Shown here: in pieces, positions 1 to 64,000 of the stretch
How positions within the stretch are numbered: position 1 is the stretch's first letter
How the letters are laid out: each line of letters starts with the position of its first letter
Position numbers and translations under genes: made by a program
The notes under the pieces: generated by a model
Database searches by the model: none
The model's input: the letters and a program-made list of their open reading frames with translations, nothing else
Told to the model about the DNA's origin: nothing
From: Owenia fusiformis
Lineage: Eukaryota > Annelida > Polychaeta > Sabellida > Oweniidae
Length of the DNA: 64,000 nucleotides
Assembly: GCA_903813345.2 (NCBI GenBank)
Contig: CAIIXF020000001.1
Span: 47,261,885-47,325,884 of the forward strand
Direction of reading: 5' to 3'

Positions 1-1396
1 TCGAAACCACTTTTGAAGATGTACTTTTACTTGTAGATTTCAAATATGACATCACTTTGACTGAATTTTGAATATTTAATGATGGAAAACAAGATTATAT
101 CTAGTCGCATCTATTGATATAGCGCAAATAACTTTGCCCTAAATGCTGAGAGGCTTTTCTAGATGTTGTTTTACATGCAAATTTCAAGTATAATATCACT
201 TTGACTAAATTTTTTATGACGTAAATCAAGATTATTTCTACATGCATCTAGTCTATTAAATGTGAAGAAGGAATACGGTACACCCCTACCCCCTCCCTCA
301 CAAGACATAATTTGGTGTTCATTGTGGATTTTATTTCGAATAACCTGCTGATATTTCAAGTGGAAGACAGAAGCCCCCACACATCTTATGAATTAACCTG
401 AGGTGAATGTGATAATCATCTTTAACATCTTTAATTCAAGACTTGTGCAAATGTTATCATAGCTGAGATGCTGTTGTTGATCTTGGCAAATTTTTAGTCA
501 ATCAAATGTTTAGCATTCTGACTGGGAGCCTGAAGCAAGTAAATTTAGATCCATGGTGACATTGTTTAAATGCAGCATCAAAACATTAGAACATGAAAAC
601 AGCTTCGGCTTATGAAATCAAAACATATTTTATGGGTCATTTAACTATGGACTCTTTGGAGACTTCCGTCCCCATGGTTAGACATAACAACTTTAAATCT
701 CTGAAAGAGGAGACTTAAAGGTGATCTTACTTCAAGGCCTTATGAACCCCCCCCCCCCCCTCTCTCTCTCTCTCTCTACCCTATACACCTTACCTACCTT
801 AATGTGAACTAGATAGAAGGGAGAGATGGTCCAGGTACTTATGTCACACATGGAAAGGTTACAATGGGAAATTTACTCACTTAAAAGACATTGGAGTATA
901 CTTAATATTTTATGCTTTTGAATTGTGTCATTATAAGGTATTAGCGATGAAAGAAAAATACAACTTCCCACCTTAGCTTAACCAAAGGCAAAATTAATTT
1001 GTTTACAATTTTCTTTGTTTGGATAAGTTTGAAAATTATTTGTTGGAAATAAATTATCGTCAAAACATTAAATGATATTATATCATCAAAGAACATTGTT
1101 GCTGACATTTATAGGTTTCAATCTTTCGAAAGATGTAAAATTACTTGAAATAGAAAAATGATAAAATGCATTGTAACAATGTACATTACTAAAATATGTT
1201 AATGCTCAATAGCTAATAATCCTTTTAGAAAAGTATTTCCTTAGTAAATATACTGACTGGAATGGTTACACAATGTAAATGTAAAGCCTTAATTAAGAAC
1301 ATATGCTACATTCAAGACAGATTTAACTACACAACTAATAAATAAAAGCAAATGAACAAACATACAAAAAATAAAATAAAAATGTGAATAAAATAC
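1..1396. other. No recognisable gene
   Basis: AT-rich non-coding sequence. I see only short spurious frames and a C-run/TC microsatellite at 747-777. It is probably intron or 3' flank of the minus-strand gene starting at 1724, or VPS16 intron. Confidence 0.5.
747..777. repeat. Poly-C plus (TC)n microsatellite
   Basis: About 14 C followed directly by about eight TC dinucleotides. Confidence 0.9.
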
Positions 1397-1724
1397 TTGC
1401 CTCCCATCTTATTCTTTCATCTTCAATTTTCGTGTTTGTTTCAATTTCGTTTTCACGTCTGTTTGGCTCAGGTGCTTTTATTCCTTGGAACTTCAAGATA
1501 AGTTGTTTAAATACAGCTTGTTGCTGAGTAAGCTTTCTCTCCAGTTCCTTTATTTTGTCTCTGTTGTCTTTGATCTCATTTTGCATGCCCTGCATGACAC
1601 AGGGAGTTGGTGCAAGCCAGGGCTCCCCCGAAGTACACGTGTTGTAATCCAACCCATGTACCACAGCAATCACGACATGCACCACTGTACAACAGAGTAT
1701 AGAACTCATGAGAAATATTTGCAT
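1397..1724 (-). CDS. First coding exon of a secreted protein: signal peptide plus short coiled coil (3' exons not seen)
   Basis: The ATG at 1724 opens a frame of 109 codons plus one base before a GTATTT donor at 1396. The first 24 residues or so are hydrophobic and signal-like. Then comes a segment with two Cys and several Pro (NTC...GEPWLAPTPC). After it is a Lys/Glu/Gln-rich stretch of about 50 residues with heptad character (KDNRDKIKELERKLTQQQ) and an acidic tail. The layout of signal plus coil in exon 1, ending in phase 1, matches the coiled-coil/discoidin gene at 4991-9101. That makes a related gene whose discoidin exons lie further left a reasonable guess. I did not find those exons between 1 and 1396. 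If VPS16 extends left of the window, this gene is also inside a VPS16 intron. Confidence 0.6.
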
Positions 1725-4404
1725 GTTTGTTCCCAAATGCTTAACACTCCTTCAATCCAGTCTTTAAATACTCAGGTCCGACCAATTTGATATTCTTAGT
1801 CCTAATATAGCTCAGTTTGGCTCAGGGAAAAGATTTACTCCTCCAAACAACAAGTTTATAATCACTGGTTCCCTGAACAGCCCTCTTGGCAAGTGAAGCA
1901 ATGTTTGATCAAGATTTTCATTTCGCAAAAGGTGAAATTATACAATAGTATAGTATGCTGTACCCTATAATTAAAGCTGTTGAATAGGAAGTGCTTTGTA
2001 CATCATGTGGCTATTTAACTCAGTGGGCAAACTAATCCATTCATTAGAATTCAACAAATTTTGGCTTTTAAGCAATTTTTTAAAAAATTGGCAAAGTATT
2101 TTTCAGTGCAGGAGGTGTAGACAACCATCAGTCATCATGCGAGAATGTCTGTGTTTATTGATATACTGTAAGCCAAAGTTTTTTTCAAGTGATTGATTTT
2201 TTCATATTTCACATACATTGTAGATATGATATCGAGGAATTTAAAGGCACTCACAAAGTAGAATTCTAGGTTTTTCACAAAATTGATTGCATTTATGAAC
2301 ATTTTTTTGAGTCATAGCCATAAATGATTTCAGAACAAAACATTATTTGAGGGAATGATAATGTAACTTCAGTGTTCAAGAAAATGGGTTTTGGGGTTGC
2401 GGGGAATGTTAAATTAGCACTTCAAAAAGCTGATGGATAGTTTGAGATGATCCCTTGAATTCATGAATGCTCAGTTGTTTCAGATTTAGATTATCATGGC
2501 ATGTGTATGTTCAGATTCAAATATCACAAAGATTTAATCGGTCTATTGGTTTCCAAAATTGATTATTGTGACTGATTGTGTAACTTCAAAAGACTTCAAT
2601 GTATTCATTAAGCATACATCATACAGTTCATCACCTGAGCTAATCAAGTTTTATCTATAAACATATGTCATGTGATATTTGATCTTTTGATGGTTTGAGT
2701 TAATAGAATAATGAGATGAACAGAATAATAGTATTGCATGGAATCCCAGCTTATTTCTTAATAAAAACAACAAAATTAATTATACATCTAATCATTTTTG
2801 TAAGTAGTTTAAATACCGTAATCAAAATGTTAGTACCATCTGAACAACCACAAAAAAGCTTTCTTTGGAAGTTAGATTGTGATATGAACAATGTGTTACA
2901 AATTCCTGACTTAATATTTCATTGGATGAGGGAGAGATCAATGAATTGTCTATAGTTTAAAGAGTTTAGCTGGACTGAAGTCAGGACTGAATTTCTTGTA
3001 AAGGGTTGAGTGGTTTTATACCACAAAGCAAAAATGTCAACTTACAGATTGTTAAAGTGATGGATTGTCAATAACAATGATCTTGGCCTGGAATGTGTCC
3101 TAAGTAAATACTTCTTCTAAACAATTTTTATATAACATTATATTTGTACTATAGTCAAGATTTTGATGCTTATTTTCATGTTAATAGTCTCAAAAATGGC
3201 TTGTGTTTTATTGGATCATTAACTTTTTTCAAAGTGTCAAGAAGTCTGACAGAAATTTTGAAATTTTTTTTATTTGATCTTGAAAAGGTAGGAGTTCTCA
3301 GAATTGCTAAGAAATTGCTAACCTGAGAATTTATAATTTGAAATGATTTTGAGTCAATGAAAGATGAGCTAAGGAAAAATTAAACTCTATTTTTGTGAAA
3401 AAACTTGTATGATAATGTCTTGTTAGTACTATTATTTAAATGTGGCCTTTAAGACCTTTACTTCATGCAGAAAGGTACATTGATATCTTAACCAAGCCCC
3501 TTACAGTTGCCATAAGCTAGCATTTTTTTCTTTGGACATTTGTATGAATGCATTTATTGGCGCATTTATAGGCGTCCGTCCATATGCCCTTTGGACTATG
3601 TCCATTCCTATATAATGCCCTCTGGCGATTTAGGGATGCTATTGTAACTGTATTTTAAACTATATCAATGAAATAAATAATTAAAAAAAAATATGTCCTT
3701 TGGACTTTATAAATGTCAACATGAACATGTACTTAATATAATTAAATAAATTGTAGATTGTTAAGTGATTGAGCTAATATTAATGGTCATTGATGCAACT
3801 TCAAAATTATGCAACAAACACAGGCTGACACAATGTCATTAAAATGAGTTATTTTTGCCAAATCAGGAAAATAATTCCACTTGTTGAATCGAAAAGACAA
3901 ATATATATTACTGGTGTAACATAATGTAATATTTATATCAAATAGGATTATGAAATAATATTGGCATGATCAGATTATAAGACTGTACAATAAACATTGT
4001 TTGTTTTGATTATTTACTCATGTTCAGTCAGACCCTGGGAAATCTGAAACATATAAATGTTTGAAATGTGCATACAGTATTCGTACATGATGTTTTCTTT
4101 ATTCATATTTCTTATATGTACATCTGTATTTAATTTTATATCACTCTTTTCCATACTGATATGCTAAAGCAAAGCTTTGAAAGTATATTTAGAATACACT
4201 CATACAGAAAATCAAATTTTGATTGAATCTCTTTTTGATTTAAATGTAATATAATATCCTAATGGATCTTATGGGCATCACTGCATTGGTCCATTCATCA
4301 GAATTGTTAATCTTAATATTCACTTCGTGTAAGAATATTCATTTTATGTCTACCCAAAGATCTAATTTCATTTCTAATGCTGCCCTTTGTGCTTTTCATT
4401 TCAG
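1725..4404. other. Probable VPS16 intron or upstream sequence, no exon recognised
   Basis: AT-rich sequence without convincing coding exons on either strand. The preceding VPS16 exon is expected either here or beyond the left edge. I could not recognise it: the open frames at 1996-2196, 2716-2955 and 3144-3326 have compositions and breaks typical of chance. Confidence 0.45.
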
Positions 4405-7400
4405 AGGCTTGAGGTGAAACTGACAAGTCTAGTTGCAGCACAGGACGCATATACAAAGTCCAAGAATGAATGGGCTGCAAGGGTAAGACTGGATATAATT
4501 CCATCTTTTTCCAACTTAGTAGTTTACTTCTGTATAATCTAAGCATATGGTCTTCGTAAAACTTCTCAAGTCAAAACTTTTCTTCAATACATCTTTAGTT
4601 TTTTCTTTCAATTTGAATTAATTTTTTTAATTTAAAGATTTAACATAAACTAGTAAGAAAACATTTATAAACATAAAACCCCCTTTTCAATTCTCATGTT
4701 AAATAGTCCAAGCTATGGCTCCAGTATAACATTGGCATTATGTCTAACACACAATCCATATAATACACAAATCCTATACATGGAGGTTTCAACCATCGTG
4801 GTAAGGGTATAAGAATGGATTTCCATGTGAAACTTATTATATTTATTAATTGCTGTAACAAACAAACATGGTTTGCTGAAGATAGACAGGTCGGATGACT
4901 AGACATGAAATTCTTGAGTATCTCACAAATATAATTTCCTAAATAGTGCAAGTTCCAATTTAGTTATGTCCAATCCAGTTCAGGTATTTCCTATACAGGA
5001 CACCCAAGTATTTCAAATCGCATTGAGATGTGCCCATTCCAAGAGATTGGGTTGATGCGGATATGTTGTGCAATAATTGGAGATATTTTGTTTAACACTC
5101 TTGTGTCTGCATCAAAGTTGCCCTGGAATTCCTGAAAACATGGTATATGCACATTATGATTTGTCGTACTTCATGGTCAATGGAATTATTCATAACTTTG
5201 TCTCATCAGCCCTTAGGACAGGATTGAATTCTGTGTTTTTAATATAACTGAAGTTCGCTTTTGGTCACCATGTATTTGTACTATAAACTTGTTAAAGACT
5301 TGTGCTTTAAATTCAAATATTATAGCCTCCTCATTTACTGAATCATTTTGCATTAGATTTTATTGATTCATCATGTAATTGCTGTTCGAGTTACTATTTA
5401 TTTCTCTACATTTGCCAATTGTAAAGATCAATCTGGCCTTTGGGTCACTTAAATAGAGGTATAAGCACACTTGTCTTAAATCAATTGGTGGAAAAAGATA
5501 AGATGAAGAGGGGGCAGGGCAACACAGGGGCTTCATTAAAATATGTTTCCCACATAGGCTTTCCACATACAAAATAACTTTACCTGATTGTAAAGTATAA
5601 GTTGCTCATCTGCCCCAGCATACCATACTCTGTAGGAGGTGACCCATTGGTTGGTTGCATCTCCCCCTTCCTCACTCCTCCCCTGGGTAATGACTCCTGT
5701 TATCTGCCTAAGAGCCCCCAGGTCTACCTCTATCCACTGTGTTGTGTCTAGGGAGTTACCATTTGCCACCCATCCACCACTTTTAGACCCACTATAGACA
5801 TAAGAAAATTTTGTTACTATGCAGTTATATCTCCTCTAAATGTTCTTTTTTCTGATATATTTGATTATATTATCTGATGTGAAAATTCATAATCTCAGTA
5901 TGTATGTTTAACAATCTTAGTATAGTGCTGCCCTCTTTACAACCAACTTAATCTAATTATTATCCAAATGGAAATTGAAAAATCCAGCTGACCGTATCTC
6001 TGTATTAAGTCTAGCTCTTTCAGGTCCATTATCTCTCTCCTGTGCCACGGAAGAAGCAGAGAAGCTGGCATCTGGGATATTATACTCATCCCCTGACAGT
6101 AGAGCTTCTCCAATGCACACTGAACCTAAATAAGGAATATCAGATAGAATTGAAGAGATATTAAAATACATGAATGTAGGTGCTAGCTAAAGCAACACAT
6201 TATTGAATGAAAAACTAGGAAGAACCCAGGCCATGTACAATAAGTATTGCTAATTTTTAATTTTGTTATGTTTCATATTTCTCCATGAAACTTTTACAAC
6301 ATAAGCAACACATATCTGACCTTATTCTATCCAAATTTCTGGACAAGGTTATGGTTACTAGGGTAACCATTGTCACAGATACCCAGGGCAACCTTAAGGG
6401 TTTACATAATGAATTATTGTTATCAAATAAACACTTTGATGAATAAAAACTGTTGATATGGTCAAATCTTGATGTTGTCAGTTTGAATTATATGTATTAT
6501 CTAACAGCGGTGCTAAGAGATCTGAGAGGAATATTGCACTAGAGTCTAGAATCTCAATCAGCGGATGTATGCAGTGAACACTGCACATCCCTATCCACAC
6601 ACTTCAACGTCCTCAAAGAGCAATATCGACATATACGGTCCATCAGGATAACGCCCCTGCTCACAGATCCTCTACTCTCCTATATAAATACAATAACAGA
6701 GCTTAGCATGGAAGCGTTGCCCCACGCAGCATATTTTTAGATAAGGCCCCCTTGATTTTGTTGTATTTGCCTCAGTGAAAAGGGATCAGAAGGGAATATC
6801 GCACCAGAATCTCAATCAGCTGATAACTGCAGTGAACACCTCCCTAGCCACACACTTTAAGGGTGGCTTCAAAAATGTGTACCATGAGTGGGTCGCCAGA
6901 CAGCAACTGTGCATTGACGTTAAGGGTACCTGCCTGGTTTGAGCACCTCATGAAGTTAATATGGATCATGAAGTGACTCTGGAATGGATTATTTATAACT
7001 GAACTGCATATCCCAAGAGTGAAACGGCATTAAATGATACTGCTTTGAACACTCAAAATGTCGTCCAAAGTGACGTCAGAAATTTGCCCCGCATATCCAT
7101 GATACTGGTTACCTTAGTAACCATAACTTTGATAGTACTGATTCGATTGTCTTGAAACTGTCATAGAATAAATTCAGATATATCTATCTTATGTTGTGAA
7201 AGTTTCATGAAGAAAAAGCAAACATAACAAAAGTTATAGCAAAATTAGCAATACTTATTGAACGCCCTGTATTATGAGTGTAATTGATTCTTACATTTTA
7301 CATCAGACAGTTGTTCCTTCAGTTCTCTTTGACAAGCTTTCAACTCTTCATAAATGTCATTTTGCGTTTCCATGAGATCATTTTTCATTTGCTTTTGCCC

Positions 7401-10400
7401 TGCTATCAACTCTTCACTCCATTCTATCACTTCGTGAACATTCTCCTTCAATGCATTCTGGTTTTCGGCAAGATCGCTGCACAGTTCTTTAGTTTCATCC
7501 TGGTTTGCTTTTATTTGTTCTTGACACTCTTTTATTTCATTAAAATCATTTCTCAGGTTTTCATTTTCTTCTCTTGATTCATGAGTGCTTTCTTTCAGTT
7601 CTTCTATGCAGTCATTCAAATCAGTTTGTTTTTCCATTATTTCATTTAAATTTGGCATTAGTTCATTTTGTTGACATTCTTTCAGCTGGTTTTGGCCATC
7701 TGTCAAATCCTGTAGATATTCCTTTAGTTCAGCATTGGAGGATTCTTCTGGTTCTTGCATATGTTCATGTATTTCATCGAGACTTTCCTTCATTTCCAAT
7801 TGACAATCTTTGATTTCATTTTGGTTATCCACCAACTCATGTATATATTCATTCAATTGGCCTTGTCCCTCTTTTATTTCATTTTGACATTCTTTTATTT
7901 CATTCTGCCCTTCTGTTAACTCATTGATCACTTCATTAGCTTCATGTTGACTTCCTTTTATGTTGTCCAGGTTTTCTTTTATTTCAATCTGGCATTCATT
8001 AATTTCATTCACATTTTCCTTTATGTCATTTTGTACTTGTTTTATCTCTTGAATAATTTCAAGAAACTCTGTTTGACCTTCCCGGACTCTCTGAACATTT
8101 TCATTGAATTCATTTATATTTTCAGAAATTTCACCAATGCTCTCATTTGTGTCATTCTGAACTTCAATTAACTCCTGAATATTCTCCTCCAGTTCATTTT
8201 GACTTTCTTTCAATCCCTGTAAAGTCTCTTCCTCATTATTTTCATTCAGTTCACCTACCATTTCTTTTATTTCAGCCTGGCATTGAGTAAGGTCTTTTAT
8301 ATTGTCCTTGAACACATTTTGACGCTCATTAAACTCTTGTTGGAAATCTTTTAAACCTGCTTGACCATCCTTAAGCACTTCAAGATTTTCCTTAACATGA
8401 TTTTGCCACCAGTTAACACCATTAATGTTCTCTTTTAATTCATTTTGCCCTTCAAGCAGATTTCCAACTATGTCTTTGATTTGCTTCTGCCTTTCATTGA
8501 ATTCAAGTTGACATTCTTTAATGTCACTTTCACTTTCTTTTAGCTCAGTTATGCTTTCCTTTATTTCATCTTGACATTCTTTCATCTCATTGATGGTCTC
8601 CTTAATTTCAACTTGGAAATCATTCAATTCATTTGAATTACTCTGCCCTTCATCTATTTCATGGTCATGTTCTTTTATTTCCTCTTGCCCTTCCATTAAT
8701 TCATTCATTATCTCCTTCATCTCATCTTGTCCCTTATTCAGTCTATTTATTTTGTTATTGATTTCCTCATCAATGCCTTCTAATGTATCAGCCATTTCTT
8801 CATTGACTTCCTTAATTTGTTTTACACATTCCAGTAGTTCATTTGATTTCTCAAGCAGATCATTCTGTGTGTCTTCATTCATATTCTCCTTCTCACCATC
8901 CATTAACTCTTCAATATGTTCCATAAGCTCATCATGATCTTCTTCCATTGCAGTTTGACCACTTTCAAGTGTTTTCATACCTGAAACAATGGTTTTATCT
9001 AGATTTTTAATGTCCTTTTTAGTGGCAGGATCCATTTTCCCTCCATGGACACTCCATCCATAAGTGAGGAACACTACAAAAAAGATTATAATTCCATTCA
9101 TTTTATTTTAAATAGTATCACACATAATCATATGGAAGTATTATAATAAAATTAAAATATTTTGAGTCAATATCTAGGTTTTCTGAACATACAGTATTGA
9201 CATTTTGATTTGTGTTCACCAATAATTAGCAACAATAAAACAACTAATTCAAATGTTATGATATATCATAATATTACTGACCTTTAAAATGTTAAATGCT
9301 ACCTTCAATTTTAGGCGAAATACCAATGTGAACTTCATACAGTGCAACTCAGTCTAAGCCTCCAAAAATGGAGAGATACTTGTTTAAACATATCATATTT
9401 GTAGTTTAATGTGAGCTGCCATCAGTTGTAATTTTTTGTACTATTACAATTAATGTGATTATACATATTAGTTTGCAATGTCTTTACCTTGATGCAGGCA
9501 TCCCTTTTTGTAATGCACAAATATCAACAAGAAATAGGGGTCATAAATTTGCCATTTTCTTGAAAAACATTGAACATCTTATTTCTGTATCTATAGGTCA
9601 GTTTTCATAAAAATGATTCACACTTTACTGCCATTATTGTTATTGCCATTATACAGGGTGACACAAAAAATGACACCCACCTTACGTATAATCTGTTTGT
9701 CTATTAACATATAGACTTGTCCTTTGGCACGTTTAAAGTAGACATAATGCAAAAGCATGTCAAGAAATTTCAGATGTGTAGCTCAAGTGGGTCAAATTTT
9801 ATGAGCGTTACAACATTTGCTCTAAATATCTTCCATTCCTTTACAGACACACATGGATTCTACACAAAAAATGCCACCAGCTTTTGTAACATAACTTTGT
9901 AAATACTACTACTGATGTAATGTAATTTTGTAATGCTCAAAAATGTGCATCTAGGTGAGCTAGTCATCTGAAACTTCTTGTGGAGTTGCAAAATGGATTG
10001 TAGTTCTAATGTGCAGAACTTCTTCAGACAAATAAGTTCTGAAATATTTTGTGGGTGGGTGTCATTTTTTGTGTCACACAGTATTTAGAGTTATGATTGT
10101 TTATCTGGAGGTTTTCTTTTACTTCTGTCACTACTTCTATTGTGAGGTCTAGAAAGTTTACAAAATAGAACAAGTGTGTTTTTCCAGCAAACAGAGGAGC
10201 AAGTGAAGTTACTGAAGTATCAGCGTAGACTGGAAGAGGAGTTGAACAGGCAATACATGGACCTATCCCTACACCAAACCATGTACAAGCTTACAATGGA
10301 GGCCAACCACAAACTGGCAGAATCACTAAGGAAAGAATTTAAAGTGCCTGACAGAAGGTAAAATTAAGTATTCTATCTCCCATTAATTTTCCTGAATAAC

Positions 10401-11890
10401 TCTATGTCACGTATGTGCTTTAAATACATTTGAAGCAGACTTGAAATGTCATATTTTTATAACTCCCTTTTGCAAAGTATCAAAGAGATTATATCATCCC
10501 TTAACTGCTTAAAGTTGATAATAAATGCATATAATTATACATTTGATCCATACATTGCTTTGGCCTGATTTTCAACATTTTTGGGTTTATAGATTTAAAC
10601 AATAATTCTGCCTTTTGTAATAAAATAATTTCAGATTTTGGTGGCTGAGAGTGAATGCATTATGTGAATCAAATGATTGGACAGAGCTAGAAAAGTTCTC
10701 CAAATCCAAAAAATCACCAATTGGTTATGAGGTAACCATTATATTAATATACATATATTAATATGCCAGTTTATTCAGTTCAATTTTGTATTCAATAAAA
10801 AAAAATTGGTAACATTTGCCCACCATGCAGATGCACATTTACTGAACATTCTCATTTTGTGTACTGAAGGTGAGATACTTATTCTTTAATTTCGAGAATA
10901 TATGCAACTGGAATACATTTATTTTTCTCAAATTTTTTTGCCATATATTAAAGTTTAAATTAAACCTATTACTTTAACCTTCAAGTTAGACATAATGCGT
11001 ATGCGCATGCATGATACTTATAGTTGATATAGAGTTCACAACTTAAGTTGAAAATATGATTTCCACAATTAAACACTGACGTTCTGTCCATTATGCCCAA
11101 TAGGCAGCCAGCTTTTCAGGTCCATTTCCAAGTGTGAAAAGTTGTTGCCATTTGCAGCCTTGCAGCTGTGAGTTTTGACAGAAAGTTGCTGATATAGACA
11201 TTCCTCTTCTTGATTTCCACTCATATAAATGTATGCAATCTATACAGGTAACATTTAATTTTTCAGCCATTTGTTGATGGGTGTATAAAATATGGAAACA
11301 GACATGAAGCTACTAAATATCTACCTAAGGTTAGCCAAGAAAACAAAGTCAACTGCTATATTAAAGTTGGGTAAGTTCAAAATATACAATATAATTCTTC
11401 ACATTCATTGCAAATTATTTAGGAAATGTCTGTCAGCTTATAAACAATTGATTTTATAAATTTTCATTGAATTGCAAATCTATCTAAAGCAGTTAACATC
11501 TGCACATTTTAATGAAGTAACAATTAATGCTGGTAAATCAGTAGCCTAATTTTGAGCGTGATAAATTAAAGTGAAAAGTATTCAATTGCGCTATTCTATT
11601 GTTATTAGTGCTGAACCGCCATCTTATCTTATTATATTGTGTTGTAATGAGTGCTACCAAAGTGTTATATTGCTATATTGTTGTTATAAGTGCTATATAA
11701 TGCTGTATTTCATTTTACTGTTATTAGTGCTGTTTTTTGTTACAGGCAACTAGATCAAGCTGCAGAATTTGCATTTCTACAGAAAAGTATCGATGACTTG
11801 AATATAGTGCAACAGAAATGTGGACCTATGAACCGAGCCACGGTGGAAAAAATACAAACTATGAAAGCTCAGCTTCAAACCAAACGATAG
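4405..11890 (+). CDS. VPS16: VPS16, 3' half (five C-terminal exons; 5' end not seen)
   Basis: VPS16 is a core subunit of the HOPS and CORVET tethering complexes, acting with VPS11, VPS18 and VPS33 in fusion at late endosomes and lysosomes. The visible exons are 4405-4482, 10188-10357, 10635-10731, 11267-11370 and 11746-11890. They have AG/GT borders and phases that join into 198 codons ending in TAG. Recognition rests on the family's C-terminal alpha-solenoid text: an [14 protein letters not shown] segment, then DLSLH, then a WWL motif followed by [16 protein letters not shown], then PFV and a Lys-rich tail. Vertebrate VPS16 is about 840 residues, so only the last quarter is here. Upstream exons must lie left of 4405; I recognised none in 1-4404. 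The first intron shown (5.7 kb) contains another gene on the opposite strand. Identity is secure; exact borders were read by eye. Confidence 0.93.
4991..9101 (-). CDS. Secreted coiled-coil protein with C-terminal F5/8 type C (discoidin) domain, nested in a VPS16 intron
   Basis: Exons on the minus strand are 9101-7295, 6125-5993, 5791-5584 and 5131-4991. Phases 1, 2 and 0 fit and give 762 residues ending in TAG. Residues 1-20 are a hydrophobic signal peptide. Residues of about 21-602, all in exon 1, form one long Glu/Lys/Gln/Asn-rich coiled coil built from degenerate repeats of the type Glu-x-Gln-x-Glu-Ile-Lys-Glu, many carrying a Cys (ECQ). The last three exons encode a discoidin domain of about 150 residues. 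It starts at CIGEALLSG, includes QWIEVDLG and ITGVITQGR in the middle, and closes with the typical [19 protein letters not shown] segment; the first and last Cys would form the domain's disulfide. Discoidin domains bind cell-surface or matrix sugars and lipids, so an extracellular multimeric binding or adhesive protein is an inference. Intron 1 contains a transposon. Confidence 0.85.
6227..7269. mobile_element. Non-autonomous DNA transposon with long terminal inverted repeats, in intron 1 of the discoidin gene
   Basis: The left end (about 6227-6380) and right end (about 7110-7269) are inverted copies: the AATAAGTATTGCTAATTT blocks, the CATGAAACTTT(T/C)ACAACATAAG blocks and the GGTTATGGTTACTA(G/A)GGTAACCA blocks match in order. 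The outer ends resemble CAGG..., and the right end is followed by TA. No transposase frame remains, so it is a derivative of a TA-targeting (Tc1/mariner-type) element by inference. Confidence 0.75.
9654..10081. mobile_element. 428-bp inverted-repeat element (MITE) in a VPS16 intron
   Basis: The ends share the block GTGACACAAAAAATGACACC, present in inverted orientation at left and right, and are flanked by TA. The left end begins CAGGGTGAC, like the other elements of this kind in the window. No coding capacity. Confidence 0.75.
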
Positions 11891-14267
11891 TCAAAGTTGA
11901 GGTTGAGTTCTTTCCTTTGCACACACATTCCTATTTTACATGCTTTAACAATAATCAAGCAAAAGAACCAATCATACATGTACAGTATGAATGCCAGATA
12001 GCAAAACATCATCCAAGGATTTCTGTAGTGGTATTCACATGACACTGATTTATGGAATCATGGGATACTGTACCTTGACAGTGTGGTTAACACTGCATAG
12101 CAGTAAAATGTAGCTGAATGTTAACAGGAATCATTGGACACTACCAGTGTTGGCATGTTGAACCATTCATGAGTTTTCATACAAAAATGCAAGAGAAACA
12201 TGAAACCAAAGGTTTCACTATACTTTGGCATTATTGTTTACAAAAAGTGTGGACTTGAATATGAATATATTATTCATACTTCAATGAGAAAAGTGCAATA
12301 TAAAATGCAAATTAATAACATAAGTAAAATGTGAAAGGCTAAATGTGACCCTATATGTGAATTTATTTTTATTCATTTAACCCTAATGCAGCGCAGCCAA
12401 GTGGGGAGAGGGTCAAATTGGTTTTCGCTCAGTACTTTTTTATTGCATTAGGAAAAAGTGTTATATTTCCATCGGATCATGCTAGTTATGTCATACCAAA
12501 CATTGGTGACATGTTGTTATGGTATCCATTTTTGTGACAACTGTTGGTATCTGGCAGTTGACAGTTGGCGTCTGTAACAAATTCTTACAACTTCCAATAA
12601 CCTTCCAATAACAAATACTGGTTCGACTGACTTCAATTTTTTTAAATCATCTACAAGTTCTCAGAAGTTCAAATCTGACTTTAGATTTGAGATTTGACCT
12701 TTAATGATCTCTCAAGGTCAAAAAGGTATTTTTTCAACTTGCTTAAATTGACCAATTATTTTACAAAATCATATATTCTCAGAAGTTCAAATTTGACTTT
12801 AGATTTGAGATTTGACCTTCAGTGACCTTCCAAGGTAAAAAAAAAGTCAAAAGGTCTTTAGGCATGCTGGGTAAATTACTTGTTGGCCATTTTGAATTTT
12901 TTCATAAATCTTGTCATCAAAACTGCAGGAAAATATCTTATCTGTTACACTTGAAATGTTTACAGATACAAGAGCAGACTAGTGCCAGCATTCTGATTAG
13001 CTTTTGGGTATGCTGGCTAAATTATACAAATCGGCCATTTTGGATTTTTCATGAATCTGGTCATTAAAATTTCAGGAAAGCCACTTGTCTGTTCAAATTG
13101 TACACGTGTAAGAGAAAACATGTGCTAACATTTGATTAGGTTCCTGGTTTGCTTGGTAAAAGGCAGCCATTTTTGAATAAATCTTTCTTGTCATCAAAAT
13201 TCAAGGAAAAGCGCTTATCAGTTCAACTTGAAATTTTTACAGATGCAAGAGTAAACTAGTGCCAAGGTCTCATTAGGTTTTGGACATTCTAGGTAAATTA
13301 CATGGTGACCATTTCGCTATTCAAAGTGCGATATTTATCACTCTGTGTCTTGTTTCCATTGTGACCGATCCCCATCTGTTTCCCTCCTTGCCCATTGTTG
13401 TTTTGAAAAAGTAGTTGCCTGCAATGGGATTAAACATATGCCCTCAGCATGTATTTGGGATGGTACGTTTTATGGAAGTTCTATATTAAATTTAGAGACC
13501 AATCTATCAACTGAATAATCATCATTTGTCAATAACAGGGGCATTGTGACTTTGGACTTACCTTGACCATTGATAATGCTGTTTTTGTTTGTTTCTAGAT
13601 TATATATTAACACGCATACCACTGTGACCTATTGAACTTATGTAACAAACGACTAGATTATACAGGCAGTATCATATACTACAAATAAAGCTATATGGTC
13701 AAATTGAATAAATACTCATATATTTAAAGAAATATATATATTTTTGTGTTGGCCGGCAGAATTCCCATGTCGCAAATATCTAGGCATTTTACATTCTTTA
13801 TATAGCCCAGGCCTTGTTTTGTAGTTTGGCTATCATATGTGTGGCCTCTTATTGTTTGATGCTTCTCTGCCATGTTATTTTCCAAAATATTAACATGACT
13901 AAAACTCCCTAAATTACAAAAGGCCATAGCTTTGCTGCACATTATACATAACTATCTGAAATATACAAAAGTTAGGACTTGTAAATATGTTTCTATTTTT
14001 TCATATCCTGTTGCAATATAGTCATTTGATTGCTTATTTTTTGAATTCAAAGTAGTTCCAAACATTTAAAATTTTACTTTAATAACCACGATCTGTTTTT
14101 AATCTAAAAGGCTTCTTTTGACATTTCAATTGCAAATGGTTCTCCCCTTACACAATACAACGTCCGGACCCTTCTCTGATACAACACTCAAGAGCGGTAG
14201 AATATAGATTTACTTCATCAAACCTGGAATACTTTGTCAATGTCAAACAGGATCACAGAAAAACACA
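11891..14267. other. VPS16 3' flank and intergenic space upstream of BCO-A
   Basis: Holds the VPS16 3' untranslated region at its start, a block of diverged tandem repeats (12640-13330) and the BCO-A 5' flank. An ACAAATAAAG string near 13680 could be a late poly-A signal, but this is not established. No other gene is seen. Confidence 0.5.
12640..13330. repeat. Two families of diverged tandem repeats
   Basis: Two copies of a unit of about 125 bp (from about 12645 and 12770) share AGAAGTTCAAAT(C/T)TGACTTT and AGATTTGAGATTTGACCTT. They are followed by three to four copies of a unit of 135-145 bp (starting near 12862, 13008, 13148 and 13284). That unit carries GGCCATTTT..., TCTTGTCATCAAAA..., AGGAAAA..., and TTACAGAT.CAAGAG...ACTAGTGCCA. 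The second unit resembles the repeats at 24300-24900 and 28900-29390. Confidence 0.75.
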
Positions 14268-17200
14268 ATGATGACGTCTACGACTGCCCCAACAATGAAC
14301 AATAATTTTGTCAAAGAACATGATCTCGATACTACCCAAGATGGGACTATTGGGAAACTATTTTCGTCAGCCAATGAACATCCAGAACCAATAGAGGCTA
14401 TTATAACAGGTAAAGTTCAATATCATCTGTAGTCCTGGATTCTATGAGTTTTCATAATAATATCGCTGATTGTTTAGCTATCGTTACCGCTTTGTAATTA
14501 CCCGGGTAGGAGTAATGAGATTCATGGTATAATGTAAGGTTACACATTCTGATACTCATAGCATCTTTCTGAGAAGATTTGAGATGTCATGGTTTATCAT
14601 GATGAAGATTACATGTCATTGTTACCTAAAATGTTAGTGTACTTATCACATTTGACATGATATCTACCATGAACAAGAAATGTAGGTCTTATATAATGAC
14701 AAACACGTCTTTCAGGGACTATTCCCAAGTGGATAAAGGGAGGATTACTTAGGAATGGACCAGGGAAATTTGAAGTTGGCGAGGACAAATACAACCATTG
14801 GTTTGATGGCCTTGCCCTATTGCATCGATTTGACTTTGAAGACGGTGTCGTCAAATATCATAGTAAATTCTTAAAAAGTGATTCCTATGTCAAGGCCATG
14901 GAGCAGAATCGAATTGTAATATCAGAATTTGGTACATTTGCCACCCCAGATCCATGCAAAGGATTTTTGGATAGGTAGGTATTGATATACGGCTTTAAAA
15001 TCGTCTGCTTAATTGAATATTCAACTGTAACATTCTATATACTCCTGTCATACCTTGGAACATGCATTTGAATGATTTGTAGATTCCTATCCAAATTCAA
15101 GCCATCTGTATCAGACAACAATAATGTGAATATATTTCCCATCGGTGACGGGGTTTATACAGCAACTGAGACGAGCCTTCTGCGGAGGATAGACCACGAA
15201 ACACTTGATACGGAAGACAAGGTAAGTTGGTATTTGTGTTTTCATTATGTCATATGCCGTAGTCTAGAATATAGGTCTCATTCCCTTTATTACCAATTTT
15301 GATAAATCCTGTTTTAATGGCAGGTGGATTTGGTGAATCTGGTTTCTGTAAACCTCTCGACAGCCCATCCTCACTACGACCAAGACGGGACGTACTATAA
15401 CATTGGAAGCAATTTCAAGGCTGGTTTATATCATGTTATCAAAGTTAAACCTAACGTAAACGTGTCAGATCCAGTTGAAGGTGCAAAAATACTGAATACA
15501 ATTAAAATGGAGAGCAGAGCTAAACCAGGCTATTACCATAGGTGTGTATCTATTTATGCATCCCTTTGTCAGATTTCTCTTCATCAGCCTTTGTTCATAG
15601 GTGTAAACTTACGTCTAGATAAAACACAAATCACCACTTTAATTTAAAGATCTTGTATGCACTTGTAAAACCATTTATTCACCATAAACTTTTAGTTTCT
15701 CTATGTCTGCCAACTACATTATCTTCCACGAACAGCCATTGCGGATGAATCTGTTGGGTATTATGACGAGGCCGCTGTTTAAAACAGACATAGCCAAATT
15801 GATGATCTTTGACAGGAAGTTGAAATCAAAGTTCCATATCTGCGATAAAAATACAGGTAGGGTACAATATTCAGGAGTTTCTACAGTTTCTACAAAGAGT
15901 AGAACTTTTACCACAAAACATCAAGGCTCCGTTTCTGTGGACTTGTTGTGGCAGTCACGCGCGCTAACATTCGACATGTCATCATTTGGATACCCATTGC
16001 ATCCTCTTTCTAACAATGTTTATTTACCAAAATGGGTGTGTTTACATGTACATTGTACATAAATCAAGAGAATAATAACGTTTAACTTTATAAAGCCTAT
16101 ATTATTAGCGAAAAGCGTCCACCGTAACTTGGAATTAAAGAAAAATATTGCCGGAATATCAGGTCCTAATTTTCACAAATATTGTAAAATGACCTGATGT
16201 ATACAAAGTTATATAAAATGAGAAATATATTCGGTACATGAATTTTTTTTAAAATGTCCTACTTTTCTACCTTAACATAGGTCGGTTTTCCCAAAGTCAG
16301 TAACTGTTGCATACCGTGGCTGACACTATTTATCGTGTATTGTACAAATCGTGTACCATTTTTAACTTATTTTCATCTTCATTTTCTTACATCACTCTAC
16401 AGGAGAAACATGGCCGCTTAAATTTGTAATGGAACCATTTTTACACATCCACACGATGAACTCATTTGAAGAAGACGGCCATCTCGTCATAGACATGGCC
16501 TGTACTGACGAAGCCTCCCCATACGATGACTTCTACCTAAGTAGCTTCAAGAAGGTACGAATACATTTTAGATCGTCAATACTTCTATCATATACAGGGG
16601 CGTAGCCTACTTTCAGTGAGGGGGGTCGATCGCCAAAAGCCGATTTTCAGTCAGGGAGGTACAATCGTGGCATAAGAAACCCCCAAAATGTTAAAGCTCT
16701 TTTCTTCTTCTCTATCTAATAGATCTATTTTATTGGTTATGGGGGACACCCCCTCCTGGCTACGTCTAATGATATATAACACATTATTTAATTTGACACT
16801 TGTTGTTTGTACATAACATTTCTTTTTGTAGATGACTGCGGATGATGCTGCACCAAAAATGAAGGATGTTAAGTTAACGCAACTCCCACGGAGATTCGTG
16901 ATCCCATTAGATGTAACACCCGAAAGCTCTAAAGATGTCAATCTTGTCACACTATCTGGAACAACTGGTAATAGCACATCTTCAAGTTAGGAGGATGGCC
17001 TCATTTATTCTATCATATATATACAAGGGTTCCAAAATATGTATACTTGCACACATTTTTGTCACCTCTATCACCTTTAATATGCAGGATCCAGATCTAA
17101 TTCTTCAACGTATGAAAACAGTTCAGCTCGATTTTAAAATGCTCTAGGCGTTAAAATATATTTGCAGATACTTGAGTTAACCTGAGATAAAATTGATAAA

Positions 17201-19474
17201 TGGACTTCTAAAACACCACTAAATCACACAACCCATCTCTCATTTTTCCAGGAATATATTGGTAAATCAAAAAATATTCAAAATATATGAGCAACGGTGT
17301 GCATGTTATGAGCAACGGTGTGCATGTGTGAGAATAAAGGACGATTCTCGGTTTGGAGAAAAGTCTCCTAGGCTAATAATTTTTTTTATGAAAAATATAG
17401 AAATATAACCCAAATTAAACTATGAATATTTAAAAGAGGACATTTAAATCTATAAGATGTAAAAATAACAAATTGGTCTGAAGCAGGGATAACGCTCAAT
17501 TAGACCGATTCGATAAAATACAAGTCTCGATTTGGGGGGAAAAGTTCATCAGTGTACTGCGCTAATATTTTTTGGCGAAAAATCTAGAAATATTACCCAA
17601 ATTAAATACTATTCAAAAGAAGACATTCAAATCTATATTATGTAAAAAAAATCAAATTTGTCCGAAGCAGGGATAATGCTCATTTAGATTGATGAACTTC
17701 GTTCTCCAAACCGAGAATCGTCCTTTGAATTTGCATATTGATGGAGTAATAAGTTGACAGAATTGACTTGATTTTTGGACTACTCGGGCCTGTAGTGCTA
17801 ATTTAATTCAAGATTCATCAATCCAGTTATTGTTAAAGCCATCCTCTGGTTAAGTAGTCCATAACTGTTGTCATCATAATATGTCGGCATCACTTGTAAT
17901 CGGCTCGTTTACTGTAAATATTGTTGTCCCTAAAGCACCCCCTTGTCCATTCAAGTGCACGAAAATAAGGACATAGAAGATGGGAGAGTGTTCGACTAAC
18001 TGTTTTTTCTTTTGACTCAACTTATATAAACAGATACGTCGACATATAAATCAACAAATTGAGAGTGTCCCTCTCTCCTTCCAGCTACTGCGATCCTAAA
18101 AGAGGATGGCTTCGTCCACTTGACTTACGAGCCTTTATACACTGATGAATTTGTGAAGATGAGTAGTGGTTTCGACTTTCCAAGAATAAATTACGACTTT
18201 TACAACACAAAGCCGTACAGGTATTGCTACGGGGCTGGCTTTGATAGGATTCTGGTGGACAAGTTGATCAAACTTGATATTTCTACAAAGAGTGGCAAGG
18301 TAAGTCTGAGACTGAAACATCATATCCAATTCAATTCACGATCATTTCTCTTGCTAACTAAATATGATAATATCGTCCAATATCACATATTTAGATATTA
18401 TACCATATGTTACACTACTTTTAATAATGATAAGATAATCCTGTTCCAATTCAGGTGTGGAAAGAGGACGAGTGTTACCCATCAGAACCAGTGTTTGTTC
18501 CATCGCCCAATGCTACTGAAGAGGATGAAGGTATATATCAGGTGTCCAAAAAGTGAATTGCTTTTTGACAAGTATTTTCTCATCGCTTGATCACTAAATT
18601 TCTAAAGTAGCCCAAGGGTATCATTAAAGCAAGTTGTTCAAATGTGAAAGAGATCGGTCACACGTTATGTGAGAAATCATAAATTCAAAAATGCATATCA
18701 AAAATCCAGTATCAGATCTGTGCAAAGCGAGACCTTCATAGCGTTTGTGGCTGCTATCAGGTGATATCATCTGTCACTCAGTTTCAGTCTCAAATAGCTC
18801 GACTGTGTCAGAGCTATTTGTTTCATTATTCTCTGTATCTAAAATACCTGTGCCAAAATACGTTCTGATTTCCAACCGTTTTCAGTGTGTAGGGCTAAAC
18901 AATGTCTTTAAGTGATAGCGATGAGGCTTCCTTTGAAAACTGTTTCAAGGTGAAACGTTTGGGTGGAAGATGAATCGTAAAGGAATTGAGGAATTAATAC
19001 AAGAATTAGAGTCATGTTACTGTAATTAGATGAACAAAAATGCAACAAAACAAAACAAAAAATTCCTTCAGACTTAAATAAGTGTATTTTCCAGTATTTA
19101 TATGGCACTTTCTAATGTTCCTAATAGAAAATTCGGCTCATCCATTGATGAGAATATCGTTGTCAAAAGCTGTTCACTTTTTTGGGACACCCGATGGATG
19201 ATGTTATATGTATTATAGCTCCCATAAAACGAGCCAATTTGTCAAGTGGTCCCTCTCTCAGTTCATTCTAAAAACATACTTTTATAATTCTCTGCATATA
19301 TTATAATTATGCACCTTTCTTTATTTTGCAGGTGTGGTATTATCAGTGGTTATAAGCCCAAACAATGCCAAACCTACTTTCCTGTTGGTTCTTGATGGCC
19401 AGAGCTTTACCGAGTTGGGCCGAGCGACTATTCCCTACGACATCCCGTATGGTATGCACGGGATGTTCATGTAA
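14268..19474 (+). CDS. Carotenoid oxygenase family enzyme, copy A (BCO1/BCO2/RPE65-like), complete
   Basis: Ten exons: 14268-14409, 14716-14974, 15083-15221, 15324-15541, 15696-15856, 16403-16554, 16832-16967, 18085-18299, 18455-18530 and 19332-19474. All have AG/GT borders, and the phases close to 547 codons (546 residues, the size of animal BCO1). The family cleaves carotenoids or isomerises retinyl esters with a non-haem Fe(II) on a beta-propeller. The four iron histidines are placed as expected: H195 (TAHPHYD), H252 (YYHSFSM), H323 (LHIHTMN) and H542 (GMHGMF). [16 protein letters not shown] and the PDPCK motif (residues 125-129; the Cys is palmitoylated in RPE65) are present. No signal peptide is visible, so it is a cytosolic or membrane-associated enzyme. 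The ATG at 14268 is followed at once by a second ATG. Whether the substrate is beta-carotene, apocarotenoids or retinyl ester cannot be told. Confidence 0.92.
16595..16768. mobile_element. hAT-like MITE in intron 6 of BCO-A
   Basis: Ends CAGGGGCGTAGCC... and ...GGCTACGTCT with a G-run next to the left end. The same element sits at the same place in BCO-B (36564-36821), so it was inserted before the two genes duplicated. Confidence 0.65.
17336..17726. mobile_element. MITE with 25-bp perfect terminal inverted repeats, in intron 7 of BCO-A
   Basis: The ends are exact inverted copies over 25 bp (core GGACGATTCTCGGTTTGGAG). The interior is two diverged direct repeats of about 180 bp (each with CTAGAAATAT/ATAGAAATAT, ACCCAAATTAAA, CATT(T/C)AAATCTATA, and GAAGCAGGGATAA). 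A short direct repeat, GAGCAACGGTGTGCATG, is duplicated just upstream at about 17289-17325. The element is absent from the matching BCO-B intron, so it arrived after duplication or was lost there. Confidence 0.8.
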
Positions 19475-20090
19475 GGACCTTCTTCTATGGTCTTCTCTAC
19501 GTTTTCGGCTAGAGACTCTACTAGATGTAGGGCACCTGGTATCTGATAATATGGGCAAACAATGTCAATTGCCAGAAGGAACGATATCGTTTAAATGTTT
19601 GCATATGTGATCAGGTTATGTTCATATTTACTTGTACACATAGACGATCGATGTAAGTTGAGACAAATGTATCACTATTCAATACAAATACACATGACAA
19701 TTGACATTAGTGGATGCGGAATATTTGCATAATGATGCAAAAGAATAAATGATAACGTGTAACAGATATACAGAAATAGATAATACGCAAGATGAGTATT
19801 TTTATGACTTAACTTTCTCATAATTTGTTTTCTCCCTTTCCTGTTGTCAAGTTAAAGAGAGAATCAGATCTAGCGAGCATCCTAACAAAAAATTGTTTCA
19901 ATTTTAGAATATTTCTGGCTTATGTCATTCCTTTTCATGTCTATTTTCTAAAAATCCCCAAAGTGCACACTTTATTTCAGGGAAACTAAAGATTTTACAA
20001 TAATGTATTGTTTTTTGTAAGGAATAGATTGGTAGGTCAATTGTACATGTTGCTTGTAATTTTGTCACTCCCATATATCTGATTCTGCCT

Positions 20091-20300
20091 TTAAGGCCAG
20101 GGTGCACTTTGGAATTTTTTGCAATTTTGAAAAGTAAACCACTGAATATTCTAGTTATTCAAACATTCTGAAGAATTATTAACCCTCAATTAATAGTCTA
20201 GGTATACTAATGCATCTTTGTGCAAGAATGAAAGATGTAGATGATGTGTGGAATGAGAAATGTTTATCTGAAATTTCATCAAAGTGCACCCTGACCTTAA
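20091..20300. mobile_element. 210-bp MITE flanked by TTAA
   Basis: The left end TTAAGGCCAGGGTGCACTTT and the right end are inverted copies with one mismatch. Both sides carry TTAA, the target of piggyBac-type elements, so a non-autonomous member is likely. No coding capacity. Confidence 0.75.
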
Positions 20301-20933
20301 TGCTGAATGCTTTCATAACATAGATGTCGGCTTGCTGTAGTGAATTCAAGAAATATACCTAGACACTTCTTGGCAACTGATAAATCAAATTCACTGAAAT
20401 TTTTTTTTACAAAGTAGCCCAAGAGTATCGTCAGCAAGGTACCAAAAATTTAAAAGATCAAGTTAATGTAACGTGGGTACAAAGGAATTCAAGATAGCAT
20501 GTCTCTAAAGGACCTTATACACCCTCCATTGGGATCTCCCCATGGGAAAAAATAATTCATCTGATTTTTCAAAATGAGTATTCTGCTTCAATTATTACAT
20601 TTATATGCACACTAGTATCTTGTTGACCTATATTCAGCACTGTATTGATGTATAGGTCAATTATTAGGGTCATAATTCAATCATGAAGTGTAGAGGCATA
20701 GATTCCAAACCAGGAAGTATTTTTGTGTCTGTCAAAATCCATTTACATCCTACGCATCCCTGCATCTTATCCAAATATGTTACTACATAATGAAATATAA
20801 TAGTATAATCTTTGGTTTTACAAACTTGTATGATATTTGATAAGTGTAAAGTTGTTTTTGGAGCATTTTTCTATATCCATTTTGTAGGGAAAAAAATGAT
20901 GAAAAATGTACAATCTTTTAATTTTAAGTATGA

Positions 20934-21026
20934 CCTGAATCGATTGCAAACTTCATATTTGCACATTTGATGAGATAAACCATTTGTGTCGTATTGTGAA
21001 ATTATTAAGTTTGCAATCGATTCAGG
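20934..21026. repeat. Perfect 20-bp inverted repeat (hairpin, loop about 53 nt)
   Basis: CCTGAATCGATTGCAAACTT at 20934-20953 is matched exactly in inverse orientation at 21007-21026. It may be a very small MITE. Confidence 0.85.
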
Positions 21027-21971
21027 CTATAGTGTATTTTTGGTATTTCTGTGATAATCAATGGCCAATGGCACCAATGGCCTCTATTGGGATCTGCTGA
21101 TATCCTCATGTTAAGTCAATGGTGCACAGCCCCATTTAAGTCAATACAACCTTACTGAACGAAATGATCCCTATCTCAGCTTATGTGTGTCCGAGCACTT
21201 TAATATTTTCCAAAGTATTATATGACATTTTATTCTTCATGTTACACCTACGAATGATTCATTTTGACCATAGGGATATTTGCCAATAATTGCACCTTGT
21301 CCTTTGAAAGTTGTTGATTCTATCCATTGGACATTCTATCTACACAAAAAATCACGTAGAAGCCTTAATTTTGTGTCACCTTTAGACATTTGAAAATCAA
21401 AAGACTAAACCACCTTTTTTCGAAAATGTCTCTTGAACAATGGTTAAAGGGACCCAACACCATGGTCACATGATCAGTCGTGTGGAGGTAAGCTCCCAGT
21501 TGAAATAAAATCACTGTCCTCCTTTGGTTTCTGTGAAAAGTAGCTAATACCCTCATGTATTGGTCAGTTTGTGTGTCACACGACTAATCCCCACCATATG
21601 CTTCATTCAACATATTTTATGCTATTGAGCTGCATATATAAACAGTACTTTGCAACTAAGGTCATACAGTATACTTACCCCTTGCAAATTGTAATTTATT
21701 GAATTCACAGTAACCCATCAATTTTTAAGAAAACAAAGAATATTGTTCTCATGGATCTATTATTTATGTTAGACTAACTATGAAAATATAAATATGAAAT
21801 AATATGTTAGCTTGAAGTCATATATAAGATGAAAATATATGTTCATGCATTTGCATTTTCCAAAGGGAATATTCCCATGTAAGTAAATACAGGTGCAATA
21901 TATAATTTATATGTATATCTATGTCATCTGTCTATACATGCGCGTATAGCCTAGTGTTACATGTGAACAAG

Positions 21972-22047
21972 ATGGTTCTGGAAAGAAATGAGCGTGGCAG
22001 ATTTGCTAAAATGCCACATACACCACAAAAGCAAGACCAATTTGAAA
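21972..22047 (+). CDS. Possible small first exon (doubtful)
   Basis: An ATG opens 25 codons plus one base (MVLERNERGRFAKMPHTPQK...) ending at a consensus GTAAGT donor. The basic text is more protein-like than its surroundings, but no partner exon was found before BCO-B. It may be a remnant of a mobile element gene. Low confidence. Confidence 0.2.
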
Positions 22048-23417
22048 GTAAGTTCATTATTCTCAAGGGTACACTTCAAGTGAAAGCTACATTGCTACAG
22101 GGTGGCCTATCATTCTGAGACAAATGTATTATCCAACGATTGTGATTTTCGAAGCTAAAATATGATATCTTGAGCAGATGGAAATACATTCCCATGAGAT
22201 ATGTATATATAGTCAAAAGTGATAACTATTTATTGAGTGTAATGAAATGTATCCTTCGCTAACTGCTTTTGTTTGAGATAATTATCATGAAATGTTTTTA
22301 AATCAATTTTTATGTGTGTCATTGATCCTAATCCACCCTGTAGTCTGGTGTTTGTAGAGCATTGCGACTCGTACAACTTATTCTCACAAATATCAAACCT
22401 CATTTACTAATTAATTTTTTGTGTGAATATGAAGAGTCCAAGCATTGCTTTTTTATGTTTATTGTATAGCTATATTTAGCCTTGATATCCATGATTTTTT
22501 AAAACAAAATCTCACCGTTAGATTTCGGGCTATTCATGTTTACTCATTTGTCTAATTGGAAAACAATGCAAATCTCATTTTTTCAAAAAAAAAATTGAAA
22601 TTCTAAGACGGTGAAAAATCATTAAAAAATACACAGATTCAGAATCCGGCAAGCATTTTCCCTTATTCCTCTCCGTTAAGAAGTTTTGCAAGGTGTTGGA
22701 TTCCTTTAAGCAATGTTTTCAAACGTTGCCAGGGGCCCTAAAATACCCAGAAGATAGTTGAAACAAATGTGATTTTTATGTAATTAAATAATCGTCACTT
22801 TCCGAAACATTCTCTTTAGTATTTTGGTGCGGAATGTCACTTTTACTCGCAGATTACTTCCATATCGATATTGATAATATTGCTAGTGCTATACAAGATA
22901 TCTGACATACAGTATACAAACGTTTTTGCGTGTAAACACTGTTAATGCACTATGGTCTTTTGATTGCTTATTTTTTAGATCTATTGAATCACAACTCAAT
23001 GTGACAAAAACACGATTACCTTCAAAATCAGAGGGATTACTTTTTTTCTTTCTAGTTCAAAAGATATAAGCGGTTGAATTTTGGCGTTTTGGCGTTTGAA
23101 TAAAAAATGGTGCCGTATTTAAGCAAGTGCAATTCAAGGGTTTTATTACCATAACTGACTCCACTACTATAAAAGATTAAGTGTCACCCCTTGAAAGGTT
23201 TGAGTGGAATTAGTCCGATTCTATTTCGGTACACTTAGTTCAGGCTTTGCTTCTTCGTAGCAATTTTTACATAGAGGTCATGATTGCAGTCTTGGTCATG
23301 TTAACCTAGTCATAAATTAACTGAAACCGAGTTGCAGATGAATAAATGATCATTCGTGCTGTGTAGAGGAACAGCCAGTTAGCTGTGTAGAAGCGAACAA
23401 AAAGCTATGCGACAAGA

Positions 23418-26400
23418 ATGGCTTCTTCAACGCCAGCATCACCGTCAGAACTAAATTTTGATGGAGATGGAGAGATTGGGAAAATGTTCTCAACAGTGGA
23501 GGAACACCCTGAACAGATAGAGGCGATTACAACAGGTACTGTAACTGACATCATTTTCCTCACGAACAATCAGATACTATTCTATATGATTCTTGCCCGT
23601 AGCCAGCTTTTACCAGGAGGGGGAGCTTTTTCCAGGGGGGAGCTTTTTCAAAATTTTGGCTAAAAAATCATGCTTGAAATTCTCAGAGTGGTCAAAAACT
23701 GATGATTTTGAAAACAATTCCGGCCAGGGGGGGAGCTTCTGCTCCCCCAGCTCCCCCTCTGGCTACGGTCCTGTGATTTACATACGAAATGTATTAAACA
23801 CAACTATTCTAAAATGACTGAGATTTGTCTCTTGTTTCAGGGACTATTCCCAAATGGATAAAAGGAGGATTACTAAGGAATGGGCCTGGGAAATTTGAAG
23901 TTGGCGAGGACAAATACAACCATTGGTTTGATGGCCTTGCCCTATTGCATCGATTTGATTTTGAAGACGGTGTCGTCAAATATCATAGTAAATTCTTAAA
24001 AAGTGATTCCTATGTCAAGGCCATGGAACAGAATCGAATTGTAATATCAGAATTTGGCACATTTGCCACCCCAGATCCATGCAAAGGATTTTTGGATAGG
24101 TAGGTTCTAGCAGCCTATACAGCATAAAGCATAGTAGTCCCTGATCTGGACCCTCTGAAAAAAGTTTTGTTGTCCGGTACTTTCCCACATAAAATGATTG
24201 TACCGTTTGAAAGAACAGACTTCCCTCTTAAAGAAAACACCTCTTCTTTTGATGTAAACAGGGGCAAAAGGCACCAAAACGGGGTTAGACAAGGTGGCAT
24301 TCTGAAGTCTCACTTTCTTGTCATCACGATTCCAGGTAAACCATCAGACGGATTTACTTCAAGTTTTCACACATGTTACATGGTAAGAAGTTCTAGAGCT
24401 GATTAACTTTGCAGCGGCCATCTTGCATTCTGGTGGCCATCTTGGAATTTTTTCAGATAAATATTGTCATTGCGATTCCACAAAAACCACATAACAGATG
24501 TACTTCAAATGTTCACACATGTTACATGGTAAAAATCCTAGACCTCATTATTTTTTCGGTGGCCATCTTGCATTCTGGCAGCCATCTTGGAAGTTTTAAG
24601 ATAAATCTTGTAATCACGATTTCAGGAAATCCACTTCACAGTTTTACTTCGAATTTTCATACATGTTACATGGTATGAAGTTCTAGAGCTGACTAATTTT
24701 CGGTGGCCATGTTGCATTCCGTCAGCCATCTTGGAAGTTTTTAGATAAATCTTGTCATCACGATTCCATGAAAACCACGTAACAGTTTTACTTCAAATTT
24801 TCACACATGTTACATGGTAAGAAGTTATAGAGCTGATTAACTTTCGGATAGCCATCTTGCATTCTGGCGGCCATCTTGGAAGTTTGAAGATAAATATAAA
24901 ATACAGTCAAAGCATTTACCACCAACAAAGGATGCTCTCATTCTCCATATAAATAGAGCCAACTATCAGGCCTATATTTGGCGAAACGTAGGCAAATCAA
25001 TGATTGATTATCAATCCCCCACATTACATGGTTGGACATTCAAAGGGAATAAACTACAAATTAAGTGGATGGAAAACGGTTCTGCCCCACAAGAAATGAA
25101 GGAGCTTGTTGCTTGTAGTTGTAAAAGAGTGTGTGACTCAATGAGATGTAGTTGTAAGAAACAGGATCTCATTTGTGGAAGTTCATGTAAGTGCCGCAAA
25201 GGTGTGTGTGAGAACTGTCCAACCCATCAGCACGATGATGTTGATGAGAGCGACAATGAATTTGAACCAGTTGATGACACCATTACACCAAACGTTGAAG
25301 ATCAGGAAGAAAATGAATTACCTGAAAATCTCTAACCTGACAACTGGATGAACCAACTTGTCAAAGTTGATGCCATAATATGAATTATCTCACCCTGTAT
25401 ATACACTGGTGATCCGCTCGATTACAGGTACGATTTGTCCTTATTCCTTATTTCATGCGTTGTAGGCAGAATCCTCTCGACGTTTTTTCTCACAAACGTG
25501 AATCAGTATCATATGTCTTAGAAAATGTACATGTTTGCGAAAAATAGCTCAGAAGACGACAGAATCGTCGATTTAATTCCTAACTTAAGTTACATAAAGG
25601 TTTGGGTTAAAAGTGCAGATCTGAACTGTTTTTCGAAATACCGTTTATGTAACTTAAGTGAGGAATTAAATGTACGATTATGTTGTCTTCTGAACTATTT
25701 GTTTGCAAATATGCACATTTTCTTAAACATATGATACTGATACACGTTTGTGAGAAAAAATGTCGTGGGAATTCTGCCTACAAAGTGTGAAAGGAAAAAG
25801 GAAAAATCATACCTTCGATGTTCCCACATTTTGTTACCTAAACAAACCGTTTTGGTAACCAGCATAATCGAGTGGATCACTATAATATACTTTAGTAGTC
25901 TTAAATAATGTTAGGGAGGATGAGTTGTAAGGCATATTATGTCATGTTAGATCATGATCTATACTATTTTTATTACAACTTATCAGTTTCACTTTCTCCA
26001 TGCTAGGTTCTGTTATAACTTTTGTTCCGTTTCCTATGGCATCCGTGCTTTATACATTTACATTCACAATGGTCCCTTCCTGGTATATTTTTAGGTTTTA
26101 TAAACAGGTTTATTATTACTTTTATGACTGTTAAATCAAGGGAAAGATCAATACCCGGTGATTTCAGCGGGAAGTGGCGTTTCGTTCAGTGGATGAGCTG
26201 CGCACGCACGCATAAATGTGATTATCCAATATAATTAGGGGAGGGCTATTTGAAGTAGTTTTTGGTCTCAGGCGCGACCCAGGGCTGTTGTCTTAAGGAC
26301 ATTTCGTTGAAAATGAGCCATTCGGCTGATAATTGGTAAGAGTTTGCGATCTTATAATGTATAACTGTTACTCAGACACATATTTTGACACGATTCTGTT

Positions 26401-29400
26401 GGAAATAAGCTTTGAACCGAGAGATATTCACGATTGATATGCACATTTTTGATTGTGCCATTGCTTTTCTATTGCACAATCCATGTATTGATAGAAGAAA
26501 CATTAATAATGCAGATTGGTTTACCTTCAATACATGGCAGACACTACATATCGGTCTAATAATACCAGTTTGTGCCTTAAATAGTTTTATATTTCCATCC
26601 ACGGCCCAGTGGAGCCTGGGTGTGTTTGTCTCTTATGTGTATGCTTGTGCATGGACTTCTAATCTCTAGCAGAATTTAACATGATGCAAACTCGACATTA
26701 TAACTCATGCTGTAACATTTTGACTTCGCTGGAAAACAATAGGAATTATTTTTCTTGCCAATCAATCATGAATCACAATCAAAATTTCAGAATGATCAAT
26801 CAGGCAATTGTCCAAATCAAGTTATAACATTATATGATATTCAGCAAGAAGTCCGGTAGAAATACAGAATATTTAAACATCAAAGCTGAAAGTTAAAAGC
26901 TAATCTGTCAATTTTCTGTCTGCAAAAGAGCGTTTACATTTGACACAATAACAGACTGAGGCTTTGAAATCTAGGATTCCCCAGGAAAATATGACGTCAT
27001 ACTAATTAGCATAAGGATTTCCCTATTGGTATGGGTCGAGCCTTGTTCGAAAACACAATCCATAAATACATGCTAATATCTAAGGAGATAGGAAGTGTAT
27101 AACGTGTTTATCGATTTTGTTTAAAGATTTAATCAATTATCAAATTGTTTAAGTGGATGAAGTGGTCACACTTGCTTCAATTCATAGCGAAATCGACGGA
27201 TAGAAACTGACCGAATTCCCGATATCCTACCCCGTATTACTGTAGGCTATAAGCACAGTGACCTACAGAGGGCGCTATCACAAACAAGTACTGCACGAAC
27301 CGATAATTTCCCGGGTATTGTAACGCCCTTGGTTAAATTATATAGTCTAGTTAACACCACTTTATAAACAGGTTTATTATTACTGGTGTAACTAACACAA
27401 CGAAAAAAAATATAATTAATTTATTTGATTTTATATAACATGAAATTATTTTTTCTTTTCGATAAAACATTGCTTATTAGAAATATATTTAGTTGAAAAC
27501 TTAGAGTAAACAATCAGTTCTTCTATCACAAAGTTTATTTTGGTTCAGTAGATTTTTCAATACATTATTTTTATGTCACCACCACTAGTGATTGGGTGAC
27601 ATATTGTAATAGCTTCGAACGTTTATCTTGACACTGTTCAGTAGTTAATGTGTACTGTATACTTAACAAGGTGTGGTGACATTTTGCATGTTTCTGCATC
27701 GTCACTACTATTGAAAGCTTATGTTGATACTGTAGCAGTGTTTTTAAAGTTCTTTTTGTTGGTACAATTAGTTTCCAAACCCTATACTTATATCGATCTG
27801 ACACACAGTTTTAGTGCAGGTTCAAGTGATTTTTGTTGATTATTAAACGCAAAGAGCACATGTGTCTCGAACTCGCAACATTGTGGATACAGAGCCCATT
27901 CACATAGTTTGACATGCTGGTGCTCTGAACCAGCTCGTTAGTTAATATCTGACTAAGAGACAGCTTGCTTTCCCGATGAAGAAACGTTATCTGCAGCTTT
28001 TATGAGTACTATAGTATCTACAACTATTTTTGATCTTATTAGTATTGGATATCATTATTTTCAATTTTTCTTCAACATGTATTTTAATGACTTCAGTATG
28101 AATGGAATGTCCCTCGGAGTTGTGGTCGTTGATGAGGAATTGGTCATTGAACGGTGTGGATGCTGTTTACTCCCATATTAGATTATTATCTTGGGATATT
28201 CAGGTTTGATTTTTGTTTGCCAGTTTTACACTTTACAGTTTGCTTTTCCAACTAGGTTGCTTTACACTTTTTTCCTTTCTCATTTGTCATTTTTGTTTAT
28301 ATTTAGTAAGGATATGATACGCAGGTCTCTCCTTCTGTGTGATCACCTGTCCAGAAGATAATTCAACTGCATGAAGAACATTTCGTTGACATGATGCACA
28401 GTGAAAGGTTTTCCACACATTTACATTTTCGTTTAAAAGAGCTTTAATTCCGTTATATACTCAGATCAAGGCCAATTTAGCATACATTTCGCTCTCAAAA
28501 ATCACTGTGCAATAATGGATTTCAAAGAAATGTTTGACGTTTTCAATAATCTTTTTTCTTTTTGATGAAATGTAGTTATTTATTCTAAAAATCAATCGAT
28601 GCATTTAAAATTTAAAATGCATTTAAGTGGCATGAAGTACAGAAGCAGAGTAAAAATATGTATTTTAGAATATCACCATGTATTACCCCATTGTAGCGCC
28701 TCTTGCCCATGTTTCTATCAATATAAAACATGATATCATACACCAAATATGCATTTATGTCAAATTATGTGGTTTAAAATACAGAAAAATAGATAACATT
28801 CTCCTTAGAATACCACCTTGTGTAACCCCACTTTACTGCCTTTTGCCCCTGTTTATATCAATATAAAAGGTAGCATGTAACCTTCCTTGTACCATGTGTA
28901 AAAGTTTCAAGAAAATCAGTAAAGTGGTTTTCCTGGAATCACAATGACAAGATTTATCCAAAAAACTTCCAAGATGGCCGCCAGAATGCAAGAGGGCCAC
29001 CGAAAGGTTAATTAGCTCTAGAACTTCTTACCATGTAAATATGTGTGAAAATTTGAAGTAAATCCGTTTGGTTTTCCTGAAATCGTGATGACAAGATTTA
29101 TCTTTAAACTTCCAAGATGCCTGAATGCAAGATGGCCACCGAAAAAATAATGAGGTCTAGGACTTTTTATCATGTTACATGTGTGAACATTTGAAGTACA
29201 TCTGTTATGTGGTTTTTGTGGAATCGCGATGACAATATTTATCTGAAAAAATTCCAAGATGGCCGCCAGAATGCAAGATGGCCGCCGCAAAGTTAATCAG
29301 CTCTAGAACTTCTTACCATGTAACATGTGTGAAAATTTGAAGTAAATCCGTCTAATGGTTTACCTGGAATCGTGATGACAAGAAAGTGAGACTTCAGAAT

Positions 29401-32400
29401 GCCACCTTGTCTAACCCCGTTTTGGTGCCTTTTGCCCCTGTTTACATCAATAGAAGAGGTGTTTTCTTTAAGAGGGAAGTCTGTTCTTTCAAACGGTACA
29501 ATCATTTTATGTGGGAAAGTACCGGACAACAAAACCCCTTTTCTAGAGCCCTTTTGGAAATCAGATCGGGGACTATAGGCCTATATGATATGGTATAGCA
29601 CGAGCACCGAGTTTACACTATACAAAAGTTTACGTTATACGGAGTGGCTCCAGGACCGACTGGAGACTGTCAGGGGCGTAGGAAGGTGTAAATTCAACAC
29701 TACGCCAAAAATCCCGCCAAAAAATATGAAACAATTGTGTCAATATTCTATATCAAAACGCCTATATTATGCTCGTAAAACGTCATTTTATGGTAACAGA
29801 GATTTCAAGCTTGCAATATTCACAACCTAAATGTGAACGGAAATACTTAAGCGATGCATTTGTATGGGCGATTGGTCATACGTATAGGTTGGCGTTTCGA
29901 TTTCATATGCAAGCTTTAAATCCCCGATACCTTTTTAATGTGCTTTAAAATGTTCGAATGATTTTCATCATTTAAAATCACCTTGGAAAGCCTATCTTTT
30001 ATATCTCGACACAAATCATTCTCACTTTGCTAATATCTCGAACGATTGAGACGACCAATTTCCAAAAAACAATTAGAGATTTTTTAATCATTTTCGAATA
30101 ATTGAATTAAGATCTGAAGATAAATAGTATTGTCGGATTCCATCGTGTACCGTGCAATACAATACGTACAGATTAAAGAAACTAGTTTGATCAATTGATA
30201 TAAAGAAACGCATTCGTGATCAATGAAACAAATAAATACACCCACCACAAAGGTCAAATCGAGGTCAACGTGACTTAGGGGATGCCAAAAATGTTATAAA
30301 ACAAGAATCTATTATTTGTCAAATGAAAAAACTAGGTTATCGCTTTTCTAGAACTGAAATCAATGGAACGTGTAATTGAATAATCAGCATTTTCAAGTTG
30401 TTTTTGTCTTTAACATCCATATTTCAAAAATTCTCAAAAAAATTCTCAAATTCGTGAAGAGAACGCGATTCACGAATATTTGGCGAAATTGTATTTATAA
30501 GACAGTCAATAGTGGCTCGATTTTCATGAAATAAAGCATGTTGGTAAGAGAATTCAATCTGTTAAATGATATTTGCCAGACAGACCAATAATGATATGGT
30601 ATCCACAAAACATTTCTTTAGGCTAGTGTGCTCGAGATTACTTTTACAATTTAAACAATGAGAAAATATGACTAAAGAACATAGGAAAGTTAAAAAGTCT
30701 TTTTTATTCTCACTTTTCAACACTACGCACTGGCGTTTTGGCGTACATTGTTCCTACGCCACTGACTGTCCAGGGGTATTTGCTGGGGTACCGACAATTG
30801 TCGGCACTCTATCGTCACCTAGTAGTGTCAGATAGAGAACCGACAATTGTCGGTACGCAAGTGGCTGCTACGTGTTTTTGCTAGAGAGCTGACAATTTCA
30901 TAAATAAATCCACTACTTTTAATTTCTTAAATAACCTCATCATGGTTGTCTAGTGGTTAGCGAGCACGACTCGAACACACTCGGTCCCGAGTTCGAATCC
31001 CGCCAAGACCTACTTTTTTCTTTTGAGGGGGGGGGCATAGTGCTTCTTTTGCAGTATGGAGTCGTACAGGCATTAACTTGTAGATAGCCATAATTTATTT
31101 CGACAAAAATTGATTCAACTTCCATCAAAATTGTCCTACAAGCTTCAATTAAAAAACATTTTAACGCTCTTTTCTTGTTCTATCTAATGGGTCGATATAT
31201 ACAATTAGGAGGGGATGCTTTCGCCCCCGTCGACCTCTACCCTTACTACGCCATGGCACAGGAGAAATATCTCATTTGGAATATATCACTGTTTACTTTG
31301 CGTTTGGTAGCTCTCTCATGCGAGATGGAATCGTGGCCATTAACTAAGGGAGCCAAATGCAACTTCCATCAAAAATTGTGCTATAAGGTATGAGTACCGT
31401 AATCCAACACCAAATTCGAAAATTCATAACAATACTTAGTTCAACGTCGTTAAACTCAATAACGGCGTTCTTTATTATTGGGAATTTTCTTGGGGCCATT
31501 ATTGAGTTTAACCTCCTTACTATTCTTTCCTTTGATGCAAGTTCTGAATCCATCGAAACCATTTTTCCGCGATAACGTGCAACTGATACTTGACAGTAAC
31601 ATAAAAACACATAACATCAAGCGATTTAACACAATATTATTGTGTTAAATGTTCATTTATACGAGTAAAATGAGGCTACACTTACCAATCTCTAAAGTGA
31701 CATTTCCGCATGTCCGTCATTGTGTCTGTTCGTCTGAGTGTCCCGGATCGTAAAATTAAACTACCACCGAAACGAAATTGTTGTCAAATAGATTGATAAT
31801 TATTATCGCGATTACTCGCGATAAAAAGATCAATTTTGAGGATAACAGGTATCTTTGATTAATTTATATAGCGCGTATATACACGCAAAATAGTTATTAA
31901 TTGCAAATCAACTGTTCGTTAATGCAGTGCCGTGATGACGGTTAATTCCTGAAACGATTTGCAATTTCGATGTTACCGAAACTGACCGACATTTTCGTCA
32001 TATTCCAAACCTGTCTCCAATATTTTCGTAATTATGCATCAATAGGGTCTAAGGGGGATACGGGACGGGGTGTATGTGTTTATAAGGTATGTATGCATGC
32101 TTGAATCACATTCTTTGTGTAATATTGCCATGTTTTCAGGGTTCAATTAGTTCCGCTTGTCGAAACCTGCTGAACGATTAAATTAACGCATCAAAGGCAA
32201 AATGGTCATGGAGGTTAGACCTAGCCGGGCCATAACACATGTCAGATAAGAAACGAGGCCCGGGCTAGGTCTAATGTTGTTGGACTAAACAATACTTTGC
32301 ACATATGGCGTTCGTGACCAACTATGAAACGCTTACCCCCCATAGTGTTATATATCAAAATGTACCTGTCCATATAGCAGGCCTGTCAACTTGGGAACAC

Positions 32401-35400
32401 CTAACATGAGTGACGCGTTTCAAACATCCGTCAACGGGGGGGGGGGGGGGGAGGTACGAAAAATTTCGAACGGATTGCGTGACATATACGTAATTGGCGT
32501 GAAAAGTCCGAACGAAATGCGTACATTTTTTTCCTGCGTTCGTATTTTTGCTGTGTAGACGATCTTTTTTAGAAATTTTTCTACAGAAATATTTTTGCTT
32601 GACAATTACCAGGTAAAATGCGTATTTGCGTGACATTTTCTGTCACGCAAAAATAACTGGCGTGACTACAAATTCTTCAGCAAATGCGTGACAAATACGC
32701 AAATTGCGGGACAGTTGACAGGCCTGATATAGGGGTTCGATTGACCTACATCAAATTATAGGGAGTCAGGTTACTTTTTGAGATATCAGCGTCCGTTTAT
32801 TGTAACTCGCGTTTGCTACCACTTCCTCAATTCTGATATGACAGGCAAACGCGTAGTAAACATGCTCACGTTCGGAACTATTTTGACCTACATCGCTATT
32901 TTCGTAATTCAAATGAAAGTTGAAGTCCTCTTTATTTTGATACCAAATAGTGGCATACTAGGTACCCTAGAAGCCAACTATGGGTTATTTAGAACGATAC
33001 CACAGGTTTTTAAATGGACTATATAGGGGTCATACCTTTTGGCGGATGGATATGGAACCTCATACCATACGATAAGCTCTAAAAAACATTCTAGCTATTT
33101 TCTTCTATCTAATGGGTAGCAAACGCCCCTTCCTTTTTATTGGGCTTTCAACGTTTACTACCATTCCCTGTTCCCGGGCTACCATTTTTTGACTGGGTTT
33201 GGTAATCCCCGGGTAACCGGGGCTAATGCCCTCCCCGGGTTTTGCACTTGTTCCCAAAATATCCGTATGATATCTGAAATATCCCCCCGCGCATTGCGCA
33301 TGCACCAGAAAATTCGAAAATCAATATTTGTCGGTCCTCTAGCGTGTAAACACAGCATATCTCCCGTACCGACAATTTATTTGTTGGTCCTCTAGCGTGC
33401 CACCACATCAGAGTCTAGAGTACCGACAATTGTAACATTTCCCATGTTATTTTCCCATAGGGAAAACTCATGCTATCAATTGTTTTCAGCATGATTTTGG
33501 TCATCGAAAATTGATATCTTCAAAACTAGACTTTCAATACCATTCTACTTTCGAAATGTTTGAATTGAAAGAAAACATATTGTTTCAATAAAAAACACTG
33601 TATTTATGTCCAGAAAGTACTCATGGTGAAAGATATGACCGTGTAAAATCACTTGCCATACTGCAACATGGACCTTTAGATTCATTCAAAGAAAAATAAC
33701 ATAATGATTTGGAAACCATCTTTATTTTCCTTTTCATGATTTTCTGAAAATTCAAAATATTATATTCAGTAACCTTTCCGAACGTGCAAGTTCTAACTAT
33801 TTTTTAGTCACGTTTTCGGATCCGGACGGCTGGAAAATCGATTTTATTTTGATCCTGGTCGTCTAAATGATTGACTGAATTGACTGAACTCAATTATCTG
33901 AGTTCAAAATATTTCAAAAATTCCGCATGTTTTGTGACTTCCTGTTGACCCCAGTTGCCTATCTTGAGACCTTAAATAATCCGAAGTCAAACTTTCTGTA
34001 CTTATGGGGCAACCCTCGTATAATCGAAGTTCTCTCTAGACTATTGTAAAACCCATCGTCCTAATTTCGAACTCAGTAGTAACTTGAAAAGGTCATGTAA
34101 GGCTCTCGCCACTATTTTTTCCAATGCTCCAAAGAATCTTATCTGAGGAATTTGATATGCTAGTTTATTTTATTAAGATAACTTAGAATATGCCTTTGAA
34201 TAATTTGTAGATTCTTATCCAAATTCAAGCCATCTGTATCAGACAACAATAATGTGAATATATTTCCCATCGGTGACGGGGTTTATACAGCAACTGAGAC
34301 GAGTCTTCTGCGGAGAATAGACCACGAAACACTTGATACGGAGGGCAAGGTTGGTTTGTATTTGTTTTTTAATTTTGATTAGGATATTTTGATATAGTTT
34401 TTGAAACTTAAATGAGACTTACCTCAAATTCAAAATAAAGAAAAGTCTGGGAATTTGGCTAAATCAAAATTTTCACTACTTATATATAATGATTTTGTAT
34501 TTTATCTTTGGAAAGATATAGCCCAAAGACGATTCAACCGACATTTAACTGAAAAATATGAAACAACTATACAAAGGTCGGGGAGAAGTAAAATAAGCAC
34601 TGAAAAACAAAAAAGTAACATACAATAAAACAACTTGACCAAAATGTTTAACCTAAGATGGCGGACGGGAAGTGTCGATTTCGGTATTTTTAGTTTTCAT
34701 CCAATTATACTACTTTTAAGTTGACATTATGCTATGGTATTTGAACTAAATCAGAGTTATATGACATGGAAACTCTTGAGTATGACCATTTGTTCATATA
34801 TCATGCCTGGGCGCCACAGTTCGCCAAACCTTCCATCGATTAAGGAAAGGTAACTGGAAATGTATGATACTGTAACGGTCATGAAACCCAAATCCCAGTT
34901 ACCTTCCCTAAGCGCTGGAAGATATCGTTGCCTACGCACGATATATGAACAAATGATAATACTCCGGAGTTTCCATGTCATATAAACCTGGTTTATTTCA
35001 AATATCAAAGCATTACTATGAAGTAGTTTAATTCGATGAAAACTAAAACTATCGAAATCGACACTTCTCGTCCACCATCTTAAATGCGAAGGTAACGAGC
35101 GTTACCTTCGCTTACTGACCAGTTAACATAATGGGGTTCTATTTTATTGGCAGGTGGATTTAGTGAATTTGGTTTCTGTAAACCTAGCGACGGCTCATCC
35201 TCACTACGACCAGGACGGGACGTACTATAACATTGGAAGCAATTTCAAGGCTGGTCTATATCATGTTATCAAAGTTAAACCTAACGTAAACGTGTCGGAT
35301 CCAGTTGAAGGTGCAAAAATACTAAATACAATTAAAATGGAAAGCAGGGCCAAACCAGGCTATTATCATAGGTGTGTATCTGTTTACTGCTTTATCTTTG

Positions 35401-38400
35401 TTCTGATAGGTGTAGAAGTATGCGTGGGCTCCTACATGTAAACTACAATCCGTTGTTGAGACTATGATTCAAATGAAATAAACACATTCACCATTTTAAA
35501 ATCAGGATGATCCTTAACTATAAAAAGGTGCAATGATGAATAAAATTCCTATAACGTTGATTCATGAAATGCGCAAGTGTATTTCATTGTTGACAGTCAC
35601 TAGACAAATGTTGGGTTGCAAAGGTTTTCGGCCTAGCTTTTTAAAGATATGCGCTTTTGGGTAAAAGACTAAAGCTATGTCCAGATAAAACAGCATACAG
35701 GGTGACAAAAAAACTGGAACCCAGTACGTTTGTACGTTTGATACATAATACAAATAAAACATTAGCACACTTGAACCTTTTAGTTTCTCTATGTCTGCAA
35801 ACTACATTATCTTCCACGAACAACCATTGCGGATGAATCTGTTGGGTCTGATGGTGAGGCCGTTTTTCAAAACGGCGATTGACAAATTGATGATCTTTGA
35901 CAGGAAGCTGAAATCAAAGTTCCATATCTGCGACAAAAACACAGGTAGGATGCAACATTCAGGAGTTTCTACGAAGTGTAGAACTCATATACAGCACACT
36001 GAAGTACCGTTTCTGAAAACCTAAAGAGTCACTTTGATTTTCAATGATGTCATTTTCAGCAAATGCAGCACTCGCGCGATTTCAGATCAATATCATCTCG
36101 AGTGTGCGAGTCGAGGGACTACAAACGGTGGTCAGAACGCATTTAATAAAATAACATCAAGATATACATCATACTATCATTCAATGGCATTCACCTTAAT
36201 GATTATTCATACATCTGAATCTCTTTTTTTACTTTTAACCTTTAGACTACTTTGTAAATTATGTAATTTAATTTGATGTACTTTTTATGCTCTCCTAACA
36301 CGGAGGAAATAAGGAAACATCAACATAAACATGATACATCTTCAACTTCATTTTTCTTACACCACACTACAGGAGAAACATGGCAGCTGAAATTTGTAAT
36401 GGAACCATTTTTACACCTCCATACAATGAATTCATTTGAAGAAGATGGTCACCTGGTCGTAGATATGGCTTGTACTGACGAAGCCTCCCCATACGATGAC
36501 TTCTACCTAAGTAGCTTCAAGAAAGTACGATATATTTTAGATCGTCAATACTTTTATCATATACAGGGGCGTAGCCAGCTTTCAGTGAGGGGGGGGGGGT
36601 GCGATCGCCAAAAAAGCCGATTTTCAGTCAGGGAGGTGCAATCGTGGCATAAGAAACCTCAAAAAGTGAAGATTAGATTTGAATTTTATAAAAATTGATG
36701 CAACTTCCTTCAAAGTTGAGCTAGAAACTTCCGAAATAAAATGCATTTTAAAGCTATTTTTCTTCTATCTAATAGATCTATTTCATTGATTAATGGGGGG
36801 ACCCACTCTTGGCAACGTCTAATGATATATAACACATTATTTAATTTGACACTTGTTTTGCTTGTACATAGCATTTCTATTTTGTAGATGTCTGCGGATG
36901 ATGCTGCACCAAAAATGAAGGATGTTAAGTTAACACAAGTCCCACGGAGATTTGTGATCCCATTAGATGTAACACCCGAAAGCTCTAAAGATGTCAATCT
37001 TGTCACATTATCTGGAACAACTGGTAATAACACTTCTTCACGTTTGGAGGATGACCTCATGCATTTAAGGGTTCCACAATATATACCAGTGCACATTTTG
37101 TCACCTCTTATCACTTTTAATATTCAAGATCCAGTTCCTTTTCTTTCTATGAACAATAAATCATTGGCTTTTTGTGTTGCAGCATCTTCTTATTAAAAGA
37201 CACCGGATATAGCCCAACATTGCAAAATGTTCTACGTTATCATTATCTCTATAATTCATATTTTTGCAACTATCAATGATTTTGATATTCAACTTGTTGA
37301 TCGCATATTATATAAACGTACAAATAGCCATTTAAACACTGCTACAATACTACTCCAATTTTGTTGTACCTGTTGCTCATATACCTGGAATATTATATAA
37401 CTCAAAACATTCCAAATATACATGTATGAGATTGTGCAACGTGTACATGTGTGACGACGTGACAAACTTTTTTAACAACTCTGTTGAAATAACGTTAGCC
37501 AACTTTTCATTGATACTGCTCTATCCGGATGGCCACAAAGGCTAAAAGCTATCATAATCGAGGGCATATAAGTATACATCAACAATTTAATTGGGCAACC
37601 ACAGTTCCGGAGTGTCTTCCTCTCTTTTCCAGCCACTGCGATCCTAAAAGAGGATGGCTTTGTCCACTTGACTTACGAGCCTTTATACACTGATGAATTT
37701 GTGAAGTTGAGTAGTGGTTTCGACTTTCCAAGAATAAATTACGACTTTTACAACACAAAGCCGTACAGGTATTGCTACGGGGCTGGCTTTGATAGGATTC
37801 TGGTGGACAAGTTGATCAAACTTGATATTTCTACAAAGAGCGGAAAGGTAAGTGTGAGACCGAAACATCACCGGATAATTTCTTCTGAGCAGTACTGTCT
37901 AAGGTAACTCTCATTGACAATCATGATCATAATTTCGTCACCCTCAGAGGCTTCAGTTTTGTAAAAGGAAACCGAATTACATTTTTAACGACCACATCAA
38001 TTTATTGAAGATTATGTAGGTACTTGATGATATGATATGTATTCTCAAAGTAATATGGGAAAGATGATTTTAATTTAGGGCTACACAAGTCTGTTTCTGC
38101 CATGTGAGTCTTGATAATTAGCATTCCAAATAGTAAAAATAGTTATTTTGGTATCATGCTGTCTCATTTGTCCGAAAACCTATCCATTATAATTCATGAT
38201 GACATCTTTCTGAGGTAATACTATAATACAGTCAAGATATCACATCATATATAACATAATGTTCATAATATAAAATAATCCTGTTCCAATTCAGGTGTGG
38301 AAAGAGGACGAGTATTACCCATCAGAACCAGTATTTGTTCCTTCACCCAACGCTACTGAAGAGGATGAAGGTATGATATATAAGTAAAACTCCTAAAAAT

Positions 38401-38659
38401 CCTACAAAACGAGTCAGTTTGTCAGTTGTATTATTGACCTATTGTAAAGACATAGACCAAGTCATTAGCATTTTATCATTTTCCCTATTTTTCACATTTA
38501 CTCATTTATTTTGCAGGTGTGGTATTATCAGTGGTTATAAGCCCAAACAATGCCAAACCTACTTTCTTGTTGGTTCTTGATGGCCAGAGCTTTACCGAGT
38601 TGGGCCGAGCGACGATTCCCTACGACATCCCGTTTGGCATGCACGGGATGTTCATGTAG
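23418..38659 (+). CDS. Carotenoid oxygenase family enzyme, copy B (BCO1/BCO2/RPE65-like), complete
   Basis: Ten exons: 23418-23535, 23841-24099, 34211-34349, 35154-35371, 35784-35944, 36373-36524, 36888-37023, 37633-37847, 38295-38370 and 38517-38659. Exons 2-10 have exactly the lengths and phases of copy A. The total is 539 codons (538 residues). The iron histidines are H187, H244, H315 and H534, and PDPCK is kept. Exon 1 is 24 nt shorter than in copy A and encodes a clearly different N-terminus, whereas exon 2 encodes an identical peptide and later exons differ by only a few residues, for example [15 protein letters not shown] versus [15 protein letters not shown] in exon 5. Intron 2 is 10.1 kb, against about 100 bp in copy A, because of inserted elements. 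The donor after exon 3 is GTTGGT, weaker than the GTAAGT of copy A. The reading frame is intact, so it looks functional. Confidence 0.9.
23593..23774. mobile_element. hAT-like MITE in intron 1 of BCO-B
   Basis: The ends CCCGTAGCCAG... and ...CTGGCTACGGTCCTG are inverted copies; the interior is dominated by G-runs and C-runs near each end. It is the same type as the element at 57135-57354. Confidence 0.65.
24904..25335 (+). pseudogene. Cys-rich (CXC-type) protein fragment, 5'-truncated, inside the composite element
   Basis: An open frame of 143 codons ends at TAA 25333-25335; it has no clear start of its own (the first ATG is at 25000). It reads [19 protein letters not shown]..., then HGW, LQIKWM, and a Cys cluster ([34 protein letters not shown]), then an acidic tail. 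I recall similar text, with an N-terminal P.K.AL..H..RA.YQ..IW motif followed by a CNCK/CxC cluster, from many uncharacterised, repeat-associated invertebrate proteins. Function is unknown. A metal-binding or DNA-binding Cys cluster is inferred from spacing. It is most likely a remnant of a mobile or expanded gene. Confidence 0.6.
25408..25886. mobile_element. Palindromic MITE of about 480 bp
   Basis: The two halves are inverted copies along nearly their whole length: the GTGATCC(G/A)CTCGATTA ends, then TGTAGGCAGAAT, TTTCTCACAAACGTG, CAGTATCATATG, and the central ACTTAAGTTACATAAA blocks. It lies within the composite element at 24137-29572, next to a CACCCTGTATATA string. Confidence 0.75.
27842..27955 (-). 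repeat. Possible tRNA-derived (SINE-like) fragment
   Basis: On the minus strand, a GAGCTGGTTCAGAGC stretch is followed about 50 nt later by a B-box-like GCGAGTTCGAGAC. The spacing suits a pol III promoter, but no tRNA cloverleaf is convincing. Confidence 0.35.
29672..30763. mobile_element. hAT-like non-autonomous element, 1.09 kb, in intron 2 of BCO-B
   Basis: The ends AGGGGCGTAGGAA and TTCCTACGCCACT are inverted copies with one mismatch. The element is flanked on both sides by GACTGTC, a good target-site duplication. An internal ACTACGCCAAAA/TTTTGGCGTA pairing extends the inverted similarity. No intact frame. The CAG(T/G)GGCGTAGG-type ends are typical of hAT. Confidence 0.8.
30942..31010 (+). 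repeat. tRNA-like sequence (SINE head or tRNA pseudogene)
   Basis: GTCTAGTGGTTAGCGAGC matches a pol III A box in a tRNA D-arm context. About 35 nt later CGAGTTCGAATCCCG is a near-perfect B box. The T-stem and acceptor halves do not pair, so it is not a working tRNA. A tRNA-derived SINE head is the likely explanation. Confidence 0.5.
32215..32274. repeat. Strong GC-rich hairpin
   Basis: TTAGACCTAGCCGGGCC pairs with the inverted copy at 32257-32274 with a single bulge, over a loop of about 25 nt. Confidence 0.8.
32378..32726. mobile_element. 349-bp hAT-like MITE
   Basis: The ends CAGGCCTGTCAACTT and ...ACAGTTGACAGGCCTG are inverted copies. Short ATATAG-containing flanks occur on both sides. 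The interior has a long G-run and repeats of GCGTGACA...TACG. Confidence 0.65.
34651..35111. mobile_element. Palindromic MITE in intron 3 of BCO-B, followed by a perfect 12-bp hairpin
   Basis: The halves at about 34651-34860 and 34880-35083 are imperfect inverted copies (AAGTGTCGATTTCG, TAGTTTTCAT, GACATGGAAACTC, TTGTTCATATAT). Just outside, at 35086-35111, GCGAAGGTAACG and CGTTACCTTCGC form a perfect stem with a 2-nt loop. Confidence 0.7.
36564..36821. mobile_element. hAT-like MITE in intron 6 of BCO-B (orthologous to 16595-16768)
   Basis: Same CAGGGGCGTAGCC start, G-run and intron position as the BCO-A copy; longer by about 85 bp in the middle. Confidence 0.65.
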
Positions 38660-40374
38660 AACACCTGATAACATTCGCAGATAAGATGATTACCAGAATA
38701 AGGGCGCGATATTGTTAACATTTATGCACATGTGATGTTAACATTAATATTGATGTCATATCTGGTAAAATAACCGAGGTTGGTCTTGTACATATATAAA
38801 CAAGTTTATAGAGACGAAGTATACACAGAACGGTCGCAATTATCAATGAGATGGAGTATTTGTAAATATGGATTAAATGAAGAAAAGAATGAATGTTAAC
38901 ATGTAAAAATGAATGCAAATATGAAATACGCAAAATGTGAAATGTTGAGATTTATTTTTCTTACTGTACTTGCGTGCTGTCAAGTACAGGGAAACCCTGC
39001 ATTTTCCTAATATCTTTGTCATCTTAAGGAACTACTCCCTATGTGGCCCGACAGAGCAATAGTGGCCACTAGGGCATGTTCTCTAAAGTGCTGTAACATT
39101 GTGACTATCAATCTGATGGTCATGAAACAAGGTAGGCTGGTAGTAAATCGAATGATGTACAAATGTCCAAAATATCAGGGAGTTATTTCTTAAAATGACA
39201 TATATATGAGGAAAATGGTGTAAGGGTTTCCATTTTTTGACCACCCTGTATGTTTAAAATGTTCTGGAGATGTCAATTAATATTGTGTTCAACTGCGCTA
39301 GCTTGTAGCCAGTATATTGATCATTAACTGCACGTATCTGTTGCAATTGTTGCTACGATAAAACGGATTATTATTTCATTTGTACTGAACACAAATACAT
39401 GACGTATATTCTAGTAAAAATGGAAGGTTTACAGGTCTCTGATATCGATGATATCGCAATATTATTATATGTATGTACAAATCTAATTGACTAGTTGAAG
39501 AGTTAAACCACCTCGATCTATCCTTCAGGATCGCGCGGGCCTCGGTGAGCATATGGAAAGAATCAAAATACCCTTGGTCCAAGGATGACTTTGATCAGTA
39601 GGATCCCCAAGACAACCTGTATTTATTTCGTACTGGACGAAAATAAAAATTTCTTTCCTCAAGAGGTCCAGAAATGATTTTTCTTTGACAATTTCAACAA
39701 AGAAAAAGCGCAAAGATATGAGCATTTGCGAGGACACTATTCTCAGGTCAAGAAGCGAATTATTTCCAAGCTGGAGACACACAACCATTAGATCCTCCGC
39801 CGAGTGGGAATAGATGGCATTATAAAAACAAAAATATAGTCCAATTATTGTAAGTACATTAGCATCACCAGTGGTTGGATTTTGGTAAGTACATGAATGA
39901 AAAAGTGTATGTATGGACCAACTCTGAAATATGATTTGATTTGATTAAGGTGCATTTTCTTAAAAAAATTTTACCTTATTGACCTGCGTCCATCTGTCAA
40001 AATCAGAATGACATTTTTTGACATTTTCTATAGATGACGTCTTCAACAGGTGAGATCTTTTGATTTTCGTGGGGAGTTTTGATTCAAACTTCTTTGACTG
40101 ACAGAGAACATACTGGGGTATGATGGAATGACAGCAAAACATGTCCACAAATCTTAGTTTTCTCTGGAAGACAGATCGTTTGTATGGGAATACGCATGTT
40201 ATAACAATTAGTTGGGTTAACCCGCTTTTGATTTGCTTAGAAATGACCTCTTTGTCATCAAGAGGTGAAAGCCACGGGTGAGTAGCTCACATAATTACAT
40301 TTTTTATATCGATGAGCACTCCCTAAATGTCAGCTTTATATGCCAAAAATGTCATATGACATTCAAATTACGAT
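38660..40374. other. BCO-B 3' flank and intergenic DNA
   Basis: No gene recognised. The stretch at about 39085-39185 is also found, diverged, at 63618-63712 (CTGATGGTCATGAAA, GTACAAATGTCCAAAAT). A CCACCCTGTATG string at about 39240 looks like a solitary transposon end. Confidence 0.45.
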
Positions 40375-41818
40375 TAGATCGACATCCACATGATCCATCT
40401 CTTATATGAATAGTTGCGTGTAACTCGACTAATGAACCATAAGGTGATATTGAAATGAAATAAACCCTAGATGGGTTATATACGAGGGGTGATCCAAAAG
40501 TCTTGGACGCCACGCTCTAACTTTGCTATTTTCTAATATGATTACATGAAACTTTCAGATAATAAAGATCAACATCTTAACAACTTTGTGTATAAGTTTC
40601 AACAGAAAATATTATATTTTAGCTGCTTTTCTAATTATTTTTTCATACCGGGTCCCTGCCACCCGGAACGGTATTTAAATATAGCAAATCACGTCACACC
40701 TGTTATAATATGGCAAATACTTTAGGTGCAGATGCACAACCTAACACCAGTCATGATATGAGAGAATTTGCAATTTTCAATCTGAGTGTCATCTGCCATT
40801 ATCATTTTCACATATTATGACCTACTTTTCAACAAATTTTCCACGACTTTGAACACATTTTTCATACAGCTCTACCAATGAATAGAAGACATTTATGAAA
40901 CCGACATTGCTTATGAGATACAAATGCTGCTGGAGTGCCACTCTAAACCTCATCCAATGAGTAAAAAGACATTTTTATTCGAACCTCCCTTTAACTTGGA
41001 GAAAAGGAAGAAAATAACACGGAGCCATATCTAGACTGTATCATGCATATGGTAGCTGCTCAAGGTCAATATTGGGGAGAATATCTTGTAGTATTCTTTG
41101 TTTCACTTTGATTTCTTTCATGTTCTGCATTTCAGCAGTCATCTTGCAGTAAAAATGATACCAGAATGAGGGTTGCTTGTCTGATGTTATTTTCTTAGAA
41201 TTTGACATATACGGCCAATGTCATATGTGATATTATAATTAAAACACAATTAATTGGTTGCCTAGTTACAAAGGAAGTAAACTAACATGGTTTAACATAC
41301 AAAATTCAAAGAAAGATAGTGGTCAAAACTTGCAAAACAAGTGAAATGGCGGCAACATTTAAGGCTGAAAGTTGCCATGTGCGAATACCGTTCCGGGTGG
41401 CAGGGTCCCTATATCAAAAACTATCTAGAAAACTACATAAAATAGATCATGTCTCCATGAAATTACTACACAAAGTAGGTAGGTCATTGGTCTTTATTAT
41501 TAGAAAGTTTAAAGAAGCTTTATCAAAAACCAACAAAGTTAGAGCAGGGCGTCCAAGACTTTTGGATCACCCCTCGTATTAAACAATGTTATACATCAAA
41601 TAATCCATCTCTTTTATGAATAGTTGCATGTTACTCGATTGGTGAACCTTTAGGTGATATTGCAATGAAATTAACCCTAGATGGGTTATATAACAAATAA
41701 TGTTATACATAAAGTAATCCATCTCTTTTATGAATAGTTGCATGTTACTCGACTGATGAATCATTAGGTGATATCGAAATAATATTAACCCTAGATGGGT
41801 TATATATAAAAAATAATG
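40375..41818. repeat. Tandem array of units of about 115 bp, interrupted by a transposon
   Basis: Three units (about 40375-40482, 41585-41695 and 41700-41815) share CCATCTCTTTTATGAATAGT, GTGATATTG and AACCCTAGATGGGTTATATA. The first is separated from the others by a mariner-type element inserted at TA in the array. Confidence 0.85.
40483..41576. mobile_element. 1.09-kb non-autonomous Tc1/mariner-type element
   Basis: The terminal inverted repeats start CGAGGGGTGATCCAAAAGTC and stay similar for about 200 bp, down to a CCCTGCCACCCGGAACGGTAT block on both sides. TA flanks both ends. No intact transposase remains: the frame at 41319-41582 is a chance frame through the right repeat. Confidence 0.85.
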
Positions 41819-41990
41819 TTATATCGGAGAAATAAAGAAAAACGGACACGTTGCTGATTTACATAGCTCGATCGAGTGAGCTTCCTCAAGTTGTCTACCA
41901 CAACCCGATGGCAAGTTTGAATTTGGAGAAATCACCTCCTCTGGGTCAAAGTTATTTATGTCGGCCGGCATGTTTAAATTCGCTAACGAA

Positions 41991-42114
41991 ACCAGCACGG
42001 TGTCCTTGTAAATTGGTGTAAACCAGCATGGTGTCCTTGTAAATTGGTGTAAACCAGCACGGTGTCCTTGTAAATTGGTGTAAACCAGCACGGTGTCCTT
42101 GTAAATTGGGGTTT
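41991..42114. repeat. 31-bp minisatellite, four copies
   Basis: Four head-to-tail copies of ACCAGCACGGTGTCCTTGTA plus AATTGGTGTAA, with one C/T change in copy 2 and a diverged end in copy 4. Confidence 0.95.
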
Positions 42115-42697
42115 TGTTACAATCTACGTACCGAATAAGTCAGTTGTTATGATAAGCTTTTCTTATTTTAGTTTTATACGTTGACGATAATGTTAACAGG
42201 TAAAGAAATGTATATGTACCGAGATACTCTGTTATGAAAATAGTAACCCCTGGATTTTCTCGTATTGAAAACTATCGAAGTGAACTATAGCTATCTCATG
42301 AGTACTAACCAAACTTTCAAAATGACCTTAGTTAAGCTTTAATGTCCTGTTTAAGAACCCATGTTCTTACTTTTGAATGGATTCAAGCAATACTCAGATA
42401 AACACAATATATGTAGAGTCCTGGATTAAAATATGATGAAAACCGAATGTTAGATCAAAGACTATACTGCCGGTTAAACATTAACCATTTGACTAAGTAT
42501 CTGAGGAATGGTAAGTTCATAGGGCAAACATTTTAGACTTGTATAACATACTGTAATGAAAAGGACAACTGTCTTAGAACATGTTGGCAAATACGATCAT
42601 TGCGGCGAGGAATTATCGGCGTCAAAGACCTCTCCATGTTATTGCAGGGAGGCTGTAAGTCCGTCGAGATTGGAATATTGGAAATAGGAAAATATAC

Positions 42698-43486
42698 ATG
42701 ACAGGGACAATGTATGCGCAACAGATGCATATTACACTGGACAAAGATACCATGGAATCAAAAGATGTATTCGTCGTCGGTGACGTGCATGGCTGTTTAG
42801 ATGAACTTAAAGAACTGCTGACGAAAGCAAATATCGTTGAAGAAAATAATGACACACTTAAGGATGACGTTGTACTGATATTCGTAGGTGATATAGTTAA
42901 CAAAGGGCCTAAGACGGCAGAGGTTGTAAAATATATAAAAGATTTGGGTCCTGGTGTTTATTCAGTAAGGGGGAATCACGAAGAAAAAGTTATTAAAAGG
43001 AAATGGAAACGAAAATCATATTGTGTTGATCTGGTACGTGGTATAACAGAGAGTTCAAAAATTGATCAGCTGACTATAAGTGATGTAGAATACTTAGAAA
43101 GTTTTCCCTACACTATTTCTATCCCACATCTAAATAGTATTATCGTTCATGCAGGAATACTTCCAAGCATCCCGCTACACGAGCAGACTGTTGTCAACAT
43201 GACGTGTATGCGAAACATTGTCCAAAACAGCGCTGGGGCAATGTCAGGTTATGTTGAAACCGACAAGGGGTGTCAATGGGCAGATTTGTGGCCAGGGCCA
43301 CAGCATGTGTATTACGGTCATGATGCACGGCGGGGGAAGGACGATGTCGGCAGGCCCCGTGTACAGCTTCACCAATTTGCAACCGGGCTAGATACTCGCT
43401 GTGTAAAAGGTGGTGAACTGACTGGAATATTTTTAAATTCAAAATGTATCCATTCTGTTAAAGCTCATCATAAATATTCCGATTAG
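42698..43486 (+). CDS. ApaH/PrpE-like metallophosphatase (calcineurin-type phosphoesterase), single exon
   Basis: 262 residues in one uninterrupted frame. The in-frame TAA about 40 nt upstream supports an ATG at 42698 or one of the three further ATGs within the first 20 codons. The metal-site motifs of the PPP/ApaH superfamily are in order: GDVHG (28-32), GDIVNKGP (64-71), GNHE (92-95), VHAG (150-153), GH (207-208) and ATGLDTRCVKGGELTGI (228-244). These bind two metal ions and hydrolyse phosphoesters. Bacterial relatives cut bis(5'-nucleosyl)-tetraphosphates, and eukaryotic ApaH-like phosphatases can act on nucleotide polyphosphates or mRNA caps. No signal peptide or extra domain is visible, so a soluble cytosolic enzyme is likely. 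Lack of introns contrasts with its neighbours and suggests retroposition or transfer in the lineage. Confidence 0.88.
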   Translation: MTGTMYAQQMHITLDKDTMESKDVFVVGDVHGCLDELKELLTKANIVEENNDTLKDDVVLIFVGDIVNKGPKTAEVVKYIKDLGPGVYSVRGNHEEKVIKRKWKRKSYCVDLVRGITESSKIDQLTISDVEYLESFPYTISIPHLNSIIVHAGILPSIPLHEQTVVNMTCMRNIVQNSAGAMSGYVETDKGCQWADLWPGPQHVYYGHDARRGKDDVGRPRVQLHQFATGLDTRCVKGGELTGIFLNSKCIHSVKAHHKYSD

Positions 43487-44321
43487 TTTGGAACTGGTAG
43501 GATGACGACCTTTTTCAAGTTGGGGGCACATGGCGTAATCTAGCAAAACTAGTACAAAGACGTCTACGTAGTTTCAACAATAGGAAAATATTTATGCCAT
43601 GCATTTGTATGGGCGATTGGTCATACGTATAGGTTGGCGTTTCGATTGTATATGCAAGCTTAAACTACCTAATATTAGGAACAATCTCCTTATCGTAAGG
43701 CGCTTACCCTAAGTAGCGATAGAATATTCAGAAATTGGAATGTCCTATTGAATTTTCTCCTTTTTTATACACCTAGTATACAGGTATAAGCGCTAAACTG
43801 TTAATCTAGGCTATATGCACACTTTGTACAAAGCTGAGAGATGTAGAGCATGTTTACGATAAGGAATGTACCTGGATATAGCTTAGTTTAGGATTCCAAT
43901 AAGGAACCCATTAAGATTTCAAAAAACATGCGGATACCTCGCACTAACTTTTATAGAAGCGAAATAAAACTCTTGGCTGCACATGTGTGGAACTTAAAAT
44001 CAAGGATCAAATGCGAGAATAGAACCATGCATCTTTCAGATTTCTAAACATGACATTCAATACAAACACAAGAATTATTTATCTTTATTACTGTATTGCT
44101 TTATATTTCTTACAAAGCTTACATGTATAACGTCAAATCATACATGTGGATTAGTTCTATCTACTTGTTGATCAAAATATTTAGGTATATCAACCCTATA
44201 ATCAAAACATTTCATATAAATATTTGTTTTGATTATGCAAATATATTTAGAACCACCTATTGAAGCTCTTTAGTCATTCTAACAAAGGTCCAGCAACTCG
44301 AACGATAGAGTTGTGTAATCT
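43487..44321. other. Convergent spacer between the phosphatase and the Cys-rich gene
   Basis: No gene seen. About 65 bp near 43600-43665 (GGGCGATTGGTCATACGTAT...) also occur at 29852-29918 inside the hAT-like element, so this is a fragment of the same dispersed repeat. Confidence 0.6.
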
Positions 44322-47300
44322 TTATTCTAAGAGCCTTTTAAGAATCATGTACAGCTCATTAGTCGACCCAGATTCCTCTCTCTTCTCGGCTGTAGCTGCA
44401 ATCAAATATTGAAATTACCACTGATATCAACGCAAATGAATCAGATTGAGACCACGTAGGGAACATTTTAGTATTACAAATTAAATTTTAAAATGTTCGC
44501 ACTTAGAAAAAGTCTGATGTATGACTTTTACAAAAAGTCTCCAATGAAAATTGTGTAATTAGCGATGTTCCTCAGGTTCTATTCAATTTTAGGTCCCATT
44601 TTGTTTCTCTTATTCATAAATGACCCCCATGTAGTATATTCCAAATGTTATATTCATGCTGTGTACGCTCCAAAGTTCATAGTTTCAAATGTTCTCTTAC
44701 CTGGTTTGGCTTTGCATACACGATCCAGAATGGCATAGTCTTGGGAACAACATGGAGCATCTTTGGTGCATACAGAAGAAGTGTCAGAGACACAGCATTT
44801 CCCTCTGCAAGAACTACCGTCTCCATTTACAGATGTACAGCTTCCGCCAACATTAGTGTAAGCACGCGTAGATCGACCAAGTGCCAAGTCTAGCGTTGCC
44901 AATGTCATCTCTCTCTTCTGGGCCTGTGCATTATTTTGATTATCTGCTCCTTTGGCTGCAATCGAAGAATATGGTCTTGAATTAAACACCCATATTCAAC
45001 GAAAACGTAACATTCAAGAGAATGCCAAGCACATATAATACATATTGTCAAAAGCAAAAGAAACACAAAATAGAACTCATATTATCTCTTGCTGGTTTTT
45101 GGAGGAGATTGGTAAGGTGGACACAAAACGTTTGTACGCAGACTTATCTTTAAAGGCTTGGGCTATATTATTTTCATACCTGGTTTGGCTTTGCATACAC
45201 GATCCAGAATGGCATAGTCTTGGGAACAACATGGAGCATCTTTGGTGCATACAGAAGAAGTGTCAGAGACACAGCATTTCCCTCTGCAGGAACTACCGTC
45301 TCCATTTACAGATGTACAGCTTCCGCCAACATCAGTGTAAGCACGCGTAGAACGACCAAGTGCCACGTCTAACGTTGCCAATGTCATCTCTCTCTTCTGG
45401 GCCTGTACATTATTTTGATTATTTGCTCCTTTGGCTGTAATGGAAAAGGGTAACTGGTCAACTCGTACCCAAGACAACTCGTACCAAAGACAACTCGTAC
45501 CCAAGTATATATTTTGTTTTGAATCAAGCGTTGGACTGGGAATGTGAATAGATATACATATTATAATTGTAACATACTGTTCAGAATAGTTTAAAGTTTG
45601 AAGAAGAATTTTCGGAAGAAATTGATTTAATTTTGTGACATTTTGAGCTGAGTGTCAATTTATATTGACTATTATTTTATATTGGTCACAAATTCAGGAT
45701 GTTCGAGTGAAGAGACATATGTTTATTCCACATATTCATAATCATTTTTCAAAATATTGTATGTCTATGAGTGTTTGGAAAAAGTGTCAGATCTAATGTT
45801 GTAATTATATTTATTAATATATATGTTTGACAAAATAATGTTGAGAACAAGTGCTTCAAGCACTTCTTTTATTTAATAAAAAATGCTTTGATGATCCATT
45901 GAGAAAAAATGTCTTCTAAATTCAAAAAAATATTAAGGCTTATTTGATTCACATTATAACATGAAAGCATTACAAACTCAATTTTTTCCCTAATATGCAC
46001 CCATAATACTGAAAATAATCTTTGGTGCGAGTTGTCTTGGGTACGAGTTGACTAGGAAGCATTGAAAAGTATGGTCTTGAATTAAACACCCATATTCAAC
46101 GAAAATGTACCATTCAAGAGAATGCCAAGCTCGACTTATTTTCTTGGCACATAATACATATTTTCAAAGTCAAAAGCAAAAGAAACAAAATAGAACTCAT
46201 ATTATCACTTGCTGGTTTTTTGGAGGAGATGGGTAAGGTGGACACAAAACGTTTGTGCCAAGACTTATCTTTAAATGCTTGGGCTATATTATTTTCATAC
46301 CTGGTTTGGCTTTGCATACGCGATCCAGAATGGCATAGTCCTGGGAACAACATGGAGCATCTTCGGTGCATACAGAAGAACTGTCAGAGACACAGCATTT
46401 CCCTCTGCAGGAACTACCGTCTCCATTTACAGCTGCACAGCTTCCGCCAACATCAGTGTAAGCACGCGTAGAACGACCAAGTGCCAAGTCTAGCGTTGCC
46501 AATGTCATCTCTCTCTTCTGGGCTTGTACATTATTTTGATTATTTGCTCCCTTGGCTGAAATTGAGAGAATATAGCTTGATTCTTCTTTATAAATAGGTT
46601 AGGACAGGCTTTAACGACGTTTTGTGTATTATGGCAAACATCAATTTAACTTATCGATCAAGGAAAAGCGAAAAAACAATGTACAGTATGTGCTAAAAAT
46701 CGTCCATGTCTGTATTTGTTTCTACATTGATTTTGGAAATTATTTTGCTCTATGCACAGGAAACACTTCTGTCCCTGACACAATTGTTCCGAAAATGACT
46801 TAAATAAAGAATGAATGAGCTTCAAGGATTAATAAATAAGAAAGGTGAACAGGCACATTGGGACTCAGTTATCGTAAAGGATAGTGTTCTTCAAGTTGCC
46901 CTTCCACTCAGAGGATGATTAACAGAAACCTCGTGAATTAATTCATTTACAAATGTTATTTAATCGATCAAATGCATTGTAAAGCAAATTATTTTCTCTA
47001 AACCATTTGATAGATCAAGCAGGGGTTATATTTTTCCAACCATACAATAAGTTTTATAACATTTTAAAGATGCGATGTCAAAATGAGAAAATCCTTTTCT
47101 AAGTATGCTAAACTTTCACAATGAATCTAAATCTAAATGTCAAGACCTGACCCAAATGCCGAGACCTGGCTAAACTAATGTGATACTAAGGAAAAAATAC
47201 TCTTAAAACCTTTGGGCCTTAATCTGTCCAAAATGGTTGCCACATACCAGCATGGGATTTCAGCTAGAAGGGTAGGCAACTTCCCATATTTCATACATAA

Positions 47301-47499
47301 GCATTGCCTTTGGGTTTTCAAAATTGGAGAATGTACACAGTCCAAGAAAATCTTATTTTGTCTAATTGAAAGCCCATGATACCAGACTACTTTTTGACTT
47401 TTTAATTCTTGGCTGTTCTTACTTACAAGATGGGTACGACTGGGCTGCAGCCATCGTCAGCCCGAATACGATTATTGTCATCATAGTGATAGCTTCCAT
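44322..47499 (-). CDS. Secreted precursor with three tandem 8-cysteine modules, five coding exons
   Basis: Exons on the minus strand: 47499-47427 (signal peptide), 46555-46301, 45434-45180 and 44955-44701 (three modules of exactly 255 nt each) and 44395-44322 (tail). All junctions are phase 1 and the sum is 912 nt, 303 residues. Residues 1-20 are a clear signal peptide ending near AAA-QS. Each module starts (A/S)KGA(N/D)NQNN, has a Lys-Arg pair (QAQKREMTLATL), then GRSTRAYT, then eight Cys in the order C-x9-C-x3-CC-x7-C-x5-CC-x10-C. The tail exon again has AEKREE and ends LKRLLE. The modules are nearly identical, so they arose by recent exon duplication. Dibasic sites allow a propeptide cut into three Cys-rich peptides; this is inference. 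I do not recognise the fold, and signalling, defence or matrix roles are all open. Confidence 0.8.
45457..46052. mobile_element. 596-bp MITE in the intron between modules 1 and 2 of the Cys-rich gene
   Basis: The ends GTCAACTCGTACCCAAGACA... are matched in inverse orientation over 29 bp with one mismatch. The element is missing from the otherwise nearly identical intron between modules 2 and 3, so it arrived after the exon duplication. Confidence 0.85.
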
Positions 47500-47525
47500 A
47501 GCTTTCTGTGTCTTGTTTGACTCTA

Positions 47526-47956
47526 CCTACAACAATCATTGATAAACAATCAGATCTTAGAAAGGTTGATAAGGATTTGATGAAAAACTGGTACGAAATC
47601 CGTTTTCTTCAAATTCTTGTTGATAAAGGGGCCAATGTATATTTTGTTTGTTTCATAGCAGCTGTGCACTTTGAAATGGTATATATTTTGTAGTGGATGT
47701 AGGAATTGCAGGTTCTAACTGAACTATCCCGGCTTAGGTTGTTTGTAAATATCTAAGATAAGTTAAAAACACAGTTTATAAAAAATCTAGTATTTTGGTG
47801 AAAGATTCTTAACTATTAAACTGACTTTCAAATCGAGTTGATCGATAGTTCTGACACCGGCATTTTAATTATAATTCAGTTTTACTAGATTACTAGAGTA
47901 ATTTTCCAACCTATTTTATTCCAACTTTGCAAGATAAAACAAGTTTAAAACTTACC
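47526..47956 (-). other. 5' untranslated intron of the Cys-rich gene (predicted)
   Basis: Upstream of the ATG at 47499, the minus strand has an acceptor (TTGTTGTAG, exon from 47526) and, about 430 nt further up, a consensus donor (GTGCAG followed by GTAAGT at 47955). A non-coding first exon ending at 47956 is therefore likely; the first transcribed base is unknown. Confidence 0.5.
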
Positions 47957-48391
47957 TGCACGAATGTATCCAATGAATGAGGTGACTCGTCTCTCCAACA
48001 ATTTACACAGCTGACTGCTGACCGCACTCGACCACTTATTATTTTAAAGGTATACTAGTAACCAGGAATGGATTATGACCTTTTCGAAATAGTACAAATT
48101 TTAGAATGTTTTTCATGAAAAACAACAATGTTAATCCTTTTTGATAAAATTCATAAAAGATGTTTACACAAAGGATCATTTAAGCTGATTTATGGAATAA
48201 TTTTCAACTTTTCTTCAAAAAGTTCCCCCATTTAAGGGCATATTCTACCTTTAAATACCGGGCGAGACAGGTTGTGATTGTGATGAACGCACATATACCT
48301 TCTATTCAATACAGGCACGATTTATTGTGTTGATAGTAAGGATTGTCAACTACAGCTGATACTTACCTTACAATGTTGCACACTTCTTATA

Positions 48392-49366
48392 CAGGGTGAC
48401 CCAAAAAAAAATGCAACCCTCCATTTCTTCAATATCTTAAATGGAGGTCAATTGCTCTGAAATTTGGAACACAAGGACTTCATTCAATGTGGGATCCTCT
48501 GGCAAAGTTTTAATAATCATAGCCTTATATTGATAGAGTTATGGTTGTTTCAAAATATGCTCCAAATGTCGTCCATTTCCAATGTTAGGTTTTCGGATGA
48601 ATCACATTCTCTTCTTTCTGAACATGTTAACTCAAGAAATAATGTGTTCTGGGATCACAAATTCCAGATGAAGTGCTTCAAAGGCCCCTTCATTCTGTTT
48701 AATGCACAGCTTGGGCTGCCAATTTCCAAACATGAAATCATCAGCCACTTTTGGTTTGAGGTTGATAATGGCAACACTGTTACTGTTAACACACAGCGCA
48801 ATATTGGCATTCCCAGGAAGTTTTAGGCAGTTCTAGAGAGACATAGAGGCTTCAATAGACAAGAACAGTGGTTCTTGAAGGATGGAGCTACTCCTCACAC
48901 TTCTAATGATAGCATAGCCTGGCTCACTAGTCATTTCTATGAGAAGATTATCCCTCCTAGGACGGAGAACCCATAGTCATCCCACAGTCTTGATCTCAAT
49001 GCCCCTGACTTCAATATATATGGGATTGTTTAAAGGATAATGTGTATGAAAATAACCCTACCGCAATTGCAGAACTCCAACAAGCAATGGCTGCAAAATT
49101 TGAGCCATACCCATGGGGAAGAATGCATCCGTGTTATGGACAGTTTTCCTTGAACATTGCAAGTTTGTTTTCAGCGAGATTGAGGACATCTGGAGCATAT
49201 TTTGAAACAACCATAACTCTATCAATATAAGGCTATGATTATTAAAACTTTGCCAGAGGATCCCACATTGAATGAAGTCCCTGTGTGCCAAATCTCAGAG
49301 CAATTGACCTCCATTTAAGAAAAATATAGAAGAAATGGAGGGTTGCATTTTTTTGGGGTCACCCTG
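48392..49366. mobile_element. Decayed Tc1/mariner-superfamily transposon, 975 bp, TA-flanked
   Basis: Begins CAGGGTGACCCAAAAAAAAA and ends with its inverted copy, flanked by TA. The inverted similarity continues for about 190 bp on each side (GGAGGTCAATTGCTCTGA, CCAGAGGATCCCACATTGAA). A broken transposase frame lies between. Confidence 0.9.
48464..49234 (+). pseudogene. Broken DDE transposase remnant (Tc1/mariner superfamily)
   Basis: One frame carries the catalytic core with the order FSDES..., NGNTVTVN, WFLKDGATPHTS and SLDLNAPDF, matching the DDE/D transposases of the IS630-Tc1-mariner superfamily. The second and third catalytic Asp are about 36 residues apart. In-frame stops at about 48824, 48976 (where a Trp is usual) and 49033 show it is dead. 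The N-terminal DNA-binding part is missing: the left inverted repeat runs straight into the core. Confidence 0.8.
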
Positions 49367-49537
49367 TATATAGGACCATGTCGAGAATGCATATGTTTTT
49401 GCTTTCCCTTTAAGGGAACCTTTAAGATCCGGCTTAAGGATTGCAGAGGATTACTATAAGTACGCTATAGGTACACATACGAAATCGTCAATACAATTAA
49501 GACGTCTATAAAGATCTCGGTCTTCGTTTAACATGTA

Positions 49538-50575
49538 CAGGGTGTTCCAAAAGTAACAGGACTGGTGCTGGCATTTTGTCAATTTTGCACTGAGTGTCTT
49601 CAAATTTTCACAAATTGTACTTTGAAGTATTGCAACTAAAATTTTAAAGTTTCAGAAAAAAAGATGAAATGCGGTTAGAGTTATGGTTGCTATAGAAACA
49701 TGACATCACAATACCCGGGGCAACTTTTCCGTGAAAATATGATATCTCACATTTTTGTATTACTGAACATCTCTTGTTTATTGTATCAGTTCCTTTGTTG
49801 TAAAGGTGTTGCATATACAACTCAGATTCAAGTATAATTTCATAATGATAATAATATTTATTCAATTTCCTGGAATATCACTATGTATAAGGGTCTGGAC
49901 AATTCACGGTTGAGTTTTTGAAAAGACCCAATTTGAAGCCAGTCATCTACCTTGATAGCGCGCCTGCCCGCAGGTCACCATTTAAGACCATGCAGCTATA
50001 GAGGAGCTAGGTCTTGAGTCTAAAACCACGCCCCATACTCCTCTGATCATGCAATATCTAATGTTTACTTATATTGAGAATGGAATGCTAATCAGTGCTG
50101 TAGGACCTTTAAAGATGGGAATGACCTTCTCCAAATTGTCCAATTGGCCCTGCGTGACATGTCATCAAATGGGTTCACTCGTGTGTTTGGGTCATGGATA
50201 CAGAGTACTACTCTTGTACTCACCAAAGAGGAGCCTATTTTTCAAAGTAGAGGATACATAGGAATATCAAATGATGTAAAACAAATGTAATTCCCACCAG
50301 TTGCTGCATTTCAACTTTGATATGGCATGTACAAAATGATATGGCATGTACAAAATGTTTAATGTCTCTGTAACTTTTTGCGTGGAATATTGCCCCGGGT
50401 ATTGTGATTTCATGTTACTATAGCAATCATAACTCTACCCGAGTTTCATATATTTTGTCGAAACTTTGCAGTCTTAGTAACGATACATGAAAGTACATTA
50501 TGTAAAATTTTGAAGACGATTGGTGCATATTAAACAAAATGCCAGCACCAGTCCTGTTACTTTTGGAACACCCTG
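49538..50575. mobile_element. 1.04-kb non-autonomous Tc1/mariner-type element, TA-flanked
   Basis: Starts CAGGGTGTTCCAAAAGTAAC and ends with the inverted copy, flanked by TA. Similarity between arms continues inward (GGACTGGTGCTGGCATTTTG, AGTTATGGTTGCTATAG). No intact frame. Confidence 0.85.
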
Positions 50576-50576
50576 T

Positions 50577-52170
50577 ATTTCGACATAATTCATAATAATT
50601 TTTATATATTCTTATTGCTATTATATCAGCCAAGTATTTAAACTGAACTTTGGAATGGAATTTTTTCAATTTTAGCGAGAATATTACTAGAACCTATTTA
50701 GAGACTTCATGACATATTCTACAATATTTAAACAGCCAACTTATTTTACAGAGGAAGAAACCTTTTGAACGATTGTGTTTGTGAAAGGCCATCTCGTCGC
50801 GATAAATCCATATCCAAACCTTGGGAGTAACACAAATAGTGTTCAATTCGGTCTAGGTTCAATATTGAGCCAGGTTTCTAGATTTCATTCAAGGGTATGT
50901 ACACTAATGCACCAAATAAAATAACAAGAAATGCCATTTTTGTCAGCAATATTAACAATATGCAATTTTGGCAGCATTAATGCAAAAATGTCCTGAATAA
51001 ATAAACCTCACAAATCACTGCACAGTACCATGCAATGTCCAAAATAATAGTACAAAAACCTCATTTCGAAGGGCAATATAGTGAAATATTGGACCGAGGG
51101 CCTGAGGGCCTTCGCCCCGGCTCGGTCCAATATTTCACTATATTGCCCTTCGAAATGACGTTATTAGTATTATTACCGTTAATGACCAGGACTGAAATAG
51201 CAAGAAAATCTTACGCACTGAACGATATCTAATTTCCCGGGGAATTAATTGCATTATTGACCGCCATTATGGACTGCCACTATGACGTCACATATTGCTC
51301 AGGTCTATAAAATGAATGCCTTTTAAACTAGCACTAAAACGCCAAGAACTGGCCAGGCAAGGTGGTAATAATGATCATGCTTGTGTTTATTACCCTGCTG
51401 TCCAAGAGAGAAGTACCAATGACTAAAAGAAGCATATTTAAACAATTGATACAGATTATGTTCTGCCTTTCGACATCAACACAACATGTACGAGTGTCGT
51501 TCAATAATACAAACTCTTATTTCAACCTTCATCACGGAAAGTTCACAAATTGGAATGAAGGTTTAACATTGACCCGGTATCGCGTGTACTTTATGCCGTG
51601 GTCACGTTTGCTAATCTCCAATATCGCGCTCGGCCGATGACTATTTTGTTAAAAACTGAATTCAATTTTGAAAATGCTCATTTAGGCCAGGCGCCGCACT
51701 AAAAATCGGAGCAAAAGTGACCACACCATTATCATATGCACCATTCAGGATCAACAAAATATTGGTTTGATTTGTAATACAAAATTGTTTATTTGATATA
51801 ACATTCATTATTCTTTCATGTAAACAAATAATGCGTATGCGCTGCTGGTCAAATAATAGGAATATATTGACGTCTTTATCTAAAAGTTATTAATTATTAT
51901 CATATCTTTAATACCACCATTTGATGATTAATATATATAATACAACTGTAACTATAAATAAGTGAAAAAGATGAAAGGATTATAAGTAATTTGTGAAAAG
52001 GTATATAAATTATCATCTAGAATTTGTATGTCCTTCTTAGCACAGACCATCTATCCAAGCTACTAAATGATATATTGTCCATCTGTATACATCGTGTGTA
52101 CTGTATTTCTTGCCAAATAAGTAATATCCTTATTATCACATATTATGTTAAACTATATACATTATGTAAA
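50577..52170. other. Gene-free repeat region
   Basis: Contains a hairpin repeat (51062-51157) and AT-rich DNA. The open frame at 51362-51640 has no recognisable features. Confidence 0.5.
51062..51157. repeat. Perfect 37-bp hairpin, related to one at 61081-61140
   Basis: The arms 51062-51098 and 51121-51157 are exact inverse complements (GGGCAATATAGTGAAATATT...) with a GC-rich 22-nt loop. Confidence 0.9.
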
Positions 52171-52707
52171 TATATAGAGATTATCCAATATGAGGTTCAG
52201 AATATTGGGATTATCCCGAGGCCAATATAATATATTTGCCCGAGGGCCGCAGGTCCCGAGGGAAAATATATTATATTTACCAAGGGATAATCCCAATATC
52301 CTGAACCGACTATAGGATAATATTTTTTATCCCATACCAATCTTGGTCATCTGGTTCACATTGTTCAATCGTGGAAATATTTTAGAATATTCATGTCCAG
52401 TTTTGTTTTCTTGGCCGTGGGCGGATTTCTCTGTTCTCTCAAATATTCCCACATCTATTTTCTCGAAAGAAAACAAAACTGGACATGAATATTCTAAAAC
52501 ATTTCCACGATTGAACAATGTAAACCAGATGACCAAGATTGGTATGGGATAAACATATTATCCTATAGTCGGTTCAGGATATTGGGATTATCCCTTGGCC
52601 AATATAATATATTTTCCCTCGGGACCTGCAGCCCCCGGGGAAATATATTATATTGGCCTCGGGATAATCCCAATATCCTGAACCTCATATAGGATAATCT
52701 CTATATA
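52171..52707. repeat. 537-bp near-perfect palindrome with secondary palindromes in each arm
   Basis: The arms of about 242 bp (52171-52412 and 52466-52707) are inverted copies around a spacer of about 53 bp; both strands therefore encode nearly the same chance frame. Each arm is itself partly palindromic: GGTTCAGGATATTGGGATTA and its inverse flank a GCAGGTCCCGAGG centre. It is probably a foldback-type element. It lies 210 bp beyond the BCO-C stop codon. Confidence 0.9.
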
Positions 52708-52917
52708 CTAATTTACTTAAGATGAATATTCTAAAATGCATTGAAAAATCAAATATTGGTCATAGAATATGGACGTTACGTACTTAAATGGTAACTATTC
52801 TTGAACATCAAATTGCTATTAGATATACAAATACACGTGCTGTACGTGTACGTAATAATCTTAAAAGTCACTACTCTGCATTTAATAAATATAGGTCCCT
52901 GTTCGTCGAAATAGTGC

Positions 52918-55900
52918 TCACACAAACGCTCCATGAAGTCCATATGGAAAATCGTAAGGAATAGTTGCCCTCCCAAGTTCTTTAAAGGATTCCCCATCCA
53001 ATACCAAGAGGAATGTAGACTTGTCCTTGCTTGGGCTCAAGACCAGAGATAGCACAACACCTATAACGAAATCAATAAACAAAGGCCTTAGTCTGTTATC
53101 AAATAAACCCGCTGTCACATTTGCAATACCAAAAGGAGTATGAGAGCTATGATATATTCATAGGTTGTGGGCCAATAAAAAGATGGCAGAGAGGTAGAAT
53201 TCTATTAACAACGTATAAATAAACACAGAACGATTGGTCTGTCTTCTAAAAATCATTTATAGGAAAATGTGACAAGTATAAACACGATAAGTGTAAAAGT
53301 ACTATTCAATAAGAAAACTCAACACCAGATGGCTATAGCTAGAAGAGCATACCTTCATCCTCTTTCAATGCATCGGGAGCAGGGACAAAAATGGGCTCTG
53401 ATGGATAGCAATCGTCTTCTTGCCATTCCTAATAAATGAAATATTTATTGTACTTCTGACATTAATATTTTGTGTTTTTTGTATGATTTTTTAATTTTGT
53501 AGCTGGTGGTTGTTTTTCATTTATTGTCAATCAATTTCGCCGATTTTGGGATTATTAAAATTAGTTTTGTATTCAGTTATAAGTATTTTTGGTATTATTT
53601 GATAGTTTGCTCGGATTATATTTCAATATAACTCTTTTGACATACATTTGACATTAAAGAGGGAAATTTGTATAATGATTGATGTAATCACCTGTATAAT
53701 CTGTATAGACGTGTCGCAAAAAGCTCGCGCACGCATTGTTACACATTTTGTGGCGTAATCCAGAGGATCCTCGCTTTTAACATGATAAAATGTGACGTTT
53801 TTGAGAAAAATGATCATCACTTATGGAAATCCTTTCGTCCTCCACATTTGCCTCTATATCTCAAAATATTTAAGGCGAATAAATCTGATATTGTATATGT
53901 ATTAACAATGGGTTAGGAGCATCATAAAACACGAATCAATTGATATTTTAGGTGAAATAAATATACGTGTTGCTGTGCTTGAAAATAGGCGAATGGCGTA
54001 AATTAGCCCTATTTTAATGAATTTTGAAAACCTTTCGTCCTCCCCTTTTCCACATACAACAGAAAACACATACTTTTGTGAACAAAATCAACTTTTTATT
54101 AATAAACTAGAGTTTAGGAGCAAAATAATCATGTATGATTTATTAAAAATTGATCTCGTATTTTTTGTTTTATGTACACCTGAAAAGTTGAAGGTACCAA
54201 AAAATGAGCAAAAAAGGTCGCTGTTAACAGATTCTATTTTTCAGACTCTATGACGTCACAATATGGGACGCTTACTAAAATTCATCCATTGAAATAAAAC
54301 TTCCATCTACCTTTATCAAGACGAAAAATAAGTATAATAGTCATATATTGTTTGAGTTATGAGCGTTTAAAGACGAAAAATAATTCAAAATGTAACGTGT
54401 CAACATGGGATATTTGCCAGATGTTTTGGTAAAAAACTCATTTTTAAAAACGAACGCGCAAAAAATGTGAACGGAGTGTAGTTGATCTAAAATCTTCATC
54501 GAAACAGCTTTAAAATGATATATAACTTTAATAAGAATATTATCTTATAATCCGGGGAATCAAAGTTACATTCACGCGATACCCTTAAAAAACAAATGCG
54601 CCGCCTTTTTGCGACACGTCATAGCGATTTGCCAAAATGTGATGTATAATTGGCTAATAGCTATGTGTGAAGTGCATATTGCATGCTTCGTACTATGAAG
54701 CAAATTATTAATTAATATTAAACCAATATAAGGGCAATAATACAAAATTGAACATTTACATAATTTTCATATTCCCACCTGCGTCGTCTTATTCTGAACA
54801 TCCAGCTTTATGATTCTGTCTGCGGGGATGCTGAACCTCGCCCCATAGCTGTACCTATATGGCCTCCCATTATAGAAGTTGTAGTTCATTGTAGGAAAGT
54901 CAAATCCTATGCCGGGAGATTCGTCCTCCTCGTGTAGAGGCTCATATGTCAAGTGAATACAACCATCATTCTTCAATGTCGCGGTAGCTGTAAATCAAAC
55001 ATTTTACTTTTTACGTCAAATGAATTGTATTCATAAAACTTTGAACAGAGGGCGTGTGTTGAATTAGCCTACCTTCAATTAAGTTTATTGAATAATAGAA
55101 GTTATGTTTTAGTTTTTACATGTTAAAGTTCCCAATGTTCCCAAATATTATTGTCTTCAGGTATAGTCCGGTTTAGTATTCACATCACAGTCAATATCCT
55201 AGATGCGAGTAGAAATAATCTTGATTTACGTCGTTAAAAATTAAATATTCAGTCAAACTGATGTCATATTTGGAATCTACATGTAAAATTATGTCTAGAA
55301 ATATGGCTTTGAAAAGAGTTTATCAACTTAGAAAATTTAATTTTCTTTGAAAATGTGACTTTTAAGTCGGGGAGATTCCCCATAGCCCCCATGTTGTAAA
55401 ATCACAAAAATGAAAATATATTTTCTTGTGTTGGGCAGATAATATTTTCTTTTACTGGACATATTTTAATTTGTATAACTATCAGATACATAAGGGTAAT
55501 ATGAAAAGTGAACCACTAAAACTGATGAATATTCAAGTTTAAGGGAATTTTGTAATACCCTGCCGTGTTATTTCCCCCGAATCAGCCACCTGGTGGCGAA
55601 TCTGGTAACTACTTACTCGCATCTGAGTAATTAAGCCTGAATAATAAGCTGAATAAGACCACAATAAATGTTTGGGAGCCAAAATAATACGACAATGTTG
55701 CAATTATCACGAAAATTATGGAGCTGTCACACTTCGGCCGTGTGCACTCAACGTTCGCCACTATATGAAATACTTTTGGTGCACGGTGAGCAAATCAAAT
55801 AGCTTTACGGCAAATTATTAACCATGACATCAAATACAAAAAAATAATGAAAAAGAATTAATGCCAAAATAAGCCACATGTGGCGAACAGAACTCAGCCA

Positions 55901-58900
55901 TTTTTATCAGAATGTGTTTACAGCCAAATAAAATATCATAAAAAGAAATTGAGACAATGAAGAACTTGGAAACGGTGAATTAAATGCGTTATGTTACCAT
56001 TCTCTATATTTTTCGACTTATTAAGTTTATTAGTTTCAAGTCATGAATATCAAAATATTTCGAATGAAATGTAGTTGAAATGCTACTGTACCGGAAGTAA
56101 AGCCATCCTCTAGTTTAACGAGATTCACATTTCTAGGACCATCTTTAGCTATATCTAGTGGTAATACAAATCTCCTCGGATGTGTTAATTGGTCGCTTGT
56201 GAATTGTTCATCCAGATCTTTAGAATCAATCAACTAAAGCAAAGGTTTACATCAGATTGATTATGTAAGACCATTCAAAGTTGTTTAATCTAGGATGATC
56301 TTGATCTTGGGTTTCGTCATATTATTCTCAATCCAAGAATTCCCTCCACTTCGATATTTTTCTATTTGTATCATAACTAAAACATGTTATTTATATTCAT
56401 GTATTAAAACATTCTGTAAGTTGTTTTATACATTAAGGGCATCAACGCAACAAAGCTTTGAAACCTTGTTGAAGTTGAGTGAGGAATAGGGAGGTTAAAT
56501 TACACGTTTTTCAAACGTGTACGTGACGTGTAGTATTGTGGTCTTCTATGGATTAGTTCTCCCATTGTAATGTTCCTCTTGGCCGATTGAGTATAAAGGT
56601 ATACGGAAAATAATCATAATTAGGTTCCCGGTTCCAAGGAGACAGTCAATTGACAACGGGACAGTGATAATCGGGGATCGAACTACTACACGCTCGCGTA
56701 CAGTTTGTCCTCTTCATAAAGGGATTAAGAACTTTATGCTCAATCGGAAAAGTAAATACTACGAAACAGAGAACTCATCCCTAGAGAACCACACTTCTAC
56801 ACGTTCACGTACAAGTCCCCTTAACCCTACTATCACACCAAACTAGTTCTCACTACGTTCTCGAAAACGGGCTTAAACGAATGGATTTGACCTACTAAGA
56901 ACCCACTAAGAACCGTTTGGGATCTGTTTACAAACTTCATGAAACTACTAGAACGAGTAGGTCCTCCAAAACTTTTCTGGTGATCGTCAAAACGTTGCCG
57001 AATCGGTTTTAAAATGTGTGCGAACTGAATGAACGTAGCTACAACGTTCTGCGGTCTGTTCACGAACTTCATGGACTTTCTCGGACGAGGAATGTGATTT
57101 AGAATTTTGAATCGATTCAAAATTCGATGGCGACCCAGGCCCGTAGCCAGGGGGGGTTCGCAGGGTTCGGGCGAACCCCCCCCCCTGGCCAAAAATTCTT
57201 TCAAAATCATGCAGTTTTTGACCATTTTGAGCACTTCTCAAGTGATTTTAGCCTAATTTGGGCCAAAATTTGGGCCAAAATTGTCAAATGTGAACCCCCC
57301 CTGGGAATTTTTGAAAATTGAACCCCCCCTTGGCAAATCCTGGCTACGGGCCTGCGACCATACCGTTCTGTAATCAGGTCATGATGACCTTCTAGACTAA
57401 GGGACGCGTTATTGGACGTTGCACACCGTACAGGTATTCACTTTTTCGATTGAGCATAAAGGTACGAGGTATTTTAATTGTAATAAGGTCCCCGGAAGAT
57501 AGGGGAGAGTAATGCTACGAGTGTTCTACTTTTGATAACATTGTGGATGGAAAGGTGCTCACTCGGCCGAGCCCACCCTTGCACCCGGCAGACATATCAA
57601 TTATTTAGAGGAAATGCATCAAAGTTTTAGAAAGTTTCTCCATCGAGAAATTGGAGCAATTTTAGCTTCACATACGTTTTTCCAAACTGTTAATAACGTA
57701 TAGCATGTGCATAATGCACCACTATGATCTATCATGATATTTCGGTATAATGTGACCAGAAATGCATGTACATGTACCTTCCCAAGACTGCGCAAATATA
57801 ACCTATCGTATTGGGCCCCGCCATCAGAAGCACACACGTCTACTATAACATGATCGTCCTTTTCATAGGCATTCATGGAATGGAAGTTCACAAATGGTTT
57901 AGTGACATACTTTAGCGATCGCACTTCTCCTAAAATGCAATAGTTACACGTTTGGAGCTATGTATATCTTACACTGTCCATCCTTCAAATATTTTCGGAA
58001 AATGAAAACATCCTTACAACAACGCATGTATCTATCATTTTCTGAAACCGCCACTCGACGATTACTTTTGCGTTCAGTGTTAAATAGGTTTTGATATGAC
58101 TCTCATTCATCGAGATACGATCAAGACTATTATAAATATTCACCTGTTCTTTTATCACAAATGTGAAATATCGACTTGAGACTAGGGTCGAATTCCATTA
58201 ACTCATCAATGCCCTTTTTGTTGAAGTTTCGTGTAAGAAGTCCTAATGGACTAAATCTATAAGGCTGTTCGTGAAAGATAATGTAGTTTACGGTCATTGA
58301 GAAACTGTAAAAGACCAAAATTACATGTACCAATTATGTAGCCAAGTGAACAGAATCAAGGCAGGAAATGAATTATATGATTATTATATATGATTAATAT
58401 ATATAATATGTATACTTTTTGATCAATCAGTCAGCAAACTATTGCGGATCATATCTGGAGATTTTTAACGGGGTTATAGATGTAAAATAGTGGTTCACTA
58501 TAAGTTTTATTGTTTTACTGTTTCAAGGTATTCACACTACTATACCTAACACCTAGAAATGCATAAGACACTTTGTTTGTCTAATTGGATTGTTTAGTAT
58601 ATTTTTGAAAGTACCTTATCAACATCTAACTTTCAACCGATAAACCATTAATAAGGAACAGACAAATAAAAACAAATATATAATCATTACTAATAAGCCA
58701 AATAGGTTGCTCATGGAAGCCAAATGCAAGGTATAGTAGAGTGTATTTGCTACCTGTGATAGTAAGCAGGTCTCCTACTATTTTCCATGGGAATGGTATG
58801 TAGGATTTCGGCTCCTTCAACTGGATCGGCTTTGTTTGCTCCAGGGGATATCTTTATCACGTGGTAACATCCTGATTTCATGTTCGTACCTAAGTTGTAA

Positions 58901-58971
58901 TAAGTGCCATCGGGGTCAGTATGGGGGTGAGTTGCGACAACGTTGACTGCTACCAATTGGGAAATGTCAAC
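52918..58971 (-). CDS. Carotenoid oxygenase family enzyme, copy C (exons 4-10 only seen)
   Basis: Minus-strand exons: 58971-58754, 58304-58144, 57929-57778, 56233-56092, 54987-54779, 53428-53353 and 53060-52918. They correspond one-to-one to exons 4-10 of BCO-A/B. Five have identical lengths; one is 6 nt longer (142) and one 6 nt shorter (209). The visible 366 residues keep the four iron histidines (THPHTD, YYHSFSM, FHSMN, GLHGAF). Text such as IIFHEQP, FHICDK.TG, RRFVLPLD, CYPSEPIFVP and [19 protein letters not shown] places it in the same subfamily, but it is far more divergent than A is from B. Exons 1-3, which hold NGPG and PDPCK in the others, were not found up to 64000. They lie further right behind a long intron or are lost. 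No internal stop or frameshift is seen. Confidence 0.88.
53708..54620. mobile_element. 0.9-kb inverted-repeat element in a BCO-C intron
   Basis: The ends GACGTGTCGCAAAAAG and CTTTTTGCGACACGTC are exact inverted copies with TA-containing flanks. It also carries two CCTTTCGTCCTCC blocks. No intact frame. It sits in the intron between exons 8 and 9. Confidence 0.75.
57135..57354. mobile_element. 220-bp hAT-like MITE in a BCO-C intron
   Basis: The ends CAGGCCCGTAGCCAGG and ...TGGCTACGGGCCTG are inverted copies, with CGACC on both sides. The interior has C-runs and G-runs and duplicated TTTGGGCCAAAATT text. Related to 23593-23774. Confidence 0.8.
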
Positions 58972-61740
58972 CTAAAAACGGGTCATGGTTTAGTACCTAA
59001 TCAGGGGTAATGGTGTGTTATATATCTTTTATATATATATTCATATATGAGTTAGTTATTTTCAAAAGGTGGAGTGAAGTGTAGTACCTAGTTTGGTCAA
59101 TAGAGGGAACTATTATCTGTCCCCGGGAAAGTTTCCCCGGGAATGTTACTCCAACTGAGTAATACAGTCAGTAAATTGGCTTAAACTACTATACAATTTC
59201 AATCCCAGAACTTGTTGTATTATGCATGAGTTCTATGTGCAGGATTGGATAGCTTTTACCAACACGTGTCACTCGTCGGGCGAGGTGTACCGTGATGAGT
59301 TGCACATTCAATATCGCAATTATTTGGCCTTTTCGAATTAACAACTTAGACCACACTGGAGGATCCAGAAGAAAATTTAACCCCCATTCTTTGAAAATTT
59401 GGCCTAGGTTGTCAAATCATTCCCAAAAAGGCTCGGTTTTTATGAGGCCCTAAAATGGATCTGGATCCGCCAGTGGACCATGTATGATTACAAAAATAGG
59501 CGTATAAACACGGTGAACAATCGTAGAACTACTGATATGCCCGTCATTCAATGATTTACGTGTACGCTATGAACAACTTCCATTGTGTGTTTCATTTGGA
59601 CGCATCCCGCTCTATACGTATACTTGAAGTATTGCCGCCCTTAAACTTAATGAGAATGACGTATACCGTTTGCATAGCGTCCCGAAGGCGATGATAGAGA
59701 AGGCGTGGCTTTCCAAGGCAGGGAAGCACAATTTTACAAATGTAAATCCTTTACAAAGTTCAAAACACAGCGCGTATTTAATTAATTTCGCTATACATTT
59801 TCATTTAGTTAAGGTACTGAAAAACAGTTAAAAGATCAGCAAAACATGCAGAGAAAATACAAAGGAAATATTCATTTACACGGAGTTTCAATCTCCTTTA
59901 TGGCATAGTTGAATGAAACATTTGGAAACTAAAAAACGAACTGTAACGTATAGAACGTTTAAAGGAAATGGCGAAATATTTTCCTCATACTAACAACATA
60001 CAGTTTGGACGATATGAAATAGATAGCAACTTAACATAATTCGGCGCATCATTGAAAAACGTATACCGTCCTTCATAACAGATTTGAATCAGACTTTTGG
60101 GAAGTGATATGCATTTGACTGACATAATATATAGATAATATTACAGACGCTTTCATGATTTTAAATAGCTACACATACAGCAAACATTTGTTTAAAATAA
60201 GATTTAAGAAGAATGGATAAGCCTTCTAATGGTGTGCTGATAATATTGTTTTGGTTCTGGTAAAATGGAGATAAAAGTATTTCTAATAAATAGCTTAATC
60301 TTTCAATCGCTCCCTGCTTTTGAAGAGTGCCCCGTTGCTTACGAATCCCTATGTTGGTGGGGAATGAATACAGAGTTGACATTTTTAAATTAATGTTTAT
60401 ATGGATGCTCTTAAACCTGGCAGTGACAAATAAATACAAATGGATGATGCTTTTTAGAATGACAGTTAAGTTGACCGTATACGAATGACCCCTCCAATTG
60501 CACAAATGTGATGTATTGCTTTGAAATACGACCTTATTGCGCCCTTATTGAAAATGTTAAACTTATGGTTAACGGTAAACGCATCCCTGCTTGGGACGTT
60601 TGATCTGTAGTCGTGTGAAAGACCTTCAGGAGACAATTTTCAGAATAAGGTGCATGTTACATCCAGGCCTTTCTCATTTTCTAACTGTCCATAAAACACC
60701 AAACACATGGTGGATCTTAGCTGAAGAGTTTACAAAAAGGTTAAACAGCCGTAGTTTATATTTAATTATTGACGGGTCAATTCAATTTGATCTTTTGTAA
60801 GAAATGGAATAGGTTGAATTATAATCTACATTATTACCACCTTGCAGGGCCTGTTCTATGGGTTTTAGTACTAGTTGAGAAGGCATTTAAATTGCTATAT
60901 TGACGTGAGCAATATTGTGTCGGGTGTTAATGACTTTAGTCGGGCAATAATGACATTATCCGCCCGGCTATGTTTCCCGAAAAAGTGATATCGTTCAGTG
61001 CGTAAGATTTTCTATTTCAAATTTGCTATTTCAGCCCTGGGCATTAACGGTGGTAATAATAGTAATAACGTCATTTCTGCGGGCAAGATAGTGAAATATT
61101 GGACCTTGGGCCCTTGGTCCAATATTTCACTATATTGCCCTTTGAAATGACGTTATTGTACTAGTGTCATACATACATTATTTTACCACTTTTCTCAGCC
61201 GTCCCTTAATATGTCTCCTTCTTTTTTCAACATATTCCTTGTAAAAAGTATCTAATTTCAAAGGCAAGACGTCGTCTTTTGATTACTTTTACTGATTTTG
61301 ACATTCAAAGTAAGGACACTGAAAAGCCGAGGTCCAAATCTAGGTCTTTACGGGGTTCTCTAAATTTAACGCGTGGGTTATGAAAAAGGTGTACAATCTT
61401 TTCAGAAATCCTAATCTGAAATCAGAATTGAAATCTGAATTCCGTTTTAGATTCTATGGTGCTTTGCATTTCGAAAAACCAATATGATGATAACCAAATA
61501 TTACTTTATGGGTTAAGTCAGTTACGTAATCAGCTACCTACTAACGTACTTACTCACCAATCGACTCAACTAAAAAACGATTATAATATGAATAATTAGT
61601 TACGTATAAAACAAATATTTGGTGAACGTACAGCTTTATTTGATACATACTCTTTGGCATGGAGAGAAATAGCATATTTAGTGTACTATAGTAAGATCAC
61701 TGCTACCCACCTAGTTACACAGACGTATCGTCAGTGTATC
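58972..61740. other. Upstream side of BCO-C, no exon recognised
   Basis: AT-rich DNA. I searched the minus strand here for BCO exons 1-3 and saw nothing like them. It contains a repeat (about 60905-61150) that is an inverted relative of 51062-51290, including the 61081-61140 hairpin. Confidence 0.5.
61081..61140. repeat. 30-bp hairpin, diverged copy of 51062-51157
   Basis: GTGAAATATTGGACC... and its inverse abut with almost no loop. The flanking AATGACGTTATT and TTACGCACTGAACGATATC-type sequences are shared with the other copy in opposite orientation. Confidence 0.8.
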
Positions 61741-62064
61741 ATGGCGGGACTACTTCTGGGACTAGGTTTCGGTAAGATTTTTTATTTCCCGATTTACACC
61801 TACTTATAAGTCACGTTGCGGATAATAATTTGGCTCGAAGTTAAGGAAGGTCTAGTTTGAGAATGTGAAAAAAATATGAAATCAAATTACATTTTCAACT
61901 TGATACGGCTGATACGGGATCGAATATGGTTTGTTACGGAACTTTGGATGAATGGGATCTTTTACGGGATTCTTTGAATATAAATTCTATTCTCTGCCTA
62001 TTTCCCAGGGAGAACGTGTTATTATGCAATAAGGAAATATATACGAGTTGACGATCGAGCGAGC
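61741..62064 (+). CDS. Possible first two exons of a small membrane protein (uncertain)
   Basis: The ATG at 61741 opens ten codons plus one base (MAGLLLGLGF) to a good GTAAGA donor after 61771. A TTTCCCAG acceptor at 62008 starts a second exon in the matching phase (GRTCYYAIRKYIRVDDRAS), with a weak GTAAAA donor after 62064. A short hydrophobic start followed by a basic segment resembles the N-terminus of small mitochondrial inner-membrane proteins such as the TIM14/DNAJC15-19 group, but the similarity is slight and no later exon was found. Confidence 0.3.
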
Positions 62065-62533
62065 GTAAAAAATGAGTACAGATATTGATATCAGTGAGTC
62101 AATTAAAAATGGTATCAGGAAATATTATATTCACATGTTATCATACAGATTTTACAAGATCATACAATATATTGTAACGTTTTATATACAGTTGTTGTTC
62201 AAGCCTATTGTCTTTGCTTTTTTATTGTTTTGAATTACGAGATACTTTTAGCATTTCATGCCGATCTTTCTTATTGACGTACATTCAAAATACATGTACT
62301 TTGAAGTATTTAACACGTTGATACATTGTACCGTTTTACGCTATTTTAGTATTTGGTTGAATTTCTTTTATATTGCGTTAAATAGTATTTTGCACTGCAA
62401 TATATTAGATGTAATGAATTTGTTATTGGGTACTTTTTTATATTCTCTCGGGTTGCCTTTTATTTAGCCTATGTGTTACTGTACAACAACATGTTATTAT
62501 AATTTGTTTTTAAATTATTGTAACTGAACGAGA

Positions 62534-63331
62534 TACACTATTCTCCATAAACTTAGCATCCTTAGCTCCCCCATTGAACTACGTGTTAAAGCATCTTTAC
62601 TTAACTTGCGATGAAAATACTTATTACTATTGATGAAAACGTAATATGACTTTATTTCCAATATCTCCAAATCTCCAAAAGTTTTTCCTTCAATTACAAT
62701 AGGTCGAAAATTGGTGATAAAGATGAATTTTTGAAAATCGTCATTCCCATGTAAACCAATGGAAAATTGTGGGTTCGGGGCAAATCAGATATCAATTATG
62801 TAAAAGATTAAAATATTTTTACATAGAAAATAGAATTCTCTAATATTTTCATTCACTAAGTCTTGGTTTTACTTGATGAATACAAAAGTTGCAGAGCGTC
62901 AAAGTCATTTTTGAAAATCATTTTCGCCTCTTGTGTTATTTCAATAGGAGATGTTTTGAAAAAACAATTTTGACTTTAAACACCTATAACTTTGTGGAAC
63001 CTGAAGAAACGTACCAATTTTTGTAAAATAAGTTGCAAATTCAGTTGCCTACCTAACTTGTATATTTTTGCAAGGACTCGGATGACTGTTTTTTTCTCGT
63101 ATGACTTGCGACATGTCGATCTTCAAAAAGTCATCAAAATCATTAATTTTCGACCTATTATAATTGAGGAAAAAATTAAGAAAATTTGGAGGAATCGGAA
63201 ATAAGCTCAAATTACTTTTCCATCGATAATATGTATTTTCTTCGCAGATTAAGTAAATAAAAAGGTAAAGAGGCTTTAACACGTTGTTCAATGGGGGAGC
63301 AAAGGTTGCCAAACTTATGGAGGGGAGTGTA
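62534..63331. mobile_element. 0.8-kb MITE with long inverted ends
   Basis: The left (TACACT...CTCCATAA, GCTCCCCCATTGAAC, ACGTGTTAAAGC) and right ends are inverted copies, and similarity continues inward for about 120 bp. No intact frame. Confidence 0.75.
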
Positions 63332-64000
63332 CCATCGTTTTATAAAAGGTGGTTGTAAACGGTAACCCCGACACTGTTTTCCTCACACCTTAGCAAGTTG
63401 CTCACTCATATTTTGTGTACACCATTCAAATTCCTACCGGCCTATTGTATTTCACGACCATCAAACTAATAGTCATAATGTTACAGCACTTTAAACAAAA
63501 AATAGAGTATACAAGCTTGAACTCAGGACAATTGATAACCTCAGAACAGAGATCATATCATCAGGCCACGCGTGCTGATGAATGAAGTTGGGTCGTTGAA
63601 AAGGTTGGGCGACATAGTGCTGTAACATAATTATGATTATTAGTCTGATGGTCATGAAATACGGTACACTGCTAGACTGGTAGCAAATTGAATGGTGTAC
63701 AAATGTGCAAAATACGAGCAAAAATATGACGAAAATGCAGAAGTGCCGTTTCACCAAACTGTAATGTATTGTGTCATATTGACTATAGTGTACAATAATA
63801 TTGATTTTTGTTTTTTAATTTTGCATCGCATTACGTTAAAATACAATTCCCTCTATTAGTTTGGAAGATAATTGTGCATCACTTATTAGAAAAGCACAAA
63901 ATAAAATCTTTCATCAGTAACGATAACATATAAATCATGCAACGAAAATACATACCAAACCTTTGAGGGCTAGTCATTAGTGATAGGCATTTGTTTGCAT
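63332..64000. other. Right edge, no gene recognised
   Basis: AT-rich DNA. Positions 63618-63712 are a diverged copy of 39085-39185. Confidence 0.5.

What the first reader, a model, noticed from the sequence alone, without database searches (positions are those of the whole stretch)
44322..47499. Secreted precursor built from three near-identical 8-cysteine exon modules
A signal peptide is followed by three 85-residue modules, each on its own 255-nt phase-1 exon. Each has the pattern C-x9-C-x3-CC-x7-C-x5-CC-x10-C, and a tail exon follows. I cannot match this spacing to a family I know (it is not the WAP four-disulfide pattern). The gene may encode a new multi-copy peptide precursor. Peptide identity and activity are inference; the exon structure is read directly.
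Basis: partly seen in the sequence, partly recalled or inferred. Interest (0 to 1): 0.78.

Follow-up and report, generated by a model that had tools for sequence, protein, structure and literature searches.

The report
Worm gene for triplicate cysteine-rich peptide
A marine-worm-like animal carries a small gene for a secreted protein made of three near-identical cysteine-rich units that are probably cut apart, and two related genes lie elsewhere in its genome; it looks like a not-yet-named peptide family built in a familiar way.

Summary
On the minus strand, 47499-44322, a signal-peptide exon, three 255-nt exons and a 74-nt tail exon with GT-AG borders and phase-1 introns encode a 303-aa secreted precursor with three 85-aa modules (C-x9-C-x3-CC-x7-C-x5-CC-x10-C). 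A second gene on C3 of the same assembly has the same plan with four 69-aa modules (39-42% identical). A one-domain gene on C5 is a probable relative. A dibasic pair stands at the aligned place in 7 of 7 modules, KR in 2 of 2 tails, none between the first and last cysteine of any of the 7 modules. Best reading: a convertase-cut, multi-copy precursor of a four-disulfide peptide. Nothing over cut-off in Pfam or NCBIfam; no PDB sequence below E 0.2. The order C-C-CC-C-CC-C is that of conotoxin framework XVII; membership was not testable. The animal is probably an annelid. Activity is unknown; I favour a toxin- or defence-like secretion over a hormone or an uncut protein. No UniProt/nr search, transcripts or usable fold were available.

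The parts
47956..48020 (-). probable 5' non-coding exon (the end near 48020 is a guess)
   Evidence: read by eye: CAG|GTAAGT donor at 47955, TTTAAAA-type box upstream; no transcript
47427..47499 (-). exon 1, coding part: ATG and signal-like peptide MEAITMMTIIVFGLTMAAAQSYPS, ends phase 1
   Evidence: hydropathy maximum 2.47 over 10 residues from residue 3; no signal predictor run
46301..46555 (-). module exon 1 (255 nt, phase 1-1)
45180..45434 (-). module exon 2 (255 nt, phase 1-1)
44701..44955 (-). module exon 3 (255 nt, phase 1-1)
44322..44395 (-). tail exon: C-terminal peptide with two KR pairs, and TAA
   Evidence: same length (74 nt) as the tail exon of the C3 paralogue
44084..44089 (-). 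AATAAA, candidate polyadenylation signal (a second AATAAA at 44326-44321 overlaps the stop codon)
45454..46055 (.). about 600-bp inverted-repeat element (MITE-like) inside the intron between modules 1 and 2
   Evidence: 37-nt arms, 95% complementary; 40 candidates scored of 329, each a long copy at 92-100% identity, the window's own included

Best explanation
It is a multi-copy precursor of a secreted, four-disulfide peptide. The signal peptide sends the 303-aa chain into the secretory route. Each module folds on its own around eight cysteines. A proprotein convertase cuts at the dibasic pair in each spacer, so three near-identical peptides (about 83 aa, or about 54 aa if a further cut falls at STR|AY) and a tail peptide are released from one mRNA. 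The module exons (phase 1-1) were multiplied in tandem at two loci, raising the dose of one peptide. I think it most likely that the peptide acts outside the body or at an epithelium as a toxin- or defence-like ligand (about 40%). A hormone (about 22%) and an uncut multidomain protein (about 30%) are the rivals. Shown: gene structure, paralogues, conserved cysteines and dibasic sites. Inferred: expression, cleavage, disulfides, activity.
For: Intact five-exon gene. Paralogue on C3 with the same exon plan: 76 + 4x207 + 74 nt, introns phase 1, 325 aa, four modules. Dibasic pair at the aligned place in 7 of 7 modules (6 KR, 1 RR) and two KR pairs in each of 2 tails; 0 of the 11 dibasic pairs of the two precursors lie between the first and last cysteine of a module. 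C1-to-C3 similarity exceeds what the cysteines alone give: 0 of 2000 cysteine-fixed shuffles reach it in either direction. The C5 gene encodes a signal-like peptide, one domain and a stop; 0 of 2000 shuffles reach its score against the 7-module profile or the C3 profile. dN is below dS in 3 of 3 C1 pairs and 6 of 6 C3 pairs. Known analogue of the plan: NnK-1 of a jellyfish, five ShK-like peptides in one six-exon gene with mono- or dibasic flanks (abstract and one passage of PMC11122761).
Against: No transcript, peptide or assay. The cysteine domains are not clearly cationic (net charge -2, +1 and +2 for C1, C3 and C5), which speaks against a classical antimicrobial peptide. Phase 1-1 exons are also usual for uncut extracellular modules (recalled). 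The C5 gene, with one domain, lends nothing to the cleavage model (its only dibasic pair is a KK just before the domain); its intron is in phase 2, unlike the others (read), and against the C1-only profile 2 of 2000 and 6 of 2000 shuffles reach its score. The tails of the two genes are not alike beyond chance (825 of 2000 shuffles). AlphaFold gave no usable fold.
Confidence: 0.6

Rival explanations
1. Uncut secreted multidomain protein, for example a tandem-domain protease inhibitor, mucus or tube component: repeated 8-Cys modules act together and the KR pairs are only exposed linkers.
For: Symmetric phase 1-1 exons are typical of shuffled extracellular modules (recalled); module number differs between paralogues (3 against 4), as in repeat proteins.
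Against: Dibasic pair kept at one aligned place in 7 of 7 modules although the two loci are only 39-42% identical, KR in both tails, and no dibasic pair within the cysteine span of any of the 7 modules. No match over cut-off to known inhibitor domains in Pfam.
Confidence: 0.3
2. Peptide hormone or neuropeptide precursor with multiple copies, cut by prohormone convertase in neurosecretory cells and acting on a receptor.
For: Signal peptide, dibasic sites and repeated copies are the usual layout of invertebrate neuropeptide precursors, as in the same genome's FMRFamide precursor. Eight-cysteine regulatory peptides exist, for example schistosomin (passage of PMC4772807).
Against: No glycine-dibasic amidation site in the two precursors (read); long cysteine-rich modules in several near-identical copies are unusual for hormones (recalled); no match over cut-off in Pfam.
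Confidence: 0.22
3. Not exclusive of the others: a member of a family already described in annelids or other lophotrochozoans that is in UniProt/nr but not in the libraries held here.
For: No protein database of animals could be searched; the paper searches only cover text and were seen as listings.
Against: Nothing over cut-off in Pfam (24,736 models) or NCBIfam, no PDB sequence below E 0.2.
Confidence: 0.35

Closest known systems
Conotoxin framework XVII (Y-superfamily, ca17a)
   Same: Order of cysteines C-C-CC-C-CC-C in a secreted peptide precursor (passages).
   Different: ca17a comes from cone snail venom. Loop lengths and signal sequence were not compared. The gene here carries three modules in one chain, in a genome that looks annelid.
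NnK-1 ShK-like multi-peptide precursor of Nemopilema nomurai
   Same: One gene of six exons, 297-aa precursor with five cysteine-rich peptides flanked by mono- or dibasic sites.
   Different: Those peptides have six conserved cysteines (ShK type, K-channel blockers); here eight in another order; other phylum.
Annelid antimicrobial peptides (macins, BRICHOS/arenicin, perinerin)
   Same: Small secreted cysteine-containing peptides of annelids (passages of PMC6780910).
   Different: Perinerin has four cysteines; macins are described there as cationic with a CS-alpha-beta motif and knottin fold; the domains here are near neutral. Nothing over Pfam cut-off.
WAP four-disulfide core, granulin and colipase/Dickkopf domains
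   Same: Eight or more cysteines, in part with adjacent pairs and in tandem modules (recalled).
   Different: For the 8 rows of A4 the only Pfam row at E<=10 is Conotoxin_I2, in 4 of 8, best E 2, far below its cut-off (HMMER's filters drop most matches above about 0.1).

Membership tests
Conotoxin Y-superfamily (framework XVII) | cysteine order C-C-CC-C-CC-C | tested here: met
Conotoxin Y-superfamily (framework XVII) | conserved superfamily signal peptide | not tested
   no ca17a sequence was fetched; that superfamilies rest on signal sequences is recalled
Conotoxin Y-superfamily (framework XVII) | cone snail origin | tested here: inconclusive
   erythrocruorin linker domain present points to an annelid; mollusc hemocyanin domain gave no match, but that call's controls did not ring either
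I2 conotoxins (PF17557) | score above the Pfam cut-off | tested here: not met
   best E 1.9; 9.1 bits against a cut-off of 27 for the C3 module
WAP four-disulfide core | Pfam model match and C-C-C-C-CC-C-C order | tested here: not met
   no match; order differs (WAP order recalled)
multi-copy peptide precursors cut at dibasic sites | signal peptide | tested here: inconclusive
   hydrophobic N-terminus in 3 of 3 genes: best 10-residue hydropathy 2.47, 2.85 and 3.70; no signal predictor was available
multi-copy peptide precursors cut at dibasic sites | repeated peptide units separated by dibasic sites | tested here: met
   C1 and C3 genes; the C5 gene has one domain only
multi-copy peptide precursors cut at dibasic sites | actual cleavage and release | not testable with these tools
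   needs peptidomics

The most novel reading that the evidence does not exclude
A lineage-specific family of four-disulfide peptides in an annelid, with a single-domain form (C5) and two genes in which the domain exon was multiplied in tandem independently (three copies on C1, four on C3), released by convertase cleavage as a dose-amplified toxin- or defence-like secretion that reached the cysteine order of cone-snail framework XVII independently.
Probability: 0.3. Interest if true: 0.55.

Novelty: new member of a known kind. Interest (0 to 1): 0.42.

Why it matters
If the peptide is released as proposed, it adds an unnamed disulfide-rich peptide family to what is probably an annelid. It would also give a clean case of dose increase by exon duplication inside one gene, seen separately in two paralogues. 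The eight-cysteine domain could serve as a stable scaffold. The kind of system itself is known (for example NnK-1).

Tried and rejected
Family searches: Pfam with the spliced precursor, modules and paralogues, NCBIfam with one module and PDB sequences gave nothing over a cut-off. The precursor had two Pfam rows at E 0.046 and 0.15, below cut-off. PDB rows: best E 0.2 (a kinase), 1.1 and 0.26 ('K8 peptide'), none; I use none of them. AlphaFold with the three window modules gave mean pLDDT 46 (84 aa) and 52 (57 aa); I ran no fold search on such models. IMG/VR viral contigs (8 pattern stretches, none confirmed) and GTDB prokaryote genomes (68 stretches, none confirmed): no relative. A C1:4047497 match (E 0.072) was dropped from the family: a stop lies inside and its open frame holds 6 cysteines. 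Tail-to-tail similarity is not beyond chance (825 of 2000 shuffles); the C1 spacer resembles the two tails weakly (24 and 63 of 2000), the C3 spacer does not (366 and 1039 of 2000). C5 against the C1-only profile is weak (2 of 2000; 6 of 2000). Paper searches for a described 8-Cys family of this plan: I saw none in the rows listed (10 of 10; 1 of 1; 15 of 28; 1 of 1; 12 of 149). These were listings with the start of each abstract; beyond them I read only the passages. A search on genome size did not settle the species.

I evened out the odds in the text (toxin or defence 40%, hormone 22%, uncut 30%) so that they fit the confidence fields; no fact required a change of those fields.

Full report
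What is there. The region was read on the minus strand. Exons at 47427-47499, 46301-46555, 45180-45434, 44701-44955 and 44322-44395 have GT-AG borders, all introns are phase 1, and the 912-nt reading frame gives a 303-aa chain: a hydrophobic N-terminus, three 85-aa modules and a 24-aa tail. Each module has C-x9-C-x3-CC-x7-C-x5-CC-x10-C. The three modules differ from each other by 5, 7 and 4 aa and by 10, 13 and 7 of 252 nt. dN is below dS in all three pairs, but the counts are small. A 5' non-coding exon is probable from a CAG|GTAAGT donor at 47955 and an acceptor at 47527, both read by eye. AATAAA stands at 44326-44321, over the stop, and at 44089-44084.

How the copies arose. The repeat unit includes intron sequence: 46565-46061 matches 45444-44961 at 90% with gaps (converted). 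In the intron between modules 1 and 2 sits a roughly 600-bp element with 37-nt arms, 95% complementary. The first look gave 329 candidates and 40 were scored. All 40 scored are long copies at 92-100% identity, the window's own included, on contigs C1 to C12. So the longer intron is a mobile-element insertion, not part of the gene's design.

Relatives in the same genome. The window lies in a 498,259,871-base assembly of 525 contigs. A search with module 1 gave 7 matches at E<=1: the three modules themselves and four on C3. The C3 gene has exons of 76, 4x207 and 74 nt, introns in phase 1, and encodes 325 aa: hydrophobic N-terminus, four 69-aa modules with C-x6-C-x3-CC-x7-C-x5-CC-x12-C, tail. C1 and C3 modules are 39-42% identical with 24 invariant columns. 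In A1 the last residue of each C3 row reads across the splice site; A4 leaves it out, and repeats the tests on A4. A search with the C3 module gave 8 matches at E<=10: four C3, three C1 and one on C5 (E 0.0255). The C5 place has a signal-like exon and one exon with eight cysteines (loops 10, 7, 0, 8, 5, 0, 12) that stops one residue after the last cysteine. Its intron is in phase 2, unlike the others. With cysteines held fixed, 0 of 2000 shuffles reach its score against the 7-module profile and 0 of 2000 against the C3 profile, but 2 of 2000 and 6 of 2000 reach it against the C1 profile. I call it a probable relative. A search with the C5 domain gave 6 matches: itself, the four C3 modules and one on C1 that I rejected. 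Only the best candidates are scored in this genome, so further relatives may exist.

Tandem multiplication seems to have happened separately, or to have been evened out, at each locus, because modules within a locus are far more alike than between loci. C3 modules 2 and 3 are identical in protein and differ by 1 of 204 nt; C3 module 1 differs from the others by 7 or 8 aa; dN is below dS in 6 of 6 C3 pairs.

Which animal. The genome encodes an FMRFamide precursor with 23 FMRFG copies, which points to a lophotrochozoan (recalled). The erythrocruorin linker domain gives 3 matches above cut-off of 6 scored, within about 15 kb on C6, one with a stop inside; this domain is known from annelids (recalled). 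The mollusc hemocyanin domain gave none, but that call's controls did not ring either, so it shows nothing by itself. COX1 was not found. Copies of the element lie on contigs C1 to C12, and the assembly size is near the 505.8 Mb with 12 chromosome-scale scaffolds reported for Owenia fusiformis (passage of PMC9977687). I hold an annelid as likely and Owenia as possible, not shown.

How it probably works. The two precursors hold 11 dibasic pairs: one at the aligned place of each of the 7 modules (6 KR, 1 RR) and two in each tail; none lies between the first and last cysteine of a module. Conservation of that site at about 40% identity is the main argument for cleavage into single peptides. The released unit would run from the residue after one pair to the next pair. 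STRAY is invariant in 7 of 7 modules, so a second, monobasic cut at STR|AY is possible but unproved. Cysteine-domain net charges are -2 (C1), +1 (C3) and +2 (C5), which is no classical cationic antimicrobial profile. The choice of a toxin- or defence-like peptide rests on analogy with other multi-copy disulfide-rich precursors, such as NnK-1 (abstract and one passage of PMC11122761), and is weak.

Compared with what is known. Pfam gave no row for the C1 module, and Conotoxin_I2 at E about 2 for 4 of 8 rows of A4, far below its cut-off; the spliced precursor had two rows at E 0.046 and 0.15, both below cut-off. NCBIfam gave none. PDB sequences gave no row below E 0.2. The cysteine order is that of conotoxin framework XVII, named for ca17a in PMC4278219 and seen again in PMC6471451 (passages). 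Order alone is not membership; loop lengths and signal sequences were not compared. Structure models were of low confidence.

Verdict. A real, well-formed gene and a real small family, probably of a convertase-cut multi-copy peptide precursor. It is new to the libraries searched, of a known kind, with unknown activity.

Noticed in passing
window 45454-46055: About 600-bp MITE-like element with inverted ends in the intron between modules 1 and 2; 329 first-look candidates in the genome, 40 scored, 92-100% identical.
   Followed up: partly
window 15318-18590, 35127-37907 and 57619-57957: Exons matching RPE65/carotenoid oxygenase (PF03055) in several places; five stretches shared by 15201-18700 and 35001-38100 at 85-96% identity point to gene duplication.
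   Followed up: partly
window 7272-9107 (-): 611-aa open frame that starts with a signal-like sequence and continues as a repetitive, coiled-coil-like chain.
   Followed up: no
window 42659-43486 (+): 275-aa open frame for a calcineurin-like phosphoesterase near the peptide gene.
   Followed up: no
G000:C6:23756702-23757375 (L022, L023): FMRFamide precursor with 23 FMRFG copies and three other RFG peptides in front (HMMRFG, YIRFG, HYMRFG).
   Followed up: partly
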